Position numbers and translations under genes: made by a program | Notes under the pieces: generated by a model | Told to the model about the DNA's origin: nothing | Seen by the model: the letters and a program-made list of their open reading frames with translations, nothing else | Database searches by the model: none | NCBI RefSeq assembly: GCF_000009905.1 | Contig: NC_006177.1 | Coordinates: 1,426,001 to 1,490,000, forward strand | Length of the DNA stretch: 64,000 nucleotides | Source of the DNA: Symbiobacterium thermophilum IAM 14863 | Lineage (GTDB): Bacteria; Bacillota; Sulfobacillia; Symbiobacteriales; Symbiobacteriaceae | Direction: 5' to 3' | Part shown: one piece after another, positions 1 through 64,000 of the stretch | Layout of the letters: every line of letters begins with the position of its first letter | Position numbering within the stretch: the first letter of the stretch is position 1

Positions 1-33
1 CACGGAAGAGGGCCTCCTCTCGGGGGATGGGGA

Positions 34-954
34 TCAGTGTGCGTGTGCACCGGCGGCGCGGCGCCCGAGCAGCCGGGCGATGCGGTTCTCGTCGGACTCC
101 AGGTAGCACTCGATGCAGTGCCGGTCCTCCCGGTCCTTCATGTGGGGGAGGGCGCAGCGCAGGCAGCAGTGGGCGTGGACCATGATCTCGTCGGTGCGGC
201 CGTCCGCCGTGAACTGCAGCCGCCGGGGCAGGCGGCGGGCGGGGAAGGTGCGTCCGGCGATGGCCTCTTCCCAGGCCGCCCAGGCGGCATCGAGGCCGGT
301 GCCGGCCCGGCCTGCGGCCAGGAATCCGGCCGCCAGGAAGTCCAGTAGGATCCCCCAGCCCGTGCCGGGCGGCAGCACACCCAGGTCGTGGAGGCGGCGC
401 ATGAGCGGCTCCGCCAGGGCGGTGACCTCGGCGAAGAGGGCGTCTGCCAGGGCGGCGCGGTCCGGCGCCGTCTCGATCCCCGGCGCCCCGGCGGCGGGGT
501 CGTCGGGCAGCACCACGGCCCGGGGCTCCAGCACGCGCAGCCCCGGGGGCCTGCCGCCGTGGGGGTGTCCGCCGTGGGGATGATGGCCGTGGGGATGGCT
601 GCCCTGGCGGTGGGCGGCATTGCGCAGGACCAGGTTCTCCCGCAGCCGGATGACGCGCCCCTCGGCGGCGAAGAGATAGCCGGCCAGCCGGAGGGGGAGG
701 AAGTGGGCGACCCGGAAGAGGCGGGTGCCGGAGAACGCGGGCGGACCGGCGAACTCGGCGGCGATCTGGTCCAGGAAGCGACCGATGAAGCCGGGGTCGT
801 ACAGCGCTTCGTAGCGGTACCCGTCGTCGCTTTCTTCGGGGTGCCCCCAGCGCACATCCGCGCGGGTATGTAGCGCAGCAAACCGCTCCAGGGAAGGGCG
901 CAGGGGTGAGTCAGACCAGGTACCTCCAGGGATGTGCGCGGTGTCGTCCTGCAT
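34..954 (-). CDS. FhuF-like ferric iron reductase (2Fe-2S), His-rich
   Basis: The 306-residue product ends in a cysteine cluster (C263, C264, C267, C280, C283) that resembles the 2Fe-2S C-terminal domain of FhuF-type siderophore-iron reductases, although the gap between the CC pair and the CxxC is longer than in E. coli FhuF. Residues 120-134 are a His/Gly-rich stretch that could bind metal. I place the start at the ATG at 954 because AGGAGGA lies just upstream of it. The frame stays open to 1029, but that extension would translate the Fur-box-like palindrome at 1008-1022. Iron-repressed expression and a role in releasing iron from chelates are inferred from the cluster plus the operator. No siderophore transporter genes are adjacent in the window. 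Confidence 0.7.
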   Translation of the reverse strand: MQDDTAHIPGGTWSDSPLRPSLERFAALHTRADVRWGHPEESDDGYRYEALYDPGFIGRFLDQIAAEFAGPPAFSGTRLFRVAHFLPLRLAGYLFAAEGRVIRLRENLVLRNAAHRQGSHPHGHHPHGGHPHGGRPPGLRVLEPRAVVLPDDPAAGAPGIETAPDRAALADALFAEVTALAEPLMRRLHDLGVLPPGTGWGILLDFLAAGFLAAGRAGTGLDAAWAAWEEAIAGRTFPARRLPRRLQFTADGRTDEIMVHAHCCLRCALPHMKDREDRHCIECYLESDENRIARLLGRRAAGAHAH

Positions 955-1007
955 GCAGACTCCTCCTGGGTGGACCGGGCGGTGGTGCTGTGATTTCCCG
1001 TCCGGCA

Positions 1008-1022
1008 TGAGAATGATTATCA
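1008..1022 (-). promoter_or_regulatory. Fur box (7-1-7 palindrome)
   Basis: TGAGAATGATTATCA differs at one position from the 7-1-7 Fur consensus TGATAATNATTATCA. It lies about 54 bases upstream of the ATG of the FhuF-like gene, so it probably represses that gene when iron is plentiful. Confidence 0.7.
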
Positions 1023-1135
1023 GTCGCATTGGAAGTCTACCGGTACCCTTGGTTGCGGGTCAATAGGCAAGTTTGGCTCGCGTGCGCAGAGGGAGGCGGG
1101 GGTAGACCCGATCCGCACGGGGAGGGAACGGGAAA

Positions 1136-1162
1136 GGCCGCCTGGCGGATGGCCAGGCGGCC
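1136..1162 (-). terminator. 10-bp perfect stem-loop
   Basis: GGCCGCCTGG pairs perfectly with CCAGGCGGCC across a 7-base loop. Read on the minus strand it is followed by TTTCCC, so it could insulate the Fur-controlled gene from leftward read-through. The T-run is short, so this is tentative. Confidence 0.4.
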
Positions 1163-1366
1163 TGGAACGTAGTCGGGCCGGGCGTCGGGGATGGGATGGC
1201 TCTGCGGCGCCCGTGGCGTCTGTTCGCATTTCCTGTGGGTGGGTATGGTGGGGCCACAGGGCAGGATCGAGGGCAGCTGGTACTGCGCGATCGGCACATT
1301 CGGGATGTTGCGTGTTGAAAATTCCGCATAGTGGCCGTAGGATGGGTGTCAGGGGAGGGAGAGGAA

Positions 1367-1777
1367 ATGCAGCACATCAGGAACCCGCGCTGTTTCCTGG
1401 TGTATGCGCTGGCCCCGGAGGGGGGCTCGCCGGCGGAGGCGAACCGGCTGCTGAACGCCTACGTGGCCGACGAGCGCCGGGGGTTGGCGGTCTTCCACGA
1501 CCACTTCATCGGACGGCCCGGCGGGGTGGCGATCTTCTTTGCGGAGACGGCCGAGCAGCGGGCAGCGATCGCGGATCTGGGGCCGCTGGAGGGCTGGCAC
1601 GTGGAGATCCGGCCGCTGATCTACTCGCGGAGCCCGGCGGGGTTTGACGAGCAGACGGCCTACACGCTGCGGGCGTATAGAAACGCGGACTGGGAGAAGC
1701 TGCGGGTGGAGCAGCGGCCGCGGTACGGGGATCCGGCGAGGGAGGCGGAGACGGCGGAGGAGGATGTGGGGGAGTAG
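1367..1777 (+). CDS. Hypothetical protein, possible YCII-like fold
   Basis: The product is 136 residues. The ATG at 1367 is chosen because GGGAGGGAGAGGAA stands directly before it; the frame also allows an earlier start at 1331. The N-terminal half alternates strand-like hydrophobic runs (RCFLVYALAP, GVAIFFAE, WHVEIRPLIYS) with helices, as in small ferredoxin-like YCII/EthD-type proteins, but the diagnostic residues are not clear enough to assign a family. The C-terminus is acidic. No signal peptide or membrane segment is present. It stands alone, oriented away from the FhuF-like gene, and its function is unknown. Confidence 0.6.
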   Translation: MQHIRNPRCFLVYALAPEGGSPAEANRLLNAYVADERRGLAVFHDHFIGRPGGVAIFFAETAEQRAAIADLGPLEGWHVEIRPLIYSRSPAGFDEQTAYTLRAYRNADWEKLRVEQRPRYGDPAREAETAEEDVGE

Positions 1778-1827
1778 CGCCGCACGCGGAGGGCGAAGGG
1801 CCTGCTTAGTGGTGACGTGACTGCGGT

Positions 1828-2269
1828 CTACACCAGAGGTGGACATCCCTGTCCGTAGAAGTGGAGCCGTTCAGCGATGGGCAACCCCGCCACCGGGCAG
1901 GTACAGTGTGCACCGACCTGATCTAGCAACGGAATAAGGTGCTGCCGGTATTCCCGGCCCATATGAAACTCGAACGTTAGCTCCGAGAGGTCTTTCCGTA
2001 TCGACCAAGGAGTTGCACGAACACTGCGTTGGCCCAGTCTCGACGTTCGGCGACGGACATCGTTTTCAGCGTTCACTCGTAGGGTTCGAGCGGTTGGTCC
2101 AGGGTTACGAGGCCGTATTTGGCGGAGAGCACGTAGATGTCCTCTGCGTCGTGCTGTACGTAGGCCAGGGCCTTCCGGAAAAGCGGAGAAACTGAGTCAA
2201 GCTCCTTGGCTGGCGCGGGGTAGCTGGTTTTCAACTTGGTGCAGCCGAGCAGCGGGATTCGCGTGTCAT
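1828..2269 (-). pseudogene. Broken DUF6884-family gene
   Basis: Minus-strand translation from 2258 gives IPLLGCTKLKTSYPAPAKEL, then SPLFRKALAY, IYVLSAKYGLV and LEPYE, the typical N-terminal pattern of DUF6884 proteins (a CTK.K...A.ELY.S..FRK..AY...YILSAKYGL pattern). An in-frame TGA at 2073-2075 interrupts the conserved EPY-x-TL segment. The frame then resumes as TLKTMSVAERRDWA. A further frameshift near 2000 moves the reading into the frame that ends KDLSELTFEFHMGREYRQHL and continues to 1828. The only ATG near the start (2267-2269) is also out of frame with the conserved region. At least two lesions, probably three, make it a pseudogene. DUF6884 proteins often sit near mobile or defence genes; no function is assigned here. 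Confidence 0.7.
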
Positions 2270-2315
2270 GGCCACAGTCCCCCGAACGAGTAGAGTAGCG
2301 AAACGCTGGATAAGT

Positions 2316-2347
2316 ACCCCTGCCTCTGGGTCAGCAGAGGCAGGGGT
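2316..2347 (-). terminator. 13-bp perfect hairpin
   Basis: ACCCCTGCCTCTG pairs with CAGAGGCAGGGGT across a 6-base loop. It begins nine bases after the stop codon of the DUF2357 gene on the minus strand and is the likely terminator of that gene, although the T-tract is weak. Confidence 0.6.
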
Positions 2348-2919
2348 GTCTGCGCTTACTGGAGCAACTCGAACCAGGTCACCGCAACGGGTTCCCCGGG
2401 GTACGACGTCGGACTCAGCCTTTCCTTTACCCTTCTCACGTGGTCGCTGGACATCTTCTGCAGCAACTCGACCGACGGAAGCGGTTCCAAGGGAAGGCAT
2501 ACGTAACGTCCGCGCGGGGTTGGATAATGGAGCTCCCGCACCTCTTCCTCGCTCAGCATCAGGGGCGTTCCTGCAACCCTCCACATCTCAGCTGTCCTCA
2601 TATGTGGCCCATACAGGACCACCAACTCCGCGGACAACACCCGGGAACCCGGCAGTACGCTGCCTCGTCGTCCACCAGTCCGCATGTTGTACAGGCGTTG
2701 CTCATGGATCCAACGGAGATGTTCCGGGCTTCGAACGTAGCCCAACAAAACAACCGTATCCGCAGGGGGCTTGGAGAGAAACGGGACGGCCGGATGGCTC
2801 GGTGCATCATAGGCGCTCCGCGTCGATTCCCGCAGCCAGAAGCGCAGTCGTTCGTGTTGTGTCGTCTGCGTTGCCACATGCGTCAAGACGTCATCGAGAA
2901 ACTCGAACAGCCCCTCTAG

Positions 2920-2952
2920 CTCAAGTTTCGCGTGAATAACCCGGACTTCGTG
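2920..2952 (+). repeat. Left terminal inverted repeat of the IS
   Basis: The first ten bases, CTCAAGTTTC, match the right end exactly. Most of the remainder, including a shared TTCGTG at the inner end, also matches. Confidence 0.85.
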
Positions 2953-2995
2953 CAATGGAAACCCATTGAAAAAGCATCAGTCAGAACCAATGATA

Positions 2996-3030
2996 CATGG
3001 TGGGAGTGTGGCCGCTCCCAATCCACCATG
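2996..3030 (+). promoter_or_regulatory. Hairpin in the transposase leader
   Basis: CATGGTGG (2996-3003) pairs with CCACCATG (3023-3030), with an additional GGGAG/CTCCC pairing inside. It lies just upstream of the transposase ribosome binding site (GGAGG near 3032). Such leader hairpins in insertion sequences can block translation of read-through transcripts; that role is inferred here. Confidence 0.4.
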
Positions 3031-3044
3031 TGGAGGTTCGACTG

Positions 3045-4655
3045 ATGCAGTCTCATGGTACGACACCCAACATCGCTGCGCAAGCCATCAAGTCCACCAC
3101 CCGACATGGTTTTCTCGTCGCTCTTGGCTGGGTAGCTCAAAGGCTCAACCTGGTTGAGATCCTGAATCGGCACCTGCGCATCAAGCAGAAGACCTACGCC
3201 CACACGCCGGTTGACAAGGTGGTCGAGGCGTTGGTTGCCATTCTCGGCAACTATCGCTACATGAAGGATCTCAACTTCGACCCTGAGCCGCTGGTCGCCG
3301 ACCCTGCCGTAGCTCAAGCCTGGGGGCAGGAACGCTTTGCTCACTTTTCCACCGTCTGTGCGACCTTCAGCAAGCTGACGGAGGAGAACGTTCAGCAGCT
3401 TTCCGACGCACTCGCTGAGATCCAGGCCCCGCTGCTTCAGCAGGAGGTGGCTGCCGTAGCAGGTCCAGACCGCTCCGGAATGGTCATCGTCGACATTGAC
3501 CTCACCGGCCAGAAGGTTCGGGGCGAGACCAGGCAGTACACCGGTACCGACTTCGGCTACATCCAGGGGAAGTTGGCCCGAGGCTATCAGATCGCAGCGG
3601 CCTTCCTCAGCGGGAAGCAGCAGCGCTTTGCCATCGACGGCCTTCTCAAGTCCGGCAAGGCCAACAGCCGTTCCGGCGCCTGCCTGCTCGAACTGATTCC
3701 CAGGATCGAAGCCCGGATTGGTCGTCCCCTGCGGCGAGTCGAATGGGTCGAGGCATGCCTGGCTCAGCAGAAGGCTCGGGTCAGGCAGCTGTATCAGCAA
3801 CTGCAGACGGTATCAGGCAAGGGCAGCGCCCGCCGGAAGCAGAAGCTGCAGCGTGAGTTCCAGGAGGAGGTTCAGCACCTCCGTGAAGTGAACCAGCGAC
3901 TCCGGCAGTACCGGCAGGAGAATCGGACGAACCTGGCTCCCCTCCGTATTCTGCTGCGAGCTGACAGCGCCTTTGGCACGCCGGAAGTGATCCAGCGCCT
4001 GCTGGAACTGGGGTATGAGTTCACCATCAAGTCCTACTCCGGGAGCAACGTCGCCTACAAGCACCTCTTCGACGCTGTACCGGCAGAGAACTGGGTTGAA
4101 GTCGAGAAGAACCGGTTTGCCTCCGAAGCCGTTACCGTACCTGGCCCCACTTTGCTCGCACCGTATCCGGTGCGACTGGTCGCCATGCGCCGCTGGGACG
4201 CCGATGGCCGGGAGGTCCGCAGCGTCATCCTGACTACGCTCCAGCCTGAGGAGCTCACCACGACAGAGGTCGTCAAGCTCTACCATGGACGGCAGACCAT
4301 CGAAGCCGGGTTCCAGGAGTGGAAGGGCACGTTCCACTTTGGTACTCCTCGGCTGCGGAAGTATGAGGCCAACGCCGCCTTCACGCAGCTGGTCTTGTTC
4401 GCCTTCAACCTGGTGCGCTGGGCTTGGCGGTTTCTGAGCACGAACTCGCCCAAACTGGCCGAGGCGGGGAGTCGACTCTTGGTACGAGTAGCGGCCCGGT
4501 GCCGAGCAACCATTCGGTGCCTCGGCGACACGCTGCGGTTGGTGTTCAGCCGGGGTACTCCCCTGGCTGGAGCTGAGATTACCCTGAACCGGGCCACTCC
4601 CTACCCATACGCCCTTTTAACACCACGAATGTCGAGTTGTTCGCGTGAAACTTGA
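3045..4655 (+). CDS. IS4-superfamily DDE transposase
   Basis: The product is 536 residues from the ATG at 3045, which is preceded by GGAGG. The RNase H-fold DDE residues are visible as D in VDIDLTGQ, D in LRADSAFG, and the E of the signature YHGRQTIEAGFQEWK, which fits the Y-(2)-R-(3)-E-(6)-K pattern of the IS4 superfamily. A Lys/Arg/Gln-rich coiled-coil-like insertion separates the first two acidic residues. The frame is unbroken and all motifs are present, so the element may still be active. An upstream in-frame start at 2997 exists but lacks a ribosome binding site and lies in the leader hairpin. Confidence 0.9.
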   Translation: MQSHGTTPNIAAQAIKSTTRHGFLVALGWVAQRLNLVEILNRHLRIKQKTYAHTPVDKVVEALVAILGNYRYMKDLNFDPEPLVADPAVAQAWGQERFAHFSTVCATFSKLTEENVQQLSDALAEIQAPLLQQEVAAVAGPDRSGMVIVDIDLTGQKVRGETRQYTGTDFGYIQGKLARGYQIAAAFLSGKQQRFAIDGLLKSGKANSRSGACLLELIPRIEARIGRPLRRVEWVEACLAQQKARVRQLYQQLQTVSGKGSARRKQKLQREFQEEVQHLREVNQRLRQYRQENRTNLAPLRILLRADSAFGTPEVIQRLLELGYEFTIKSYSGSNVAYKHLFDAVPAENWVEVEKNRFASEAVTVPGPTLLAPYPVRLVAMRRWDADGREVRSVILTTLQPEELTTTEVVKLYHGRQTIEAGFQEWKGTFHFGTPRLRKYEANAAFTQLVLFAFNLVRWAWRFLSTNSPKLAEAGSRLLVRVAARCRATIRCLGDTLRLVFSRGTPLAGAEITLNRATPYPYALLTPRMSSCSRET

Positions 4656-4656
4656 G
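4624..4656 (-). repeat. Right terminal inverted repeat of the IS
   Basis: Inverted copy of the left end. The transposase stop codon (4653-4655) lies inside this repeat. Confidence 0.85.
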
Positions 4657-6392
4657 CTAGACCGGTACCTTGCCCGTCCTTGGTCGGTCTCAGGGCAAAA
4701 GCGCCGAGTCCGGGAAGGAGTTCATGGAACCTGGGTAGCAGCTCTCGTTCCGTACCCGGGTAGATCACGTAGGCCCCGGCTGATCGGCGTATCGCGTCCC
4801 GGTACGCGTGCATCTTCAGAAGGTCGGCGCGTCTGGCCAACTGGCGGGACTCTGCCGTCTGTTCTTCATCCAGTAACCGACCTTCCTCTTCTTCGGTGCG
4901 GGGGTCCTCGCCAAAGAGTTCGGTGACACTCTCCACCCTATACTTGGCATCAAAATGGATCCAGACTTCATCGGGTTCGCCGTAGGTCATATCCGGTTTG
5001 ATCCGGATGGAGTAGTCCGGGCGCATGGGGCGGGTCCAGGATCCCTGGTTTCCCGTGCGATGTCCAAAGGAACGGTTGAACCAAAGCTCGACCTGGAGCG
5101 TACGACCGAGGCGCTGGACGGTTCCCTTGATGGCTCGTGCCCTGCCACGTCGCAAAGCAACCCCCATCCCGTCCGGCCTTACTTCAACTAACTGACTGAG
5201 GTGAAACTCCTTCCCACACAGGCGCTCCATCACCTTCACCAGTTGGAGGAACACCCAGTACTCGTACAACGTCGCTACGTCCCGCTTACCAGCCCCATAC
5301 ACGTCCTCACCGCCGTCCCACGTGAGGAGGGCTGCAGCTTCAAACTGGAGGTAGGCCCGATAAAGGTCGCGGTAGCCTGATCGCTTCTGAAGCACTTGGC
5401 TGCCCGTCGGGAGAAATGTGAGATCCCCCACTTCGTGGAACAGGCCGGCCGATAGGATCGTCTGCAGCTGTTCGCGAACTGCCTTGACCTCCAGAAGTCC
5501 CCTCTGTACGGGGGCGGAGGGGGGAGCGCAGAGGAGCGCCTGCTCAACTTCCTCGGTGAAATTTCGCCAACCCGAAAGGATGAACTTGATGAAGCGGTTC
5601 TCTGGCGTGTCGAGCGTCTCCTCCGTCCGAGGGACAGCAATATGCTTAGGTAGGGCTGTGAAGGGCAGGGGTGTATCGCCGTACTCGCGTGGGCCTGGTC
5701 GTGCCAGACTCCTTGTCACGCGCGCACATGCCCGGATGGGCTGGCCGGGTTTCCGCCACTCCGTTTCCTCGGACCATGCCCGGTGGGGTTGAGCCAGGAT
5801 TTGGTGAATCGCTGCCTCGAAGGCTTCCCCGGAGAAGAGCCACTTCAGCATGGCAAAGCGGGTGTACAACGTCGTGGCCTCTGCGGTCTGATCGAAGCGA
5901 AAACGCTGCTCGGTCGGCGCGAACCGCTCCATGATCAGCTCTGCCATGCTGTCCGCAATTTGCTCCAGCATCCAACGATACTCATTCAGATAGTCGAGTT
6001 TGAGAGACCGAACCTCGACGAGGGCCGTACCAAGCTGCCTTCCGCCGGACAGCACCACGATCGTCAGTGTGCCGGTGTAAAGCCCGGGGCGCATCCTGCC
6101 GGTTCGCCAATCGGCCGAGTCGGGAGAGAAAAGCTCCCTCGGCTCCACCCGGATGGGAAGGTCGAAACCGTCCTCCGGTTGGAACGCGTAACGGTACTCG
6201 GCACCCTCCAGCAGTTGGACTGGTGGGAGCGCGGGGTCGAGAGCGGGATCACCACGCAGGTCGATCAGCGGCGGCTGGGACGTCGCCTGTTGATGGTGAC
6301 ACCACTAGGAGTTTCCAAATGGCCACTGCTAATGCAGTCGCTGCTTTAGCACCACGAGGTTGGACTCCAACCTTTGAGCCGGGGATGATTAT

Positions 6393-7520
6393 TCACTCCT
6401 CGGTTCTAAGGGCACGCAGTTCTTCCTGAAGCTCCGCCAAGTCCGCTTCCAGGTCTGCTAACCACTCTGCCTTGTAATCGGGAAACTCGGCATCTAACAG
6501 GACCTGATCGTTTGGCCCGTCAAGCCTTGTGACTTCGACCTCCAGGATCAAGTCGTCCCGATCTCTTGGAGCCGAACCCCAAGTGCTGAAAGAGTTCGCA
6601 ACCAACTTCCACGTCTGGATTTCACCGGGTTCAATACCTCCGGGAATGGCGTAGTTGAAATCTTCCTCGACCCACGGGACGGATCTACCCGGGGACACGA
6701 GGCGGCCATGGAAATAGGCTCGCGCTACTGGGAACTCGGTGTTGTTCTGGACAGTGAGTTCGATGACAGGTTCCTCCCACCACCCGTCAACTGCCCAGTA
6801 GAACTTGGCGTTGGACACGACGAACTTACTCAACTTAGACCGAGACTGTTCGGCAAACTCCCTGTCCCGCCGCAGCTCTGTGAGCTGCTCCTCGATTGCT
6901 GCGATGCGCCTACGCAAACTCTCGGCCCGGCGGGCCCTGCTTTCCTCGGCATAACTGTTCGCCAGAAAACCGTCATCGAAAATGTCCAAGAGGCCGCTTT
7001 CGGCGAACACCGGCGTGGTGACCTTCCACTGCCCGTCGATTCTTTCCACCATGACTGTGCGCTCGACGGTAATGGTTGACGCATCTGATCTGGTGATCTC
7101 TGCGGTTAGGGAATCGACCAGGCGTTGTGTCATAGTTTTCTCATCCAAAGGTGTAAGCATGAACGCACTGGCAAATGCCTCGCCGAGAAGATTCGCCAAG
7201 ACACGGCCCACAATCGGCCTTAGGTCTGGTGCGATTAGTTCTACCGGCACACGATAGCGGTCGTCGTCCTCTTTTTGCGCCTCACGCACAGTAAAACGAA
7301 CCTGCGCCAAATAGGTCTGGACAAACCGGGCTTCAGCACTGTCATCGCCGTTCAGTTCAACCAACGCCTCCGTGCTGAGTTGAGCAGCCCGGTCAAAGTC
7401 GCCGATGGTGAGGGCTGTCAGGTACTCCTCCACAAGCCCAGCAGCATCTACCTGACCACATCCGCCGATCAGTAGTAGCAGCGCCAACATTCCTGAAACG
7501 AGCCTCGCTCGCACTCCCAT
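6393..7520 (-). CDS. Secreted lipoprotein with coiled coil
   Basis: The product is 375 residues. It starts with a signal peptide and the lipobox LIGGC (cysteine 21), so it should be lipidated and anchored outside the membrane. Residues about 25-175 look like an NTF2/DUF4878-type domain (repeated tests of treatment such as YLTALTIGDFDRAAQL and MVERIDGQWKVTTPVF). A helical coiled-coil segment of about 40 residues follows (EESRARRAESLRRRIAAIEE). The rest is a beta-rich domain, and a second short coiled coil ends the protein. GGAG before the ATG supports the start. It is not obviously coupled to neighbours. The function is unknown; such proteins often sense or bind envelope components. Confidence 0.7.
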   Translation of the reverse strand: MGVRARLVSGMLALLLLIGGCGQVDAAGLVEEYLTALTIGDFDRAAQLSTEALVELNGDDSAEARFVQTYLAQVRFTVREAQKEDDDRYRVPVELIAPDLRPIVGRVLANLLGEAFASAFMLTPLDEKTMTQRLVDSLTAEITRSDASTITVERTVMVERIDGQWKVTTPVFAESGLLDIFDDGFLANSYAEESRARRAESLRRRIAAIEEQLTELRRDREFAEQSRSKLSKFVVSNAKFYWAVDGWWEEPVIELTVQNNTEFPVARAYFHGRLVSPGRSVPWVEEDFNYAIPGGIEPGEIQTWKLVANSFSTWGSAPRDRDDLILEVEVTRLDGPNDQVLLDAEFPDYKAEWLADLEADLAELQEELRALRTEE

Positions 7521-8032
7521 CTCCCTCCATTCGCCAAAGCATTAGACCCGCAATTTCATGCTAGCGGACAAAACCATCAATTGCAACTCATCGGCGGAGG
7601 GCAAGCCCTCTTGGGGTCGACCCGTCTTCGAAGAAAATCGAGGACTGGGAGATCTTGGGTGTCCCATGACACATGAACTAACCCGTTCAAACGGGCATCG
7701 AACACCCATGAACGTGGTTTGGTGTTTCGATTTATACAGTAGCATTTTCCGCAGACCCTAGTAAGGCGGGGCGGCGTTCGGTGATCATGGGGGAGGTGTC
7801 TTGATGGTGCGGCGACGTGGTTGCAAGTTGGGCGGAGCGGAAGTGGTCACAAGTGCTGGGCCGCCTCTTTCGCCTCGCCGATGTCCTGCTGCATGGCAGC
7901 GTCGGTGGCCTCGGTGGTCGTCTGCAGTCTGTCCAGTGTGCCGATCCGTTTGTCGTGCTGGGTCACCGTTCGTTCCAGGGCGGACACCCTGGCCTCCATG
8001 ACGGATGAAGCAACAAATGTGCGGCCCGCCCT
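7521..8032. other. Mostly non-coding stretch before the IS21 element
   Basis: Only one short ORF (7847-7999) has any protein-like character. An imperfect inverted repeat, ATCGAACACC near 7698 with GGTGTTTCGAT near 7731, could form a hairpin. I see no other gene or promoter I can defend. Confidence 0.5.
7847..7999 (-). CDS. Small coiled-coil ORF, possibly a truncated gene
   Basis: This 50-residue ORF (MEARVSALERTVTQHDKRIG at its start) has a heptad-like helical pattern and resembles the N-terminal part of XhlA-type phage or envelope proteins, but it lacks their membrane segment. There is no good ribosome binding site, and the left end of the IS21 element lies 34 bases upstream. It may be a remnant rather than a functional gene. 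Confidence 0.3.
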   Translation of the reverse strand: MEARVSALERTVTQHDKRIGTLDRLQTTTEATDAAMQQDIGEAKEAAQHL

Positions 8033-8037
8033 TGCGT

Positions 8038-8148
8038 ATTCCGGACGGATTCGACCACTCATTCCGGTCGAATCCGTCCACTTATTACGGATGAAATCGA
8101 CCACCGTTTGCGGGGATAGTCGACCGCCCATTCCGGCCCAAATCGACC
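8038..8148 (+). repeat. Five 23-bp-spaced terminal repeats, left end
   Basis: Five copies of a unit related to ATTCCGGNCNAATCGACCA start at 8038, 8061, 8084, 8107 and 8130, exactly 23 bases apart. They are probably transposase binding sites. Confidence 0.85.
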
Positions 8149-8273
8149 GGCTCGAATCCTAGAGCGAAGCGGCATGGTCGACCATTACAGGGTTTTGCCG
8201 GCTCCTCCCGAATTGTGGATAACATCTCCACACGAGAGGACGTGGGCAAGCCTTGGCAAATCGGAGGTTGTCG

Positions 8274-9800
8274 ATGCGCAAGATCAGAGAGATCTTCGCT
8301 TGAAGTGGGAGGTCGGGCTCTCCGCCCGGCAGATTGCCCGGAGCCTCTCGATCTCGCACAGCACCGTGCTGGACATGCTTCGGCGGTTTGAATGCTCCGG
8401 CCTTTCCTGGCCGCTGCCGAACATCGACGACGCAGAACTTGAGGCCAAGCTTTACCCAGGAAACCCCCAAGGGCAAGTAGAGCGGCCCTTGCCAGACATG
8501 GCCTACATCCACCGGGAACTGGCCCGAAAAGGGGTTACCCTGTAGCTCCTGTGGTGGGAATACAAGCAGAATCATCCGGATGGGCTGCAGTACAGCCAGT
8601 TCTGCCAGCGATACCGGCAGTGGCGTTCCAAGCTCGATGTCGTTCTCCGGCAACCGCATCGGGCAGGTGAGCAGATGCAGGTGGATTTCGCCGGCGATAC
8701 CGTGCCCATTCATGACCGCGAGACGGGAAAGGTTTGGCAGGCTTCGATCTTTATTGCCGTTCTGCCGGCCAGCAATTATACCTTTGCCAAGGCCTACCCG
8801 GCTCAGGACCTGCGTTCCTGGATCAAAGCCCACTGCGAGGCCCTGGAGTTCTTCGGTGGCGTTCCAGAGATCATCGTGCCGGACAATCCGAAGGCCGGCG
8901 TCACCCGCGCCTGCCGTTACGAACCGGATCTCAACCCAGCTTATCAGGAAATGGCGGCCCATTACGGCGCTGCGGTCATTCCGGCAAGACCCCGCAGCCC
9001 CAGGGATAAGGCGAAAGTCGAAAACGCGGTCCTGGTGGTGGAGCGCTGGATTCTTGCCGCCCTGCGGAACCACACCTTTTTCAGTCTTCACGACGCGAAC
9101 CGGGCAATTCGAGAGGCCGTGGCCAGACTCAACGACCGACCGTTCCAAAAAAGTCGAAGGAACGCGCCGGAGCCTGTACGAAACGCTGGACAAGCCGGCG
9201 TTGCGCCCTTTACCGCCGCAGCGTTATGAGTTTGCTGAGTGGCGGAAAGCCAAGGTCAATCTCGACTACCATGTCGAGGTCGACCGCAACTACTACAGTG
9301 TCCCGTACCCGTTGGTTGGGGAGACGGTGGATATCCGCCTCACGGACGGCCTGGTGGAAATCTTGCACCGGGGAAAACGAGTGGCCTGCCATTCACGGGC
9401 GACCGGCCGTGGACGGTCCGTCACCCAGATTCAGCACATGCCAGCCTCCCACCGCCGGCATCGGGAATGGACCCCGTCCAAGTTGCGGCGTTGGGCGGAA
9501 TCGGTCGGACCCCACACGGCGCAGTTGGTGGTGACGATCCTGGAGGAGAAGCCGCATCCGGAGCAGGGCTTCCGGTCGTGCCTTGGCATCATCCACCTGG
9601 CCAGGAAGTATGGCTCCGACCGTCTCGAAGCGGCCGCCGCCCGGGCATGTGCGGCCCGGACGTTCAGCTACAGCAGTGTGAAGTCCATCCTGGCCCATAA
9701 CCTGGATCAAGCGCCGCTGCCTGGCCCGCCGGACAACCAAGCCACTCCGGTGCATCCCAATCTGCGGGGCCCCGACTATTACGCAGGGGGAGGGCCGTAA
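8274..9800 (+). pseudogene. istA: istA transposase, three lesions
   Basis: IS21-type DDE transposase. The ancestral start is the ATG at 8274 (MRKIREI) behind GGAGG. The helix-turn-helix (GLSARQIARSLSISHSTV) and the DDE residues (VDFAGD, VPDNPKAG, DKAKVEN) are all readable. Three lesions break the frame: one base is missing after MRKIREI, a TAG stands at 8543-8545, and an extra A in the A6 run near 9150 shifts the frame before VEGTRRSLYETLDKP. The A-run shift could in principle be slippage or a sequencing error, but the stop codon and the N-terminal shift make a functional product unlikely. Confidence 0.85.
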
Positions 9801-9803
9801 CGA

Positions 9804-10652
9804 ATGCCCTTGCAGACGACGATTGAAAGGCTTCGGGAAATGCGGCTTCGCGGCATGGCTGACGCCCTGGTGCGCCAACAGCAGCAACCTGAACTCCAGT
9901 CCCTGTCGTTCGAGGAACGTCTGGAACTCCTCGTGGATCAGGAATGGCTCGACCGGCAAAACCGGCGCCTGGCTCGGCTTCTCAAAGAGGCGAAATTCCG
10001 CGTGGCCGCATGCATGGAAGATGTTGACTACCAGCATCCGCGCGGCCTGGACCGAACCGTCATGCGGAGCCTCGCCGCATGCCAGTGGGTCGAGTACGGC
10101 CAGCACATCCTGATTGCTGGACCCACCGGTGTGGGGAAAACGTTTATCGCGTGCGCCCTGGGCAACGCCGCCTGCCGGCACGGCTACACCGTTCGCTACT
10201 ACCGAGTGCCGCGACTCCTTGCCGAGCTGGCTACCGCTCGGGTTGATGGCTCCCTTCGCCGCATCCTCAACACCCTGGCCCGGACCGATGTACTGATCCT
10301 GGACGACTGGGGTCTCGCTCCCATCTCTGTGGCGGAATCCCGAGACCTTCTCGAAGTCATCGATGATCGTACACAGGCACGGTCGACAGTGATTGCCTCG
10401 CAGTTGCCGATCGAAACGTGGCACAGTGTGATCGGCGACGCTACCGTAGCCGATGCGATCCTGGACCGCCTGGTACATGGTGCGCACAAACTGAACCTGA
10501 AGGGGGAATCCATGCGGAAGATAGCGAACCTCCACCATGGGCTAGCGCTGCCCAGCCATCGCCACTTCGCTCCATCCCCTCAGTGCCACCGCGCTGGCCG
10601 GATGAAATCGGAAACGGCGGTCGACTTGGATCAGAACCGGTGGTCGGCTTGA
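9804..10652 (+). CDS. istB: IstB-like AAA+ ATPase
   Basis: The product is 282 residues. It is the helper ATPase that loads IstA onto target DNA in IS21 transposition. Walker A is GPTGVGKT (near residue 110) and Walker B is VLILDDWG. The sensor region and the N-terminal helical domain match IstB, and the length is only slightly above the usual 250-260 residues. It follows the broken istA by four bases. It is intact, so it could assist another IS21 transposase in the genome, but not the IstA encoded here. Confidence 0.9.
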   Translation: MPLQTTIERLREMRLRGMADALVRQQQQPELQSLSFEERLELLVDQEWLDRQNRRLARLLKEAKFRVAACMEDVDYQHPRGLDRTVMRSLAACQWVEYGQHILIAGPTGVGKTFIACALGNAACRHGYTVRYYRVPRLLAELATARVDGSLRRILNTLARTDVLILDDWGLAPISVAESRDLLEVIDDRTQARSTVIASQLPIETWHSVIGDATVADAILDRLVHGAHKLNLKGESMRKIANLHHGLALPSHRHFAPSPQCHRAGRMKSETAVDLDQNRWSA

Positions 10653-10682
10653 ACCGGAATCACTGGTCGATTTGACCGGAAT
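10618..10682 (-). repeat. Terminal repeats, right end
   Basis: At least three inverted copies of the same unit, at about 22-23 base spacing, form the right end of the IS21 element. Confidence 0.8.
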
Positions 10683-10687
10683 ACGCA

Positions 10688-11232
10688 CTTGATCAAACAC
10701 AAACCATGATGAAGCAGTAGAGCTTGAGCCGGCGACCGTCTACCTCGATGTACCCAAAGTCGGCCCAGTCCACCTGCGCCTGCTTTCCCGGCGGTGTTTC
10801 GAACCGCACGGTAGCCGCAGCCTTGGCCATGGGCCGATAAGGCGCCATGAATGCCCGGACAATCCGAATCTTGCCTTTGAAGCCCCGCTGCTGCAGTAGA
10901 TAGAGCATCTTTGATGCGTTTGTGACACCCTTCTGCATCTGCTCCAGAATGAACGCCTTGTGCTGGTCTAACATGCTGGAGCGCTTACGCTTCGCCGGCT
11001 TGGGCATGGCGTTTGTGCGTAGCCACTTACGGATGGTCTTGCGGTCCCTTCCGGTGCGGCGGGCGATCTCAGAGATGGACAAACCGGCCGCATACATCTG
11101 CCTGATTTCCAAAGTTTCCCCACTCCTTAACATACAGGCACCTCCAACTGGCCAGGTTGAGATGCCCGATATGTTCTAGGGGTGGGGAATTTTATCTTGC
11201 CGATATTGGGGATTTTAACACTGCCGCTAACA
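10688..11232 (-). mobile_element. Remnant of a second IS21-family element
   Basis: A typical IS21 left end (TGTTAGCGGCAG, inverted at 11221-11232) is followed on the minus strand by the N-terminal third of an istA. The copy stops abruptly at 10688, where the other IS21 element begins. The rest of istA, istB and the right end are absent from the window. Confidence 0.8.
10693..11133 (-). pseudogene. Truncated istA of the second IS21 element
   Basis: This encodes 146 residues of an IstA unlike the one in the adjacent element. The helix-turn-helix (LSISEIARRTGRDRKTIRKW) is followed by the start of the catalytic core, QAQVDWADFGY, which contains the first catalytic Asp. The reading breaks off at KLYCFIMV, where IstA proteins normally continue, because the neighbouring element begins there. 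The start ATG has GGAGGTG upstream. It cannot encode an active transposase. Confidence 0.85.
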
Positions 11233-11533
11233 CCCGACGAGCAGACCCCGAGGATCATGGCATTAGAATGCGTCCGGTTGGTGTCCTTGCCCAGGGGTTT
11301 CACTTGCCACTGCGACTGAACGCACGCTACCGGATAATGTTAGTAAAGGGCTGCCGCTGGTACTTAGATCGCTGCAGTGCTAGGCTCTCCACGTCATGTT
11401 CCATGTCATATTCATGGAGGGTTGCTTTGCTCCGTGGCCAGGCTCCAGGCGACCTTGGCCCGGTGAACGGGGAGGCCTGGCCTACACCCGAGGAGCGGGG
11501 GTCGAAGCCGTGGAAAGAGTGCCTCAGCGAGAA
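11233..11533. other. Intergenic, nothing recognised
   Basis: This stretch lies between the second IS21 remnant and the 3' end of the WYL gene. I found no coding frame, hairpin or promoter that I can support. Confidence 0.5.
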
Positions 11534-12253
11534 TCAAGCGACGAGCAGCGCAGTCAGGATGAGCACCAACAGAGCGATAAGGATGGGTAGGAGGCATCCA
11601 CATACGGCAGCGGAAGCTGCCGCTTTTTCTTCAGTAGGTCGCTCCGCCAATTGACCCCGTTCTCGGTTGGCAGGCGGACCGGTGTAATGGGGTTCTGGCG
11701 TGCCTCTTGCCCTGGGCCGTGGCGTGAAGGTTTCGTTCAGGAGCTGCGCCCGCCGAATGTTGCCAACCGCAAAACTGCGATACTCGCCACGAAAATGGCA
11801 GTACGCTTCCAGAATGTACCCTGAACCGGCCGGGGTTAGCGAGGTGGGCTCCACTACCCGCTCCGTGACGTCCTGCCGATAGGCCGTGTAATAGCGCATC
11901 CAGACGCAACGTCGCTCTGCGATGGCTCTCTCCAAGAGCCGGAGAATGGCGGTGTACTCGGTCGCAAGCTCACGGGCGTCTGCCGTGAGGGCCTTGGCGG
12001 CGGATCGGCGTGAGCGATTCCTCGTCGACGCTTGCGATCTTGTGCTAGCGCCCGAGCGAGGCCTGGACCCTGCCTTCGATCGGTCATTCGAGCTTGGCCA
12101 TGCCATCGCGTCCGCCTTGGCCACCTGCGCCTCTGCTAACCTGCACTGGTGTACGATATCGGTTCCGAAGTCAAATGCAACCCACTGCCCAGCCGGCATC
12201 TCACGCAGGCTCAGTGGTGCCCCGCAGTACTTGCACTTTCGATAGATCGCCAT
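11534..12253 (-). CDS. WYL-domain protein with zinc-ribbon start and membrane anchor
   Basis: The product is 239 residues from the ATG at 12253; an ATG nine bases upstream is an alternative. The N-terminus has a single CxxC knuckle (CKYCGAPLSLRE) followed by a WVAFDF strand. A Ser/Arg-rich linker comes next. Residues about 105-170 match a WYL domain (MRYYTAYRQDVTERVVEPTSL, then GYILEAYCHFRGEYRSF). The C-terminus ends in a strongly hydrophobic segment (LLPILIALLVLILTALLVA). WYL domains bind nucleic acids or nucleotides and often regulate defence genes. This one has no helix-turn-helix and is apparently membrane-tethered. It begins 28 bases after the glycosylase gene and is probably the last gene of the DISARM operon. 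Confidence 0.75.
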   Translation of the reverse strand: MAIYRKCKYCGAPLSLREMPAGQWVAFDFGTDIVHQCRLAEAQVAKADAMAWPSSNDRSKAGSRPRSGASTRSQASTRNRSRRSAAKALTADARELATEYTAILRLLERAIAERRCVWMRYYTAYRQDVTERVVEPTSLTPAGSGYILEAYCHFRGEYRSFAVGNIRRAQLLNETFTPRPRARGTPEPHYTGPPANRERGQLAERPTEEKAAASAAVCGCLLPILIALLVLILTALLVA

Positions 12254-12280
12254 GGCCCTCATCCCCGAAGTAATGTCCTG

Positions 12281-12979
12281 TCAAGTCCGCCGCAGAGATT
12301 CACCATAAGGCAGCTGACCTTCCGCGGCCTGCTGGGCGGCCTCTCCCAACAGGCAGTAGTTGGCCACCACGCACTCCGCACATCTGGGGCAGCGGGCCGT
12401 GCAGATCTGCTGACCGTGGGCCACCAGGTTCACGTGCAGCACGTACCCCAGGTGGCCCGGGACGATGCGGGCCAGCTCTCGCTGTGCGGGGCGGTGGGCC
12501 AGCCGGGCGTCGATGACGCCCATGCGCTTTAGCACCCGGATGCAGTGGGCGTCCGCCGGGAACACCGGCCGGTCCAGGCCGTAGAGCATCACGCACAAGG
12601 CCGTCTTCATCCCCATGCCGGGGAGCGACATGAGGAACGCCAGGCACTCGTCATCCGGCCACTGCCGGAGCGGTTCAAGGGTGACGGCACCGAAGCGGTC
12701 GCGCAGCAGGCCGGCCACCGCCAGCAGGTGGCCAGCTCTGATCTCCTCCAACCCGCTCCCCCAGAGCAGCCGGACGAGCTCCACCTGCGTCAGCCCGAGC
12801 AGGCCGTCCCAGCCACGTACGGTGGCGCGGAGCCGCTTATAGACCCTCGCCGCTGTCCGGATTGGGGTCTTGCGGCTCAGCATCAGGTAGAACAGGCAGT
12901 CGGTCGGGTCGGTGGGGTTGCCGTGCCGGGGACTGCCATACCGCGCCGCCAGCGCTCGGCTTAGCCCTTCCCAGTCCAC
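12281..12979 (-). CDS. Endonuclease III-like DNA glycosylase (HhH-GPD, 4Fe-4S)
   Basis: The product is 232 residues, about the length of Nth. The helix-hairpin-helix reads LMSLPGMGMKTA, with the lyase-type lysine retained. The catalytic aspartate is in FPADAHCIRV (PVDTH in Nth). The C-terminal cluster has the exact C-x6-C-x2-C-x5-C spacing of the 4Fe-4S loop. The GTG start has GGAGGGATGATCC before it, three bases after the helicase stop. The retained Lys separates it from MutY and from MIG-type T:G glycosylases, which lack it. It sits in the DISARM operon with a 5-cytosine methyltransferase across the divergent promoter. A role in processing T:G mismatches or damaged bases is inferred. Confidence 0.85.
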   Translation of the reverse strand: MDWEGLSRALAARYGSPRHGNPTDPTDCLFYLMLSRKTPIRTAARVYKRLRATVRGWDGLLGLTQVELVRLLWGSGLEEIRAGHLLAVAGLLRDRFGAVTLEPLRQWPDDECLAFLMSLPGMGMKTALCVMLYGLDRPVFPADAHCIRVLKRMGVIDARLAHRPAQRELARIVPGHLGYVLHVNLVAHGQQICTARCPRCAECVVANYCLLGEAAQQAAEGQLPYGESLRRT

Positions 12980-12982
12980 GGA

Positions 12983-15064
12983 TCATCCCTCCGCCTGCTG
13001 CCCCGCCAGTGTCCAGTGGGGTCCCTCCAGCTCGGCGATGAGGGGGGAAGGAGCCCGACGCGGGTGCAGGATCACCAGGCAACGCATGGCCCGGGTCATC
13101 CCCACGTACAGCGTGCGGCGGGCGGTCTGCATCTCCTCGTCCCGCTCCTCCGGGTCCATGTCGGCGGGCAGGCGGGGGAAGTACCGGGCCGACAGCCCGG
13201 CGATCACCACCACGGGGAACTCCAGTCCTTTGGCCGCCTGCAGCGTCAGCACCTTCACCGCGTCTGTCTTCAGGTCGAGCTGGGAGCCGCGCATGAACCG
13301 GGCCTTCAGCCCGGCCCGGGTGAGCCCTTCCTCGGCCTGCTGACCCACGGAGGAGGAGGGGACCAGCACCGCGGCGGCCCCATGGTTCATGCGCACGTAC
13401 CGGGTCATCTGCCGAATGAAGTCGGCCGCCTGCTCCCACTGCTCGGCTTCGCTCTCGTACGTGGCCAGTACGGGCGCCGGCCCCGTCACGGGCGAGTCGG
13501 TCTGCAGCGACTCCGGGTCACCCGCCCCGCTCTTCTCCAGGAAGGCGCGGGCGACCTCGGCGATCTCCCGTGTAGAGCGGTAGTTGCGCCGGAGCAGCTT
13601 GGCCCGGCCGCGGAAACGTAGCCGCTGGTGGACCAGCTGCCAGCTGAACCCGCGGAAGTAGATGGACTGGGACGGGTCGGCGGTAACGTAGATCCCTCGC
13701 TCGGACTCCGCCAGTTCCACCAGCAGGGAGAGCATGGCGGGGGTGAGGTCCTGCGCCTCGTCGATGACCACCGCGTCATAGCGCTGGCCGCCGCGGCCGG
13801 CCCGCACATGCTCCAGGGCCCGGACCCTCAGCCGGGACGGGGAACACAGTCCGTCCCGCTCCAGTTCCGTGCAGAAAGCGGTGTAGAGCTCCCACACGGC
13901 TCGACGGGCTGCCTCGCCCAGGGCGATGCCTCGGCCCGTCCGGCTGGCGGCCAGGTACTCGTCCAGACTCTTGAGGTTGCGTCCGTCGATGATCCACTCT
14001 ATCTCATCCAGCACATAGTCCGGCCGCAGCCGGCGGACCGACTCGGGCAGGTGGTCCTGATGCCGATCCATGAGGCGCGCGATCCGGGCCTCCAGGTCCT
14101 GGCGGTCGGTTACCACCCGCACCGGCTCCAGCCGGGATACGATGTCCTCGGCCACGCCGTCGGACGTCCGCACTGTCACTAGGTTGCGGTTCTCGCCCAG
14201 CAGGCTCTCCAGTAGCTGCTCCGAGAACCGCGCCAGGGCAGGGGTGTAGGTGGTGAAGAGGATTCGGGGCGTCTGTCGGCCGGTTTTCAGTCTGTGCTCG
14301 ATGAGCCGCTGCACCCGGTAAAGTGCCACCGTTGACTTGCCCGTGCCCGGCCCCCCCTTGATGAGCACCGGGCCCTCCAGGGCCCAGTCCACCAGACGCT
14401 CCTGCGAGGGGTCGAGCCGGAGCAGGAACCCGATGAGGTCGTCCTTGTGGTACCGGTCCAGGTCCTTCGTGCTGAAGACGGCCAGGTCGGGCTGCTGCAT
14501 GACCTCGTCGATGGGGCGCGGGAACAGGTTCTCGACCACCCGCTCGATGTAACGTGGGTCCACCTCCGCGTTTAGCAGGTCGTCCTCTGTCCGGCAGGCC
14601 AGGAGCGCCGGCTGGGCCTCCGGCGGCACGCCCAGGGAGTCCAGCCACTCGGCGGTGATGGGCCGCGGCAACTCCCGTGGAGTGGCCTCCTGCCCAGGCG
14701 TCCAGGCGGGGCGGCTCCCCGCACCCTGGAACAACAGCTCGTCCAGGTCAGGATCTTCGATCGTCTCCGGCATGAACGTCGGCTCCTCGTACGCCACATC
14801 CCGCCTGTAGGCCTCACGGCGGTGCCGGATGCCGAGCAGCCGAATCCAGGTGGTGCCGAAGCTATAGAACAGCCGGTAGTCGCCGATGCGGAGCCGATAC
14901 ACGTCGGGCCACTTTCCGAGCTTCTTCTTGCTGTGGCCGTCCGGCAGCGGATCCTGGCACAGGAAGTCGATCTTCTCCCATACCTGGCTGGCCATGTGCG
15001 CGGGCAGCGCGCGTAGCTCGGCCAAGCACGAGGGCTTGATGTTCATGTCCCTGGCAAGCGCCAT
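12983..15064 (-). CDS. RelE-like domain fused to UvrD-like SF1 helicase
   Basis: The product is 693 residues. Residues 1-85 look like a RelE/ParE toxin fold (KLGKWPDVYRLRIGDYRLFY, then IRLLGIRHRREAYR). A linker of about 130 residues follows, then an SF1A helicase: Walker A GGPGTGKST near residue 237, DEAQDL, ADPSQSIYFRGFSW, NYRSTREI, LQAAKGLEF and YVGMTRA. AGGAGGAG overlaps the drmC stop and sets the ATG at 15064. No antitoxin gene is adjacent, so the RelE part may serve in RNA or ribosome binding rather than as a free toxin. This architecture recurs in actinobacterial and Firmicute genomes but I know of no characterised role. It is embedded in the drmA-drmB-drmC operon. Confidence 0.85.
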   Translation of the reverse strand: MALARDMNIKPSCLAELRALPAHMASQVWEKIDFLCQDPLPDGHSKKKLGKWPDVYRLRIGDYRLFYSFGTTWIRLLGIRHRREAYRRDVAYEEPTFMPETIEDPDLDELLFQGAGSRPAWTPGQEATPRELPRPITAEWLDSLGVPPEAQPALLACRTEDDLLNAEVDPRYIERVVENLFPRPIDEVMQQPDLAVFSTKDLDRYHKDDLIGFLLRLDPSQERLVDWALEGPVLIKGGPGTGKSTVALYRVQRLIEHRLKTGRQTPRILFTTYTPALARFSEQLLESLLGENRNLVTVRTSDGVAEDIVSRLEPVRVVTDRQDLEARIARLMDRHQDHLPESVRRLRPDYVLDEIEWIIDGRNLKSLDEYLAASRTGRGIALGEAARRAVWELYTAFCTELERDGLCSPSRLRVRALEHVRAGRGGQRYDAVVIDEAQDLTPAMLSLLVELAESERGIYVTADPSQSIYFRGFSWQLVHQRLRFRGRAKLLRRNYRSTREIAEVARAFLEKSGAGDPESLQTDSPVTGPAPVLATYESEAEQWEQAADFIRQMTRYVRMNHGAAAVLVPSSSVGQQAEEGLTRAGLKARFMRGSQLDLKTDAVKVLTLQAAKGLEFPVVVIAGLSARYFPRLPADMDPEERDEEMQTARRTLYVGMTRAMRCLVILHPRRAPSPLIAELEGPHWTLAGQQAEG

Positions 15065-15067
15065 GCC

Positions 15068-15868
15068 TTACTCCTCCTGGCTGCGATCGTATTCCACAAG
15101 CACAGCGTCACGGACTAGCGCGGCGAAGTGGCGGTCGATCTCATGGGCGACCTGCCCCTGAATGCGCACGCCGAACTCGATGTTCTTGTCCAGCCCGAGA
15201 TGCGTCAGGTTGGCCGAGGTAACTAGTAGGTCACGACTGTCGACGACCAGTAACTTCGCGTGCAGAGAGGCCTTTGGCACGTCCGGCCGCCCCGTCCACC
15301 GGAGCAGGCTTAGCGGGATTCGCTCCGGCCACAGGTTGAGAAGGGTATCGTGGTTCTTGCCGTCGTCGTGCAGCGCGATCGCCACTTGCACCCCCTGTGC
15401 CGCCCTGCGCGCCAGCGCCAGGACGAGGCGCACGGCCTCGGGGCTTTCGCCAGTGAGGGCGTAGCCCACGAGCAGGATCCGCGCACGGGCTCCCTCAACC
15501 ATCTCCTGCATCACGGCCAGTGTGGAGCGGGCCTGGACCCCAGGCGGGGCGTAGGGGCCGGTCCACACTGGGCTAATCCGTGGGGCGCGCCTCTCGGCGC
15601 GGGCGCGGGTCGCGTGAGCAACCCCCAGGGCGAGCGCGAGGGCCGGACCCGGGACGGCGGTCGCCCCGGTCGCGGCCCACAGCTTGAGGAATGGTGCCAG
15701 CAGGTGATCGTCGATCCGGTGCGGGGCGAGCAGAGTGCGGACCTCGTGGAGTGTCGTGCCGGGGCCAATGCGCTCCGCCGCCAGCAGGGCCCGCAACGCT
15801 GCCAGGGCGTCATCCCCAGCACTCTCGGCCAGGGCGACTAGGCTGAGCTCCAGCTTCGGGTTCATCAC
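15068..15868 (-). CDS. drmC: DISARM DrmC, phospholipase-D-type nuclease
   Basis: The product is 266 residues. A single HKD motif, LHAKLLVVDSRDLLVTSANL (HxK...D with the following SAN), marks a PLD-superfamily nuclease. The N-terminal half is helical and typical of DrmC. The start ATGATG overlaps the drmB stop by four bases, indicating translational coupling. In published DISARM systems DrmC is part of the core triplet with DrmA and DrmB. PLD enzymes normally need two HKD motifs, so a dimer is likely. Confidence in the family is high; its catalytic need in this system is not known. Confidence 0.85.
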   Translation of the reverse strand: MMNPKLELSLVALAESAGDDALAALRALLAAERIGPGTTLHEVRTLLAPHRIDDHLLAPFLKLWAATGATAVPGPALALALGVAHATRARAERRAPRISPVWTGPYAPPGVQARSTLAVMQEMVEGARARILLVGYALTGESPEAVRLVLALARRAAQGVQVAIALHDDGKNHDTLLNLWPERIPLSLLRWTGRPDVPKASLHAKLLVVDSRDLLVTSANLTHLGLDKNIEFGVRIQGQVAHEIDRHFAALVRDAVLVEYDRSQEE

Positions 15869-17682
15869 AACACGCCTCCGAAGAACGCAAGGTGCGGATT
15901 CGACACGGTGGGCACCAGGAACGATCGGTCAAGGAAGCGGTTGGAGCGTTCGCAACAAGTCTCTGCCAGTAGCTGACAGGCGTGGCACGCAGCACCGTTG
16001 AGGTCCCCGTGCGCCTCGGGCTCGTGCTCGGCGCACAGCGGGTCACTGGAGCAGTACGAGGCCTCCTGCAAGGCGTGCCAGAGCGCCTCGCCGAACCGGT
16101 CGGTCTGCCCCTGCTCCACGAGACCTCCGAGGCTCCCCTCCGAGTCCGGAGTCGCGGTATAGATCAACACGCCCGCCATTTGCTCATCTGGCGTGTTCCG
16201 GGCGTAAATCCGCTCGCGCAGGGCTGTGGTCGAGTAGCCCGATCTGATGCCTAGCTGCCGGATGAGGGCATGGGCCAGCGAGTGCAGGAGGACGTAGCGG
16301 GCGCCTGGGAAAGGCGGGTGCGGGTATATGTTTCGGTCAGTGCAGTACTTCTTGTGCGCCTGCGCCATGGCATCCGCTGCGTCCTTGACGCGTTCCTCCC
16401 AAGCACGCACGGCGTCGAGGTTCAGGGTGAAGAAGATGCCCTCTCCCCGCACCATGATCCCTGGCAGCCACCGCTTACCCTCGGGCTGCAGCGGTCCCAG
16501 GAACGCCCTGCGGGCGGTTGACCGGGTCTCCTCGTCACCGGTGACGATGGCAGTGATATCGCTGGGTGGGTCGATGCGGGTGAAGCCCGCTAGGACCCGC
16601 ACCTCTCTAAGCCGCCGAACCTGCACCAGCCGGTCGATTAACCCCTCGAAAAGGGGCGGCACCGGCTGATCTTCCACCTCGAAGTCCTGCTCAGGGTCGG
16701 AGTAGGGGGTGGAGAGCAGGGCCCGGTACTCGGGAAAGAGCAGGTCCTGGTCCGGTCCTCGTCTCAGCTTGCGCCTCTCCTCCCAGGCAGTCCAGATTTG
16801 CTCAGGCGTGAAGAGCTCTCGGACCTCCCTGTTCACCCAGCGCCACGCCTGATCCCGGAACTCCTCGAACGAGGAGGCCTCCTCCAGCTGGTCGCGCACC
16901 TTGTCGAGGTAGTCGAACTCGGGTCGGGTGTAAGGAGGAATGGCCAGCGCACTCTCCACGATGGGGAAGTACGCGTTGGACGCACCGCGCAGCAGGGCCC
17001 GCGGCGTCTCGTCGCATAGTTCTGTTGCGTCCCGGCCCAGCCACGGCCTCCGGCCTGGGCACCGCCCCAGGACCTTTCCAGCGTCCTTGCCGAAGGCGTC
17101 TCCCAGCGAGCGTCCCTTCTCCGGGCGGCACGAGCAGCGTACCACCACGTCCCGGATCGATCCGCTGGTGCCGCTCTCGTCCAGGGTGAGCCGGCCCTTG
17201 TCGCCCAGTGGACACGGCTTGTCCCGGTGCACGAAGGCGTGCCAGGGGAAGTCACTCAGGTGGCCACTGGGGCAGGCGATCATGAAGCGCACTGGGAAGA
17301 CGCGGGAGGCCTCACTGACCTTGTCGGTCTCCTTTTCCGTACCCTTGTGATAGCAGTACAGCACGCCGTTGCGGTCTGCGACGAACCGGTCGTAGCGGGC
17401 CAGCGTGCGGCAGTCGGGGCAGACCATGAACGTCGGGAAACGGAAGACGGGCAGGTTGGGCTCCTTGGGGTTCCGCGGGTTCATGGGCGGCGCGAGGACC
17501 CGGTCGATCATAAGCCGCGCCGTCAGCCGGCTCTCCGGAATGGGCTGGCACAGATCCTCGTCCCAGTGGTTGAGGCCGGCCACCAGGACGGACAGGTCGG
17601 GAAGGTCGACGATGGCGCCGGGTCCGAAGGTCGTGATGAGCTGGCTGGGGCGCATCTCGCCCACCTTGCGTCGGTCGTCCAT
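15865..17682 (-). CDS. drmB: DISARM DrmB, DUF1998 protein
   Basis: The product is 605 residues from the ATG at 17682, within the TGATG junction with the drmA stop. The frame stays open further upstream but there it overlaps drmA out of frame. Features include an N-terminal GEMRPSQLITTFGPGAIVDL block, CPDC and further cysteines (probable zinc sites), the DUF1998 core (HSLAHALIRQLGIRSGYST), and the C-terminal CSSDPLC and CHACQLLAETCCERSN clusters. In published DISARM structural work DrmB partners the DrmA helicase in DNA recognition; that role is carried over here by homology. It is co-translated with drmA and drmC. Confidence 0.9.
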   Translation of the reverse strand: MDDRRKVGEMRPSQLITTFGPGAIVDLPDLSVLVAGLNHWDEDLCQPIPESRLTARLMIDRVLAPPMNPRNPKEPNLPVFRFPTFMVCPDCRTLARYDRFVADRNGVLYCYHKGTEKETDKVSEASRVFPVRFMIACPSGHLSDFPWHAFVHRDKPCPLGDKGRLTLDESGTSGSIRDVVVRCSCRPEKGRSLGDAFGKDAGKVLGRCPGRRPWLGRDATELCDETPRALLRGASNAYFPIVESALAIPPYTRPEFDYLDKVRDQLEEASSFEEFRDQAWRWVNREVRELFTPEQIWTAWEERRKLRRGPDQDLLFPEYRALLSTPYSDPEQDFEVEDQPVPPLFEGLIDRLVQVRRLREVRVLAGFTRIDPPSDITAIVTGDEETRSTARRAFLGPLQPEGKRWLPGIMVRGEGIFFTLNLDAVRAWEERVKDAADAMAQAHKKYCTDRNIYPHPPFPGARYVLLHSLAHALIRQLGIRSGYSTTALRERIYARNTPDEQMAGVLIYTATPDSEGSLGGLVEQGQTDRFGEALWHALQEASYCSSDPLCAEHEPEAHGDLNGAACHACQLLAETCCERSNRFLDRSFLVPTVSNPHLAFFGGVL

Positions 17683-20600
17683 CAGCCTCTGCCCTCCCCT
17701 TTCAGATAGAGTCCCAGCGGGGTCTCCACGTCCCGCATCGAGTTGGGCGCCGCGAACAGGTCCCGGGTGGAGCGCTTCTCCTCGAGGGGGTAAAGGACGT
17801 TTGGCGCGACCCGGTCCCCGGCGTAGACTAGGCCGCCAGCCTCCGCGGCCTTGTGCCAGGTCTCGATGATACGGTCGACGTCCTGGACGACGTCCCCAAG
17901 CTCGACTCGCTGCCCGGAGTCGCGGACCCGGTCGAGGACGCGCTGCCGGATGGCCTGCACGGCTACATCGGTGGCCCTGAACTTCTGGGCTGCGCGGCGG
18001 GCTGTCAGCGAGCGGATGCCGTGCCGGCACATGGTGACGAAGGCGCCTGCGAGCGCCCGGTCCCGGGCCCGGGAGGAGAACGGCGTGACGCTGATTGCCT
18101 CCACATACCGGTAGAGCGCCGCGTGGTAGCTGTAGAAGCGCTCGTAGTGGGAGACATCCCGTGGCCTGGCCCAGTTGTACACGGTGATGACCAAGCCCGG
18201 ATGGGTGCGGCCCACCCGACTTGTGGCCTGGATGTACTCGGCCGTGGTCTTCGGCTGCCCGGTGACGACCATAAGGCCGAGCCGCGGCACGTCGACGCCG
18301 ACGGAGATCATATTGCTGGCCAGCACCACGTCCACGGGCGGCTTCTCCGGGTCAGGTGGGTCCAGCAGCGGTCGTTCCAGCTGGTCGAGCAAGCGCGGAA
18401 CCTGGCTGGAGTCGACCCGGCTGGTCAGCTCGGGTACCGTGTCGGGCAGCTTCCGGGCGACGAACCGGTACTTCTGTCCGGGGCGGTCGGGGTTGGCCAG
18501 GGTCTTCGCCATGCGGGACCGCACGTCGTCCTCGATGAGCCGCACGGCGCCGCCCAGCTCACGCAGCGAGTTGAAGTAGCCGACCATTGTGAAGTATGGG
18601 TCCAGGTCGGCGGCGCTCGCCTGTATTGCGCCGACAGAGGCGAGGAGCGCGGCGTACACGCGCACGAGGGCGGTCTTGACGGACCGGCCCGGTGCGAAGA
18701 TTCCCACGTACATCCGGCCGGAGGCCTCCTCCAGCGGCACCTCCTCGGCGAAGAACGAGTGGCCGGCCTCCAGGCCGGGCGGCGGGAACACCACCGCGCG
18801 CCGGTTGAACAACCCCTGTACCTGAGACACCGCGTTTCGGATGGTGGCCGTGGAGGCGATGACCTTCGGGCCTACCTGCTGGCCGTCGATCTCCCGGCTG
18901 CAGAGGTAGTCGATCGCCGTCTCGTATACGCCGACCATGGTGCCCAGCGGCCCGCTGATGAGGTGGAGCTCGTCCTGAATGATCAGCTCCGGGGGCAGCA
19001 GAGGACGGCAGTCCGTGATCTGTTCTTGCATGTTCTGTGCAAGCAGTGTTGCATGCCGCCTGGCGGCTGTCTCTTCGCTCTCGCCGACGGCCGCGAACCC
19101 CCAGCCGGGGATCCAGCCCCGCACGTGTCCGAACAGGCTGCCCGTCTCCGCTATCCATGGGAGCCGGGCGAACTTGTCCACCGTCCCGATGACCAGAGCC
19201 GGCGCGAGCCTGTAGATCTCCTCGTCCTCCACCAGGGCGGGGATGCCGTCGGGATTCTTCAGCCTGTGGAAGTCACAGCCCTTGCGGGAGCACCCGATGA
19301 TGAGCCGACGGGTCTTCTTGTGCGGGTAGTAGTCGGATGAGCGCAGCGGTGCTCCGCACCACGGGCACGCGACCAGCTGTACGGGCGTGGGCCCCGCGTG
19401 ATTCTTGTCGGTTAGGGCCTTCGCACACTCGTCGAAGTCGTTGGGCGTCGAGTTGCCGCCCACCCAGAGTCCGATACGGAAGGGTTCGTGGCCCCAGGTT
19501 TCGGGGTCCTCCCGGCGGATCAACTCGCAGGCGCAGATTAAGGTGGCTGCACGCTGGAACTGCTGGATCGTCAGCAGCCGGAGGGTGTACCGCATGATGA
19601 TGGCGACACCGGCATCGCCTCGCATGCCGTCTACCTCGCCTCGCAGCCGCCTGTAAGCGAGGAGGAAGGCTGCAAGGCCCAGGTAGGCCTCGGTCTTACC
19701 GCCGCCGGTCGGGAACCAGAGCAGGTCGGCGTAACTCCTCTCCTTGTGGGCAGGCTCCACCACGCTCAGGATGTTGACGAGGATGAATGCGATCTGGAAG
19801 GGCCGCCAAGCGCTCTTCAGCGGGATGGGCGGCGTCCTCCAGACTTGGGCATCCTTGCGGGCCCGGCGGGCCCAGTCCGCCTGGGTCCGCTGCCAGGCCA
19901 TGGCCCGGTTGGCGAACTTGAACGCCTGAAAGGCCTTCGGGTCCGTCCTGAGGCGCCGGAGGCCCGCTTCCATACGCTCGGCCGCTTCCTTGCAGAGCGC
20001 AAGGTGGTCCTCCGCCTGACGTTGCAACTCATGGAGCAGCTCAGATCGTAGCTCTTCCAACTCCCGTTCCCGCTGCTCGAACCAGTTCCAGTACGCCTCG
20101 ATCAGCGGGTTCAGGTAGTCGAACAGTCTGTCCTCATCGGGCACGTCAGCCAGCTTCTGCATGTCCAGGACCGCGCTTCCTTGATCTTGCTGCGCCACGA
20201 TGAGAGGTACGGTGTAGTCCGGGATGGTAACCGTCTCCAGCTTGACAGCCCGGTCGAACCGCCCGGGCGCCAAATCCCAGCGCACAGCTGTGCCGTGGCC
20301 AACGGCGAACACCTGTGCCTTGCGGTACAACAGCTCGTCCTGCCGTTCGTCCAGTCTCTGCCCCTCGGGTACCTGCAGCCGGCGGGCGGAGAAGACCGGG
20401 TCGCCCTCCTCCGGCGCGGTCACCTGTATGACGGGCTGGAACAGGCACAGCTCGTCCTCCGGCCCTTCCGGTCTGTTGTAGCGGTTGACCAGGAACAGAC
20501 TGACGGCGGTCCTGCCTTCCAGAGGCCGGGCCAGCCACTCGATTTTCGGGCCGGGGGCGTCCGTCGCCGGGTAACTGCGCCGCTTCCCGTCGGCGATGAG

Positions 20601-21017
20601 CGGCACGGTGGCTTCGATCGCATGGGGGACTCGGAGCCACCGTTCTAACCGGGTGCTGCCAGCCTCCCGGTGCTCCTCAGACTTCCGGTACATCCCCCAC
20701 GACGCGCGGACTCGCACCCTATCGCAACCCGGTTCCACCACGAAGGAGAGGCCGATGGAAGACGGGTTCAGCGCCTGGGCCAGCGGCGCTGAGAGGTCCT
20801 GCCCGCTGTGCGACTCACCCTCGTCGTCCATCATGTTGTCAGTCAGGTCGTCCTCAGCGGACTCCATGGGCGTACCGCGCGGCCAGAGGATGCCGCAGAG
20901 GTACCGGCTGGAGGGGCTCTCGCCAAGCTCCTCCTCGTCGTCGTTGGGTCCCACAAGCTCCTTGCGCAGGCGGTCAAGTAGCTCGGACCGCACCCGCTCC
21001 TTGGCAGTGTCCTTCAT
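17682..21017 (-). CDS. drmA: DISARM DrmA, SF2 helicase
   Basis: The product is 1111 residues from the ATG at 21017 (MKDTAKERVR), behind a GGGGGG tract; an in-frame start at 21044 precedes that tract and is less likely. Helicase motifs are Walker A LLWFPTGGGKTEAYL, QDELHLI (DEXH type), ASTATIRN, and motif VI QATSRVGRTHPG. A zinc-binding CPWCGAPL and a CSRKGCDF pair lie between the lobes. In published work DrmA with DrmB discriminates self from invading DNA. It heads a six-gene leftward operon with overlapping or nearly abutting junctions. Length and motifs fit the family, with no sign of truncation. Confidence 0.9.
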   Translation of the reverse strand: MKDTAKERVRSELLDRLRKELVGPNDDEEELGESPSSRYLCGILWPRGTPMESAEDDLTDNMMDDEGESHSGQDLSAPLAQALNPSSIGLSFVVEPGCDRVRVRASWGMYRKSEEHREAGSTRLERWLRVPHAIEATVPLIADGKRRSYPATDAPGPKIEWLARPLEGRTAVSLFLVNRYNRPEGPEDELCLFQPVIQVTAPEEGDPVFSARRLQVPEGQRLDERQDELLYRKAQVFAVGHGTAVRWDLAPGRFDRAVKLETVTIPDYTVPLIVAQQDQGSAVLDMQKLADVPDEDRLFDYLNPLIEAYWNWFEQRERELEELRSELLHELQRQAEDHLALCKEAAERMEAGLRRLRTDPKAFQAFKFANRAMAWQRTQADWARRARKDAQVWRTPPIPLKSAWRPFQIAFILVNILSVVEPAHKERSYADLLWFPTGGGKTEAYLGLAAFLLAYRRLRGEVDGMRGDAGVAIIMRYTLRLLTIQQFQRAATLICACELIRREDPETWGHEPFRIGLWVGGNSTPNDFDECAKALTDKNHAGPTPVQLVACPWCGAPLRSSDYYPHKKTRRLIIGCSRKGCDFHRLKNPDGIPALVEDEEIYRLAPALVIGTVDKFARLPWIAETGSLFGHVRGWIPGWGFAAVGESEETAARRHATLLAQNMQEQITDCRPLLPPELIIQDELHLISGPLGTMVGVYETAIDYLCSREIDGQQVGPKVIASTATIRNAVSQVQGLFNRRAVVFPPPGLEAGHSFFAEEVPLEEASGRMYVGIFAPGRSVKTALVRVYAALLASVGAIQASAADLDPYFTMVGYFNSLRELGGAVRLIEDDVRSRMAKTLANPDRPGQKYRFVARKLPDTVPELTSRVDSSQVPRLLDQLERPLLDPPDPEKPPVDVVLASNMISVGVDVPRLGLMVVTGQPKTTAEYIQATSRVGRTHPGLVITVYNWARPRDVSHYERFYSYHAALYRYVEAISVTPFSSRARDRALAGAFVTMCRHGIRSLTARRAAQKFRATDVAVQAIRQRVLDRVRDSGQRVELGDVVQDVDRIIETWHKAAEAGGLVYAGDRVAPNVLYPLEEKRSTRDLFAAPNSMRDVETPLGLYLKGEGRG

Positions 21018-21166
21018 AGAGGGCTGCCCCCCTTTCACTAGCAAGCTACAACCTATCTCGACAATTCTGCAGTTGATCGTGCAAGACCTCTCGGGACATG
21101 GGAGGACTCCGACAGTTGAAAGTTTAATTCCATGAAAAAGACGGTGTCCAACCTGGGGGTGGCTGA
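21018..21166. promoter_or_regulatory. Divergent promoter region of the DISARM island
   Basis: This 149-base gap between the two divergent operons must hold both promoters. It is AT-richer than its surroundings. Candidate -35 boxes such as TTGAAA and TTGATC are visible but lack convincing -10 partners. I cannot assign promoter elements or an operator with confidence. Confidence 0.4.
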
Positions 21167-23062
21167 ATGTCCAGGGGCTTTGCCCTTCTCGGGTGGCTGA
21201 ATCCGGCGCAGCGGCAGGCGGTGACGGCGCCGTGTGGACACCTGTGCATCAACGCGGCGGCAGGCACCGGCAAGACCACCACCGTGGCCGCGCGCATCCT
21301 GTGGCTGCAGTTGGTTCAGGACGTTCCGCCGGAGGCCATCCTGGCGGTGACGTTTTCGCGCGCCGCACGCGCCCACTTGCTAGACAGAGTGGAGGCGTTC
21401 ACACGCGTCCTCGGAGCGGGCGGTGCGGTTCCGACGTTCACCCTCCACGGCCTGGCCTATCGCATCCTGCGCATCGCCATCGGGGCGGGGGAGACCTGGC
21501 TTCGTCCCGGGTTCGGTGTGATCTCTGTGGGCCGGGACCGCATCAACCCTCTGCTGCAGGAGCATGCGGCGGACTTGCTTGGTGACCTCTCGGATCCTTG
21601 GGATCTACCCACCCGGGTCGAACAGTACTCCCGGGCGCTGGATGCCGTGCGCCAGGGCTGCGCCGACATCGAGGAGGGGTTGCCGCTGGAGCCAGACGAC
21701 CTGCCGGACGGGGTGCTCTATGTTCCCGCGCGCATTGAAACCCCTAACCTTCGGAAGGTTTGGAGGCGCTACAACCGAATGCTGCGTGCCCGCAACTACC
21801 TGGACTATCCCGGCATGGTCACCGAGGCGATTCTCGCCCTGTATCGGGAAGGTAAGACCCTGCAACGGGCGCGAGCCAATCTGGAGTACATCATCGTGGA
21901 CGAGTACCAGGACACCTCCCGGGCCCAGGAGGAGTTGATCCAGCTTCTCGTTGGCGAGCGGACCTCGGTCACCGTGGTGGGGGACAGTGATCAGGCGATA
22001 TACACCTTCAACGGTGCGGACATCGGCAACATCCTCCACTTCGCTGAGCGCATCTTGGAGACGGGCTCGGCGCTTCCCGTGCTGGAACCGGTACATCTTG
22101 TCGAGAATTATCGCTCCAGCGCCTGCATCTTGGATGCTGCAAACCGGGTACTGGACCGCATCCACGGTCCTGGGCGGAAGCAGCTTGTCCCCTATCCGGG
22201 TACAGTCGATGAGCCCGTCGAGTCTTACAGACGCCGGAACCTGGAGGTCGTGCGGGTCCACGCCGGGAGCCTTGACCAGGCGGCCTTCTGGGCGGCTTCG
22301 GAGATCGCCCGCCTTGTGACCGAGGAGGGGATCGAGCCGTCGGACATCGCCGTCCTGGTCCGAAAGGATACCGAGCATGCACCGCAAGGTAGGGCAGTGC
22401 GCCTGGCGCTGGAACGGCTCGGTATTCGGGCTGAGGAGCAGGAGCGGGACCCGATTCGTAGCTCGCATGTGTACGAGGTGGTGCGGGACCTCTGCGGTGA
22501 TCCCGACTACTATGGTGAAGACATCGGAGATATGATCGAGCGTATAGCTGCCGGCGAGTTCAGGGACGCCCTCGGCGACGTGACGCCCGACGAGGCCACA
22601 GCACTCCTGCGCGAGGCGCAGGCGGCCGGGGCTGAGTTCGCGGGAGAGGTGGTGGACTTCGTCTTCGAACAGGGCGCGCCGGATGCGACCCCCGCCTCCC
22701 TGGAGGGCGTGCAGGTCCGCACCATTCACTCGGCTAAGGGTCTGGAGTTCCGTGTGGTGTTTCTCATGTACCTCTCTGACCGGGAGTTCCCGCACGGTGC
22801 ACATCCCGATGTTGCGGAGGAGCGGAGGCTCTATTACGTGGGACTTACCAGGGCCCAGGAGCGGCTCTACGTGTTGGGCCAGCCCGGTGTTCGTAACGAG
22901 GACTTCTTCGGTGCGATCGACGGGTCCGGCGTGGTCACGGTCCACGTCGAACCCTGGCGTGATCGCTCGCCTTCTTCAGAAGAAGCGGTGGATGACGAGA
23001 CCCTCCGCCTGATCCAGGAGGCCCGCCGCCGTCAGCACGACATGTTCCTGAGGAGGCCGTAG
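21167..23062 (+). CDS. UvrD/PcrA-like SF1A helicase 1 of the DISARM island
   Basis: The product is 631 residues. SF1A motifs are in order: Walker A AAAGTGKTTT, the motif II DEYQDTS, GDSDQAIYTFNGAD, VENYRSS, RTIHSAKGLEF and YYVGLTRAQERLY. It is shorter than PcrA/UvrD (about 720), with reduced 1B/2B insertions. The ATG at 21167 follows GGGGGTGGCTGA. It heads the rightward operon, three bases ahead of the second helicase. Unwinding or translocation on cut or recognised DNA is the likely activity; its coupling to DrmA/DrmB is inferred from position only. It is not one of the published DISARM core components. Confidence 0.85.
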   Translation: MSRGFALLGWLNPAQRQAVTAPCGHLCINAAAGTGKTTTVAARILWLQLVQDVPPEAILAVTFSRAARAHLLDRVEAFTRVLGAGGAVPTFTLHGLAYRILRIAIGAGETWLRPGFGVISVGRDRINPLLQEHAADLLGDLSDPWDLPTRVEQYSRALDAVRQGCADIEEGLPLEPDDLPDGVLYVPARIETPNLRKVWRRYNRMLRARNYLDYPGMVTEAILALYREGKTLQRARANLEYIIVDEYQDTSRAQEELIQLLVGERTSVTVVGDSDQAIYTFNGADIGNILHFAERILETGSALPVLEPVHLVENYRSSACILDAANRVLDRIHGPGRKQLVPYPGTVDEPVESYRRRNLEVVRVHAGSLDQAAFWAASEIARLVTEEGIEPSDIAVLVRKDTEHAPQGRAVRLALERLGIRAEEQERDPIRSSHVYEVVRDLCGDPDYYGEDIGDMIERIAAGEFRDALGDVTPDEATALLREAQAAGAEFAGEVVDFVFEQGAPDATPASLEGVQVRTIHSAKGLEFRVVFLMYLSDREFPHGAHPDVAEERRLYYVGLTRAQERLYVLGQPGVRNEDFFGAIDGSGVVTVHVEPWRDRSPSSEEAVDDETLRLIQEARRRQHDMFLRRP

Positions 23063-23065
23063 CAG

Positions 23066-24568
23066 ATGAAACAGCAGATCAAGAAACGGAAGCGCGTAAA
23101 GCTGACGGACCAGCAACGCCGATGCGTGAACTGGCCGCTGGACCAGGATCTGCTCATTCGCGGTATCCCCGGCAGCGGAAAGACCACGGTCCTCCTGGAG
23201 CGCGCCTATCGCATCGAGACGGCGGGCGGAACACCCTCGCCTCGCATCCTGGTCTTGACCTTCAGCTCGCTCCTCACCGCCTACGTCCGCCAGCTAGCGC
23301 TCGAGGAGGGGAACGGCCTGATCGAGGCGCAGACGTTCCATGGCTGGGGCCTGCAGCTGCTCCAGGATGTGGGCTACGCTCCGCGCGGAGGCGTGATGAA
23401 AGAGCAGGATCGGGAGGCCCAGATCAAGTTTGCTCGTAACATTATCCGGAAGTACCGCCAAGACCTGAAGCCGCCATCCTTCGGCGCAAATCGGAAGCCG
23501 CCGGTTGATCCCCGGCGTGCGAAGGTCATGGAGCTGGAGTTCCTCAAGGAGGAATTCTCCTGGATCAAGGGCCTGGGCAAGAACCGGGACCGGTATATAA
23601 GTGAGCCGCGTACGGGGCGGGGGAACACTGTCCGGGTTGACCGGGAAAACCGGGAGTACATCTGGGCGGTATACGAGAAGTATGAGGAACTGAATCGAAA
23701 TCAGAAGAAGTGGGACTTCGACGACGTCGCCCTGAAACTGCTGGAGGCCAAGAGACTCGGGCTGATCACCCCTGACAGGTGCCCGCAGTACGTATTGGTT
23801 GACGAGGCGCAGGATTTGACGGTGATGCAGCTCAGGGCGATTCGGGAGCTCACCACTGTCAGCCTCACCATCGCAGCAGACAAGGGACAGTCGATCTACC
23901 AGAGGAACTTTTCCTGGACAGAGCTGGGGATTGACATTCGAGGGCGCAGTCGCTCGCTCCAGCAAACCTTCCGGTCTACCCGCCAGATCATCCGCCTCGC
24001 TCGCAGCCTGCAGCGGCACGACCCGTTGGTCATCACCGGGAGCGACGAGTACGTTCCAGCCGCCGACCCTGACGTGAACGGGCCGGTGCCCATACTGTAC
24101 GTGGCCCCCGATCTCGAGACGCAGATCCAACAGGTTGTACAATGGGCGTTGCGACTGCTGGCCACGCCGGGGTTGGAGGAGGATACCATCGGCATCATCG
24201 TGCCCACGGCCAGTCTCCGGGAGAGGTACGCCCAGGCGCTGGAAGATGCGGGGGTACCCTACCTCATCCTGGGACGGGATCACAGTTACGATGCTGTGTC
24301 GCCCGGTATCAAGCTGGTCACTTTTCATTCGGCGAAGGGGCTGGAGTTCGACCACGTGGCGGTTACGTCGCTCAGAGAAGGGTCGATACCCTCATCGCTG
24401 AGCCGCGATCTCAGTGCCGAAGACCGGGAGGAGTTCATCGCCACGGAGAGGAGAAAGGTGTATGTGGCCATGACTCGGGCCCGGCTGACTTTGGCCCTGT
24501 TTGCGTGCCGTCCCGTCTCACAGTTCGTGATTGAGATGGATCCGACGCTCTACAGGCGAGCAGAGTGA
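23066..24568 (+). CDS. UvrD-like SF1 helicase 2 of the DISARM island
   Basis: The product is 500 residues. Motifs are GIPGSGKTTV, VDEAQDLT, AADKGQSIYQRNFSW, QTFRSTRQI, VTFHSAKGLEF and YVAMTRARL. These are closer to the helicase part of the RelE fusion (DEAQDL, DPSQSIYFRGFSW) than to helicase 1 (DEYQDTS), so the island carries at least two helicase subtypes. The start ATG is three bases after the previous stop, with AGGAGG inside the preceding gene. It overlaps the next gene by four bases (GTGA). The 2B region is compact. Its specific role is unknown. Confidence 0.85.
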   Translation: MKQQIKKRKRVKLTDQQRRCVNWPLDQDLLIRGIPGSGKTTVLLERAYRIETAGGTPSPRILVLTFSSLLTAYVRQLALEEGNGLIEAQTFHGWGLQLLQDVGYAPRGGVMKEQDREAQIKFARNIIRKYRQDLKPPSFGANRKPPVDPRRAKVMELEFLKEEFSWIKGLGKNRDRYISEPRTGRGNTVRVDRENREYIWAVYEKYEELNRNQKKWDFDDVALKLLEAKRLGLITPDRCPQYVLVDEAQDLTVMQLRAIRELTTVSLTIAADKGQSIYQRNFSWTELGIDIRGRSRSLQQTFRSTRQIIRLARSLQRHDPLVITGSDEYVPAADPDVNGPVPILYVAPDLETQIQQVVQWALRLLATPGLEEDTIGIIVPTASLRERYAQALEDAGVPYLILGRDHSYDAVSPGIKLVTFHSAKGLEFDHVAVTSLREGSIPSSLSRDLSAEDREEFIATERRKVYVAMTRARLTLALFACRPVSQFVIEMDPTLYRRAE

Positions 24569-25653
24569 AAGGTCGGGATGAGGACATGGGGAGCCCCCTC
24601 GAGCGGGAGTTTCATGAGGCGATGGTCTCAATATGCGAGCGGGCGACCCGGGAGTGCGGCTACAACCCGAGGGACTTGAGGCGGATGATCTTCGACCACG
24701 GGGGCCTGGGGGCAGCTCGGCTCCTCCTGCGCACCGACCGGGTCTCGGACGGGTTCGTGCGGCTATGGGAGCTGAAGCGGCTGGACCTCACAGTGGAGGC
24801 GCATGTGCTCCTGCCACGGTTTGCCGCGCTCTTCACGGAGGAGGAGCACCGCATAGCGCGCCGGCGGCTGCAGGACTACGGCTACCCCGTTCCCGAGCCC
24901 AGGCCGGCGGCTACAAGACCAAGCACTCAGGCGGGAGAGGAAGCGGTCCCACCGGCCGCCGAGGCGGTGGCGACGTCGCAGATGGCGACGGGAGGCAGCC
25001 GGCACCACCTGCAGCGGCTGGTGGGCGACAACCCCGAACTGCTGAACTGCCTGCTCCTGTCCGCCAGCGAGTCATTACGCGCGTTTGCGGGCGGGCACCC
25101 GCACTGGGTCTGGCCTCTGGCCACGAACGGGTACCGGGAGAACCGGGACGTGACGTATCTGGATGCGCTGGGACTCGCGGACCTCACGCCCAGGCTTGCC
25201 GAGTTCTGGCCGTCCGACGGCCCGGTCTGGGACGGTCTCGCACAGGTATCCGGACGCCACGGCATCCGGGGGGTCCTCCTGCTGGAGGCGAGGAGCCATG
25301 TGCAGGAGATCACCGGTCCGGGGTACCAGGTCGGCAGGGAGAGTCTGGAGCGCATGCAGCAGAGGCTGGAGCAGGTTAAGGCCGTCCTGGGCGCCGATCC
25401 GGCGGCAGACTGGGTGGGGAAGTACTACCAGGCAGCTAGCCGCATCGCTCACCTGTACTTCCTGAACATCCTGGCCCAGGTGCCGGCATGGCTGGTGAAT
25501 CTACACTTCGTGGGAGACCGGGAGCAGTCCGGTCCGCAGACGGTCGCGGAGTGGGAGGTTTCCTTCAAGTCGCTGGACACAGCGCTGGGGCTGCCCCCTG
25601 GCCACCTGCTGGCCGGGCGTATCATTACGGCGTTTCTACCCGTGGTGGTGTAA
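24565..25653 (+). CDS. Two-domain protein, possible PD-(D/E)XK-like C-terminus
   Basis: The product is 362 residues, starting at the GTG at 24565 that overlaps the upstream stop; an in-frame ATG at 24586 is an alternative. Residues about 9-112 form a conserved all-helical domain (EREFHEAMVSICERATRE, then HGGLGAARLLL and WELKRLDLTVEAHVL). It recurs as a free or C-terminal unit in many bacterial hypotheticals. An Ala/Pro-rich linker of about 50 residues follows. The C-terminal part (SLRAFAGGHPHWVWPLATNG, RGVLLLEARSHVQEITGPGY, VPAWLVNLHFVGD) resembles a nuclease-like family in which LLLEAKSH carries the E-x-K; here the Lys position is Arg. No DrmE is recognised, and this protein occupies the corresponding place. 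Function unknown. Confidence 0.7.
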   Translation: MKGRDEDMGSPLEREFHEAMVSICERATRECGYNPRDLRRMIFDHGGLGAARLLLRTDRVSDGFVRLWELKRLDLTVEAHVLLPRFAALFTEEEHRIARRRLQDYGYPVPEPRPAATRPSTQAGEEAVPPAAEAVATSQMATGGSRHHLQRLVGDNPELLNCLLLSASESLRAFAGGHPHWVWPLATNGYRENRDVTYLDALGLADLTPRLAEFWPSDGPVWDGLAQVSGRHGIRGVLLLEARSHVQEITGPGYQVGRESLERMQQRLEQVKAVLGADPAADWVGKYYQAASRIAHLYFLNILAQVPAWLVNLHFVGDREQSGPQTVAEWEVSFKSLDTALGLPPGHLLAGRIITAFLPVVV

Positions 25654-25695
25654 CCCTGTCGTGTTCAGAACTGTAGCGCATAGGAGGCCGCGTTG

Positions 25696-27180
25696 ATGCA
25701 GTGTCCGGATCCGGTTCGCATGAAAAAGCTCGAACGCCTAGCCTCCGGGGGCCGACCCAGGGTTCTCGACCTGTTTGCAGGATGCGGAGGACTGTCTCTG
25801 GGCTTTCAGCGGGCCGGGTTCGAGATCCTGGCTGCTGTCGAGATGGACCCGCACGCAGCCAGATCCCACGCCATCAACTTCCATCCGGGAGATCGCTTCG
25901 ATCTTCACGCCAAGCCCCGAGACATCTCACAGGAGCAACCGGACCAGGTGCTTGGCGAGCTCTATCCAGGAGAACGGGCAGAGGATCTCGTCGACATCAT
26001 CATTGGCGGCCCGCCCTGTCAGGCGTATGCCCGGGTCGGGCGGGCAAAGTTAAGGGAGATATGGCGCCATCCTGAAGGCTATAAGTTGGATCCGCGCGGC
26101 GATTTGTTCCTCCACTACCTGTACTACGTGGACCGCCTGAAGCCCGTGGCCCTGGTCATGGAGAACGTCCCCGACGCGCTTAATTACGGTGGCCATAACA
26201 TCGCCCAGGAGGTTGCGGATTGGCTGGAGGACCGAAATTACGTCTGCCGCTACACCCTGTTGAATGCCGTCCACTACGGCGTGCCGCAGATGCGAGAACG
26301 CATGTTTCTTATAGCAGTTGCTGGAGAGTTGGGTGTGGAGCCCGAGTTTCCCGTCCCCACTCATGCCTTCACCCTGCCCGCTGGCTATAAGAACGCCCGG
26401 AAAGTGGCGATGCGTACCCTCGGCCTTCTGCAACCGGAGCGTCTCGGAAGTTTTGTTTCTCCGCCCACTGTCGACCCAGCCCTTCCACCGGCGGTAACCG
26501 CGTATGAGGCTATCGGAGACCTTCCGCCGATCACTGCACACCTGGAGAACCGGATCGGCCGGGGGCCGCGTCGCTTTACGGAGCAGGTACCGTACGCGGG
26601 GCCACCTCATTCCGACTACGCCAGGCTAATGCGTACTTGGCCAGGGTTCGAAGCTCTTCACGGGATTTCGGACCACGTGATCCGGTATCTACCGCGGGAC
26701 TATCGCATTTTCGCCCGCATGCGTCCTGGCGACCAGTATCCGGAGGCGTATGCCCACGCGCTCTCGTTGTTCATGGCGGCTGTTGAACGGCTTCGTCGAG
26801 AAGGTGTAGACATCGCACCCGGTTCAGAGCCATACCAGCGGTTGTGGAAGGAGTACGTACCTCCCTACGACGTGTCGAAGTTCCCTAATAGATGGTGGAA
26901 AATGGAACGGGACCTTCCGGTGCGGACCCTCATGGCTCATCTTGGCAAGGACAGCTACACTCACATCCACTATGACGACGCACAGGCGAGGACCATTTCG
27001 GTGCGTGAGGCGGCCCGCCTGCAGAGTTTTCCGGATGGATTTCGCTTTGCTGGCACGATGAACCCAGCGTTTCGCCAGATCGGTAATGCCGTGCCCCCCC
27101 TTCTCGCTTGGCGTGTCGGTGCAGCGGTGCGGGAAGCCATCGAGACGGCATTGGGAGTACGTTTGCCAGATAGGCCTTAG
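25696..27180 (+). CDS. drmMII: DISARM-type 5-cytosine DNA methyltransferase
   Basis: The product is 494 residues. C5-methyltransferase motifs are DLFAGCGGLSLGF (I), GGPPCQAYA with the catalytic Cys (IV), MENVPD (VI), QMRERMFLIAV (VIII), and REAARLQSFPD with GNAVPPLLA (IX-X). The long target-recognition segment lies between VIII and IX. AGGAGG at 25681-25688 fits the ATG at 25696; a TTG three bases earlier is possible. In class 2 DISARM, DrmMII marks host DNA as self by cytosine methylation. Here it closes the rightward operon opposite drmABC. The recognition sequence cannot be read from the protein. Confidence 0.85.
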   Translation: MQCPDPVRMKKLERLASGGRPRVLDLFAGCGGLSLGFQRAGFEILAAVEMDPHAARSHAINFHPGDRFDLHAKPRDISQEQPDQVLGELYPGERAEDLVDIIIGGPPCQAYARVGRAKLREIWRHPEGYKLDPRGDLFLHYLYYVDRLKPVALVMENVPDALNYGGHNIAQEVADWLEDRNYVCRYTLLNAVHYGVPQMRERMFLIAVAGELGVEPEFPVPTHAFTLPAGYKNARKVAMRTLGLLQPERLGSFVSPPTVDPALPPAVTAYEAIGDLPPITAHLENRIGRGPRRFTEQVPYAGPPHSDYARLMRTWPGFEALHGISDHVIRYLPRDYRIFARMRPGDQYPEAYAHALSLFMAAVERLRREGVDIAPGSEPYQRLWKEYVPPYDVSKFPNRWWKMERDLPVRTLMAHLGKDSYTHIHYDDAQARTISVREAARLQSFPDGFRFAGTMNPAFRQIGNAVPPLLAWRVGAAVREAIETALGVRLPDRP

Positions 27181-27243
27181 GCTTGACGCACGGTTACTAC
27201 GTCCGCAGTGCGGAGCAAGTACCATTCTGGCGCTTGAGCACTC

Positions 27244-27273
27244 TTGTTTCCGGTTGCCCGGATGTGCTATCGT
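27244..27273 (+). promoter_or_regulatory. Candidate promoter of the sugar ABC operon
   Basis: TTGTTT and TATCGT are separated by 18 bases, with an extended TG two bases before the -10. It lies between drmMII and the binding-protein gene. Confidence 0.4.
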
Positions 27274-27384
27274 TTGTCCCGGAAAGTGCTGGTGAGAGCA
27301 ATCTGCTTACCAAGGGCCGGAGAGTGTGAAGCGGTGATCCGTCGGGTCCCATCCGCTACACGTTCGCCGATCCACGGAGAATCC

Positions 27385-27420
27385 GCCGCAGGAAGCCATT
27401 CGGCCCTGCGGCGTTCTCAT
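27385..27420 (+). terminator. Stem-loop after drmMII or leader of the sugar operon
   Basis: GCCGCAGG pairs with CCTGCGGC, extended by GAGAA/TTCTC, and is followed by a T-rich run. It lies after the candidate promoter, so it could be a terminator for drmMII or an attenuator of the sugar operon. Confidence 0.45.
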
Positions 27421-27450
27421 TCTCAACCCACATCTGGAGGAGGTATTGGG

Positions 27451-28758
27451 ATGAGACGTCGTACACACACCCTACTCACCGCCATGTTGCTCACGTTCAC
27501 GCTGCTGGTCACCGCCTGCGGCAGCACTCAGACCGATAACTCCGCCCAGCAGACGCCGCAGCCCCAGAGTCAGGAACAGACCGACCAGCAGGCCGCGTCC
27601 CGGGAGAAGGTGACCATCCGCCTGGCCACGTGGGCCGGCGCCCAGGAGGCCCAGGAGCTGGAGGCCATCATTGACCGGATCAACGCGGAGTCGGAGACGT
27701 TCCAGATCGTGCATGAACCGGCCCCGGCGGATTACTACACCAAGATCCAGACCATGCTCGCCGGCGGCACCGCGCCCGACCTCATCTGGCTCGCCCAGGA
27801 GTACGTGGTGCCCTACGCCGCCCGGGGCGCGCTGATGGACCTGACCGACCGGCTCAAGGCGGACAGCCGCCCCGCGGCCAACCTGGACGACTACTTCCCC
27901 CTGGTGCTGGAGCACGCCATGTACGAGGGCAAGGTCTACGGCCTGCCGTGGATCGGCCAGCCCGTCATCGTCTACTACAACAAGGACCTGTTCGATGAGA
28001 AGGGGATCCCGTACCCCACCGACGACTGGACGTGGGAGGAGTTCCGCAACCTGGCCGTCCAGCTGACCGACAAGGAGAAGGGCATCTACGGTACCTCCTT
28101 CAACGGCTGGCCGCCGGTGCATATGTTCATCTGGCAGGCCGGCGGCGAGGTGATCAGCCCCGACCTGAAGTCCTCGCCCATCGACTCGCCCGAGGCCATC
28201 CAGGCGCTGGAGTTCTATAGCTCGATCATCTACAACGAAGAGGTCGCTCCGTCGATGGCGACCGTCAACGAACAGGGCTTCAGCGAAATGTTCAAGGCCG
28301 GCAAGATCGCCATGTTCTTCGGCGGCGCCTCCGACGACCTGGACCGGGTGGAGGGGCTGCGGGTCGGCCACGTGCGGGTGCCGAAGGGTCCCGCCAACCG
28401 GACGACCTTCGCCTGGGCCGCCTCCACGGTGATCAACGCCAAGACCCCGCACCCCGACGAAGCCTACGATGCGCTGATCGCCCTCACCGAGGGCATCCAC
28501 AACTGGAAGATCGTCCCGCCGCGCCGTTCGATGGCTACGGCGGAACAGATCACCAAGAACGAGCCCCGCAAGGCCGAAGGGGCGGAGGTGATCATGCAGG
28601 CCGCCCAGGAGATGCGCGCCTTCCGGATCATCCCCAACCACCCCGAGTGGGACACGATCTTCTGGGAGCAGCTGCAGGATCCGCTCTACAGCAAGAAGGG
28701 CAGTGCGGCTGAGCTGGCCGCCAGGGCCCGGGCAAGCCTCGAAGAGGTGCTTCCGTAG
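27451..28758 (+). CDS. ABC transporter sugar-binding lipoprotein
   Basis: The product is 435 residues. A signal peptide ends in the lipobox LVTAC, so the protein is anchored to the outer face of the membrane. A Gln/Ser/Thr linker precedes a family-1 extracellular solute-binding fold (MalE/UgpB type: VTIRLATWAG, TMLAGGTAPDLIWLAQEYV, YGLPWIGQPVIVYYNKDLF, and GKIAMFFGG). GGAGGAGG before the ATG at 27451 sets the start. Two permease genes follow, and two GH130 enzymes come after them, which suggests an oligosaccharide, possibly a beta-mannoside, as cargo. That assignment is inference. No cognate ATPase gene is in the window. Confidence 0.9.
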   Translation: MRRRTHTLLTAMLLTFTLLVTACGSTQTDNSAQQTPQPQSQEQTDQQAASREKVTIRLATWAGAQEAQELEAIIDRINAESETFQIVHEPAPADYYTKIQTMLAGGTAPDLIWLAQEYVVPYAARGALMDLTDRLKADSRPAANLDDYFPLVLEHAMYEGKVYGLPWIGQPVIVYYNKDLFDEKGIPYPTDDWTWEEFRNLAVQLTDKEKGIYGTSFNGWPPVHMFIWQAGGEVISPDLKSSPIDSPEAIQALEFYSSIIYNEEVAPSMATVNEQGFSEMFKAGKIAMFFGGASDDLDRVEGLRVGHVRVPKGPANRTTFAWAASTVINAKTPHPDEAYDALIALTEGIHNWKIVPPRRSMATAEQITKNEPRKAEGAEVIMQAAQEMRAFRIIPNHPEWDTIFWEQLQDPLYSKKGSAAELAARARASLEEVLP

Positions 28759-28835
28759 GCGCGGGCGCGCACGCGGGCCGGCCCCCGGGGAAGGGGCCGG
28801 CCCGCCGCCCTGTACAGATGCAAAGGGGGATTCCG

Positions 28836-29828
28836 GTGTCCAATCCGTACCTCTACACCCTGGTCCGCTGGGTGGCGGTCGGCGTGGGGATGCTCCTGCT
28901 CATGCTCCTGACCTACGGCCTGCTCCGGGCCTTCCGGGCCCGGCGGTCCACCGCGGCCGGCTACGCCCTCATCCTGCCGTGGCTGCTGGGCCTCATCATC
29001 TGGCAGCTCTTCCCGATCCTCTACTCGCTTTACCTGTCCTTCACCGCGTACGACGTGCTGACGCCGCCCCGGTGGGTCGGCCTGAAGAACTACGTCGACA
29101 TGTTCACGCGCGACACGCGCTTCTGGCCGTCCGTGCGGCTGACGGTGCTCTACTCGGTGATCAGCGTCCCCCTGGGCGTGCTGGGGGCCCTGGGCACGGC
29201 CTCGCTCCTGGCCCGGGAGGTCCGGGGGATCGGCTTCTGGCGCACGCTCTACTACGTTCCGGCGGTGCTGCCCGCCGCCGCGACCGCCCTGCTCTGGCGC
29301 TGGATGTTCGCCAGCCGGGGGCTGATCAACAGCCTGCTTTCCCCCGTCTACCGGCTGCTGAACATGGAGCCCTTGTCGTGGTTCTCGGACGAGCGGCTGG
29401 TGCTGCCCTCGTTCATCATCATGTCCTTCTGGGGCGTGTTCGGCGCCAACACCGTGATTCTGCTGGCGGCCCTGAAGAACGTGCCGAAGGAGCTGAAGGA
29501 GGCGGCCCTGGTCGACGGTGCGGGCCCCTGGACCGTCTTCTCCCGCATCACCGTGCCGATGATCTCGCCGGCCCTGCTGTACGTGACCATCATGGGCGTG
29601 ATCGGCGCCATGCAGAACTTCACGGCTCCGCTCTTCATCGCGACCCCGAGCAGCGCCGGCACCTTCCTGAACGTGTACGTCTACCAGCAGGGCTTCACCC
29701 AGTTCAAGATGGGCTACGCCTCCGCCGTGGCGTGGTTCCTGATGGTGCTGATCCTCATCCTGACCGCGATCGTCTGGAAATGGTCCGACGCCTATGTCTA
29801 CTACGAGGGCGAACTGCGCCAACGGTGA
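28836..29828 (+). CDS. ABC sugar permease, MalF-type
   Basis: The product is 330 residues with six or more membrane segments. The permease EAA-type loop is visible as ELKEAALVDGAGPWTVFSRI, which contacts an ATPase. An N-terminal membrane segment precedes the shorter MalF-like core. The GTG at 28836 is chosen because AAAGGGGG sits six bases upstream; an ATG at 28818 overlaps that ribosome binding site and is unlikely. The gene is followed by the MalG-type permease after 12 bases. The substrate is not identifiable from the permease itself. Confidence 0.9.
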   Translation: MSNPYLYTLVRWVAVGVGMLLLMLLTYGLLRAFRARRSTAAGYALILPWLLGLIIWQLFPILYSLYLSFTAYDVLTPPRWVGLKNYVDMFTRDTRFWPSVRLTVLYSVISVPLGVLGALGTASLLAREVRGIGFWRTLYYVPAVLPAAATALLWRWMFASRGLINSLLSPVYRLLNMEPLSWFSDERLVLPSFIIMSFWGVFGANTVILLAALKNVPKELKEAALVDGAGPWTVFSRITVPMISPALLYVTIMGVIGAMQNFTAPLFIATPSSAGTFLNVYVYQQGFTQFKMGYASAVAWFLMVLILILTAIVWKWSDAYVYYEGELRQR

Positions 29829-29840
29829 GGGGGGAAAGCC

Positions 29841-30689
29841 GTGAACCGCAAGCTGTCTGATCTGATCAAGGGCTTCCTGACCTACTTCCTGCTGACGCTG
29901 GGCGCGGCGGTGATCGTCGTCCCGCTCTTCTGGATGGTTTCCACGTCGCTGAAGGGCAGCGACGCGCTCTTCACCTACCCGCCCGACTGGATTCCCCGGC
30001 CGCCCGTCTGGCGGAACTACGTGGACGCCTGGCGCATGCTCCCCTTCGGCCGCTTCCTGCTGAACACGCTCTTCATCACGGTGCTGGCCATGGCCGCCGA
30101 GCTGCTCACCACGTCGCTGGTGGCCTTCGGCTTCGCCCGCTTCCAGTTCCGGGGCCGCGACACCCTCTTCTTCATCCTGCTCTGCACCATGATGCTCCCC
30201 GGCGTGGTGACCATGATCCCCAGCTTCATGATCTGGGCCAGGCTGAAGCAGGTGGACACCTTCGTGCCCCTCACCGTGGGCGCGTGGTTCGCCTGGGGGC
30301 CAGCGTACATCTTCATGATGCGCCAGTTCTTCCTGACGATCCCGCGGGAGATGGAGGAGGCGGCGATCATCGATGGGGCCAACATCGTCCAGATCTACTG
30401 GCACATCATGCTGCCGCTCATCCGCCCCGCCCTGCTGGCCATCGGCGTGCTGGCCTTCCAGGGCAACTGGAACAACTTCCAGAGCCCGCTCATCTACCTG
30501 CACTCGACGGACCACTTCCCCCTGATTTTGGGCCTGAAGTTCTTCGAGCAGTCGTTGTCGAAGGAGGCGCCGATGTGGAACTATATGATGGCCATCTCCG
30601 TGCTGATGGCCCTGCCCATTCTGGGCCTCTTCTTTGCCGCGCAGCGGTACTTTATCGAAGGTCTTAACGTCGGCGCCACCAAGGGGTAA
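29841..30689 (+). CDS. ABC sugar permease, MalG-type
   Basis: The product is 282 residues, the usual length of this family, with six predicted membrane helices. The EAA loop is EMEEAAIIDGANIVQIYWHI, and the C-terminus ends with the MalG-like FFAAQRYFIEGLNVGATKG. The GTG start has GAGGGGGGAAAG in front. It pairs with the upstream permease to form the channel of an importer. The transporter needs a shared MsmK-like ATPase encoded elsewhere, as is common for this class. Confidence 0.9.
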   Translation: MNRKLSDLIKGFLTYFLLTLGAAVIVVPLFWMVSTSLKGSDALFTYPPDWIPRPPVWRNYVDAWRMLPFGRFLLNTLFITVLAMAAELLTTSLVAFGFARFQFRGRDTLFFILLCTMMLPGVVTMIPSFMIWARLKQVDTFVPLTVGAWFAWGPAYIFMMRQFFLTIPREMEEAAIIDGANIVQIYWHIMLPLIRPALLAIGVLAFQGNWNNFQSPLIYLHSTDHFPLILGLKFFEQSLSKEAPMWNYMMAISVLMALPILGLFFAAQRYFIEGLNVGATKG

Positions 30690-30837
30690 CTGGACGTCGG
30701 CGGGCTTTGCCGCGCCCGGGCATCGGCGCCGGGTGGCTGCTCCCGTTCCCGTCGGTGGCGTCTGGCCGGCGCGGCGCACCCTGTGCGGTCACCAGACGTA
30801 TCCTGGACCGTCACCACTTACCGGTCCCCGCAGTCAC

Positions 30838-30862
30838 AGCACATGCTAAAATATAATGTGCT
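30838..30862 (+). promoter_or_regulatory. TATAAT promoter overlapped by a palindrome
   Basis: AGCACAT (30838-30844) and ATGTGCT (30856-30862) form a dyad that covers a perfect TATAAT at 30852-30857. A repressor bound here would block transcription of the GH130 genes. The -35 region is not convincing. Confidence 0.55.
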
Positions 30863-30886
30863 AAGAGATATTGGGGGGCTCAGATT

Positions 30887-31813
30887 GTGCTGAAGCTGCA
30901 GCGGCTATCGCAGCAGCCCATCCTCACGCCGGTCCGGGAGCACGAGTGGGAGCGGGAGGCGGTGTTCAACGCCGGGGCGATCTACGAAAACGGCCTGTTC
31001 TGGTTGTTCTACCGGGCGTCGAACAACCGGTTCCGGCTTGACAGCCCGACGCCGCGCCCCGAGGAGAAGTTCGTCTCCTCCATCGGCCTCGCCGTTTCCA
31101 CCGACGGCATCCACTTCAGCCGGTTCGACCGGCCGGTCTTCGCGCCGGCCACCGAGCAGGAGGCGTGGGGAGTGGAAGACCCGCGCATCACCCGCATCGG
31201 CGACATCTACTATATGTGCTACACCGCCTTCGGCGGCAGGCACTGGCAGGACTTCCGGCCTGCCCTGGCCTGGTCCCGGAACCTGTTCGAGTGGCACGGT
31301 CGCGAGATCCTTCTGGACGAGCCGAACAAGGACGTCGCGCTGTTTCCCGGGAAGGTGAACGGCCGCTACGTGCTCCTGCACCGGCGGGAGCCCAGCATCT
31401 GGATCGCCTTCTCGGATGACCTGAAATCATGGACGGACCACCGCATCCTCATGGAACCGATCCCCGGGGGGTGGGAAGCGAAGAAGATCGGCGCCGCCGG
31501 TCCGCCCCATCGGACCGAGGCCGGATGGGTGCTGTTCTACCACGCCGTCGATTCGGACAACGTGTACCGGCTCGGCGTGGCCCTGCTGGACCTGGCCGAC
31601 CCGACGCGGGTCCTGGCCCGGTACCCGCACCCGATCCTCGAGCCCGAGACCGACTGGGAGCGGAACGGCCTGGTGCCCAACGTGGTCTTCTCGTGCGGCT
31701 CCGTGGAGAAGGACGGCGCGTACTTTGTCTACTACGGCGGCGGCGACTGTTGCCTGGGTGTGGCTGCGGTGGATCGCACCGTGCTGCTGCACCACCTGAC
31801 CCCGTCTCGCTAG
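30887..31813 (+). CDS. GH130-family glycoside phosphorylase/hydrolase A
   Basis: The product is 308 residues, a five-bladed beta-propeller enzyme of the GH130 type. Family landmarks are AVFNAGAIYENGLFWLFYRA, IGLAVSTDGIHFSRFDRPV, GVEDPRITRIGDIYYMCYTA, LHRREPSIWIAFSDDLKSW, and the C-terminal FVYYGGGDCCLGVA. GH130 enzymes phosphorolyse or hydrolyse beta-mannosides. The GTG start at 30887 is preceded by GGGGGG. It has its own promoter-operator element. The paralogue follows after 55 bases. Substrate and mechanism (phosphorylase or hydrolase) cannot be settled from sequence reading alone. Confidence 0.85.
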   Translation: MLKLQRLSQQPILTPVREHEWEREAVFNAGAIYENGLFWLFYRASNNRFRLDSPTPRPEEKFVSSIGLAVSTDGIHFSRFDRPVFAPATEQEAWGVEDPRITRIGDIYYMCYTAFGGRHWQDFRPALAWSRNLFEWHGREILLDEPNKDVALFPGKVNGRYVLLHRREPSIWIAFSDDLKSWTDHRILMEPIPGGWEAKKIGAAGPPHRTEAGWVLFYHAVDSDNVYRLGVALLDLADPTRVLARYPHPILEPETDWERNGLVPNVVFSCGSVEKDGAYFVYYGGGDCCLGVAAVDRTVLLHHLTPSR

Positions 31814-31868
31814 GGTATTCGTCTTTCAGGCCCTAACTACTGCCATCCGGTCAGGAGGCGATGCGCCT

Positions 31869-32765
31869 ATGATTAAGCTGACGCGGCTCGCCACCAAGCC
31901 CATCCTGAAGCCGAACCCGGCCAACGAGTGGGAGCGGGCGGCCGTCTTCAATACGGCAGCCATCTATGACAACGGGCTGTTCCATCTGCTGTACCGGGCC
32001 ACCAACATCGGTGGCCACGCCCGCTACGGCCGCTACATGAACGCCATCGGCTACGCGGTCTCATGCGACGGCATCCACTTCACCCGCCTGGACCGGCCGG
32101 TGCTCGCCCCCGGCGAGCACGTGCAGGAGCTGCGCGGGGCGGAGGACGGCCGGCTCGTGAAGATCGGCGACACCTATCACCTCACCTACACGGGCTTCTC
32201 CGACCGGTTCGAGGGCGACTACCGCATCTGCCGGGCCACTTCCAAGAACCTGATCACCTGGGAGCGGCACGGCCCGATGCTCGACGAACCCAACAAGAAC
32301 GCGTCGCTCTTCCCCGAGAAGGTGGGCGGGCGCTACGTCCTGCTTCACCGCCGGTACCCCGACATCTGGATCGCCTACTCCGACGACCTGGTCACCTGGA
32401 CCGACCACCGGAAGATTCTCTCGCCCATCGAGGGGACCTGGCAGGACGCCCGGGTCGGCATCGCCGGCCCGCCCATCCGCACCGAGCAGGGCTGGGTGCT
32501 CATCTACCACGGCGCGCGGAAGGCGGATAACTCCTACCGGCTGGGCATCGCCCTGCTGGACGCGGAGGACCCGTCCGTCGTGCTCGCCCGGCAGGACGAG
32601 CCGATCATCGAGCCGGAGCTGGAGTGGGAGCGGGAGGGCTTCGTGCCCAACGTGATCTTCTCCACCGGCCACGCCCTGCGGGGCGACGACCTGTACGTGT
32701 ACTACGGCGGCGCCGACACGGTGATCGGCGTGGCGGCCGTACGGCTGTCGGATCTCAGGTTCTGA
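31869..32765 (+). CDS. GH130-family glycoside phosphorylase/hydrolase B
   Basis: The product is 298 residues and closely related to the preceding gene (shared DEPNKD/NKNA, LFPxKVxGRYVLLHRR, DIWIAYSDDL and VYYGGADTVIGVA segments). A striking difference is RGAEDGRLVKIGDTYHLTYT where the paralogue has VEDPRI. The loss of the proline and the change around this conserved acidic block suggest a different substrate preference. The ATG at 31869 has GGAGGCG upstream. Tandem GH130 pairs usually act on related mannosides. This is the last gene of the carbohydrate module. Confidence 0.85.
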   Translation: MIKLTRLATKPILKPNPANEWERAAVFNTAAIYDNGLFHLLYRATNIGGHARYGRYMNAIGYAVSCDGIHFTRLDRPVLAPGEHVQELRGAEDGRLVKIGDTYHLTYTGFSDRFEGDYRICRATSKNLITWERHGPMLDEPNKNASLFPEKVGGRYVLLHRRYPDIWIAYSDDLVTWTDHRKILSPIEGTWQDARVGIAGPPIRTEQGWVLIYHGARKADNSYRLGIALLDAEDPSVVLARQDEPIIEPELEWEREGFVPNVIFSTGHALRGDDLYVYYGGADTVIGVAAVRLSDLRF

Positions 32766-32783
32766 TATGGCAAGAAGCACGGA

Positions 32784-32819
32784 GAACCGCCGCCCGACAC
32801 TCACGTCGGGCGGCGGTTC
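32784..32819 (+). terminator. 15-bp perfect hairpin after the GH130 genes
   Basis: GAACCGCCGCCCGAC pairs perfectly with GTCGGGCGGCGGTTC across a 6-base loop, between convergent genes. It probably terminates the GH130 transcript. Confidence 0.75.
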
Positions 32820-32825
32820 GCGCGC

Positions 32826-32856
32826 AAGCCCGGCGGCATCGCACCGCCGGGCTTTC
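32826..32856. terminator. 11-bp hairpin with T-run between convergent genes
   Basis: AAGCCCGGCGG pairs with CCGCCGGGCTT. Read rightward it is followed by TTTC. It lies 14 bases past the korB stop and probably acts on both strands. Confidence 0.7.
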
Positions 32857-32869
32857 TGCGTGTTGGCGC

Positions 32870-33739
32870 CTACTTGTACTGGGCCACGATTTGCTCCCAC
32901 ACCGCGGGATCCATCGTCCAGTCCTGGTTCACGATCCCCTGCTCCCGGAAACCGGGCACCCTGTCCTCGTAGGGGACCGACTCGGGATCCTCGTAGATGA
33001 TGCCCGTGACCAGCTCCTGGGTCTCCATCAGCTTCTTCATCGCGGCGAACCGGTCGTGCCGGTTGTAGGACGGGTCCTCGTCCAGGTTGACCAGGTTCTG
33101 CTTGAAGAAGTCGAAGGTGTTCACCCGGTTGAAGGTCACGCAGGGCGAGTAGGTGCTCACCAGGGCGAAGCCCGGGTGCTGGATCGCCCGCTTGATGATC
33201 TCCACCAGCTGCTTCTGGTTGGCCGAGAACCCGCTGGCCACGAAGCCGCAGCCGGAGGCGAGGGCCAGCTGGAGCTGGTTCACCGGGCTCTCCAGGTTGC
33301 CTGTGGGCGTCGACTTGGTGGTGAAGCCGGTCTCGGAGGTGGGGGAGGTCTGGCCCTTGGTGAGGCCGTAGATCATGTTGTCCATCACGATATAGGTGAT
33401 GTTGACGTTGCGGCGCAGGGCGTGCATGTAGTGGCCCATGCCGATCGCGAAGCCGTCGCCGTCACCGCCGGCGGCGATCACCGTCAGCTCCCGGTTGGCC
33501 AGCTTCAGGGCCTGGGCGGCCGCCAGCGCCCGGCCGTGCACGGTGTGCAGGTTGTACGAGTTGATATAGTTGCCGATCTTGCCGGAGCAGCCGATGCCCG
33601 AGACCACCGCCACCTTTTCCGGCTCGATCTGCAGGTCCACCAGGGCCTTCTGCAGGGCCGCCAGGACGCCGAAGTCGCCGCAGCCCGGGCACCACCAGGA
33701 CTTCTCGGACGTCCGGAAATCCGCCATGGTCACTGCCAT
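32870..33739 (-). CDS. korB: 2-oxoacid:ferredoxin oxidoreductase, beta subunit
   Basis: The product is 289 residues. It is the thiamine-diphosphate-binding subunit of a 2-oxoglutarate-type ferredoxin oxidoreductase: WWCPGCGDFG at the N-terminus, GIGCSGKIGNYINSY, and the TPP motif GGDGDGFAIGMGHYMHALRRN followed by NMIYGLTKGQ. It transfers the two-electron product of oxidative decarboxylation to ferredoxin. AAGGAGG before the ATG lies in the end of korA, five bases upstream. The neighbour korA supplies the other half. The substrate (2-oxoglutarate or another 2-oxoacid) is inferred from the two-subunit layout. Confidence 0.9.
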   Translation of the reverse strand: MAVTMADFRTSEKSWWCPGCGDFGVLAALQKALVDLQIEPEKVAVVSGIGCSGKIGNYINSYNLHTVHGRALAAAQALKLANRELTVIAAGGDGDGFAIGMGHYMHALRRNVNITYIVMDNMIYGLTKGQTSPTSETGFTTKSTPTGNLESPVNQLQLALASGCGFVASGFSANQKQLVEIIKRAIQHPGFALVSTYSPCVTFNRVNTFDFFKQNLVNLDEDPSYNRHDRFAAMKKLMETQELVTGIIYEDPESVPYEDRVPGFREQGIVNQDWTMDPAVWEQIVAQYK

Positions 33740-33744
33740 TTCGC

Positions 33745-35574
33745 TTACGCCTCCTTCGCCGTCAGCGCGATGGTCGGGTCATCGGTGGGCCGCACGCCCT
33801 GGCCGCCGCCGGTCACCAGGTACCGGGCCTCGCCGGCCAGCACCGCCCGGGCGCCGTCCACGATCTCCTTCACCGTGAAGAGGGTGCCGTCGTACTTCAG
33901 CAGGCTCGCGACCTTCTCCTGGTCGTAGCCGGACCCCTTCAGCATGAAGGCGAACTGCCCCGTGGCGTTGGATTCGACCACGAGCGCGGTGGCGTTGCCC
34001 ACATGCCTGGCGATCTCCGCCACGGGCACCGGGTAGATCAACCGGACCTGCAGCACGCCGACCTTCTTGCCGGTCATCTCCTCGATGATCGGCTGGGCCT
34101 CCTTCGCCGCCCCGAGGGTGGTGCCGAAGGCGAGCAGCACGAGGTCGGCGTTCGGGCTGCCGAAGTAGCGTACCGCCTCGGTCTTCACGTGGTGCAGCCG
34201 GCGCAGGCGGCGGTCCATCATGTAGACCCGGTTGGCGGGGTTCTCGGTGACCTTGCCCATCGGCCCGTGCTCGGCGCCGGTGGCCAGGAACTGGCCGTTC
34301 TTCATGCCGGGCAGCGAGCGGGGCGACACGCCGTTCTCGTTGACCTGCTTGCTGTACCGTTCGAACACGTCGCGCCCCAAGGCCGCCAGCTCCTGCGGGT
34401 CGGCGATGGGGCCGCGGTCGATCTTGGGCAGGTTGCTGAGGTCGACCGCCGTCGGCTCAACGGTCTGCTGGAACAGGGCCAGGGCCAGGTCAGAGGCGAT
34501 CAGCACCGGGCAGTGGTAGTTGTCCGCCAGGTTGAAGGCCTCGGCGGTCATGGGGATGAGCTCTTCCACGGAGCCGGGGGCCAGGACGATGCGCGGGCCC
34601 TCGCCGTGGCCGCCGTAGGCCAGGGCCAGCAGGTCGGACTGCTCCTGCTTGGTGGGCATGCCCGTGGAGGGGCCGCCGCGCTGGGTGTCGACCACGACCA
34701 CCGGCGTCTCGGTCATCGACGCGAGGCCGATGGCCTCCTGCATCAGCGAGATGCCCGGGCCGGAGGTCGCGGTCATGACCCGGGCCCCGGCGAAACCGGC
34801 GCCGACGCAGGCCACGATGGAGCCCAGCTCGTCCTCCATCTGCACGGCCACGCCGCCCACCTTCGGGAAGGCCTTGACCAGGTTCTCGGCGATCTCGGAG
34901 GCCGGCGTGATCGGGTAGGAGAACATCAGGCGGCAGCCGCCGGCGAGCGCCCCGAGGGCGACCGCGTCGTTGCCGGTCATGAGCAGCTTCTCCTGGCCGT
35001 CAGGCTTGGCCAGATCGAGCTTGAGCTCGGGCCAGTGCTCCTCCACGTACTGGTAGCCCTGGTCCATGGCCTGGTGGATGAGGGCGACGAACTCCGCCCC
35101 GCGGGTTCCCCACCGGCGCTGCGCGTAGGCCTTGAAGCCCTCCAGCGGCAGGCCCAGCAGCGCGGCCGAGGCGCCCAGGACCAGGTTGTTCTTCATGAGC
35201 GTGTTGCCCAGCGCCAGCGCCATCTTATTAAACGGCATGGTCAGCAGCCGGGCGTCGATGCCCTCCGGCAGCTTGGGCTCGAAGGACTCCTCCGCCAGGA
35301 TGATGGCGCCGGGGTAGACGTTCTTGGCGCAGAGGTCGATGGACTCCTGGTCCAGCACCACCAGCAGGTTGACGCCGGAGGCCGGCGCCTGGACCCGCTC
35401 GACGGAAATGCGCGTGGTAAAGTCGGTGTGTCCGCCCTTGATGCGGGATGCGAAGGTCTTGTAGGCGTACACGTAGTACCCCGCGCGGCTGGCAACCGTG
35501 TTGAAGACCTCGGCCGTGGAGTCAAGGCCGGACCCCTGCTCGCCGCCGATCTGCCAGCAAACCTCCTTAAGCAA
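33745..35574 (-). CDS. korA: 2-oxoacid:ferredoxin oxidoreductase, fused alpha/gamma subunit
   Basis: The product is 609 residues from a TTG at 35574 (LLKEVCWQIGGEQGSG), chosen because GAGGAGG lies eight bases before it. The frame extends to 35673 without a better signal. The N-terminal third is the gamma domain (GGEQGSG, FASRIKGGHTDFTTRI). The remainder is the alpha domain with SYPITPASEIAE, TATSGPGISLMQEAIG and DTQRGGPSTGMPTKQEQSDL. This gamma-alpha fusion is typical of KorA in thermophiles and actinobacteria. It works with KorB in the cytoplasm, for example in the TCA cycle or its reductive direction. A LysR gene diverges from it. Confidence 0.9.
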   Translation of the reverse strand: MLKEVCWQIGGEQGSGLDSTAEVFNTVASRAGYYVYAYKTFASRIKGGHTDFTTRISVERVQAPASGVNLLVVLDQESIDLCAKNVYPGAIILAEESFEPKLPEGIDARLLTMPFNKMALALGNTLMKNNLVLGASAALLGLPLEGFKAYAQRRWGTRGAEFVALIHQAMDQGYQYVEEHWPELKLDLAKPDGQEKLLMTGNDAVALGALAGGCRLMFSYPITPASEIAENLVKAFPKVGGVAVQMEDELGSIVACVGAGFAGARVMTATSGPGISLMQEAIGLASMTETPVVVVDTQRGGPSTGMPTKQEQSDLLALAYGGHGEGPRIVLAPGSVEELIPMTAEAFNLADNYHCPVLIASDLALALFQQTVEPTAVDLSNLPKIDRGPIADPQELAALGRDVFERYSKQVNENGVSPRSLPGMKNGQFLATGAEHGPMGKVTENPANRVYMMDRRLRRLHHVKTEAVRYFGSPNADLVLLAFGTTLGAAKEAQPIIEEMTGKKVGVLQVRLIYPVPVAEIARHVGNATALVVESNATGQFAFMLKGSGYDQEKVASLLKYDGTLFTVKEIVDGARAVLAGEARYLVTGGGQGVRPTDDPTIALTAKEA

Positions 35575-35683
35575 CCTGTTCCCCTCCTCAAAGCGGCATA
35601 CTCCGTGTGCAGGCCATTGTGCCTGCCCCGGATCGATGGTTGCTGCCGACGGTCGATTGCTTCCCACTTCCAACTATACGACT

Positions 35684-35726
35684 TATTCGGGTATGATGAA
35701 CATGCATATTTGACATAGCCGAAATA
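35684..35726. promoter_or_regulatory. Candidate LysR operator between korA and the regulator
   Basis: TATTCGG (35684-35690) and CCGAAATA (35719-35726) form a partial dyad in the shared intergenic region, with a TTGACA at 35710-35715 and TATAGT in leftward orientation at about 35677-35672. The layout fits LysR autoregulation with control of korAB. No binding data exist for this site. Confidence 0.4.
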
Positions 35727-35770
35727 CCCCCGGTGCATCGGCTGCCGGGGTAGCCCGGGAGGCCACGCCC

Positions 35771-36670
35771 TTGTTGCTACAGCACCTCATCACCTTTTGC
35801 CGGGTCGTGGAGACCGGCGGGTTCGCACGGGCGGGCGCGCTGGTGGGGCTGAGCCAGCCCGCGGTAACCCGCCAGGTCGCCGCCCTGGAGGCGGAGCTGG
35901 GCACGCCGCTTCTGGACCGTTCGGGCCGGCAGATCCACCTGACGCCGGCCGGACGGCTCGTCTACGAGCGGGCGAGACGCATCATCACCGCGGTGAACAC
36001 GCTGAAGGAGGAGGTCGCCGACCTGGCTCATCCGGAGCGGGGGCGCATCGCCATCGGCGCGGTGACCACGGTCGGGCTGCGTCTGCTCCCGCCCATCCTG
36101 GCCGCGTTCAAGCGGGAGCATCCGGGGATCCGGGTGCACGTGAAGGCGGACCGTACGCAGGAGACGATCCAGCGGCTGCTGGAGGGGGAGATCGAGCTGG
36201 CGATCCTGCCGACGCCCGTGACCCACCCCCGGCTGCGCTCCGTGCCGCTGGTGGAGGACCCGGTGGTGCTGGTCTGCGCGCCCGGCCGGCGCTCGGAGCT
36301 CCCCGATCCGCTGCCCCTGGCCAAGCTGGGGGAGATCGACCTGATCTCGTTCCAGGCCCCGTCCCGTTTCCGCACCTTCGTGGACGCGATGCTGGAACAG
36401 GCCGGGGTCTACCCCAACGTCACCATGGAGTTCGACTCCCACGAGGCCGTCACGCTCATGGTCGAGGCCGGCTTTGGCTGCGCGCTCGTGCCGGCCTCCG
36501 CCGTGGAGCGGGAGCTGGCGCTGGGCACCGTGGTCCGGGTCGAGGTGGAGGGGATGCCGCGCATGGCCCGCACCACCAGCCTGGCCTTCCGCCATCCGAA
36601 TCCGGGCTGGAGCCCGGCCACCGAGCGGCTGTTCCAGATGATTGTGGACTTCTTCAGACAGGGGGGCTAA
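35771..36670 (+). CDS. LysR-family transcriptional regulator
   Basis: The product is 299 residues, typical LysR length. The N-terminal winged helix is LITFCRVVETGGFARAGALV followed by LSQPAVTRQVAALEAELGT. The C-terminal effector domain starts near residue 90 (GRIAIGAVTTVGLRLLPPIL). The start codon is a TTG at 35771, with GGGAGG about ten bases earlier. It diverges from korA-korB, so the oxidoreductase operon is its likely target, and a 2-oxoacid or related metabolite is its likely ligand. Both are inference from position. Confidence 0.85.
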   Translation: MLLQHLITFCRVVETGGFARAGALVGLSQPAVTRQVAALEAELGTPLLDRSGRQIHLTPAGRLVYERARRIITAVNTLKEEVADLAHPERGRIAIGAVTTVGLRLLPPILAAFKREHPGIRVHVKADRTQETIQRLLEGEIELAILPTPVTHPRLRSVPLVEDPVVLVCAPGRRSELPDPLPLAKLGEIDLISFQAPSRFRTFVDAMLEQAGVYPNVTMEFDSHEAVTLMVEAGFGCALVPASAVERELALGTVVRVEVEGMPRMARTTSLAFRHPNPGWSPATERLFQMIVDFFRQGG

Positions 36671-36781
36671 GAAGGAGGATCTGCGCCCTATGCGCCTAAT
36701 TCTTCGTACCTATCCCTGATTGGCCCCGGGATGGGAGTTGGACCCTATTTTACATCAGCCCCCCTGTCCCGGCACACGTTC

Positions 36782-36791
36782 TTGCTATAAT
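36782..36791 (+). promoter_or_regulatory. Extended -10 promoter of the malic enzyme gene
   Basis: TTGCTATAAT contains a perfect TATAAT at 36786-36791 with the extended TG one base before. No clear -35 is visible, as expected for extended -10 promoters. It lies 55 bases upstream of the start codon. Confidence 0.6.
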
Positions 36792-36845
36792 AATCCTCGG
36801 CTTAGCGTAATTCTGCGTGCGCCCCCAAGAAGGAGGCTGTCCCCT

Positions 36846-38276
36846 GTGGCTCAGCGACTGGCCAGTATGCGGATCATTGTGCGGCTGGAGATTGAGAATA
36901 CGGGTTCGATCTTCTCCTACATCGCAACGGCAATCGGCGCCAGCGGTGGCGACATCGTGGCGGTGGACCTCATCCAGTCCCGGCGGGACGTGGTGGTGCG
37001 CGACATCACCATCGCGGTGGAGAACCGGGCGCACGGCGACCGGATCGTCCAGGCGCTGGCGGCGCTCCCCGGCGTCAAGGTGGTCAACGTCTCGGACCGG
37101 ATCTTTCTCGCCCACCTGGGCGGCAAGATCGAGGTCAAGCCCCGGGTGCAGGTGAAGACCCGGGACGACCTGTCGGTCGTCTACACCCCCGGGGTGGCCG
37201 ACGTCTGCCGGGCGATTGCCGAGGATCCGGCGAAGGCCTTTACGCTGACCATCAAGCGGAACACGGTGGCCGTCGTCACCGACGGCACGGCGGTGCTGGG
37301 GCTCGGCAACATCGGGCCGGCCGCGGCCCTGCCGGTGATGGAAGGCAAGGCGATGCTCTTCAAGCAGTTCGCCGGCGTCGACGCCTTCCCGATCTGCCTG
37401 GACACCACGGACCCCGACGAGATCGTGCGCATCGTGAAGGCCATCGCGCCGGCCTTCGGCGGCATCAACCTGGAGGACATCTCCTCGCCCCGCTGCTTTG
37501 AGATCGAGGAGCGGCTGAAGGAGGAGCTGGACATCCCGGTCTTCCACGATGACCAGCACGGCACGGCGGTGGTGGTGCTCGCCGGGCTGATGAACGCGGC
37601 CCGGGTGGTGGGCAAGGAGCTCGCAGACCTCAGGGTCGTCGTCTGCGGCATCGGCGCGGCGGGGGTGGCCATCTCCAAGATGCTGATGGCAGCCGGCATC
37701 ACCAACATCGTCGGCGTGGACCGGGTGGGCATCATCGAGCGGGGCAAGACGTACGAAAACCCCATGTGGCAGTGGTACGCCGAGCACACCAACCCGGAGA
37801 ACCGGCACGGCACCCTGGATGACGCGATCGAGGGCGCCGACGCCTTCATCGGTGTATCGGCCCCCAACGTGCTGAAGGTCGAGCACGTCAAGAAGATGGC
37901 CAAGGATCCGATCGTCTTTGCCATGGCCAACCCGGTGCCCGAGATCGACCCCGACGAGGCTGCCCCGTACGTGGCCGTCATGGCCACGGGCCGGTCGGAC
38001 TACCCGAATCAGGTGAACAACCTGCTCTGCTTCCCGGGCATCTTCCGCGGCGCCCTGAACTGCCGGGCGCGGCAGATCAACGAAGCCATGAAGCTGGCCG
38101 CGGCCCGGGCGATCGCGTCCGTCGTGTCGGACGAGGAACTGCACGCCGAGTATATCATCCCCTCGGTCTTCAACAAGCGGGTCGTCGAGGCCGTGGCGGC
38201 TGCGGTGGAGCAGGCCGCCTACGAGACCGGCGTCGCCCGCAGGGAGCGGCAGCCCCGGACCGGCGGCGACGACTGA
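36846..38276 (+). CDS. NAD(P)-dependent malic enzyme with N-terminal ACT domain
   Basis: The product is 476 residues from the GTG at 36846, placed by AAGGAGG shortly before. Residues about 1-85 form an ACT domain (MRIIVRLEIENTGSIFSYIA), a likely amino-acid or metabolite sensor. The malic enzyme core includes SVVYTPGVADVCRAI, TDGTAVLGLGNIGPAAALPV, the metal-site region EDISSPRCFEIEERL and HDDQHGTAVV, and the Rossmann motif VVCGIGAAGVAISKML. It oxidatively decarboxylates malate to pyruvate in the cytoplasm. The upstream extension of the frame to 36720 carries the promoter and is not coding. A strong terminator follows. Confidence 0.9.
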   Translation: MAQRLASMRIIVRLEIENTGSIFSYIATAIGASGGDIVAVDLIQSRRDVVVRDITIAVENRAHGDRIVQALAALPGVKVVNVSDRIFLAHLGGKIEVKPRVQVKTRDDLSVVYTPGVADVCRAIAEDPAKAFTLTIKRNTVAVVTDGTAVLGLGNIGPAAALPVMEGKAMLFKQFAGVDAFPICLDTTDPDEIVRIVKAIAPAFGGINLEDISSPRCFEIEERLKEELDIPVFHDDQHGTAVVVLAGLMNAARVVGKELADLRVVVCGIGAAGVAISKMLMAAGITNIVGVDRVGIIERGKTYENPMWQWYAEHTNPENRHGTLDDAIEGADAFIGVSAPNVLKVEHVKKMAKDPIVFAMANPVPEIDPDEAAPYVAVMATGRSDYPNQVNNLLCFPGIFRGALNCRARQINEAMKLAAARAIASVVSDEELHAEYIIPSVFNKRVVEAVAAAVEQAAYETGVARRERQPRTGGDD

Positions 38277-38290
38277 TGGCTGAATCAAGC

Positions 38291-38327
38291 AAGGGCGGTT
38301 CCCGCCGTGCGGGGGAACCGCCCTTTT
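38291..38327 (+). terminator. 13-bp hairpin with T-tract after malic enzyme gene
   Basis: AAGGGCGGTTCCC pairs with GGGAACCGCCCTT and is followed by TTTT. This is a good rho-independent terminator. Confidence 0.85.
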
Positions 38328-38354
38328 CGATCCGTCACTGTGGAGCCGGAACGG

Positions 38355-38533
38355 CTAGAACCGGGGCATCGGCCTGCGCAGCACCACGATGCTGAAGATC
38401 ACCTGCAGGACGGAGCTGAGCACAGCGGCCCCGATTACGTTCGCCACCCAGAAGCCTGCCCGGCGGCGGCCCCTGGCCCGGCGGAAGGCGACCCCGATCA
38501 GGATCAGATCCCGTCTTCAGGCGGCAGGCACAT
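38355..38533 (-). pseudogene. Small membrane protein with a frame lesion
   Basis: A well-spaced GGAGG before the ATG at 38533 leads to MCLPPEDG and then a TGA. In a neighbouring frame the reading continues as DLILIGVAFRRARGRRRAGF and then a hydrophobic helix (VIGAAVLSSVLQVIFSIVVL) to a TAG at 38355-38357. The 179-base span is not a multiple of three, so one indel around 38505 would join both parts into about 60 residues. I therefore read it as a small membrane protein gene with a frameshift or a base error. The function is unknown. Confidence 0.45.
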
Positions 38534-38746
38534 GGGGACACCTCCATCGGACCGGCGCTGTAGCCCGCGCTTCTCGCGCGGCTCTCGAACTTCTTGACGA
38601 GGTCCGTGGCGCACCCGTTCACGGCGGCATGCATCCGTTCGCGACGCAGCCTGTCACGCGCACCCCACAGGGCACGCCCGCGGTCCCCGGGTATCGAAAC
38701 TTGTCCGCTTTTCTGAGCGTCTTACGTGTTGCAGGAGGTGGTCACC

Positions 38747-41200
38747 GTGCGGCGGATCGCGTGGCGCGCGCTGGCGGCCATCCTCCTTTGTATCTTCTGG
38801 ATCGAATCCGCGCTGGCGTTCACCTACTACCCGGCCGTGCCCCAGGGCGCGGTGGGCTGGGCGGCGCCCCGCATCGCGCAGCGGCTGAACCTGGAGCCGG
38901 GGGACCGCATCGTGGCCGTGGAGATGTGGCTGGACGGCCGCCAGGTGACGGCCCGGTGGGACGAGTCCGGGCTGGTGTACTACGACCCGCCGGAGCCGCT
39001 CGCGCCGGGCGACCACCGGGTGCGCATGGTCATCCACGTCGTGCCGGACCGGCGGGGCTACGTGTACGCCCCGGTGACGTCGGAGTTCGTCTTCACCGTG
39101 AGGGCGGGGGCGCTGCCGGTCCTGCCCGCGCCCCGCTCGGAGGAGCAGGCCGCCCGGGATGCGGTCAACCAGTACCGCGCCGCCGCAGGGGTCCCGCCGG
39201 TGGCCCTGGACTCCCGGCTGATCGCCGCGGCCGCGCTGCAGGCGGAGTATCTGGTGCGCAACCCCGCCCAGGCGGATGCGGACGCGCACCGGCAGCTGCC
39301 CGACTCGCCCGGCTTCGTCGCCGAGACTCCTGGCGGCCGGGCCCGCTACTTCGCCTACGACGGCGGGGTCGCGGAGGTGATCAACTTCACCCGGCGGGCG
39401 GAGGACGCGGTAGCCGGGTGGATGGACACGCTGTACCACCGCATCCCCCTGCTTCACCCCGGCATGACCCAGATGGGGTATGCCGTGGCAGGCGGCGGGG
39501 CGCTGTCGGCCAACGTGGCCCTCCTGGGGCCGTACACCGCCGCAGACCGGGTGGTCCGCTGGCCGGCCCCCGGTGCGACGGACGTCCCGCCCCTCTGGGA
39601 GGGGCTGGAGACCCCCGATCCGCTGGCGCTCTACCCCGGGGTGCGGGGACCGGTGGGCTACCCGATCACCCTGACCTTCGGCCGCAGGCCGGCCGCCCTG
39701 CGGCTTCTCGACGCGCGCCTCACGGGCCCCGAAGGGACCGTGCGGGTCCTGCTGTATGACCCGGAGCGGGACCCGGAGCTGGAGGACACGGTGGCCGTGA
39801 TTCCCGTGCGGCCGCTCCGACCCGGCGCCCAGTACGTCGTCACGCTGTCCGGCCAGGTGAACCACGGGTCGGGACCGGAGCCGTTCCAGTACACCTGGTC
39901 CTTCCAGACGGCGCCTGAGGCCCGGCCGATGCTGACCCGCCGGGTCATCACCTACCATCCGGCCGACGGGACCGTGGATGCCATCCGCCTGGAGGGCCAC
40001 GCCTTCCCGGAGGGCGTGCGGGTCTTCCTGGGCGGGCTGCCGGTGCAGGGGCTGGTGCGCGAGTCCGAATCGGTCCTCCGCTTCCGCCTGCCCCTGGGGT
40101 ACCAGGGGGGGCCAGCCGACCTGCTGGTCGTGACGCCGGGCGGCCTGGAGGCCGAGTGGCCCGGGTTCCTCACCGGCGCAGAGGTTATCCGCCAGCCGCA
40201 GACCCAGCCGTTCCGCGCCGTGCCGCTGGTGGTGCGCGGGAGGCCCGTGGCCGAACCGGCCCTGATCCACTCGGCAGGGGCGGTGCTGGTGCCCGAGTCG
40301 GTGCTGCGCGCCTGGGGGCTGGAGCCCGAGCAGCTGACGTCCGTAGGCCGCACCTGGTGGCGCGGGGCGGATCCGGCGTCAGAGGAGGGCGGGGCGCAGC
40401 CTGCCGCGGCCGGGACCCTGGCGGGCGAATACAGCCTGGGGAGCGTCGCTGCCAGCGCGGCGGGCGCGCCGCTGCAGTTGGCCCTGCCCGTGCAGCAGCG
40501 GCTGGGGCAGACCTACCTGGATGTGGCGTTTGTCACCGCACTGACCGGTGCGGAGCTCCGGCAGGTGGGGGGCGAGTTCTACCTGGCCCGGTCCGTGGGC
40601 GGGCAGATCGACGTGGACGGCCACTGGGCGGCTGAGCCGATCGCCCGGCTCCTGGACGCCGGGGTGGTCTCCGGTTACGGCGACGGCACCTTCCGTCCCG
40701 ACGCCCAACTCACCCGGGCCGCTTTCGTGCGGATGCTGGTCTCCGCCTTGGGGCTGGAGCTGCGACCCGGCGACGGTGGCGGCTTTACCGATACGTCCGG
40801 CCACTGGGTGGCGGCAGCGGGCTACCTGGGCGCCGCGGCGGCCGCGGGGATCGTCCGGCCGCAGGAGTACCCGCAGGGCCGTTTCGAGCCGGACCGGCCC
40901 ATCCTGCGGGAGGAGATCGCCGTGCTGCTGGTGCGGGCGCTCGGCCGTGAGGCGGACGCCCTGGCCACCCCCGTGCCGATGACGGATGGGGCGGCGCAGA
41001 TCGCCGGCCGGTGGTTTGCCGACGCGGCCCAATGGCAGATGCCCCGGCACGTGGCCGAGGCCGTTCGGGCAGGGTGGATCGCCGGGTACCCCGAGCCGGA
41101 CGGGCGCTACTCCTTCCGACCCGACCGGACCGCCACCCGCGCCGAGGCGGCGGCGCTGCTGGTCCGGGCCGTGGGGGAGGCGCTGGGGCGGGCAGAGTAG
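38747..41200 (+). CDS. S-layer-anchored envelope protein with CAP domain
   Basis: The product is 817 residues from the GTG at 38747, behind AGGAGGTGG. Domain order: signal peptide (residues 1-25); a beta domain with PPEPLAPGDHRVRMVIHV; a CAP/SCP-PR1-like domain at about 130-250 (DAVNQYRAAAGVPPVALDSR, then LIAAAALQAEYLV); Ig-like strands; a copper-amine-oxidase-N-like repeat (VLVPESVLRAWGLEPEQ); and three SLH motifs at the C-terminus (VDGHWAAEPIARLLDAGVVS, SGYGDGTFRPDAQLTRA). The SLH repeats bind pyruvylated wall polymer. It is a secreted, wall-bound protein of unknown activity, unlinked to neighbours. Confidence 0.85.
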   Translation: MRRIAWRALAAILLCIFWIESALAFTYYPAVPQGAVGWAAPRIAQRLNLEPGDRIVAVEMWLDGRQVTARWDESGLVYYDPPEPLAPGDHRVRMVIHVVPDRRGYVYAPVTSEFVFTVRAGALPVLPAPRSEEQAARDAVNQYRAAAGVPPVALDSRLIAAAALQAEYLVRNPAQADADAHRQLPDSPGFVAETPGGRARYFAYDGGVAEVINFTRRAEDAVAGWMDTLYHRIPLLHPGMTQMGYAVAGGGALSANVALLGPYTAADRVVRWPAPGATDVPPLWEGLETPDPLALYPGVRGPVGYPITLTFGRRPAALRLLDARLTGPEGTVRVLLYDPERDPELEDTVAVIPVRPLRPGAQYVVTLSGQVNHGSGPEPFQYTWSFQTAPEARPMLTRRVITYHPADGTVDAIRLEGHAFPEGVRVFLGGLPVQGLVRESESVLRFRLPLGYQGGPADLLVVTPGGLEAEWPGFLTGAEVIRQPQTQPFRAVPLVVRGRPVAEPALIHSAGAVLVPESVLRAWGLEPEQLTSVGRTWWRGADPASEEGGAQPAAAGTLAGEYSLGSVAASAAGAPLQLALPVQQRLGQTYLDVAFVTALTGAELRQVGGEFYLARSVGGQIDVDGHWAAEPIARLLDAGVVSGYGDGTFRPDAQLTRAAFVRMLVSALGLELRPGDGGGFTDTSGHWVAAAGYLGAAAAAGIVRPQEYPQGRFEPDRPILREEIAVLLVRALGREADALATPVPMTDGAAQIAGRWFADAAQWQMPRHVAEAVRAGWIAGYPEPDGRYSFRPDRTATRAEAAALLVRAVGEALGRAE

Positions 41201-41268
41201 CCGCCGGTGGGTAACCGCCGGGCGCCTTCGCGGCGGGCGGCGCCTCCGCTGGAGCTTGCTGCGGGCCG

Positions 41269-42054
41269 TCAGCCCGTTCGGCTCGGGGCGGCGGGAGCGC
41301 CGGGCACGAGGGCCGGTGCCAGCAGGTCGCGAATCGCGAGGTTGGCCCGCTGGTTCCGTGCAATGGCCCGCCTGTCCTGCGGCCCGGGGAACACCTGGGC
41401 GGGGGAGAGGCTCCACTCGCCGCAGACGTCGGCCCCCACGATCCGCCGGTGCCGCGCCAGTGCCTTCAGCCAGTCCATGAGCTCGGCGAGCGCCAGGTCG
41501 CCTGCGCCCCAGGTGGTGGCGCTGTCATCCCCCGTAAGGACGTCCTTGTCGATGGAGATGTACACGTCTGCGGTGGGGATGGCCTGGAGAGCCCACTCGG
41601 CGAAGGGCTCGGGCGGCGTCGGCTCCGCTGCCCGCAGGAGGCGCGGGTGGGGGAGGTAGAGCTGCATCTCGGGGTGGCGGCCGCCGACCCACACCGCCCG
41701 CCTGACCCAGGGCAGGTTCAGCGCGTGGCGGACCCAGTTGCCGCAGGTGACCAGATCGCCCTGCAGCGGCGCCGCATCGTGGTGGTGGTCGAAGAGCACG
41801 AGCGTGACCGGCCGGCGGAGGGCCTGGAGCCGCAGCAGGGTGACGTAGTGGTATTCGCCCGCGCCCCAGAAGCACAGGGGGACCTCCTGGTGGGGGGCGA
41901 GGGCGGCGGCGATGGCGGCGAGGGCCTCCGGCGTGGCGCAGGCGTTCTTCCCGGGCAGGTGCCGGAGGTCGATCCACTCGTGCGGGGCCGCCAGCAGGGC
42001 CGGCTGCCAGGTCAGGGTGTCGTCAAGGTTCAGCACCAGGAAGGATCGGTTCAT
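41269..42054 (-). CDS. Arginase/ureohydrolase-fold protein
   Basis: The product is 261 residues from the ATG at 42054 (MNRSFLVLNLDD). A GTG twelve bases earlier has a G-rich ribosome binding site and is the alternative. Arginase-superfamily metal motifs are FDHHHDAAP (DxHxD type) and SIDKDVLTGDD (DxD type), so a two-metal centre is expected. Sequence outside the motifs diverges from arginase, agmatinase and formimidoylglutamase, and the first conserved GGxHxx motif is replaced by FWGAGEYHY. The substrate is therefore open. It lies between an SLH protein and a small hypothetical, with no metabolic partner. Confidence 0.75.
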   Translation of the reverse strand: MNRSFLVLNLDDTLTWQPALLAAPHEWIDLRHLPGKNACATPEALAAIAAALAPHQEVPLCFWGAGEYHYVTLLRLQALRRPVTLVLFDHHHDAAPLQGDLVTCGNWVRHALNLPWVRRAVWVGGRHPEMQLYLPHPRLLRAAEPTPPEPFAEWALQAIPTADVYISIDKDVLTGDDSATTWGAGDLALAELMDWLKALARHRRIVGADVCGEWSLSPAQVFPGPQDRRAIARNQRANLAIRDLLAPALVPGAPAAPSRTG

Positions 42055-42118
42055 GGATGCTGTCACCCCCGGCTCCCATTGTAGCAGAGCGCGGGGGACG
42101 GAAGGCCCCAGCGCGCGA

Positions 42119-42171
42119 TGAAGGTCACTGATGCGCCGGTCACCCCGTCACCGGCGGATCAGCGACCTTCA
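42119..42171 (-). terminator. Near-perfect 22-bp hairpin
   Basis: Arms 42119-42140 and 42150-42171 pair at 20 of 22 positions around a 9-base loop. It lies nine bases after the stop of the small gene at 42180-42476 and probably ends its transcript, although no T-tract follows. Confidence 0.55.
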
Positions 42172-42179
42172 CCCCGGCC

Positions 42180-42476
42180 TCAGCACCACATGTGGCGCAG
42201 CAGCACGTCGCAGAACTGCACGAAGGTCAGGTCGTGCTGGATGTCCCGCAGGCCCTGCCACAGCGGCGCATCGGGCCGTTCCTTGGCGTTTTCGCAGAAA
42301 CCGGCCACGAACCGCCTGAGGTCTGCGACCATGGCGGGGTCCGGCGTGGCGTCAGCCGAGACGTGTGTGCGCATGTAGTGGCGGACCCGGGCGGCGAGTT
42401 CGTCGTCCTCGTGTTCCAGCGAGATGCCCCACGCTCTGGCCAGCTCAGTCCAGTCGCGGCCCTGAAACTCGTACAT
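42180..42476 (-). CDS. Small hypothetical protein
   Basis: The product is 98 residues from the ATG at 42476, with AGGAGGGCGCAC in front. It is mostly helical, acidic, and has no signal peptide or membrane segment. Tryptophans and a terminal HMWC stand out (GRDWTELARAWGISLEHEDD, PLWQGLRDIQHDLTFVQFCD). I do not recognise a family. A strong hairpin follows it. Neighbours give no functional clue. Confidence 0.65.
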   Translation of the reverse strand: MYEFQGRDWTELARAWGISLEHEDDELAARVRHYMRTHVSADATPDPAMVADLRRFVAGFCENAKERPDAPLWQGLRDIQHDLTFVQFCDVLLRHMWC

Positions 42477-42663
42477 GTGCGCCCTCCTGTTCTGCACTGC
42501 GCGGTTACACCGGCGCCTTCCGAAAGCGAGGTCGCCCGGACCGTGTCAGCCCTCGGCCACACGGTCGGGGTGCGGGGGCCTGGGCCCCTCCATAGATGGT
42601 GCCGCAGTACGCGGCCAGAGTCAAGATGGGGCGCAGGGGACCATGCCGGCCGGACCGCCGTTC

Positions 42664-42801
42664 TCACCCTCCTCTGCCGTTATATGTCAACGGGCGGGCC
42701 GTCGCCTCAGTCGCGGTGGAAGTAGCCGAACGCGCAGTCCGGGCCTTCCGCGCCTCCTCCACCGGCCGCCCCAGGTCCTGCAGGCTTCGGACGTTCTCCA
42801 T
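42664..42801 (-). CDS. Possible 45-residue ORF
   Basis: An ATG at 42801 with GGGAGGG 8-14 bases upstream opens a 45-residue ORF (MENVRSLQDLGRPVEEARKA at its start). In another frame of the same stretch, CAFGYFHRD is readable before a TGA, so the true reading may be frameshifted after EEARKA. Low-complexity Thr/Ala in the rest weakens the case. The rest of the gap 42477-42879 shows nothing else. Confidence 0.3.
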   Translation of the reverse strand: MENVRSLQDLGRPVEEARKARTARSATSTATEATARPLTYNGRGG

Positions 42802-42879
42802 CGTCCGATCCCTCCCGTCGTGTCCGCTCACCCGGTACCCCGCACGGCGGGGGAAAAAGGATACGGCGGGGCCGAACGG

Positions 42880-43383
42880 CTATGCCGGAGCCGGATCCTG
42901 CACGACGTCCGCGAAGACCCCTCCGGTGGCGCGGGGCAGGTCGTCCACCCGGATCCGGAGCAGCGCCTCAGGAACGCCTCCGCCCGCCCAGATGTCCGGA
43001 AAGCGGCGGAGGCTCTCGTCCAGGAGCACCGTCACCGGATGCAGGGCCCCCACGGGGGCGACCCCGCCGGCCACGAATCCCGTCACCGCCAGCACTTCCT
43101 CCGGCCCGGCCAGGGTCACCTTGCCCCGGTTGAGCCGGTCCCGGACCTTCCTGCGGTCCACCCGCCGGTCGCCGGCCGCCACCACCAGCACCGGCTCGCC
43201 CCCGGCGAACATCAGGACGGACTTGGCGATGCGGCCGAGGTCCACGCCGAGTGCGTCCGCAGCCGCCTGGGCTGTGGTGAGCAGCTTGCCGAACAGCCGG
43301 ATCTCGCCCTCCACCCCGGCGGCCCGCAGCGCCGCGCGCACCCGTGCGATCGGTTCGGGTTCAACCGGTGTTGTCTGCGTCAA
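42880..43383 (-). CDS. YbaK/EbsC-type aminoacyl-tRNA deacylase
   Basis: The product is 167 residues. The YbaK/ProX fold is recognised by IAKSVLMFAGGEPVLVVAAG, the DRRVDRRKVRDRL helix, the VTGFVAGGVAPVGALHPVTV loop and VLLDESL near the C-terminus. These proteins hydrolyse mischarged tRNAs (Cys-tRNAPro or Ala-tRNAPro). I place the start at the TTG at 43383 because GGGAGGGG lies five bases before it. An in-frame ATG at 43398 overlaps that ribosome binding site, and the frame extends further to 43455. It stands alone on this strand and diverges from the M48 protease gene. Confidence 0.85.
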   Translation of the reverse strand: MTQTTPVEPEPIARVRAALRAAGVEGEIRLFGKLLTTAQAAADALGVDLGRIAKSVLMFAGGEPVLVVAAGDRRVDRRKVRDRLNRGKVTLAGPEEVLAVTGFVAGGVAPVGALHPVTVLLDESLRRFPDIWAGGGVPEALLRIRVDDLPRATGGVFADVVQDPAPA

Positions 43384-43669
43384 GTCATCCCCTCCCATGT
43401 TTTGCCACCGGGCCGCCGGCGGCCTCTTGCCTGCGGGCAGGCCCCCCTTGGTCAAGATGTGTTGCGAGCGAATATTCTATGTGCTTCCACAGGAGGCCGT
43501 TCACTCCTTCCCCCGGGCGGTCACGCCTGGCGCGGCCCGGGGTGGCCGTCAGTGCCCGCGGGTCGACGGGACGGTGCCGCGTCTTGCCGGAGCGCTGGGC
43601 ACGCCGGACCAGATATTGACTTTCCCTGACCTTTGCCGCACAATCAAAGGGAAGGGGGGTGGTGGCCTC

Positions 43670-44521
43670 ATGCTCACGTTCCGCACGACGGTTTGCCTGG
43701 TGGCGCTCTTCCTGCTCGCTGCCCTGGTGGGCCTGACCACGGTGGGGCCCTTCGGCGCCGCGGTGGTGATTGCCGTCTCGCTCCTCACCAGCACCGCCGC
43801 GTACCGGGGCCGGAGGTGGGCGTCGCTGCGGCAGATGGGGGGCCGCCCGATCCAGTGGTTCGAGGCCCCGGACCTGTACGAACTGGTGGACGCGCTGGCC
43901 CGGCGGGCCGGGCTGCCGACGCCCCGCCTGTACCTTCTGCCGGGCAGGATGGTCAACGCCGTGGCAGTGGCCACCGCCGGCAGCAGCGCCATCGGCGTGA
44001 CGGCCCCGCTGCTGCGGTACATGCCCCCCGACGAGGTGGCCGCGGTCATCGCTCACGAGATCGCGCACATCCGCCACGGCGATCTGCCGCTTCAGATGGT
44101 GGCGGCGGGCCTCGCCGGCGCGGCGACGGCCCTGGCGGAGATCGGCCGGTTCGGCGTCGTCTTCGCGTGGCTGCTCGGGTTCCCGGTGGGGCTGGGGGAG
44201 CTGGCCGCCGCGCTCCTGATCGCGGCCGGCGTCCCGGCGGTCGCCCTGGTCCTGCGCATGGCCATCTCCCGGGAGCGGGAGTACCTGGCCGACGCCGGGG
44301 CGGCGGAGCTGGTGGGCTCGCCGCAGCGGATGGCCCGGGCGCTGGGCCGGTTGGAGCGGCTCAACCAGCCCGCCTGGTGGCAGCGGCTCCTGGGCTTCCC
44401 TGCGCCCCAGGAGCCCACGGGCTGGGCGGCCCTCCTCAGCAGCCACCCGCCGACCCGGCTCCGCATCGCCCGGCTGCTGGCGATGAGCCCGCCCCGGCCG
44501 GATCTGGCCTGTTTCGGGTGA
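43670..44521 (+). CDS. M48-family (HtpX-like) membrane metalloprotease
   Basis: The product is 283 residues from the ATG at 43670 behind AAGGGGGG. Two N-terminal membrane segments (LVALFLLAALVGLTTVGPFG, then AAVVIAVSLL) precede the zinc motif VIAHEIAHIRHGD (HExxH) and the third ligand in REREYLADAGAAEL (ExxxD type). A further hydrophobic pair lies between them. HtpX-like proteases degrade damaged membrane proteins. The length matches HtpX. The frame is open far upstream but without coding character there. A hairpin terminator follows. Confidence 0.9.
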   Translation: MLTFRTTVCLVALFLLAALVGLTTVGPFGAAVVIAVSLLTSTAAYRGRRWASLRQMGGRPIQWFEAPDLYELVDALARRAGLPTPRLYLLPGRMVNAVAVATAGSSAIGVTAPLLRYMPPDEVAAVIAHEIAHIRHGDLPLQMVAAGLAGAATALAEIGRFGVVFAWLLGFPVGLGELAAALLIAAGVPAVALVLRMAISREREYLADAGAAELVGSPQRMARALGRLERLNQPAWWQRLLGFPAPQEPTGWAALLSSHPPTRLRIARLLAMSPPRPDLACFG

Positions 44522-44531
44522 GCAACGGAAA

Positions 44532-44566
44532 CGCAGACCGCCCTGCCACGAGCAGGGCGGTCTGCG
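44532..44566 (+). terminator. 14-bp perfect hairpin after the M48 gene
   Basis: CGCAGACCGCCCTG pairs with CAGGGCGGTCTGCG around a 7-base loop. It has no T-tract but sits 10 bases after the stop. Confidence 0.6.
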
Positions 44567-44692
44567 CGCGCCCGGGGCCCTGCCCGGGAGCGTCGGCCGT
44601 CATCCGTGTGCGCGGGGCGGGGGGCGTCCAGAGAGGAAGTCCGCCGAGGGGCAGCGAACCAGGGAACCAGGGAATCGGGAGGGTGTGTTGCG

Positions 44693-45943
44693 ATGCCGTT
44701 TACGCTGTGGGAGCGATATCCCGTCTTCGGGGAGCACGACCGGGACACCCTGGCCCAGCTTGGCCGCTGCGCGGAGGCGGGCCGGGCCGTGGGGGCCGCC
44801 CTGATGGCCGACGGCCACAAGGGCTACAGCCAGCCCATCGGCGGTGTGCTCTTCTACGAGCGGTTCGTCTCGCCCTCGGGCGTGGGCTACGACATCGCAT
44901 GCGGCAACAAGGCGGTGCGGACCGACCTGGTGTACGGGGAGATCCGGCGGGAGAAGGACCGCATCGCCGCCGAGATCCACCGCCGGGTCGCGTTCGGCCT
45001 GGGCCGGAAGAATCCCGACCCGGTGGACCACGAGCTGTTTGACGACCCCACCTGGCGGGACGTGCGCCCGCTCCAGTCGCTGAAGTCCATGGCCCGGGAC
45101 CAACTGGGCACCGTAGGGGCCGGCAACCACTACGTGGACATCATGGCTGAGGTGCCCGAGGGCTGGCAGCTGGGCGATCCCATTGCCGACGACGCACCGG
45201 TCTGGGTGGCGGTGCACTTCGGTTCCCGGGGCTTTGGCCACCGCACGGCCAGCGGCTTCCTGAACCTGGCCGCCGGCCGCCCCTGGGACGCCGGGGCCCC
45301 CGGGGAGTCGATGGACCAGCCTCCGACCCTCATCCCGGCGGACTCGGAACTGGGACAGGCCTACATCGCCGCCATGAAGCTCGCTGGCCGGTACGCCTAT
45401 GCCGGGCGGGACTACGTGGTCGACCAGGTGCTCCGGATCCTGGGCGCGCGGCCGACCTTTACGGTGCACAACCACCACAACTTCGCCTGGTTCGAGGAGC
45501 ACGGCGGCGTGAAGGGCTGGGTGATTCGCAAGGGGGCGACTCCGCTTTTCCCCGGTCAGCTGGGCTTCATTGGCGGGTCGATGGGCGACGTCGCCGTGGT
45601 GGTGCAGGGCGTGGACCACCCGGAGTCCCGGGCGGCCCTGTACAGCACCGTCCACGGCGCCGGCCGGGTGATGTCCCGCACGCAGGCCGCGGGCCGGTGG
45701 AAGCGGCACCGGGGAAGGCGGATCCGGACGGGTGGCGCCGTGGACATGGATGCGGTGCGGCGGCGGCTCGCCCAGGCGGGGGTGGCCCTCGTGGGGGGCG
45801 ACGCCGACGAGGCGCCTCAGGTGTATCGGCCGCTCCGGCAGGTGCTGCGCTGGCACGCGCCGACGCTGAAGGTCCTCCACGTGCTGGCGCCGGTCTGTGT
45901 GGTGATGGCTGCAGCGGACGAGTTCGATCCGTATAAGGATTGA
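44693..45943 (+). CDS. rtcB: RtcB-type RNA ligase
   Basis: The product is 416 residues from the ATG at 44693 (GGGAGGG upstream). RtcB metal and guanylate sites are present: MADGHKGYSQPIGGVLFYER, DIACGNKAVRTDL, GTVGAGNHYVDI, VHFGSRGFGH, HNHHNFAWFEEH and STVHGAGRVMSRTQA with the GMP-accepting histidine. RtcB joins 2',3'-cyclic-phosphate or 3'-phosphate RNA ends to 5'-hydroxyl ends using GTP and manganese. The family is usually about 400-480 residues. Archease is not seen nearby. The HEASH-motif protein and an alpha/beta hydrolase follow closely, so a small operon is likely. Confidence 0.9.
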   Translation: MPFTLWERYPVFGEHDRDTLAQLGRCAEAGRAVGAALMADGHKGYSQPIGGVLFYERFVSPSGVGYDIACGNKAVRTDLVYGEIRREKDRIAAEIHRRVAFGLGRKNPDPVDHELFDDPTWRDVRPLQSLKSMARDQLGTVGAGNHYVDIMAEVPEGWQLGDPIADDAPVWVAVHFGSRGFGHRTASGFLNLAAGRPWDAGAPGESMDQPPTLIPADSELGQAYIAAMKLAGRYAYAGRDYVVDQVLRILGARPTFTVHNHHNFAWFEEHGGVKGWVIRKGATPLFPGQLGFIGGSMGDVAVVVQGVDHPESRAALYSTVHGAGRVMSRTQAAGRWKRHRGRRIRTGGAVDMDAVRRRLAQAGVALVGGDADEAPQVYRPLRQVLRWHAPTLKVLHVLAPVCVVMAAADEFDPYKD

Positions 45944-45955
45944 GGGGGGCACGCG

Positions 45956-47008
45956 ATGGAGGTGCGACTGGATCCCCGCCTGCTCACGCTGTCGGCGGCG
46001 CTCACGGCCGGCGGTCTCCCGCCCGCCGGGCAGGACGAGCATCCCCTGGTCACCGACACCCGGCGGCGCCTGGCAGACCATGCGGCTCACCCGGGGGTGC
46101 GGCGGCTGTGCGAGGCCTTCGCACAGCACCAGCTGCTGGGGCTGGCGATGCACACCGTGCAGCTCGGCCCGCCGCCGGACTTCGACGACAGCTGTCCGGA
46201 CGGGGTGCCGCCCTTCGTGGAGGCCTGGTTCGCCGCGGTGGACCGCACGGCCCTGGCGGAGGCCCTGCGGTCGGTCTGGCGCGACCTGCGGGTCGGCGCG
46301 CTGCTACAGGAGCAGGCCCCTCGCTGGGAAGAGGTGGTCCGCGACCTGTCGTCCCGCCTCGCGGACGCGCAGATCGAGCCGTTCCAGCGCCTCTTCTGGG
46401 GCCGGTTTCCCTACGAGGTCGTCCTGGTGCCGTTGTGGAACATGAACGGCGCCGGGCTCCGGGGGGTGGGGGTGGCCACCGTCCGGGAGACCTACGCCGT
46501 CTGCCCGGCCCAGGGGGATCAACCGCCAGGGCAGGTGGATCTGCTGGTCTGGGCGCAGCACGAGGCGAGCCACCCGGTGCTGGACGACATCCAGCGGCAG
46601 CACGGGCAGGTGCCGGGGGAGTGCGCCTTCGTGGAGAGGGACTGCCCCCCGGCCGGCGGGTTCGCCCGGCATTACGGGGATCCGACCTCCCGCTGGGTGG
46701 AGACCCTGATCCACACCTCCACCTGCTTCTATCTGGAGTACCTGGGCCGCCCGGAGGACGCCGAGGCGTTCGCGGAGTCCCAGGTGGAGGCAGGGGTGAC
46801 GGCCATCCCGGTCTTCCGGGAGGCGCTCCGACCCTGGTGGGAGGCCCGCCGGCAGGGCACCGCCCCGGGGCTGGAGCTGGTGCTGCCGCAGCTGCCCGCC
46901 TGGCTGCGGTCCGCCCTGGCCCGCCGGCGGGAGGCGGATCCGGCGCCGGGCGGCCCGCCCGGAGGGTCGCAGGACGCCGGGGATCCGCCGCCTGACATGC
47001 ATGCATGA
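45956..47008 (+). CDS. Hypothetical protein with a HEASH zincin-like motif
   Basis: The product is 350 residues, 12 bases after rtcB, with GAGGGGGGCACGCG before the ATG. Residues around 200 read VWAQHEASHPVLDDI, matching HExxH of gluzincin-type metallopeptidases. The upstream WGRFPYEVVLVPLWNMNGAG has the beta-strand pattern expected before such a helix. A third ligand is not certain; E in HTSTCFYLEYLG is a candidate. There is no signal peptide, so the protein is probably cytoplasmic. The C-terminal 40 residues are Pro/Gly-rich. A metal-dependent peptidase is likely; no substrate is known. DUF4932-type proteins are the nearest comparison. Confidence 0.65.
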   Translation: MEVRLDPRLLTLSAALTAGGLPPAGQDEHPLVTDTRRRLADHAAHPGVRRLCEAFAQHQLLGLAMHTVQLGPPPDFDDSCPDGVPPFVEAWFAAVDRTALAEALRSVWRDLRVGALLQEQAPRWEEVVRDLSSRLADAQIEPFQRLFWGRFPYEVVLVPLWNMNGAGLRGVGVATVRETYAVCPAQGDQPPGQVDLLVWAQHEASHPVLDDIQRQHGQVPGECAFVERDCPPAGGFARHYGDPTSRWVETLIHTSTCFYLEYLGRPEDAEAFAESQVEAGVTAIPVFREALRPWWEARRQGTAPGLELVLPQLPAWLRSALARRREADPAPGGPPGGSQDAGDPPPDMHA

Positions 47009-47053
47009 CCCGGTGGCGCAGACGGGTGCCTGTGGAGAGGAGGGGACTCGCGG

Positions 47054-47686
47054 ATGCGGATGGAAGCGGTGCCGACGCCCTCGGGTGCCGGCGTGACGAT
47101 CCAGAACCGGTTGGCCGGACCCGAAAAGGGCAGCGAGCGGCTGCTGGTCCTGCTGCCCGGGAACAACTACAGTTGCGATGCGCCGGCCTTCTTCTACCTG
47201 AAGCAGGCCGCGGTGCAGGCGGGCTGGGACGTGCTCTCGACTGCCTACGCCTTCCAGCTGACGGGGGGTGAGGTCGACGGGCCGGCGATGCTGGCCGACG
47301 TCCGGGCGGCCCTGGACGAGGTGCTGCCCAGGGGCTACCGGGAGATCTGCATCGCCGCCAAGTCGCTCGGCTCAGCCATCGCCCTGCCGCTGGCCCGCAG
47401 CCTGGCAGGGTACCGGGTGTCGCTGCTGATCCTGACGCCGGTTCCCCAGTTCCTGACCGAGCCGGTGGGGGACCTGCGCACGCTGGTGGTCATCGGCACC
47501 AACGATCCCGTCTACCACATGACGGAGTGCGGCGCCGCGCGCAAGCGGGCGGACGCCGAGTGGGCGGTCATCCCGGGGCTGGACCACGGGTTCAACGTGC
47601 CGGGGGACTGGAAGGCCTCCGCGGCGGCCCTGGAGCAGGTGATCGCGCCCTGCGTCCGGTTCCTCGCCGGGCCGGCGGGGCGGTGA
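47054..47686 (+). CDS. Alpha/beta hydrolase
   Basis: The product is 210 residues from the ATG at 47054. The fold is recognised by LLVLLPGNNYSCDAPAFFYL at the start, the nucleophile elbow AAKSLGSAIAL (GxSxG-like, with Ser in KSLGS), VVIGTNDPVYH with the acid, and GLDHGFN with the catalytic His. It is a compact hydrolase without a lid insertion. The gap to the upstream gene is 45 bases with GGAGAGGAGG, so it may share its transcript. The substrate is unknown. Confidence 0.8.
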   Translation: MRMEAVPTPSGAGVTIQNRLAGPEKGSERLLVLLPGNNYSCDAPAFFYLKQAAVQAGWDVLSTAYAFQLTGGEVDGPAMLADVRAALDEVLPRGYREICIAAKSLGSAIALPLARSLAGYRVSLLILTPVPQFLTEPVGDLRTLVVIGTNDPVYHMTECGAARKRADAEWAVIPGLDHGFNVPGDWKASAAALEQVIAPCVRFLAGPAGR

Positions 47687-47693
47687 GCGCGCT

Positions 47694-47730
47694 CCGGCGG
47701 GCCTGGAGGCCCAGGCCCGCCGGTTCTCTC
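47694..47730. terminator. 13-bp bidirectional terminator
   Basis: CCGGCGGGCCTGG pairs with CCAGGCCCGCCGG and is followed on the plus strand by TTCTCTC. It lies between convergent genes and probably serves both. Confidence 0.75.
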
Positions 47731-47741
47731 CCGTCGGATAC

Positions 47742-48599
47742 TTACCCCCGCGCCGCGGCGCGGTAGGCCTGCTGCAGGGCCCGCACCACCGGCCCCACCT
47801 TGCCGTCGCCGATGGGCCTGCCGTCCACGGCGACCACCGGCGTCACTTCGGATGTGGTCGAGGTCACGAACAGTTCCTGGCAGCGATCCAGGGCCGCCAG
47901 CGGAATCCCCTGCTCCAGCACGGTGTACCCCAGCGACCGGGCGTCCCGGATGACCCGCTGGCGGGCGATGCCGTTCAGGATATAGTTGCAGGCCGGATAG
48001 GTGACGATGGCCCCGTCGATGACCGCGAACACGTTGCTGCTGCTGCCCTCGATGACGAAGCCGTCCCGGACGAAGAGCGCCTCGTAGGCCCCCTGCTCGG
48101 CGGCCTGCTGCTTGGCCAGGACGTTGGGCAGGAGCGAAACGCTCTTGATGTCGCACCGGGCCCACCGCTGCTCAGGCACCGTGATGGCCGTGACCCCTTC
48201 CTGCCGACGCCGCTCGCCCGCCGCCACCGCCTCGGGCGTCAGCGGGTGGGTGAGCACGAGCACCGTCGGTTCCACCGGCTGGCCAGGAAAGGCGTGGGCA
48301 CGGGGGGCGTGCACGCCCCGGCTGATCTGGTAGTAGACGGTCCCCTCATCCACGCCGTTGCGGCGGATGAGCTCGTGGGTCACCCGGGTCAGCCCCTCCA
48401 GGTCGGGCTCAGGCAGACGGAGCTCCCGGGCGCTGCGGGCGAGCCGCCGGAGGTGCGGCTCCAGGTCGAACGGCCGGCCGCCGTAGACCCGCACCACCTC
48501 GTAGATGCCGTCGGCGAACAGGAAGGCCCGGTCCTCCACCGGGATCTTCGCCTCTTCATACGGGACGTACTGACCGTTCAGGTACACGGTTGACGACAT
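47742..48599 (-). CDS. dat: Class IV aminotransferase, D-amino-acid transaminase type
   Basis: The product is 285 residues. Fold-type IV PLP features are visible: ADGIYEVVRVYGGRPFDLEP, the PLP lysine in CDIKSVSLLPNVLAK, IEGSSSNVFAVIDG and LFVTSTTSEVTPV. The DGIYEVVRVY start and the 285-residue length match D-alanine aminotransferase better than branched-chain aminotransferase. The enzyme interconverts D-amino acids and 2-oxoacids, mainly D-Ala and D-Glu for peptidoglycan. The ATG at 48599 begins 111 bases after the preceding gene and after a hairpin. Assignment to Dat rather than aminodeoxychorismate lyase is reasonable but not proven. Confidence 0.85.
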   Translation of the reverse strand: MSSTVYLNGQYVPYEEAKIPVEDRAFLFADGIYEVVRVYGGRPFDLEPHLRRLARSARELRLPEPDLEGLTRVTHELIRRNGVDEGTVYYQISRGVHAPRAHAFPGQPVEPTVLVLTHPLTPEAVAAGERRRQEGVTAITVPEQRWARCDIKSVSLLPNVLAKQQAAEQGAYEALFVRDGFVIEGSSSNVFAVIDGAIVTYPACNYILNGIARQRVIRDARSLGYTVLEQGIPLAALDRCQELFVTSTTSEVTPVVAVDGRPIGDGKVGPVVRALQQAYRAAARG

Positions 48600-48644
48600 G
48601 CGCCCGCCTCCCCCGTGGTGGTAGAATGATTTCAGAGGACATTA

Positions 48645-48691
48645 CGGGATCCGCTCACCGGTCTCCTGCCGGACCGGCCGGGCGGATCCCG
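48645..48691 (-). terminator. Hairpin between the 140-residue gene and dat
   Basis: CGGGATCCGC (48645-48654) pairs with GCGGATCCCG (48682-48691), with an internal GC-rich hairpin. It probably ends the rqcH transcript ahead of dat; an attenuator for dat is an alternative. Confidence 0.5.
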
Positions 48692-48710
48692 CTTCTCCTT
48701 TGTACACCGT

Positions 48711-49133
48711 TTACCCTGTATGGACCCGGGGGCCGAACAGCCGCTCCAGAAGGCCCGGTTCGCTGCGCCGGACCGTCACCCGCAGCCAGACCTGCCCGTC
48801 CTGGTCCAGGGGCGGCGCCCCCGGCAGGTGGAGGTCGGCCCTCCGGTCCAGCAGCCGCAGCTTGACGTTGGGGAGCTGGTCGACCACCTGGATCTCTCCG
48901 CCGAACACGGTCAGGACGATGCTCTCCGCCACGGCGTGGGCAAGCTCCTGGCCGGTCATCACCGAGCGGACGTCCCTGCGCCCGGGCATCACCCGTTCCT
49001 CGGACGTCCCTGTGCGGCGGACGAAGGTGAGCCAGATCTCATGGCGACCCGGGCGCACCTTCGGGATGCCCGTCTCGGCGATGATCACCGCCGCCACTCT
49101 CCGGATCATGGCGTCCAGTTCCTTGTACCCCAT
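48711..49133 (-). CDS. Hypothetical protein overlapping the rqcH 3' end
   Basis: The product is 140 residues (MGYKELDAMIRRVAAVIIAE at the start). It has no signal peptide or membrane segment, is rich in Arg and Val, and shows strand-like segments (EIQVVDQLPNVKLRLLD, QVWLRVTVRR). The ATG follows GGGGGTGG. It overlaps the last 95 bases of rqcH in a different frame. I do not recognise the family. Its position suggests co-expression with rqcH. Confidence 0.65.
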   Translation of the reverse strand: MGYKELDAMIRRVAAVIIAETGIPKVRPGRHEIWLTFVRRTGTSEERVMPGRRDVRSVMTGQELAHAVAESIVLTVFGGEIQVVDQLPNVKLRLLDRRADLHLPGAPPLDQDGQVWLRVTVRRSEPGLLERLFGPRVHTG

Positions 49134-50907
49134 CGGACCACCCCCGTCCCAGGATGGGGAAGCGTTCCGGATCTGGCGTCACCCAAAGGGTCTTATGGTT
49201 GTCGTAGATGACCATCCCCGGCCTGGCGCCGGCCGGTTTGCGCACGTGTTTCCGTGCCGTGTAGTCCACGGGCACGCCCGACGACTGCCTGGCTTTCGAG
49301 TGGTAGGCCGCGAGCGCCGCCGCCTCCAGAATCGACCGCTCCGGCACCTCCTTCCCCGGCGGCACCCGCAGGATCACGTGTGAACCGGGAATCTCCTTGG
49401 TGTGGAACCACAGGTCCTGGGGACTGGCGAGTTTCAGGGTGAGGTAGTCGTTCTGCCGGTTGTTGCGGCCGATCCAGATTTCCAGGCCGTCGGAGGAGCG
49501 CAGCGTGATCGGCCGCTGCAGCGCCTGCTCCTTGCCGTCGCCCGCCGCCTGGCGCCGCCCCGGCTCGGATCCCCGCCGGGATGCGCCCTCCCGCAGGTAG
49601 CCCTCGGCGGCCAGCTCCCGGCGGACCTCTTCCAGGTCCGGAAGCGACTCGGCCTGCTCGAGCGTAACCTCAACCTGCTCCAGGTAGGCCAGCTCCGCCC
49701 GGCTTCGGGCCAGCTGCTCCTGGATGGCCGCCAGGCCGCTGCGGGCCCGCTGGTACCGGCGGTAGTAGGCCTGGGCGTTCTCGCTCGGGCTGAGCGCCGG
49801 GTCCAGGGGGATCACCATCTCGCTGCCCTCCGGGTCATAGTAGTTCACGACCCGGACCTCGGTCATGCCCTTGGTGATCTGCCACAGATTGGCGGTGATC
49901 AGTTCGGCCTGCAGCCGGTAGGTCTCCGCGGACTCCGCCGCGGCCAGCGACTCCTCCTGGGCGTGGAGCTTCCGGCGCACCCGGGCGATCTCGTCCCGCA
50001 CCAGGCGGGCCAGGCTCCCCCGCAGGGAGAGGAACCGCTCCTCCTCGGCCCGCCGGCCGAAGTAGGCGTCCAGGCAGGCGGAGACCGACGGGAACCCGTC
50101 CTCGGCCCGGCCGGGCCAGTGCCGGAGGGGCAGGACGTGGAACTCCTTCAGCCGCCCCTGCGGGTCGTAGAGCAGCCGGGGCGACCAGTCCCGGGCGTCT
50201 GCCAGCTCCCGCACCGCCGCCGCCAGCCGGTCGGGATCCACCGCCCGCAGCGGGGCGTCCGCGGGCGCCCCTGCGCGGCAGACCGCCTCCCGGGAGAGGA
50301 GCGGGCCCAGTCCGTCCACCCGCTCCAGCACCGCCTGCCACGCGGGCAGGTCCGGGTCGGCCTGGGCCAGGACCGGCCCGGTCGCCGCGGCCGGGTCCAG
50401 CTTGCCCGTCGGCGGGGGGGCGATGTAGGGCAGGCCGGGCAGCAGCTCCCGGTGCCGGTTCACCTCCTCGGTGATGCGCCGGATGGCGTCGATGATGCGC
50501 CCCTGCGGGTTCAGGAGGACGAGGTTGGAGTGCTTGCCCATCACCTCGGCCACCAGCAGGTAGGTGACCGGGTTGCCCAGCTCGTCCGCGTTGCGAATGG
50601 CGATGCGGCAGATGCGGTCGCGCCCGGCCTGCTCGATGGCGACGATGCGGCCGCCCTCCACGTACTTGCGCATCAGCATGCAGAACATGGGCGGGGTCGG
50701 CGGGTTGCGCTTTTCGATCTGCGTCAGGTGGACGCGGGCGTGGCGGGGATGGGCGGAGAGGAGGAGCCGGTGGTTTTCCCCGTTCGCGTAGCAGAGCAGG
50801 GCGAGTTCGTCCGGCTCCGGTTGGTAGATCTTGCTGATGCGGCCGCCGAGCAGGCGCTGGTTCAACTCCTCCACGACGGCTGCCATGACCTTGCTGTCAA
50901 ATGCCAT
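49039..50907 (-). CDS. rqcH: NFACT/RqcH ribosome-associated quality-control protein
   Basis: The product is 622 residues. The NFACT-N domain starts MAFDSKVMAAVVEELNQRLL, and AGRDRIC holds the Asp-Arg pair needed for tRNA binding in bacterial RqcH. A central coiled coil with HhH elements follows, and the NFACT-R/DUF814 domain ends with LWFHTKEIPGSHVIL and VIYDNHKTLWVTPDPE. RqcH recruits tRNA-Ala to stalled 50S subunits and adds alanine tails. Homologues end soon after VTPDPE. Here about 50 more residues (LGRGWSDGVQGTG onward) read into the next gene in another frame, so this tail is probably not conserved. Confidence 0.9.
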   Translation of the reverse strand: MAFDSKVMAAVVEELNQRLLGGRISKIYQPEPDELALLCYANGENHRLLLSAHPRHARVHLTQIEKRNPPTPPMFCMLMRKYVEGGRIVAIEQAGRDRICRIAIRNADELGNPVTYLLVAEVMGKHSNLVLLNPQGRIIDAIRRITEEVNRHRELLPGLPYIAPPPTGKLDPAAATGPVLAQADPDLPAWQAVLERVDGLGPLLSREAVCRAGAPADAPLRAVDPDRLAAAVRELADARDWSPRLLYDPQGRLKEFHVLPLRHWPGRAEDGFPSVSACLDAYFGRRAEEERFLSLRGSLARLVRDEIARVRRKLHAQEESLAAAESAETYRLQAELITANLWQITKGMTEVRVVNYYDPEGSEMVIPLDPALSPSENAQAYYRRYQRARSGLAAIQEQLARSRAELAYLEQVEVTLEQAESLPDLEEVRRELAAEGYLREGASRRGSEPGRRQAAGDGKEQALQRPITLRSSDGLEIWIGRNNRQNDYLTLKLASPQDLWFHTKEIPGSHVILRVPPGKEVPERSILEAAALAAYHSKARQSSGVPVDYTARKHVRKPAGARPGMVIYDNHKTLWVTPDPERFPILGRGWSDGVQGTGRHDPESGGGDHRRDGHPEGAPGSP

Positions 50908-51106
50908 CCATTGGGCTCCTTCGTCTGGTCTGTTTCTACCTTAAGCTTACCACGGCCGCCCCTCCCCTGTCATTTGCCGGATGCCCCCCGCAGGTCTGCC
51001 CGCGGGCAGATCCCAAGATGTGCCCCCGGGCAGAGGATGGTTCCGCCCTGCCCGGGTAGAATGAAGACCAGCTTCTAATACGTGGATCCAAAAGGGGTTG
51101 GACGAT

Positions 51107-52108
51107 ATGAACCTGCCCTCGCTGCAGGTTGGCCACAAGACCGCCCGGTACTGCATCGTGCAGGGAGGCATGTCGGTGCGCATCGCCCTGCACCGGCTCG
51201 CGGCCGCGGTGGCGGAGTGCGGCGGGGTCGGCACCATCGGCGGGATGGGCATCCCGCCGGGGGAGCTGCGCCGGGAGATCCGCGCGGCGAAGGCCCTCAC
51301 GGACGGGGTCGTGGGCGTCAACCTGATGTACGCCGGTTACCTCTTCGACCGGCTGCTGGACGTCTGCATCGAGGAGCGGGTGGACTACGTGGCCATCGGC
51401 GCCGGGTTTGCCCGCGGGCCGTTCAAGAAGTTGCACGAGGCGGGCATTCCGGGCTTCTGCATCATCTCGTCGGTGAAGGCGGCCCGCATCGTCGCCCGGA
51501 CCCCGGGCGTCGCCGGCGTGGTGGTCGAGAGCGGCCAGGCCGGCGGCCACCTGGGGCCGGAGGATCCCGAGATCTCCACCTGGGAGCTCTTTCCGCCGGT
51601 GCGGGCGGCCCTGCGGGAGGCGGGCTTCGCCGGGCCGATCATCGCCGCCGGCGGCCTGCTGACCCGGCAGGACGTGCTCCGGGCCCTGGCGATGGGCGCC
51701 GACGGCGTGCAGATGGGCATTCGCTTCGCCATGACCGAGGAGTCGGCCGCCTCGGCCGAGATGAAGGCCCGGTGGCTGGCGGCCACCGGGTCGCAGGTGA
51801 CCGACTGGAGCCCCACCGGGTACAAGAGCCGCGCCATCGTCCCGCACATCCCCTTCGAGGCCCTGCCGCGCACCCGGGAAAACGGCGGCACCTACAGCTG
51901 CACCAACTGCCTGAAGCACTGCCTGCACCGGGATGAGGGCCGCTCCCACTGCATCTGGAACGCCCTGAGCAACGCCCAGAAGGGGCGGGTGGAGAACGGC
52001 CTCATCTTCTGCGGCGGGCGGGTCGGGGAGATCCACGACATCGTGCCTGTCGCAGAGGTCTTCCGGCGGCTTACCACCCCGTCCGCGGACGAGGCGGCGG
52101 CGGACTAG
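51107..52108 (+). CDS. Nitronate monooxygenase / FabK-like flavoprotein
   Basis: The product is 333 residues from the ATG at 51107, behind AAAAGGGG; a TTG at 51098 is too close to the ribosome binding site. It is an FMN-binding TIM barrel of the NMO/enoyl-ACP-reductase II family: VQGGMSVRIALHRLAAAVAE, GTIGGMGIPPGELRREI, VVVESGQAGGHLG, PIIAAGGLLTRQDVLRALAM and GADGVQMGIRF. The C-terminus has a cysteine/histidine block (CTNCLKHCLHRDEGRSHC) unusual for the family and possibly metal-binding. Nitronate oxidation or a flavin reductase role cannot be separated here. No fatty-acid genes are adjacent. Confidence 0.75.
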   Translation: MNLPSLQVGHKTARYCIVQGGMSVRIALHRLAAAVAECGGVGTIGGMGIPPGELRREIRAAKALTDGVVGVNLMYAGYLFDRLLDVCIEERVDYVAIGAGFARGPFKKLHEAGIPGFCIISSVKAARIVARTPGVAGVVVESGQAGGHLGPEDPEISTWELFPPVRAALREAGFAGPIIAAGGLLTRQDVLRALAMGADGVQMGIRFAMTEESAASAEMKARWLAATGSQVTDWSPTGYKSRAIVPHIPFEALPRTRENGGTYSCTNCLKHCLHRDEGRSHCIWNALSNAQKGRVENGLIFCGGRVGEIHDIVPVAEVFRRLTTPSADEAAAD

Positions 52109-52215
52109 ACGCGAGGGGCCGGCAGCGGCTCCTTTCATAGTTAAAAGGTCAAGATAAAGAAGGAATTTGTGGAAGAGGGGGAGAAGTCGGAGGAAAACCG
52201 TTCGGAGGTAGGGAC

Positions 52216-53031
52216 ATGGGAGACCAGAGTTCGCTGCTTCTCGCGTCGCTGCTCCTGCGCGAACCGGTCATGCCGGATCCCGCGGCTGTCTCTGCCCGCC
52301 TGGCGGCTCGCTGCGGAGGGCGCTACACCGTGAGCTGGGATGAGGCTGAGGGGGAGGGGGACATCACCCTGAGCTGCTCGGTCAGCGGCCACACGGTGGT
52401 CCTGGGCCTGATGCGTGCCCCCGTCCCGGCCGCAGACCTGGAGGCGGCGTGCGCCCGGAATCCGTTCTGGCCCGAAGCCGCGGAGGTCTGCCGCCAGCAC
52501 CGGGCGCATCTGATGGTCACCCTCATGAAGGGGTGGGGAGACCCCATCCGGCGCCACCTGGTGTTGACGGACTTCGTCGCCGCCCTCAGCGAGGCCGTCG
52601 GCGGGCTGGCTGTCCTCTGGGGGCCGGTCGGCGTGCTGCAGTCGGCCGAGTACTTCCGGGAGCAGGCGGCGGAGGCGTCCGCCGACCACCTTCCCCTCTT
52701 CCTCTGGGTGGAGTTCGCGCTGGTCAGGCATGACGGCGTCCCGTTCGTGGCGACCTACGGCCTGGACGCCTTCGGGGTGATGGAGGTGGAGGGCGGGTCT
52801 TCACGGATGAAGCCCATCCAGCTGCTGGAGCGGGTTTTCGACGTCGCCCATTACCTGTGCCTCGAAGGGCCCGTGCTGAACGACGGCGACACAATCGGCG
52901 GGTCGGAGCGGGAGCGGATCCCCGTCCGGCACACCGACTCCATCCTGGACCGCCCCGGTCCGGTGATCCGGATCGAGTTTGACGCGGCCGGCGGCAGGCG
53001 CGGGCTGCTCTCCCGGTTGTTCGGCCGTTAG
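52216..53031 (+). CDS. DUF4261 family protein
   Basis: The product is 271 residues from the ATG at 52216 with GGAGGTAGGGAC in front. It follows the DUF4261 pattern: LLLREPVMPDPAAVSARL, GLMRAPVPAADLEAACARNP, AHLMVTLMKGWGDPI, GVLQSAEYFREQ and LPLFLWVEFALV...TYGLDAFGVMEVE. No signal peptide is present. Proteins of this family are uncharacterised and are often found with polymorphic-toxin or immunity genes, but none is visible here. A terminator follows. Confidence 0.7.
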   Translation: MGDQSSLLLASLLLREPVMPDPAAVSARLAARCGGRYTVSWDEAEGEGDITLSCSVSGHTVVLGLMRAPVPAADLEAACARNPFWPEAAEVCRQHRAHLMVTLMKGWGDPIRRHLVLTDFVAALSEAVGGLAVLWGPVGVLQSAEYFREQAAEASADHLPLFLWVEFALVRHDGVPFVATYGLDAFGVMEVEGGSSRMKPIQLLERVFDVAHYLCLEGPVLNDGDTIGGSERERIPVRHTDSILDRPGPVIRIEFDAAGGRRGLLSRLFGR

Positions 53032-53045
53032 TCCGTCGCAGGCGG

Positions 53046-53092
53046 AAGGGCCGTCTCCGTCCATCGTGGACGACGCGGGGACGGCCCCTTTT
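53046..53092 (+). terminator. Hairpin with T-tract after the DUF4261 gene
   Basis: AAGGGCCGTC pairs with GACGGCCCCTT with one bulge, and TTTT follows. Confidence 0.7.
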
Positions 53093-53196
53093 CCCATTCC
53101 CGGGCCCCTTTGCGCGCCGGGCTCCGGGCGCTTTGTCCACCCCACCGGTCTACCCCTCTGCCCTCGTGCGTACGGTTGGACAGAGGTGAGGCCCGC

Positions 53197-56076
53197 ATGT
53201 CGACACCGTGGCACCAGAAGGGGGCGGCCGAGGTCGCCGCCGCCCTGCGGACGGACCTGACCGCCGGCCTGACCGAGGCCGAGTGCCGGCGGCGGCTGGA
53301 GGAGTACGGCCCCAACCAGCTGGAGGGGGCGCCCCGGGTTCCCTGGTGGCGGATCCTGCTCGCGCAGTTCCAGGACTTCATGGTGGTCGTGCTCCTGATG
53401 GCGACCGCGATCTCCTACGGCATGGGCGAGACGGCGGATGCGATCACCATCGTCGTCATCGTCGTGCTCAACGCCGTGCTCGGCTTCGTGCAGGAGTACC
53501 GGGCCGAGCGTTCCCTGGAGGCGCTGAAGGAACTGGCCGCGCCCACCGCCCGGGTGATCCGGGACGGCCGCGAGGTCACGGTCTCCGCCCGGGACCTGGT
53601 TCCCGGCGACCTGCTGCTGGTGGACCCCGGCGATCGCATCCCCGCCGACGCCCGGCTGGTGGAAGCGCCGGGGCTGGAGGTGGAGGAGTCGGCCCTGACC
53701 GGCGAGTCGTTGCCCGTGCGCAAGTCGGCGTCGTGGGTGGGCGATCCGGACGTGCCGCTGGGCGACCGGCGGAACATGCTCTACATGGGCACAACCGTCA
53801 CCCGCGGCCGGGGCCGCGCCCTGGTGGTGGCCACCGGCATGCAGACCGAGATGGGGCGCATCGCCCACCTGATCCAGGAGGTGGGAGAAGAAGAGACGCC
53901 CCTGCAGCGGCGGCTGGCCCAGCTGGGCCGGTGGCTGGTGGCCGGCTGTCTGATCGTGTGCGCGATCGTGGTGGCGGCCGGACTGCTGCGGGAGGAGCGG
54001 CTGACCGGACCGGTCATCTCGCAGCTGTTCATGGCCGGCGTCTCCCTCGCGGTGGCCGCGATCCCGGAGGGGCTCCCGGCCATCGTTACCGTCTCGCTGG
54101 CCCTGGGCGTGCAGCGGATGATCCGGCGCAACGCCATCGTCCGCCGGCTGCAGTCGGTGGAGACCCTGGGCTGCGCCACGGTCATCTGCTCCGACAAGAC
54201 CGGCACCCTGACCAAGAACGAGATGATGGTGCGTGCCGCCTGGGTCGGCGGCCGGTCCTACACCGTCACCGGCGACGGGTACCGCCCCTCCGGCGAGTTC
54301 CTGCGGGAGGGCCGACCGGTGAGCCCCCAGCAGGAGCCGGACCTGGCCCAGGCGCTGAAGTCGGCCGCGCTCTGCTCCAACGCGAAGCTGGTGCAGGCCC
54401 AGCCCGCTCGCCGCGGCCGGGGCGACGGGGCGGCCGGCGGACGGTCGGGGAGAAGCCACCGCCCGGGGATGGGGCAGGTCGTCTTCAGCGTCCAGGGGGA
54501 CCCGACCGAAGGCGCCCTGGTGGTCGCAGCGCAGAAGGGCGGGTACCGGCCCGCCGTGCTGCAGGACCGCTACCGGCGGGTGCTGGAGGTCCCCTTCGAG
54601 TCGGAGCGGCGGCGCATGAGCGTGATCACCGAGGACGGCGACGGCGGGTACCTGCTGCACGTGAAGGGCGCGCCGGACGTCATCCTGGAACTTTCCACCC
54701 ACATGTTGAGAGACGGCCGCATCGTTCCCCTCACTGACCAGGATCGGCAGGCGATCCTCGACGAGAACCTGCGCATGGCTGACCAGGCCCTGCGGGTGCT
54801 GGCCGTCGCGTACCGGCCCCTTTCCTTCCCCGCGGGCGAGGGTCCGGATCAGCTGGCCGAGCTGTCCACCGACGAGGCCGCGGCGCGGCTGGAGCGGAAC
54901 CTCGTTTTCCTGGGCCTGCTGGGCATGATCGACCCGCCCCGGCCGGAGGTGAAGCAGGCGGTGGCCGCCGCCCGGCGGGCCGGCATCCGCACGGTGATGA
55001 TCACCGGCGACCACCCGGCCACGGCCCTGGCCGTCGCCCGCGAGCTGGGCATCGTGGGGGCGGAGGGGCGGGCCGTGACCGGCCGGGAGCTGGACCAGCT
55101 CAGCCACTCGGAGCTCATCGCGGCCGTGGAGGAGTGCCAGGTGTTCGCCCGGGTATCGCCCCAGCACAAGCTGCAGATCGTTCGGGCCCTGAAGGAGCTG
55201 GGCGAGGTGGTGGCGATGACCGGCGACGGCGTCAACGACGCCCCGGCGGTGAAGGAGGCCGACATCGGCATCGCCATGGGCCGCACGGGCACCGACGTCA
55301 CCAAGGAGGCGTCGGCGATGATCCTGGCGGACGACAACTACGCGACCATCGTGGCCGCGGTGGAGGAAGGGCGGGGCATCTACGACAACATCCGCAAGTT
55401 CATCCGCTACCTGCTCTCCTGCAACACCGGCGAGGTGCTGACCATGTTTCTGGCGGCGGTCATGCGGCTGCCGCTGCCGCTCCTGCCGATCCAGATCCTC
55501 TTCGTCAACCTGGTCACCGACGGTCTGCCGGCGATCGCCCTGGGGATCGACCCGCCCGAGCCGGACGTGATGCGCCGCCCGCCCCGACGGCCCGACGAGG
55601 GCGTCTTCGCCCGCCGGCTGGGCATCAAGATCCTGGGGCGGGGCACGCTGATCGGCCTCGGCACCCTGACGGCCTTCCTGATCGCCTTCTTCACGCTGCC
55701 GGGCACGCCCGGCGTCGCACCGCTGGACGACCCGGCGGTGCTCAACCCGGCCCGGACGATGGCCCTGGCGACCCTGGTGTGCGCGCAGCTCATCCACGTG
55801 TTTGACTGCCGGTCCGAGCGACGGGCCATCTGGGAGACCCCGCTCTCTTCCAATCCCTGGCTGGTGGCCGCGGTCGCCTCGTCGGTCACGGCGCTGCTGC
55901 TCGCGATCTACTGGCCGCCGCTGGCTGCCATTTTCGAAACGGCTCCGCTCCAGGCCTGGCAATGGCTGGTGGTCTTGCTGCTGGCCAGCGCGGGCGAACT
56001 GCTGGTGGCCATCCGCCGGCTGATCCTGTTCGGCCGGCCGGTGCGCTTGCGGGCGCACGTCGAGGAGGAAGCATGA
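53197..56076 (+). CDS. P-type Ca2+-transporting ATPase (P2 type)
   Basis: The product is 959 residues from the ATG at 53197 behind GAGGTGAGG; the frame opens earlier without a signal. Cytoplasmic motifs are in order: [12 protein letters not shown], the phosphorylation site [13 protein letters not shown], the KGAPDVILE nucleotide site, [10 protein letters not shown] and [22 protein letters not shown]. Ten membrane segments are expected, with PEGLP in M4 ([15 protein letters not shown]) and [13 protein letters not shown] in M6, which fit a SERCA/PMR1-like Ca2+ pump. It exports Ca2+ (or Mn2+) using ATP. A small internal Gly/Arg-rich insertion lies near residue 410. Neighbours give no regulatory clue. 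Confidence 0.9.
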
Positions 56077-56173
56077 AGCATAGCGTTCACGGGTTCCGGT
56101 CAACCTATCCGCAGGTCGCAGTGTCGCAGACGCACACATCGCCAGCAAGACCTGCAAGGAAGGGAGATCGGCC

Positions 56174-57388
56174 GTGAAACGCATGCCGCTGAAGTGGCTG
56201 GGCCTGGCCGCGGCGGCCGCGCTGCTGGCCTCCGGCTGCACGGCTCAGCCGCAGAACGCCAACCGGGTGAACCAGAGCAACCTCTTCACCACCACCGGCG
56301 ACGCCGACACCTGCGCCGCCGCCCTGGGCAACACCGTCGGCGCAAATGCCTTCTGGGGCATGGCCGGCGTCAACCGGAACGTCACCGCCAACGGCGTCAT
56401 CATCGGCAACGTGGCGCTGGTGGCGCTTCCCAGGGAGTCGCAGAACACGCCCGTGAACGGCGCCGCGACGGGAACCGGCGGGCAGAACGGCGCGGCGGCC
56501 GGGAACGGCGTGCAGACGGGTGCGGCCGGCGGTAACGGCGTCCCCATGGGTACGACCGGAAACGGCGTCGGCACGGGGACGGCGGCCGGCAACGGTCTGT
56601 CCACGGGCGTGCAGCGGGATGGCGACGTCACCGGCAACCTGGGGACGCTGACGCCGCCCGGCACCGTCGACACGACGCCCGGTCACGTGGGGACCGTTCC
56701 CGGCAACACCGGGTCCACCGTCATGACCCCCGGCCTGGGCACCACGCGCGGGGCCACCGGGGTGGTGGGCGGCCGGGTGGAGAGCCCGTCCCTGCCGGGC
56801 ACCGGAACCACGACCGGAACCGGCACCCGGGCGGGGACGGGCACCCGGGCGGGGACGGGTACCCCTGCGGGGACCGGTACCGCTGCGGGGACCGGCACCA
56901 TGGCGGGGTCTGGCACCCGGGGCGGGACCGGCGCGACCACCCGCGCGGGGACCGCCTTCGGCACCCGCACCGGGACGACGGCGGCCGACCCGCTGGAGCG
57001 GGTGCGCACCGCCTGCCCGACCCTGGCGGACATCCGGGTGGTGAATGACGAGACCGACCGGGCGCGCCTTGCCGAGATCACCGCGGCGGTCCGGTCCGGC
57101 CGTCCGGTCACCGAGTTCATGAGCGAGCTGGCCACCATGGCGCAGCGGGCCACCTCGGCCGGGCCGGGTGCCAGCGGACGGCAGCGCAACCGCCCGGAGA
57201 ACTTCCGGAATCGGCTGCAGCAGGGCAACCTGGTGCCGGGGCGCGCCGGCACGCCGACCACGCCCGCGCCCGCTGCGCCCCGCACACCGCCTGCCCCGAA
57301 CGCGCCGGGTACGGACGGCCGTGGGAGCACCCCCGCGCGTCCGGGCACCGGCACCGCCACGGACCCGGGAACGAGCGCCACCGACTGA
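56174..57388 (+). CDS. Repetitive Thr/Gly-rich lipoprotein, YhcN-like C-terminus
   Basis: The product is 404 residues from the GTG at 56174. The signal peptide ends in the lipobox LASGC (Cys 22). Residues about 95-265 are low complexity, rich in Gly, Thr, Asn and Ala, including a run of GTGTRA-like hexapeptides. A folded segment at about 275-325 (LADIRVVNDETDRARLAEIT, then SELATMAQR) resembles part of the YhcN/YlaJ sporulation lipoproteins. The tail is Pro/Thr-rich. It should be lipid-anchored at the cell surface. The YhcN-like call is tentative; function unknown. Confidence 0.65.
   Translation: MKRMPLKWLGLAAAAALLASGCTAQPQNANRVNQSNLFTTTGDADTCAAALGNTVGANAFWGMAGVNRNVTANGVIIGNVALVALPRESQNTPVNGAATGTGGQNGAAAGNGVQTGAAGGNGVPMGTTGNGVGTGTAAGNGLSTGVQRDGDVTGNLGTLTPPGTVDTTPGHVGTVPGNTGSTVMTPGLGTTRGATGVVGGRVESPSLPGTGTTTGTGTRAGTGTRAGTGTPAGTGTAAGTGTMAGSGTRGGTGATTRAGTAFGTRTGTTAADPLERVRTACPTLADIRVVNDETDRARLAEITAAVRSGRPVTEFMSELATMAQRATSAGPGASGRQRNRPENFRNRLQQGNLVPGRAGTPTTPAPAAPRTPPAPNAPGTDGRGSTPARPGTGTATDPGTSATD
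56815..56940 (+). repeat. 18-bp tandem repeat in the lipoprotein gene
   Basis: About six degenerate copies of an 18-base unit (form GGGACSGGCACCCGGGCG) encode GTGTxA-type hexapeptides. Copy number may vary between strains. Confidence 0.75.
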
Positions 57389-57409
57389 CCCGACCTGTGC
57401 GGATGCGTG

Positions 57410-57440
57410 AACCCCCTCCGGCCTGCGGTCGGAGGGGGTT
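57410..57440 (+). terminator. 11-bp hairpin after the lipoprotein gene
   Basis: AACCCCCTCCG pairs with CGGAGGGGGTT around a 9-base loop. A TTGTTG run follows. Confidence 0.65.
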
Positions 57441-57563
57441 GTTGCCTGGATCCGAGGGAAAACTGAGCAGGAAGGGAATCCGCGGACACCGAAAGGATAC
57501 TGCGGCGACAGACGGTGCAAGGCGGGCGGTGGCCCGCCCCGCTGCAGAGGGGGTTATGACGCC

Positions 57564-58442
57564 TTGGCGCGCAGTATGACGGGGTTCGGACGGGGCGAGG
57601 CCAGCGGCGAAGCGGGCAGGGTGACCGTCGAGGTGAAGGCGGTCAACCACCGGTTTTCCGAGGTCGTCTTCCGCATGCCCCGCCAGTTCAGCGCCCTGGA
57701 GGACCGGGTGCGCCGGCTGATCCAGGGGCGGACGGCCCGGGGCCGTTTCGAGGTGTACGTCGCGTGGGAGCCCTCGGCCGAGGCCCGGGCGGTAAAGGTT
57801 GACAAGGATCTGGCGCTGGCATATTATAATGCTTTGAGGCAGCTAGCGGAAGAGATCGGGAGCAATCAGGAGCTTTCGCTCGATACGCTGGCGAGACTGC
57901 CTGAGGTCCTCTCTGTTCAGGAGGGGGAGCTTTCCGACGACGAGATCTGGGCCCTGCTGGAGCCGGCGCTGACGCAGGCGATGGCGGGGCTGATCGCCAT
58001 GCGGGAGCGGGAGGGCGCCGCCCTGGCCGCGGACCTGGCCGGCCGCCTGGACCGCCTGGAGGCGTTCCGGGCCGCGGCCGCGGCTCGTGCACCGCAGGTG
58101 GTGGAGGAGTACCGCCAGCGGCTCACCCGCCGCCTGGAGGAGCTGTTGCCGCCGACCAACCCGGTCGATCCGCAGCGGCTCGCCCAGGAAGTGGCCCTGT
58201 TCGCCGACCGTGCGGACATCACGGAGGAGCTGCAGCGGCTGGCCAGCCACATCGACCAGTTCCGCCGGGCGCTGGAGACCGACGACGCCGTGGGACGCAA
58301 GCTGGACTTCCTGGTCCAGGAGATGGGGCGCGAGGTGAACACCATCGGGTCCAAGGCCAACGACGCCGACCTGGCGGCGGCGGTCGTGGCGGCCAAGAGC
58401 GAGCTGGAGAAGATCCGGGAGCAGGTCCAGAATCTCGAATAG
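57564..58442 (+). CDS. yicC: YicC-type endoribonuclease
   Basis: The product is 292 residues, the family's normal length. The start [18 protein letters not shown] and the end [15 protein letters not shown] are typical of YicC (YloC in Bacillus). An internal [13 protein letters not shown] and the acidic EFREEM-type core [13 protein letters not shown] carry the conserved residues. The first codon is probably the TTG at 57564 because homologues start four residues before MTGF. YicC proteins degrade structured or small RNAs. It heads the cluster with remA, gmk and rpoZ and is likely co-transcribed. Confidence 0.9.
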
Positions 58443-58467
58443 TGTAAGCACGAGGGAGGCCCGGGTT

Positions 58468-58755
58468 GTGGGTGAGATCAGGTTAGTCAACATCGGATTC
58501 GGCAACATCGTGTCCGCGAACCGCATCGTGGCGATCGTGAGCCCCGAGTCCGCCCCGATCAAGCGCATCATCTCGGAGGCCAGGGAGCGGGGGACGCTGA
58601 TCGACGCGACGTACGGACGGCGCACCCGTGCGGTGGTCATCACCGACTCCGATCACGTGGTGCTCTCCGCGGTCCAGCCGGAGACCGTCGCCCATCGCCT
58701 CACGGCCCGGGACGCCAGCCTGGCGGCGGCCGAAGAAGAAGAGGGCGAGGAGTAG
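58468..58755 (+). CDS. remA: RemA/DUF370 regulator
   Basis: The product is 95 residues, with the RemA core ([20 protein letters not shown], then [20 protein letters not shown]). In Bacillus subtilis RemA binds DNA to activate biofilm matrix and osmoprotection genes; DUF370 proteins form rings. The GTG start at 58468 has GAGGGAGG upstream. The C-terminus carries a Glu-rich tail not present in B. subtilis RemA. It sits between yicC and gmk, as in many Bacillota. Confidence 0.9.
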
Positions 58756-58758
58756 AAG

Positions 58759-59394
58759 ATGCCCAATAAGCCCAAGGGACTCCTGATCGTGGTCACCGGG
58801 CCGTCTGCCGTCGGCAAGGGTACCATCTGCCGGGCCCTGCTGGCGGAGACCCCGGGCATTCGCTTCTCGGTATCCTGCACGACCCGTCCCAAGCGTCCCG
58901 GCGAGGTCGACGGCGTAGAGTACTACTTTATTTCCAAGGAAGAGTTCGAGCGCCGCATCGCAGCCGGGGAGTTCCTGGAGTGGGCGGAGGTATACGGGAA
59001 CTATTACGGTACGCCCCGGGGCTACGTGGAAGAGGTGACCGCCCAGGGGCAGGATGTCATCCTCGACATCGACCGGGTCGGCGCGCGGGCGGTGCGTGAG
59101 CAGTACCCAGACGCCGTCTCCGTCTTCGTGATCCCGCCGTCCATGGAGGCGCTGCGCCAGCGCATCGCCGCTCGCGGCACCGAGTCGCCCGAGGCGGTGG
59201 CGCGCCGGCTGGCGGAGGCGCCGGAATGGATCCGGGAAGGGCTTACATACGATTACGTCATCGTCAACGACGACCTGGCGCGCGCCGTTGCCGAGCTGCG
59301 GGCCATCATCATGGCGGAGAAGGCCAGGACGGTCCGGAACGGCGCCGCGTTGATCGAGACGTTGCTTGAGAAGGGAGCGCTGACCGACGAATGA
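58759..59394 (+). CDS. gmk: Guanylate kinase
   Basis: The product is 211 residues. The P-loop is GPSAVGKGTI, followed by the GMP-binding SCTTRPKRPGEVDGVEYYFI and GEFLEWAEVYGNYYGTP, and the lid region IAARGTESPEAVARRL. It phosphorylates GMP to GDP in the cytoplasm. It starts three bases after remA and overlaps rpoZ by four bases. Length is normal. Confidence 0.95.
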   Translation: MPNKPKGLLIVVTGPSAVGKGTICRALLAETPGIRFSVSCTTRPKRPGEVDGVEYYFISKEEFERRIAAGEFLEWAEVYGNYYGTPRGYVEEVTAQGQDVILDIDRVGARAVREQYPDAVSVFVIPPSMEALRQRIAARGTESPEAVARRLAEAPEWIREGLTYDYVIVNDDLARAVAELRAIIMAEKARTVRNGAALIETLLEKGALTDE

Positions 59395-59600
59395 TCAAGC
59401 CGTCTCTTGACCAGCTGATGCATCTCGTCGATTCCAAGTACACGCTGGTCATCCTGGCGGCCCGCCGGGCGCGGGACCTGCAGGATGGCAAGCACCAGAT
59501 GGTGGAATCGAAGTCCAATAAACCCGTGACGATTGCCCTGGAGGAGTTGGCGGCCGGCAAGCTCTTCTTCGAGCGCGGCAAGCCGACCCCCCTGGGCTGA
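59391..59600 (+). CDS. rpoZ: RNA polymerase omega subunit
   Basis: The product is 69 residues, with the omega core IKPSLDQLMHLVDSKYTLVI and AARRARDLQDGK. It stabilises the beta' subunit in RNA polymerase. The ATG overlaps the gmk stop (ATGA), which indicates translational coupling. The length is typical of Firmicute omega. Confidence 0.9.
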   Translation: MIKPSLDQLMHLVDSKYTLVILAARRARDLQDGKHQMVESKSNKPVTIALEELAAGKLFFERGKPTPLG

Positions 59601-59690
59601 TGAGCGGCCGATTCGCCCGCGGAGGGCGCCCGCCCCGGGCGCCCTCCTTGCGCTGTTCGTGCAACGTGCCCACGGAAGGAAGGGTCGCCG

Positions 59691-60935
59691 ATGCTGCACG
59701 GTAAGACGGTTCTCCTCGGGGTCAGCGGCGGCATCGCCGCCTACAAGGCGGCGGAGATCTGCTCCCGGCTGGTGAAGCTGGGAGCCGATGTGCACGTGCT
59801 CATGACCGAGGCGGCCACCCGCCTGGTGGCCCCGCTCACGTTCCAGGCCTTGTCCGGCAACCCGGTCAAAGTCGACCTGATGGGCGAGCAGGTACACGGC
59901 CACGTGGATCACGTCCTGCTCACCCACAAGGCGGACCTGCTCATCATCGCGCCTGCCACGGCCAATACCATCGCACGGCTGGCCGGCGGCCACGCGGGCG
60001 ACTGGATCACCGTGACCGCGCTGGGCGTGCGCTGCCCCGTGCTGGTGGCGCCCTCCATGGAAACGGAGATGTACGCCAACCCGCTGACGCAGCGGAACCT
60101 GCGGATCCTGGCCGAGTTGGGCTGGGACATCATGGAGCCGGAGGAGGGGCGGCTCGCCTCGGGGCTCATGGGCAAGGGGCGGCTGCCCGAGCCGGCGAAG
60201 ATCGTCGAGCGGGCCGTCGCGCTGCTGCAGGCGCGGGAAGGCAGGCAGCGCCGGCCCGGGGGCGACCTGGCCGGGCGCCGGGTGCTGGTGACGGCGGGTA
60301 CCACCCGGGAGCCGTTCGATCCCGTGCGCTTCATCGGCAACCGCTCCACCGGCCGCATGGGGTACGCGATCGCCGAAGCCGCCCGGGACCGGGGCGCGGA
60401 GGTGGTGCTGGTCAGCGGACCCACCCACCTGGAGCCGCCGGCCGGGGTCCGGCTCGTCCGGGTCGAGTCCTGTGTCCAGATGCTGGAGGCGTGCCTCGCC
60501 GAGTTCCCGGCGGCGGACGTTGCGGTGGCCGCCGCGGCCCCGGCCGACTACCGCCCGGCGACGGTGGCCCCGTCCAAGATCAAGAAGACGGGCGAGGAGC
60601 TCACCATCACCCTGGTGAAAAACCCGGACATCATCGCAGAGCTGGGCCGGCGCAAGAGGCCCGGTCAGGTGACGGTGGCCTTTGCCGCCGAGACCGACGA
60701 CCTCATCGCCAACGCCCGCAGGAAGCTGGCGGACAAGAACGCGGACTTCGTGGTGGCCAACGACGTCACGGCCGAGGGGGCCGGGTTCGGCACCGAGACC
60801 AACCGGGTGGTCTTCGTGACCGCCGACGCGGTGGACGAGCTTCCCCTGTTGCCGAAGCGGGAGGTGGCCGATCGGATCCTGGATCGGGCGGCGGCCCTGC
60901 TGGAGGACGGTGCGCGCGGCCATGGAGAGCGGTGA
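59691..60935 (+). CDS. coaBC: Bifunctional phosphopantothenoylcysteine decarboxylase/synthase
   Basis: The product is 414 residues, 90 bases after rpoZ. The CoaC half has VLLGVSGGIAAYKAAEICSR, the histidine region VDHVLLTHKADLLIIAPATA, and the flavin-facing APSMETEMY (PxMNxxMW in others). The CoaB half starts near residue 190 with RRVLVTAGTTREPFDPVRFI and GNRSTGRMGYAIAEAA, and PAD near PADYRPA. It makes 4'-phosphopantetheine for CoA. The cysteine of the usual ACGxxGxGRM loop is serine here (LASGLMGKGRL), as in some lineages. It overlaps the start of priA by 14 bases. Confidence 0.9.
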   Translation: MLHGKTVLLGVSGGIAAYKAAEICSRLVKLGADVHVLMTEAATRLVAPLTFQALSGNPVKVDLMGEQVHGHVDHVLLTHKADLLIIAPATANTIARLAGGHAGDWITVTALGVRCPVLVAPSMETEMYANPLTQRNLRILAELGWDIMEPEEGRLASGLMGKGRLPEPAKIVERAVALLQAREGRQRRPGGDLAGRRVLVTAGTTREPFDPVRFIGNRSTGRMGYAIAEAARDRGAEVVLVSGPTHLEPPAGVRLVRVESCVQMLEACLAEFPAADVAVAAAAPADYRPATVAPSKIKKTGEELTITLVKNPDIIAELGRRKRPGQVTVAFAAETDDLIANARRKLADKNADFVVANDVTAEGAGFGTETNRVVFVTADAVDELPLLPKREVADRILDRAAALLEDGARGHGER

Positions 60936-63171
60936 GCTCGCCCAGGTGGCGGTGGACGTCACCGCCGAAGGGACCGATAAGCTGTTCACCTACCTCGTGC
61001 CCCGCAGCCTGGCCGGGCGGCTCACGCCCGGCCAGTGGGTGCGGGTTCCCTTCGGCGGCCGCAGGCTGGTGGGGCTTTACGTGGGTCCCGCCGAGCGGCC
61101 GCCGGAGGGGGTGGCCCTGAAGGAGATCGCGGGGCTCCTTCCCGACATCCCGCCGATCCCGGCGCCGCTGGTGCAGCTGGCCCGCTGGACGGCGGATCGC
61201 TACCTCTCCACCTTCCCGGCTGCCCTCCGGCTGCTGCTGCCCACCGAGGCCCGGCGGCAGGAGGTCCGGACGCTCACCATCACCAACTACCGGCTGAACG
61301 TGGACGACGTGGAGGCCCTGGTGTCCGAGCTCCGGCGCCGGGCCCCGCGCCAGGCGGAGCTCCTGGCCTACATGGCCCGGGTCGGCGGCGAGGCCGAACG
61401 GGCGCAGGTGCTGGCCGACCTGGGCGAGTCCATTGCCGGACCGATCCGGGTGGCCCTGGAAAAGGGATGGCTCACGGCGGGCCGGGTGGCCCGGCGCCGG
61501 GATCCCTTCGCCGATGAGCACGTGGAGCCGGCGCCACCCCCGGTGCTCACCCCGGAGCAGGAGCAGGCGCTGGCGTCCATCCGGCAGGAGCTCATCGCCC
61601 CGCCGGCCTTCCGGCAGCCGGTGCTCGTTCACGGCGTGACCGGCTCGGGCAAGACCGAGCTCTACCTCAGGGCGATCGCCCTGGTGCGGGAGATGGGGAA
61701 GAACGCGATCTGCCTGGTGCCGGAGATCTCCCTCACGCCGCAGATGATCCAGCGGTTCCGGGCGCGCTTCGGCGGCGACGTGGCGGTGCTGCATTCGGCG
61801 CTGTCGGCCGGGGAGCGGTTCGACGAGTGGCAGCGCATCCGCCGGGGCGAGGTCTCCATCGTCGTTGGAGCGCGCTCGGCGGTGTTCGCGCCGTTTGAGA
61901 ACGTGGGGCTCATCATCATCGACGAGGAGCACGAGCAGTCCTACAAGCAGGAGGCGCCGCCGCCCGCCTACCACGCCCGGGAGGTGGCGGCGGAGCGGGC
62001 CCGGCTGGAGGGGGCACTGCTCGTGCTCGGCTCCGCGACGCCGGCCCTGGAGTCGTTTCACCTGGCGCAGACCGGCGTCTACCGGCTGGTTTCGTTGGGA
62101 CACCGGATCGACAACCGGCCGCTGCCGCCGGTGACCCTGGTGGACATGCGGGAGGAGCTGCGGGCGGGCAACCGCTCGATCTTCTCCCGGGCGTTGGTCG
62201 AGGCGCTGGACCAGACGCTGTCGGCCCGGGAGCAGGCAATTCTCTTTCTCAACCGCAGGGGTTACAATACATTTATCATGTGCCGGTCGTGCGGCGAGGC
62301 GATCCAGTGCGTGCACTGCGCCGTCGCCCTGACCTATCACCTGGGCGACGACCACCTGGCCTGCCACTACTGCGGCTACACGGCGCCGGTGCCCTTGGTC
62401 TGTCCGAGCTGCGGGTCCGACAAGATCCGGCACCTGGGGGCCGGCACCGAACGGGTGGAGCAGGAGCTTCAGCGGCTCTATCCGCACGTGCGGGTGGCCC
62501 GCATGGACGTGGACACCACCCGGCGCAAGGGGGCCCACGCCGCAATCCTGAAGCGGTTCGCGGACCACGAGGTGGACGTCCTCGTCGGCACGCAGATGAT
62601 CACCAAGGGGCTGGACTTCCCCGGCGTGACCCTGGTGGGCGTGGTCCTGGCCGACACCAGCCTGAACCTGCCGGACTTCCGGGCAGCGGAGCGCACCTTC
62701 CAGCTGGTGACACAGGTCGCCGGCCGGGCGGGCCGGGGTGACCGGCCCGGCCGGGTGATCGTGCAGACGTACCAGCCCGATCACGCCGCGCTGCAGGCTG
62801 CGGCCGAGCACGACTACCACCGCTTCTTCGCCGAGGAGATCCGCTTCCGGCAGGAACTGGATTACCCGCCGTTCGCCCACATGATCCATCTGGTGATCTC
62901 GGGCGAGGATGAGGCCGCCGTGGCCGCCACCGCACAGAACGTGCACCGGGTGCTGGCGGAGGGCGGCTTCGGGGGGCAGATTCTGGGGCCGGCGCCGGCC
63001 CCGCTGGCCAAGCTCCGGGGCAAGTACCGGTACCACCTGGTGCTGAAGGGCCCGGACGTCCGGGCGATGGCGGCCGAGGTCAAGGCCTGTTTCGCCGCCG
63101 CCCGGGGGAAGTGGCGTGCTTCCCGGTCGGTCTCGCTCTCGGTGGACGTGGATCCGGTGAGCATACTGTAA
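60922..63171 (+). CDS. priA: Primosomal replication restart helicase
   Basis: The product is 749 residues from the ATG at 60922 (MESGELAQVAVDVTAEG); a GTG at 60910 is the alternative. The DNA-binding 3'BD lies at the N-terminus. The helicase has Walker A HGVTGSGKTELY, DEEHEQSYKQ, GSATPALES and TQMITKGLDFPGVTL. The zinc module CRSCGEAIQCVHC / CHYCG / CPSCGSD sits in the C-terminal half. PriA reloads the replisome at collapsed forks. Its length matches the family. It lies in the coaBC-priA-def-fmt run common to Bacillota. Confidence 0.95.
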   Translation: MESGELAQVAVDVTAEGTDKLFTYLVPRSLAGRLTPGQWVRVPFGGRRLVGLYVGPAERPPEGVALKEIAGLLPDIPPIPAPLVQLARWTADRYLSTFPAALRLLLPTEARRQEVRTLTITNYRLNVDDVEALVSELRRRAPRQAELLAYMARVGGEAERAQVLADLGESIAGPIRVALEKGWLTAGRVARRRDPFADEHVEPAPPPVLTPEQEQALASIRQELIAPPAFRQPVLVHGVTGSGKTELYLRAIALVREMGKNAICLVPEISLTPQMIQRFRARFGGDVAVLHSALSAGERFDEWQRIRRGEVSIVVGARSAVFAPFENVGLIIIDEEHEQSYKQEAPPPAYHAREVAAERARLEGALLVLGSATPALESFHLAQTGVYRLVSLGHRIDNRPLPPVTLVDMREELRAGNRSIFSRALVEALDQTLSAREQAILFLNRRGYNTFIMCRSCGEAIQCVHCAVALTYHLGDDHLACHYCGYTAPVPLVCPSCGSDKIRHLGAGTERVEQELQRLYPHVRVARMDVDTTRRKGAHAAILKRFADHEVDVLVGTQMITKGLDFPGVTLVGVVLADTSLNLPDFRAAERTFQLVTQVAGRAGRGDRPGRVIVQTYQPDHAALQAAAEHDYHRFFAEEIRFRQELDYPPFAHMIHLVISGEDEAAVAATAQNVHRVLAEGGFGGQILGPAPAPLAKLRGKYRYHLVLKGPDVRAMAAEVKACFAAARGKWRASRSVSLSVDVDPVSIL

Positions 63172-63191
63172 TTGACGGAGGGTCATTTTCG

Positions 63192-63845
63192 ATGGCAATT
63201 CTCGAGATCGTCAAGGAGCCGGCGGAGGTCCTGCGCAAGAAGGCCAAGCCGGTGACCAAGATCAACGCATCGATCCGCAAGCTGCTGGATGACATGACCG
63301 AAACGATGTACGCGGCCCCCGGCGTGGGTCTGGCCGCCCCGCAGGTGGGCGTCTCCAAGCGGCTGATCGTAGTCGACCCGCAGGACGGGTCCGGCCAGCT
63401 GTACCAGCTGATCAACCCGGAGATCGTGAAGGCCGAGGGCTGGGTGAAGGGCACGGAGGGCTGCCTTTCCATCCCGGGCATGGTGGGCGACGTGTGGCGC
63501 TACGAGAAGGTGCAGGTGGTGGCCCTGGACCGCACCGGCAAGAAGGTGTGGATCGACGCCGAGGGGTACCTGGCCCGCATCTTCCAGCACGAGATCGACC
63601 ACCTGGACGGCATCCTCTACACCGACAAGTGCACCAACCTGCGGCCGGTCTCCGAGGACGGCGAGGAGGAAGAGGAGGCTGAGGTCGCCGAGGTGATGCC
63701 CGAGCCCGAAGCGGAGGGCGCCGGGGAGCCGTCGGCGGAGGGCGCCGGGCAGGCGGCTGCGGAGGCCGGGGCCGAAGAGGGCGAGCAGGTGACGACCGGG
63801 GTCAGCGGCGAGCGCAGGGGATCGGCCGCCGCGAAGGAGGAGTAG
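63192..63845 (+). CDS. def: Peptide deformylase with acidic C-terminal tail
   Basis: The product is 217 residues from the ATG at 63192 ([18 protein letters not shown]), with ACGGAGGG upstream. Metal and catalytic motifs are [19 protein letters not shown] and QHEIDHLDG (HExxH). It removes the formyl group from nascent proteins. The first 150 residues form the usual enzyme; the last 65 or so are a Glu/Ala/Gly-rich extension, probably disordered, that is uncommon. It precedes fmt, the gene for the opposite formylation step, by two bases. Confidence 0.95.
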
Positions 63846-63847
63846 GC

Positions 63848-64000
63848 TTGCTGAAGATCCTCTTCATGGGAACGCCGGAGTTCGCCGCGGTCTCGCTGCG
63901 TGCCCTCCTGGAAGCCGGCTATCCCGTCGTCGGGGTGGTGACCCAGCCGGACAAACCGGCGGGCCGGGGCGGCAAGCTGCGGCCCTCGCCGGTGAAGGAG
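63848..64000 (+). CDS. fmt: Methionyl-tRNA formyltransferase, N-terminal part
   Basis: The reading frame starts at a TTG at 63848 and runs off the window after 51 residues. It reads [20 protein letters not shown] and then [15 protein letters not shown], the formyltetrahydrofolate-binding start of Fmt. It formylates initiator Met-tRNA. The gene follows def with only two bases between them. Confidence 0.9.

Follow-up and report, generated by a model that had tools for sequence, protein, structure and literature searches.

A DISARM locus of Symbiobacterium thermophilum that probably represents a subtype with a divergent pair of UvrD helicases

We analysed a stretch of 64,000 nucleotides from Symbiobacterium thermophilum IAM 14863 (contig NC_006177.1, positions 1,426,001 to 1,490,000), hereafter the window, in which ten genes between positions 11,534 and 27,180 form two divergent operons. 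The minus-strand operon starts with drmA (17,682–21,017 from an ATG, or to 21,044 from a TTG), which encodes an SF2 helicase of the YprA family, of the short type; its product matches the NCBIfam model NF038325 (DISARM_DrmAS) with 1237 bits (cut-off 950), the PADLOC DrmA model with 1012 bits and the solved DrmA structure 7s9v with an E-value of 1.7e-217. Next on this strand are drmB (15,865–17,682), encoding the DUF1998/MZB partner of DrmA (NF038324, DrmB_fam, 585 bits, cut-off 240), and drmC (15,068–15,868), encoding a phospholipase D-type nuclease (NF038319, DISARM_DrmC_I, 149 bits, cut-off 133) whose HxK/PLD motif is intact. The overlaps of drmA with drmB (1 bp, TGATG) and of drmB with drmC (1–4 bp), together with these profile matches, bear out the tight leftward operon proposed in the initial annotation. 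Further along the minus strand lie the genes for a RelE/ParE–UvrD fusion (12,983–15,064; Pfam ParE_toxin E 3.2e-8, UvrD E 6.9e-18), an HhH-GPD/endonuclease III (Nth)-like DNA glycosylase with a [4Fe-4S] loop (12,281–12,979) and a WYL protein (11,534–12,262; Pfam WYL E 1.8e-14). On the plus strand, beyond an intergenic region with two divergent promoters (21,018–21,166), the SF1A helicase gene UvrD1 (21,167–23,062; UvrD E 3.7e-49) opens the divergent operon and is followed by a short SF1A helicase gene, UvrD2 (23,066–24,568; UvrD E 8e-24). A gene for a two-domain protein without a Pfam, PADLOC or NCBIfam match (24,565–25,653) overlaps UvrD2 by 4 bp, and the DNA 5-cytosine methyltransferase P0007 (25,693–27,180; Pfam DNA_methylase E 2.4e-53) comes last. 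All ten genes named at the outset are therefore present, including the two SF1 helicases, the RelE–UvrD fusion and the Nth-like, WYL and two-domain proteins. No tRNA or Rfam feature was found in the window and, apart from IS21-type genes on the left, no sign of a mobile-element boundary was seen.

With DrmA, an adjoining DrmB, DrmC and a DNA methyltransferase, the locus belongs to the bacterial anti-phage system DISARM, and we compared it with the two classes as defined by PADLOC (PMC9252829) and in PMC9142583. Class 1 (drmD, drmMI, drmA, drmB, drmC), for which the PADLOC rule requires DrmD and DrmMI (PMC9252829), shares drmA, drmB and drmC as well as their order, and the DrmA studied here can be aligned with the Serratia DrmA structure (7s9v) over residues 75–1112. 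However, no match was found to the N-terminal ∼215 residues of the class 1 protein, and the locus has a divergent UvrD pair and neither the SNF2 helicase DrmD nor DrmMI. With class 2 (drmA, drmB, drmC, drmE, drmMII) it has in common drmABC and a nearby C5 methyltransferase, but in the tree the latter appears to be of another lineage, the DrmA falls in a separate clade and DrmE is missing. The models for DrmD, DrmMI and DrmE found no match among the ten locus proteins (NCBIfam, E ≤ 0.1), neither NF038316 nor NF038323 detecting a DrmE. In addition, hhalign comparison of a DrmE alignment with UvrD1, UvrD2, the RelE–UvrD fusion and the two-domain protein gave probabilities of at most 0.3%, while the control comparison of UvrD1 with UvrD2 gave 99.9%. 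The absence of drmD, drmMI and drmE noted earlier is thus confirmed by the NCBIfam profiles, and for drmE also by hhalign; a drmE homologue hidden in the rightward operon is ruled out by both, and the original reading survives this sensitive search.

In a tree of DrmA proteins, the DrmA of the window and 15 others form one clade with a support of 100. The UvrD2–UvrD1 pair is divergent from and adjacent to drmA in all 16 loci of this clade, which span many genera; besides the window, 15 loci from Bacillota, in at least as many bacterial genomes, thus have this arrangement. No such pair was seen in the stretches read at 31 other DrmA loci, a few of which stop early at a contig end or at the limit of the span covered. 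Mapped on the DrmA tree, the presence of the pair requires a single change, against a mean of 13.5 changes after shuffling (0 of 500 shuffles as low), and the arrangement in this clade is far beyond chance. UvrD1 forms a monophyletic group in 100% of bootstrap trees, and so does UvrD2. The Walker A and B motifs of UvrD1 and the zinc cysteines of DrmB are kept in 16/16 loci, drmC is found in 13/16 and the PLD nuclease is missing in the remaining three. When 397 Bacillales genomes were searched with UvrD2, 14 matches were obtained; the nine from DISARM loci of the clade were the eight best and the one at rank 10, a truncated gene that is 46% identical over its own length. Members of the clade were found only in Bacillota, with thin sampling outside (a contig scan with two short peptide patterns). 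The called starts of drmA and UvrD1 are 85–190 bp apart in 13 of the 16 loci; in the remaining three the genes either overlap or are separated by 48 bp. Between the two genes, several Bacillaceae and Paenibacillus loci have symmetric TGGTAAAAT elements or inverted repeats; none was found in the divergent promoter region of the window. Both helicases match the profiles of the SF1A helicases GajB (Gabija) and PcrA (AddAB/PcrA), but they form clades of their own and no GajA/OLD nuclease match occurs among the locus proteins.

Since no locus of the clade has drmAB without the UvrD pair, the pair belongs to the system, as had been supposed for the two helicases. Its co-occurrence in 16/16 loci, the monophyly of its members and the Bacillales UvrD2 matches establish drmA, drmB and the UvrD pair, usually with drmC, as the conserved unit. 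From these comparisons of sequence we consider it likely, with a probability of about 0.7, that the locus is a distinct subtype of DISARM, encoded on the chromosome, in which drmA–drmB(–drmC) is combined with divergent UvrD1–UvrD2. This UvrD-pair subtype of DISARM is so far undescribed.

The initial annotation had gone further and joined all the extra genes in one system. The search for recurring neighbours upheld this for the UvrD pair and, in five of the 16 loci, for the RelE–UvrD fusion; the Nth-like, WYL and two-domain genes were not found in the other 15 loci, and on account of these three the whole accessory set as one unit was rejected as unsupported. These Symbiobacterium-specific genes may be passengers. 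The fusion carries a RelE/ParE-fold toxin domain (amino acids 1 to ∼100), whose nearest solved structure is the archaeal RelE-like 1wmi (E 0.0018), followed by a UvrD helicase. The putative catalytic basic residues of the RelE type, assigned with E. coli RelE as reference, are kept in the five fusions. In each of the five loci the gene directly follows drmC or drmB, the four Paenibacillales loci having full-length fusions that are 53–55% identical, and the DISARM RelE–UvrDs are monophyletic in 100% of bootstrap trees. Such fusions also occur beside BREX and Dpd genes, and none was found in viral contigs.

The Nth-like protein scores 110 bits with NF053634, below the cut-off of 400, and matches EndoIII-1 of D. 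radiodurans in the PDB (E 4e-28). An ortholog (53%) is in locus L111, beside a C5 methyltransferase and another DISARM; no copy was found on plasmids. Vsr, the identity of which was confirmed with Pfam Vsr, is present in 7/16 clade loci and in eight others, and both the window and L111 have the Nth-like gene in place of Vsr. By analogy, the glycosylase probably repairs 5-methylcytosine deamination, as Vsr would in the other loci. Like Vsr and the thymine mismatch glycosylases associated with C5 methyltransferases, it shares its locus with such a methyltransferase; unlike them, it has an Nth-like fold with the EndoIII lysine, and its role is a predicted one. The WYL protein combines a zinc ribbon, a WYL domain and a C-terminal membrane segment, as read from cysteine pairs and a hydrophobic tail, and is a probable regulator; a plasmid search matched no more than the WYL domain of Synechocystis regulators. 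In the two-domain protein, the N-terminal domain corresponds to a stand-alone family of ∼105 amino acids and the C-terminal domain shows a D...E-x-K/R pattern, the D and E being kept in three sequences, whereas the window has R at the position of the K. By this motif the domain is a candidate nuclease; AlphaFold without an alignment gave a pLDDT of 36. Relatives occur in plasmids and one viral contig, and those found among viral contigs, plasmids, phages, 61 relatives and the PDB are related at the level of domains only.

The methyltransferase of the rightward operon is indeed a C5 enzyme, but the name drmMII given to it is loose, since it groups in the tree with the methyltransferase of L038, the only one to which it is 56% identical, and apart from the DrmE-linked enzymes of L049 and L050. 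The PADLOC DrmMII models match it (1e-67), with the generic MTase_II model scoring higher. Several unrelated lineages fill this slot in the clade, and in L061 the C5 methyltransferase adjoins an EcoRII endonuclease and may hence belong to a separate restriction–modification system. The tree points to a replaceable component, not closely related to class 2 drmMII.

Three other readings of the locus were weighed. The pair could be an independent UvrD1–UvrD2 defence system with a partner nuclease, sharing a promoter region with a core drmABC DISARM and found with it only because defence genes cluster and move jointly. Defence islands are modular, and five Bacillales genomes encode UvrD2 relatives (35–38% identity) without a nearby DrmA, adjoining a large UvrD protein and a possibly AddB-like protein of ∼900 amino acids, with a C5 methyltransferase in three of the five. 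These relatives are, however, a different and more distant set, and free co-location would produce losses and rearrangements, whereas all 16 loci keep the pair next to drmA and divergent from it, and UvrD1, UvrD2 and DrmA are each monophyletic; we regard two systems as unlikely. Still less probable is a degenerate class 2 DISARM that has lost drmE, with the UvrDs as mere substitutes and an ordinary drmMII. The DrmMII match would fit it, as would the NERD–UvrD that adjoins drmA in class 2-type loci, but the NERD–UvrDs are sister to neither UvrD1 nor UvrD2, the DrmA clade lies outside the DrmE-bearing loci and the methyltransferase stands apart from those of L049/L050.

The RelE–UvrD fusion is not new in itself, being already known as ArmD of ARMADA type II, where it is essential (PMC12458937). 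ARMADA II likewise has a YprA-family helicase together with such a fusion, and our locus could be read as ARMADA II-like, the YprA helicase being split and the fusion the main effector. We consider this highly improbable: the fusion is missing from 11/16 clade loci, the helicase/DUF1998 module is divided here into DrmA and a separate DrmB and accompanied by two further UvrDs, and no BrxHII-like helicase, PglX-like methyltransferase or unsplit YprA helicase occurs among the ten locus proteins.

If the locus is a DISARM subtype with a UvrD pair, UvrD1–UvrD2 would take the place of drmD/drmMI of class 1 and of drmE of class 2. By homology with the solved class 1 complex, DrmAB would load on phage DNA that has a free single-stranded end, and translocate. 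UvrD1 and UvrD2 could form a two-motor engine for unwinding or feeding DNA ends, and degradation of the DNA would fall to DrmC or an associated nuclease; co-conservation does not by itself establish that the two helicases and DrmAB work on the same DNA. The replaceable C5 methyltransferase, here P0007, would mark host DNA, with the Nth-like glycosylase most likely as its housekeeping partner, taking T out of the T:G mismatches left by 5-methylcytosine deamination. Where present, RelE–UvrD would be an added helicase whose RelE domain could cut mRNA upon engaging phage DNA. More tentatively, we propose a third DISARM class that is ancestral to a single DrmA clade of Bacillota. In this class an AddAB/RecBCD-like UvrD1–UvrD2 engine would replace DrmD/DrmE in DNA-end processing and, in some members, a helicase-tethered RelE RNase would provide a cell-protective or abortive arm, a plug-in common to ARMADA, BREX and Dpd.

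For annotation tools, the locus supplies a rule for cases outside both published DISARM classes, and the RelE–UvrD fusion emerges as a module that accompanies several defence systems. The conserved core of DISARM seems to be DrmAB and, since the class-defining gene is replaced by two helicases without exception in our sample, DrmD, DrmE and the UvrD pair may be equivalent in their roles in DNA processing.

All ten genes named in the initial annotation are present in the window, and drmA, drmB and drmC score above the NCBIfam cut-offs of DrmAS, the DrmB family and DrmC_I, respectively. With the likely starts, drmA shares one base with drmB, which in turn shares one to four bases with drmC. The rightward operon comprises UvrD1, UvrD2, the 362-residue two-domain protein P0001 and a C5 methyltransferase, separated by gaps of 3, -4 and 39 bases. 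On its left the locus is flanked by the genes for an IS21-type transposase and an IstB helper (window 8580-10652); the right flank is formed by a gene for a solute-binding protein (27244-28758). Searches of seven relatives (two further genomes from the genus, two others from the family and three others from the order) found no DrmA match, which indicates that the locus is patchily distributed. The models for DrmD, DrmMI and DrmE matched none of the ten proteins. When a four-sequence DrmE alignment was compared, profile to profile, with UvrD1, UvrD2, RelE-UvrD and P0001, the probability was at most 0.3% in each case, against 99.9% for the UvrD1-UvrD2 control. Hence a drmE hidden in the rightward operon was found neither by profile nor by profile-profile search, in agreement with the initial reading.

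We searched DrmA in 398 Bacillota genomes, in 395 genomes from the order of Paenibacillus sp. 32352 and in 397 from that of Rossellomorea, as well as in one genome-contig scan, one viral scan and a plasmid collection, and read the neighbourhoods of the matches by ORF calling and blastp. UvrD1 followed by UvrD2, transcribed away from drmA as in the window, was found at 15 other loci (L038, L056, L057, L059-L063, L065, L079, L080 and L083-L086; L058, a near copy of L057, was excluded), with 32-42% identity to the window protein for UvrD1 and 38-46% for UvrD2, the latter being truncated as called in L085. No such pair was seen at 31 other DrmA loci, a few of these stretches being incomplete. In the DrmA tree, the 16 DrmAs form one clade (support 100) with a single change of state. 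UvrD1, UvrD2 and the RelE-UvrD of DISARM loci each form a monophyletic group. Where the sequences could be aligned, UvrD1, UvrD2, DrmC and DrmB retain their catalytic motifs.

A reciprocal search with UvrD2 in 397 Bacillales genomes (E<=1e-50) returned 14 matches, nine of which belong to DISARM loci of this clade, namely the eight best and that of genome G1120. The latter ranks only tenth by E-value because it is truncated, and has the highest identity of all (46% over residues 7-355); by identity, the nine clade loci are therefore the nine best matches. The remaining five are more distant (35-38% identity). Four lie in a different helicase-nuclease cluster lacking DrmA; so does the fifth (genome G1137), where an unrelated DrmA is found some 30 kb away. 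A cluster in the Bacillales loci L118-L122 combines a UvrD2-like helicase with a UvrD protein of about 914-1029 aa (NERD domain detected in L121) and a protein of about 900 aa (with a weak AddB-like PD-(D/E)XK match in L119). It lies beside a C5 methyltransferase in L119-L121, and L119 and L120 additionally have a Vsr-like gene beside it. This cluster may be a separate helicase-nuclease defence system.

The initial annotation had inferred that all accessory genes form one system with the drm core. This is supported for the UvrD pair, which accompanies drmA and drmB in 16/16 clade loci (drmC is present in 13), and in part for RelE-UvrD, found in five of the 16 directly after drmC or drmB; it did not hold for the Nth-like, WYL and P0001 genes, none of which was found in the other 15 clade loci. 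A C5 methyltransferase match lies inside the fetched stretch at all 16 loci (two partial), in several lineages and varied positions. It adjoins an EcoRII endonuclease in L061, and that of the window groups only with that of L038, which adjoins a McrB-like-looking AAA ATPase and a DUF2357/PD-(D/E)XK nuclease. Residues about 140-360 of P0001 (24565-25653) have relatives in an Azospirillum protein and in a single protein from a viral contig; D, E and K/R are conserved among them and arranged as in a PD-(D/E)XK site, the window having R where the relatives carry K. At a guess, P0001 could be the restriction endonuclease partner of the methyltransferase, in which case its slot would be the one occupied elsewhere by AIPR, ResIII-helicase or McrB/DUF2357-type genes. 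Residues about 8-110 belong to a family of stand-alone proteins, about 105 residues long, that occurs on plasmids. The family of this N-terminal domain (24565-24900; also L034, L036 and L037) is widespread and uncharacterised, with the motif RLDLTVEA; in Shinella, a stand-alone relative of about 105 aa adjoins a Gabija-like gene pair.

The Nth-like glycosylase is closest to the endonuclease III-1 group, and reading its sequence shows that the HhH lysine and the [4Fe-4S] cysteines are retained. In its place, Vsr is present at seven loci of the clade and at eight other DISARM loci, and no locus had both. In L111 (genome G033), a 53% identical ortholog directly adjoins a C5 methyltransferase and another DISARM layout. 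From what is known of the deamination of 5-methylcytosine, the Nth-like protein would most likely repair T:G mismatches that arise from the activity of the resident methyltransferase.

That other layout, also without DrmD or DrmE, is shared by L041, L042 and L048: drmA-drmB is directly preceded by genes for an uncharacterised large protein (886-1040 aa), a coiled-coil protein, an ATPase resembling Hsp70 (in L042, Pfam HSP70 at E 2e-38) and a UvrD helicase. A set of large related proteins (837-1251 aa) is encoded in the vicinity of drmB. The gene directly follows drmB in L081, L087 and L088, is on the opposite strand in L089 and comes after RelE-UvrD in L056, where the protein has sigma-70 region 2 and 4 domains. 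In L040, L049 and L050, a helicase (NERD-UvrD in L050) lies between drmA and a gene for a DrmE-family or unassigned large protein.

The N-terminal domain of RelE-UvrD matches the ParE/RelE fold (Pfam, E 3.2e-8; 1wmi is the nearest solved chain, E 0.0018), and the helicase motifs of the fusion are intact. ArmD, an essential component of ARMADA type II, has the same architecture (PMC12458937). Three plasmid fusions (L096, L098 and L099) were also recovered: in Deinococcus NW-56 beside brxC and an N6-methyltransferase inside a BREX cluster, in Martelella beside a DEAD/DEAH helicase and an N6-methyltransferase in an ARMADA-like cluster, and in the Dpd cluster of Deinococcus taeanensis, where the fusion follows a PLD protein. 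Since the fusions sit in such different clusters, RelE-UvrD looks like a plug-in module common to several systems.

The literature searched describes DISARM classes 1 and 2, ARMADA, BRIGADE and TALON; in it we found no mention of RelE-UvrD in association with DISARM, nor of a UvrD pair as a DISARM-defining part, which may have been mentioned earlier in a supplement. In an alignment spanning residues 75-1112, the window DrmA matches the solved DrmA of the class 1 system of Serratia (7s9v), whose complex with DrmB responds to 5'-overhang DNA by becoming active (PMC9142583). By homology, DrmAB would have an equivalent role here. UvrD1 and UvrD2, both SF1A motors, match the GajB and PcrA profiles; in the simplest model they would process DNA ends or feed them to DrmAB and DrmC.
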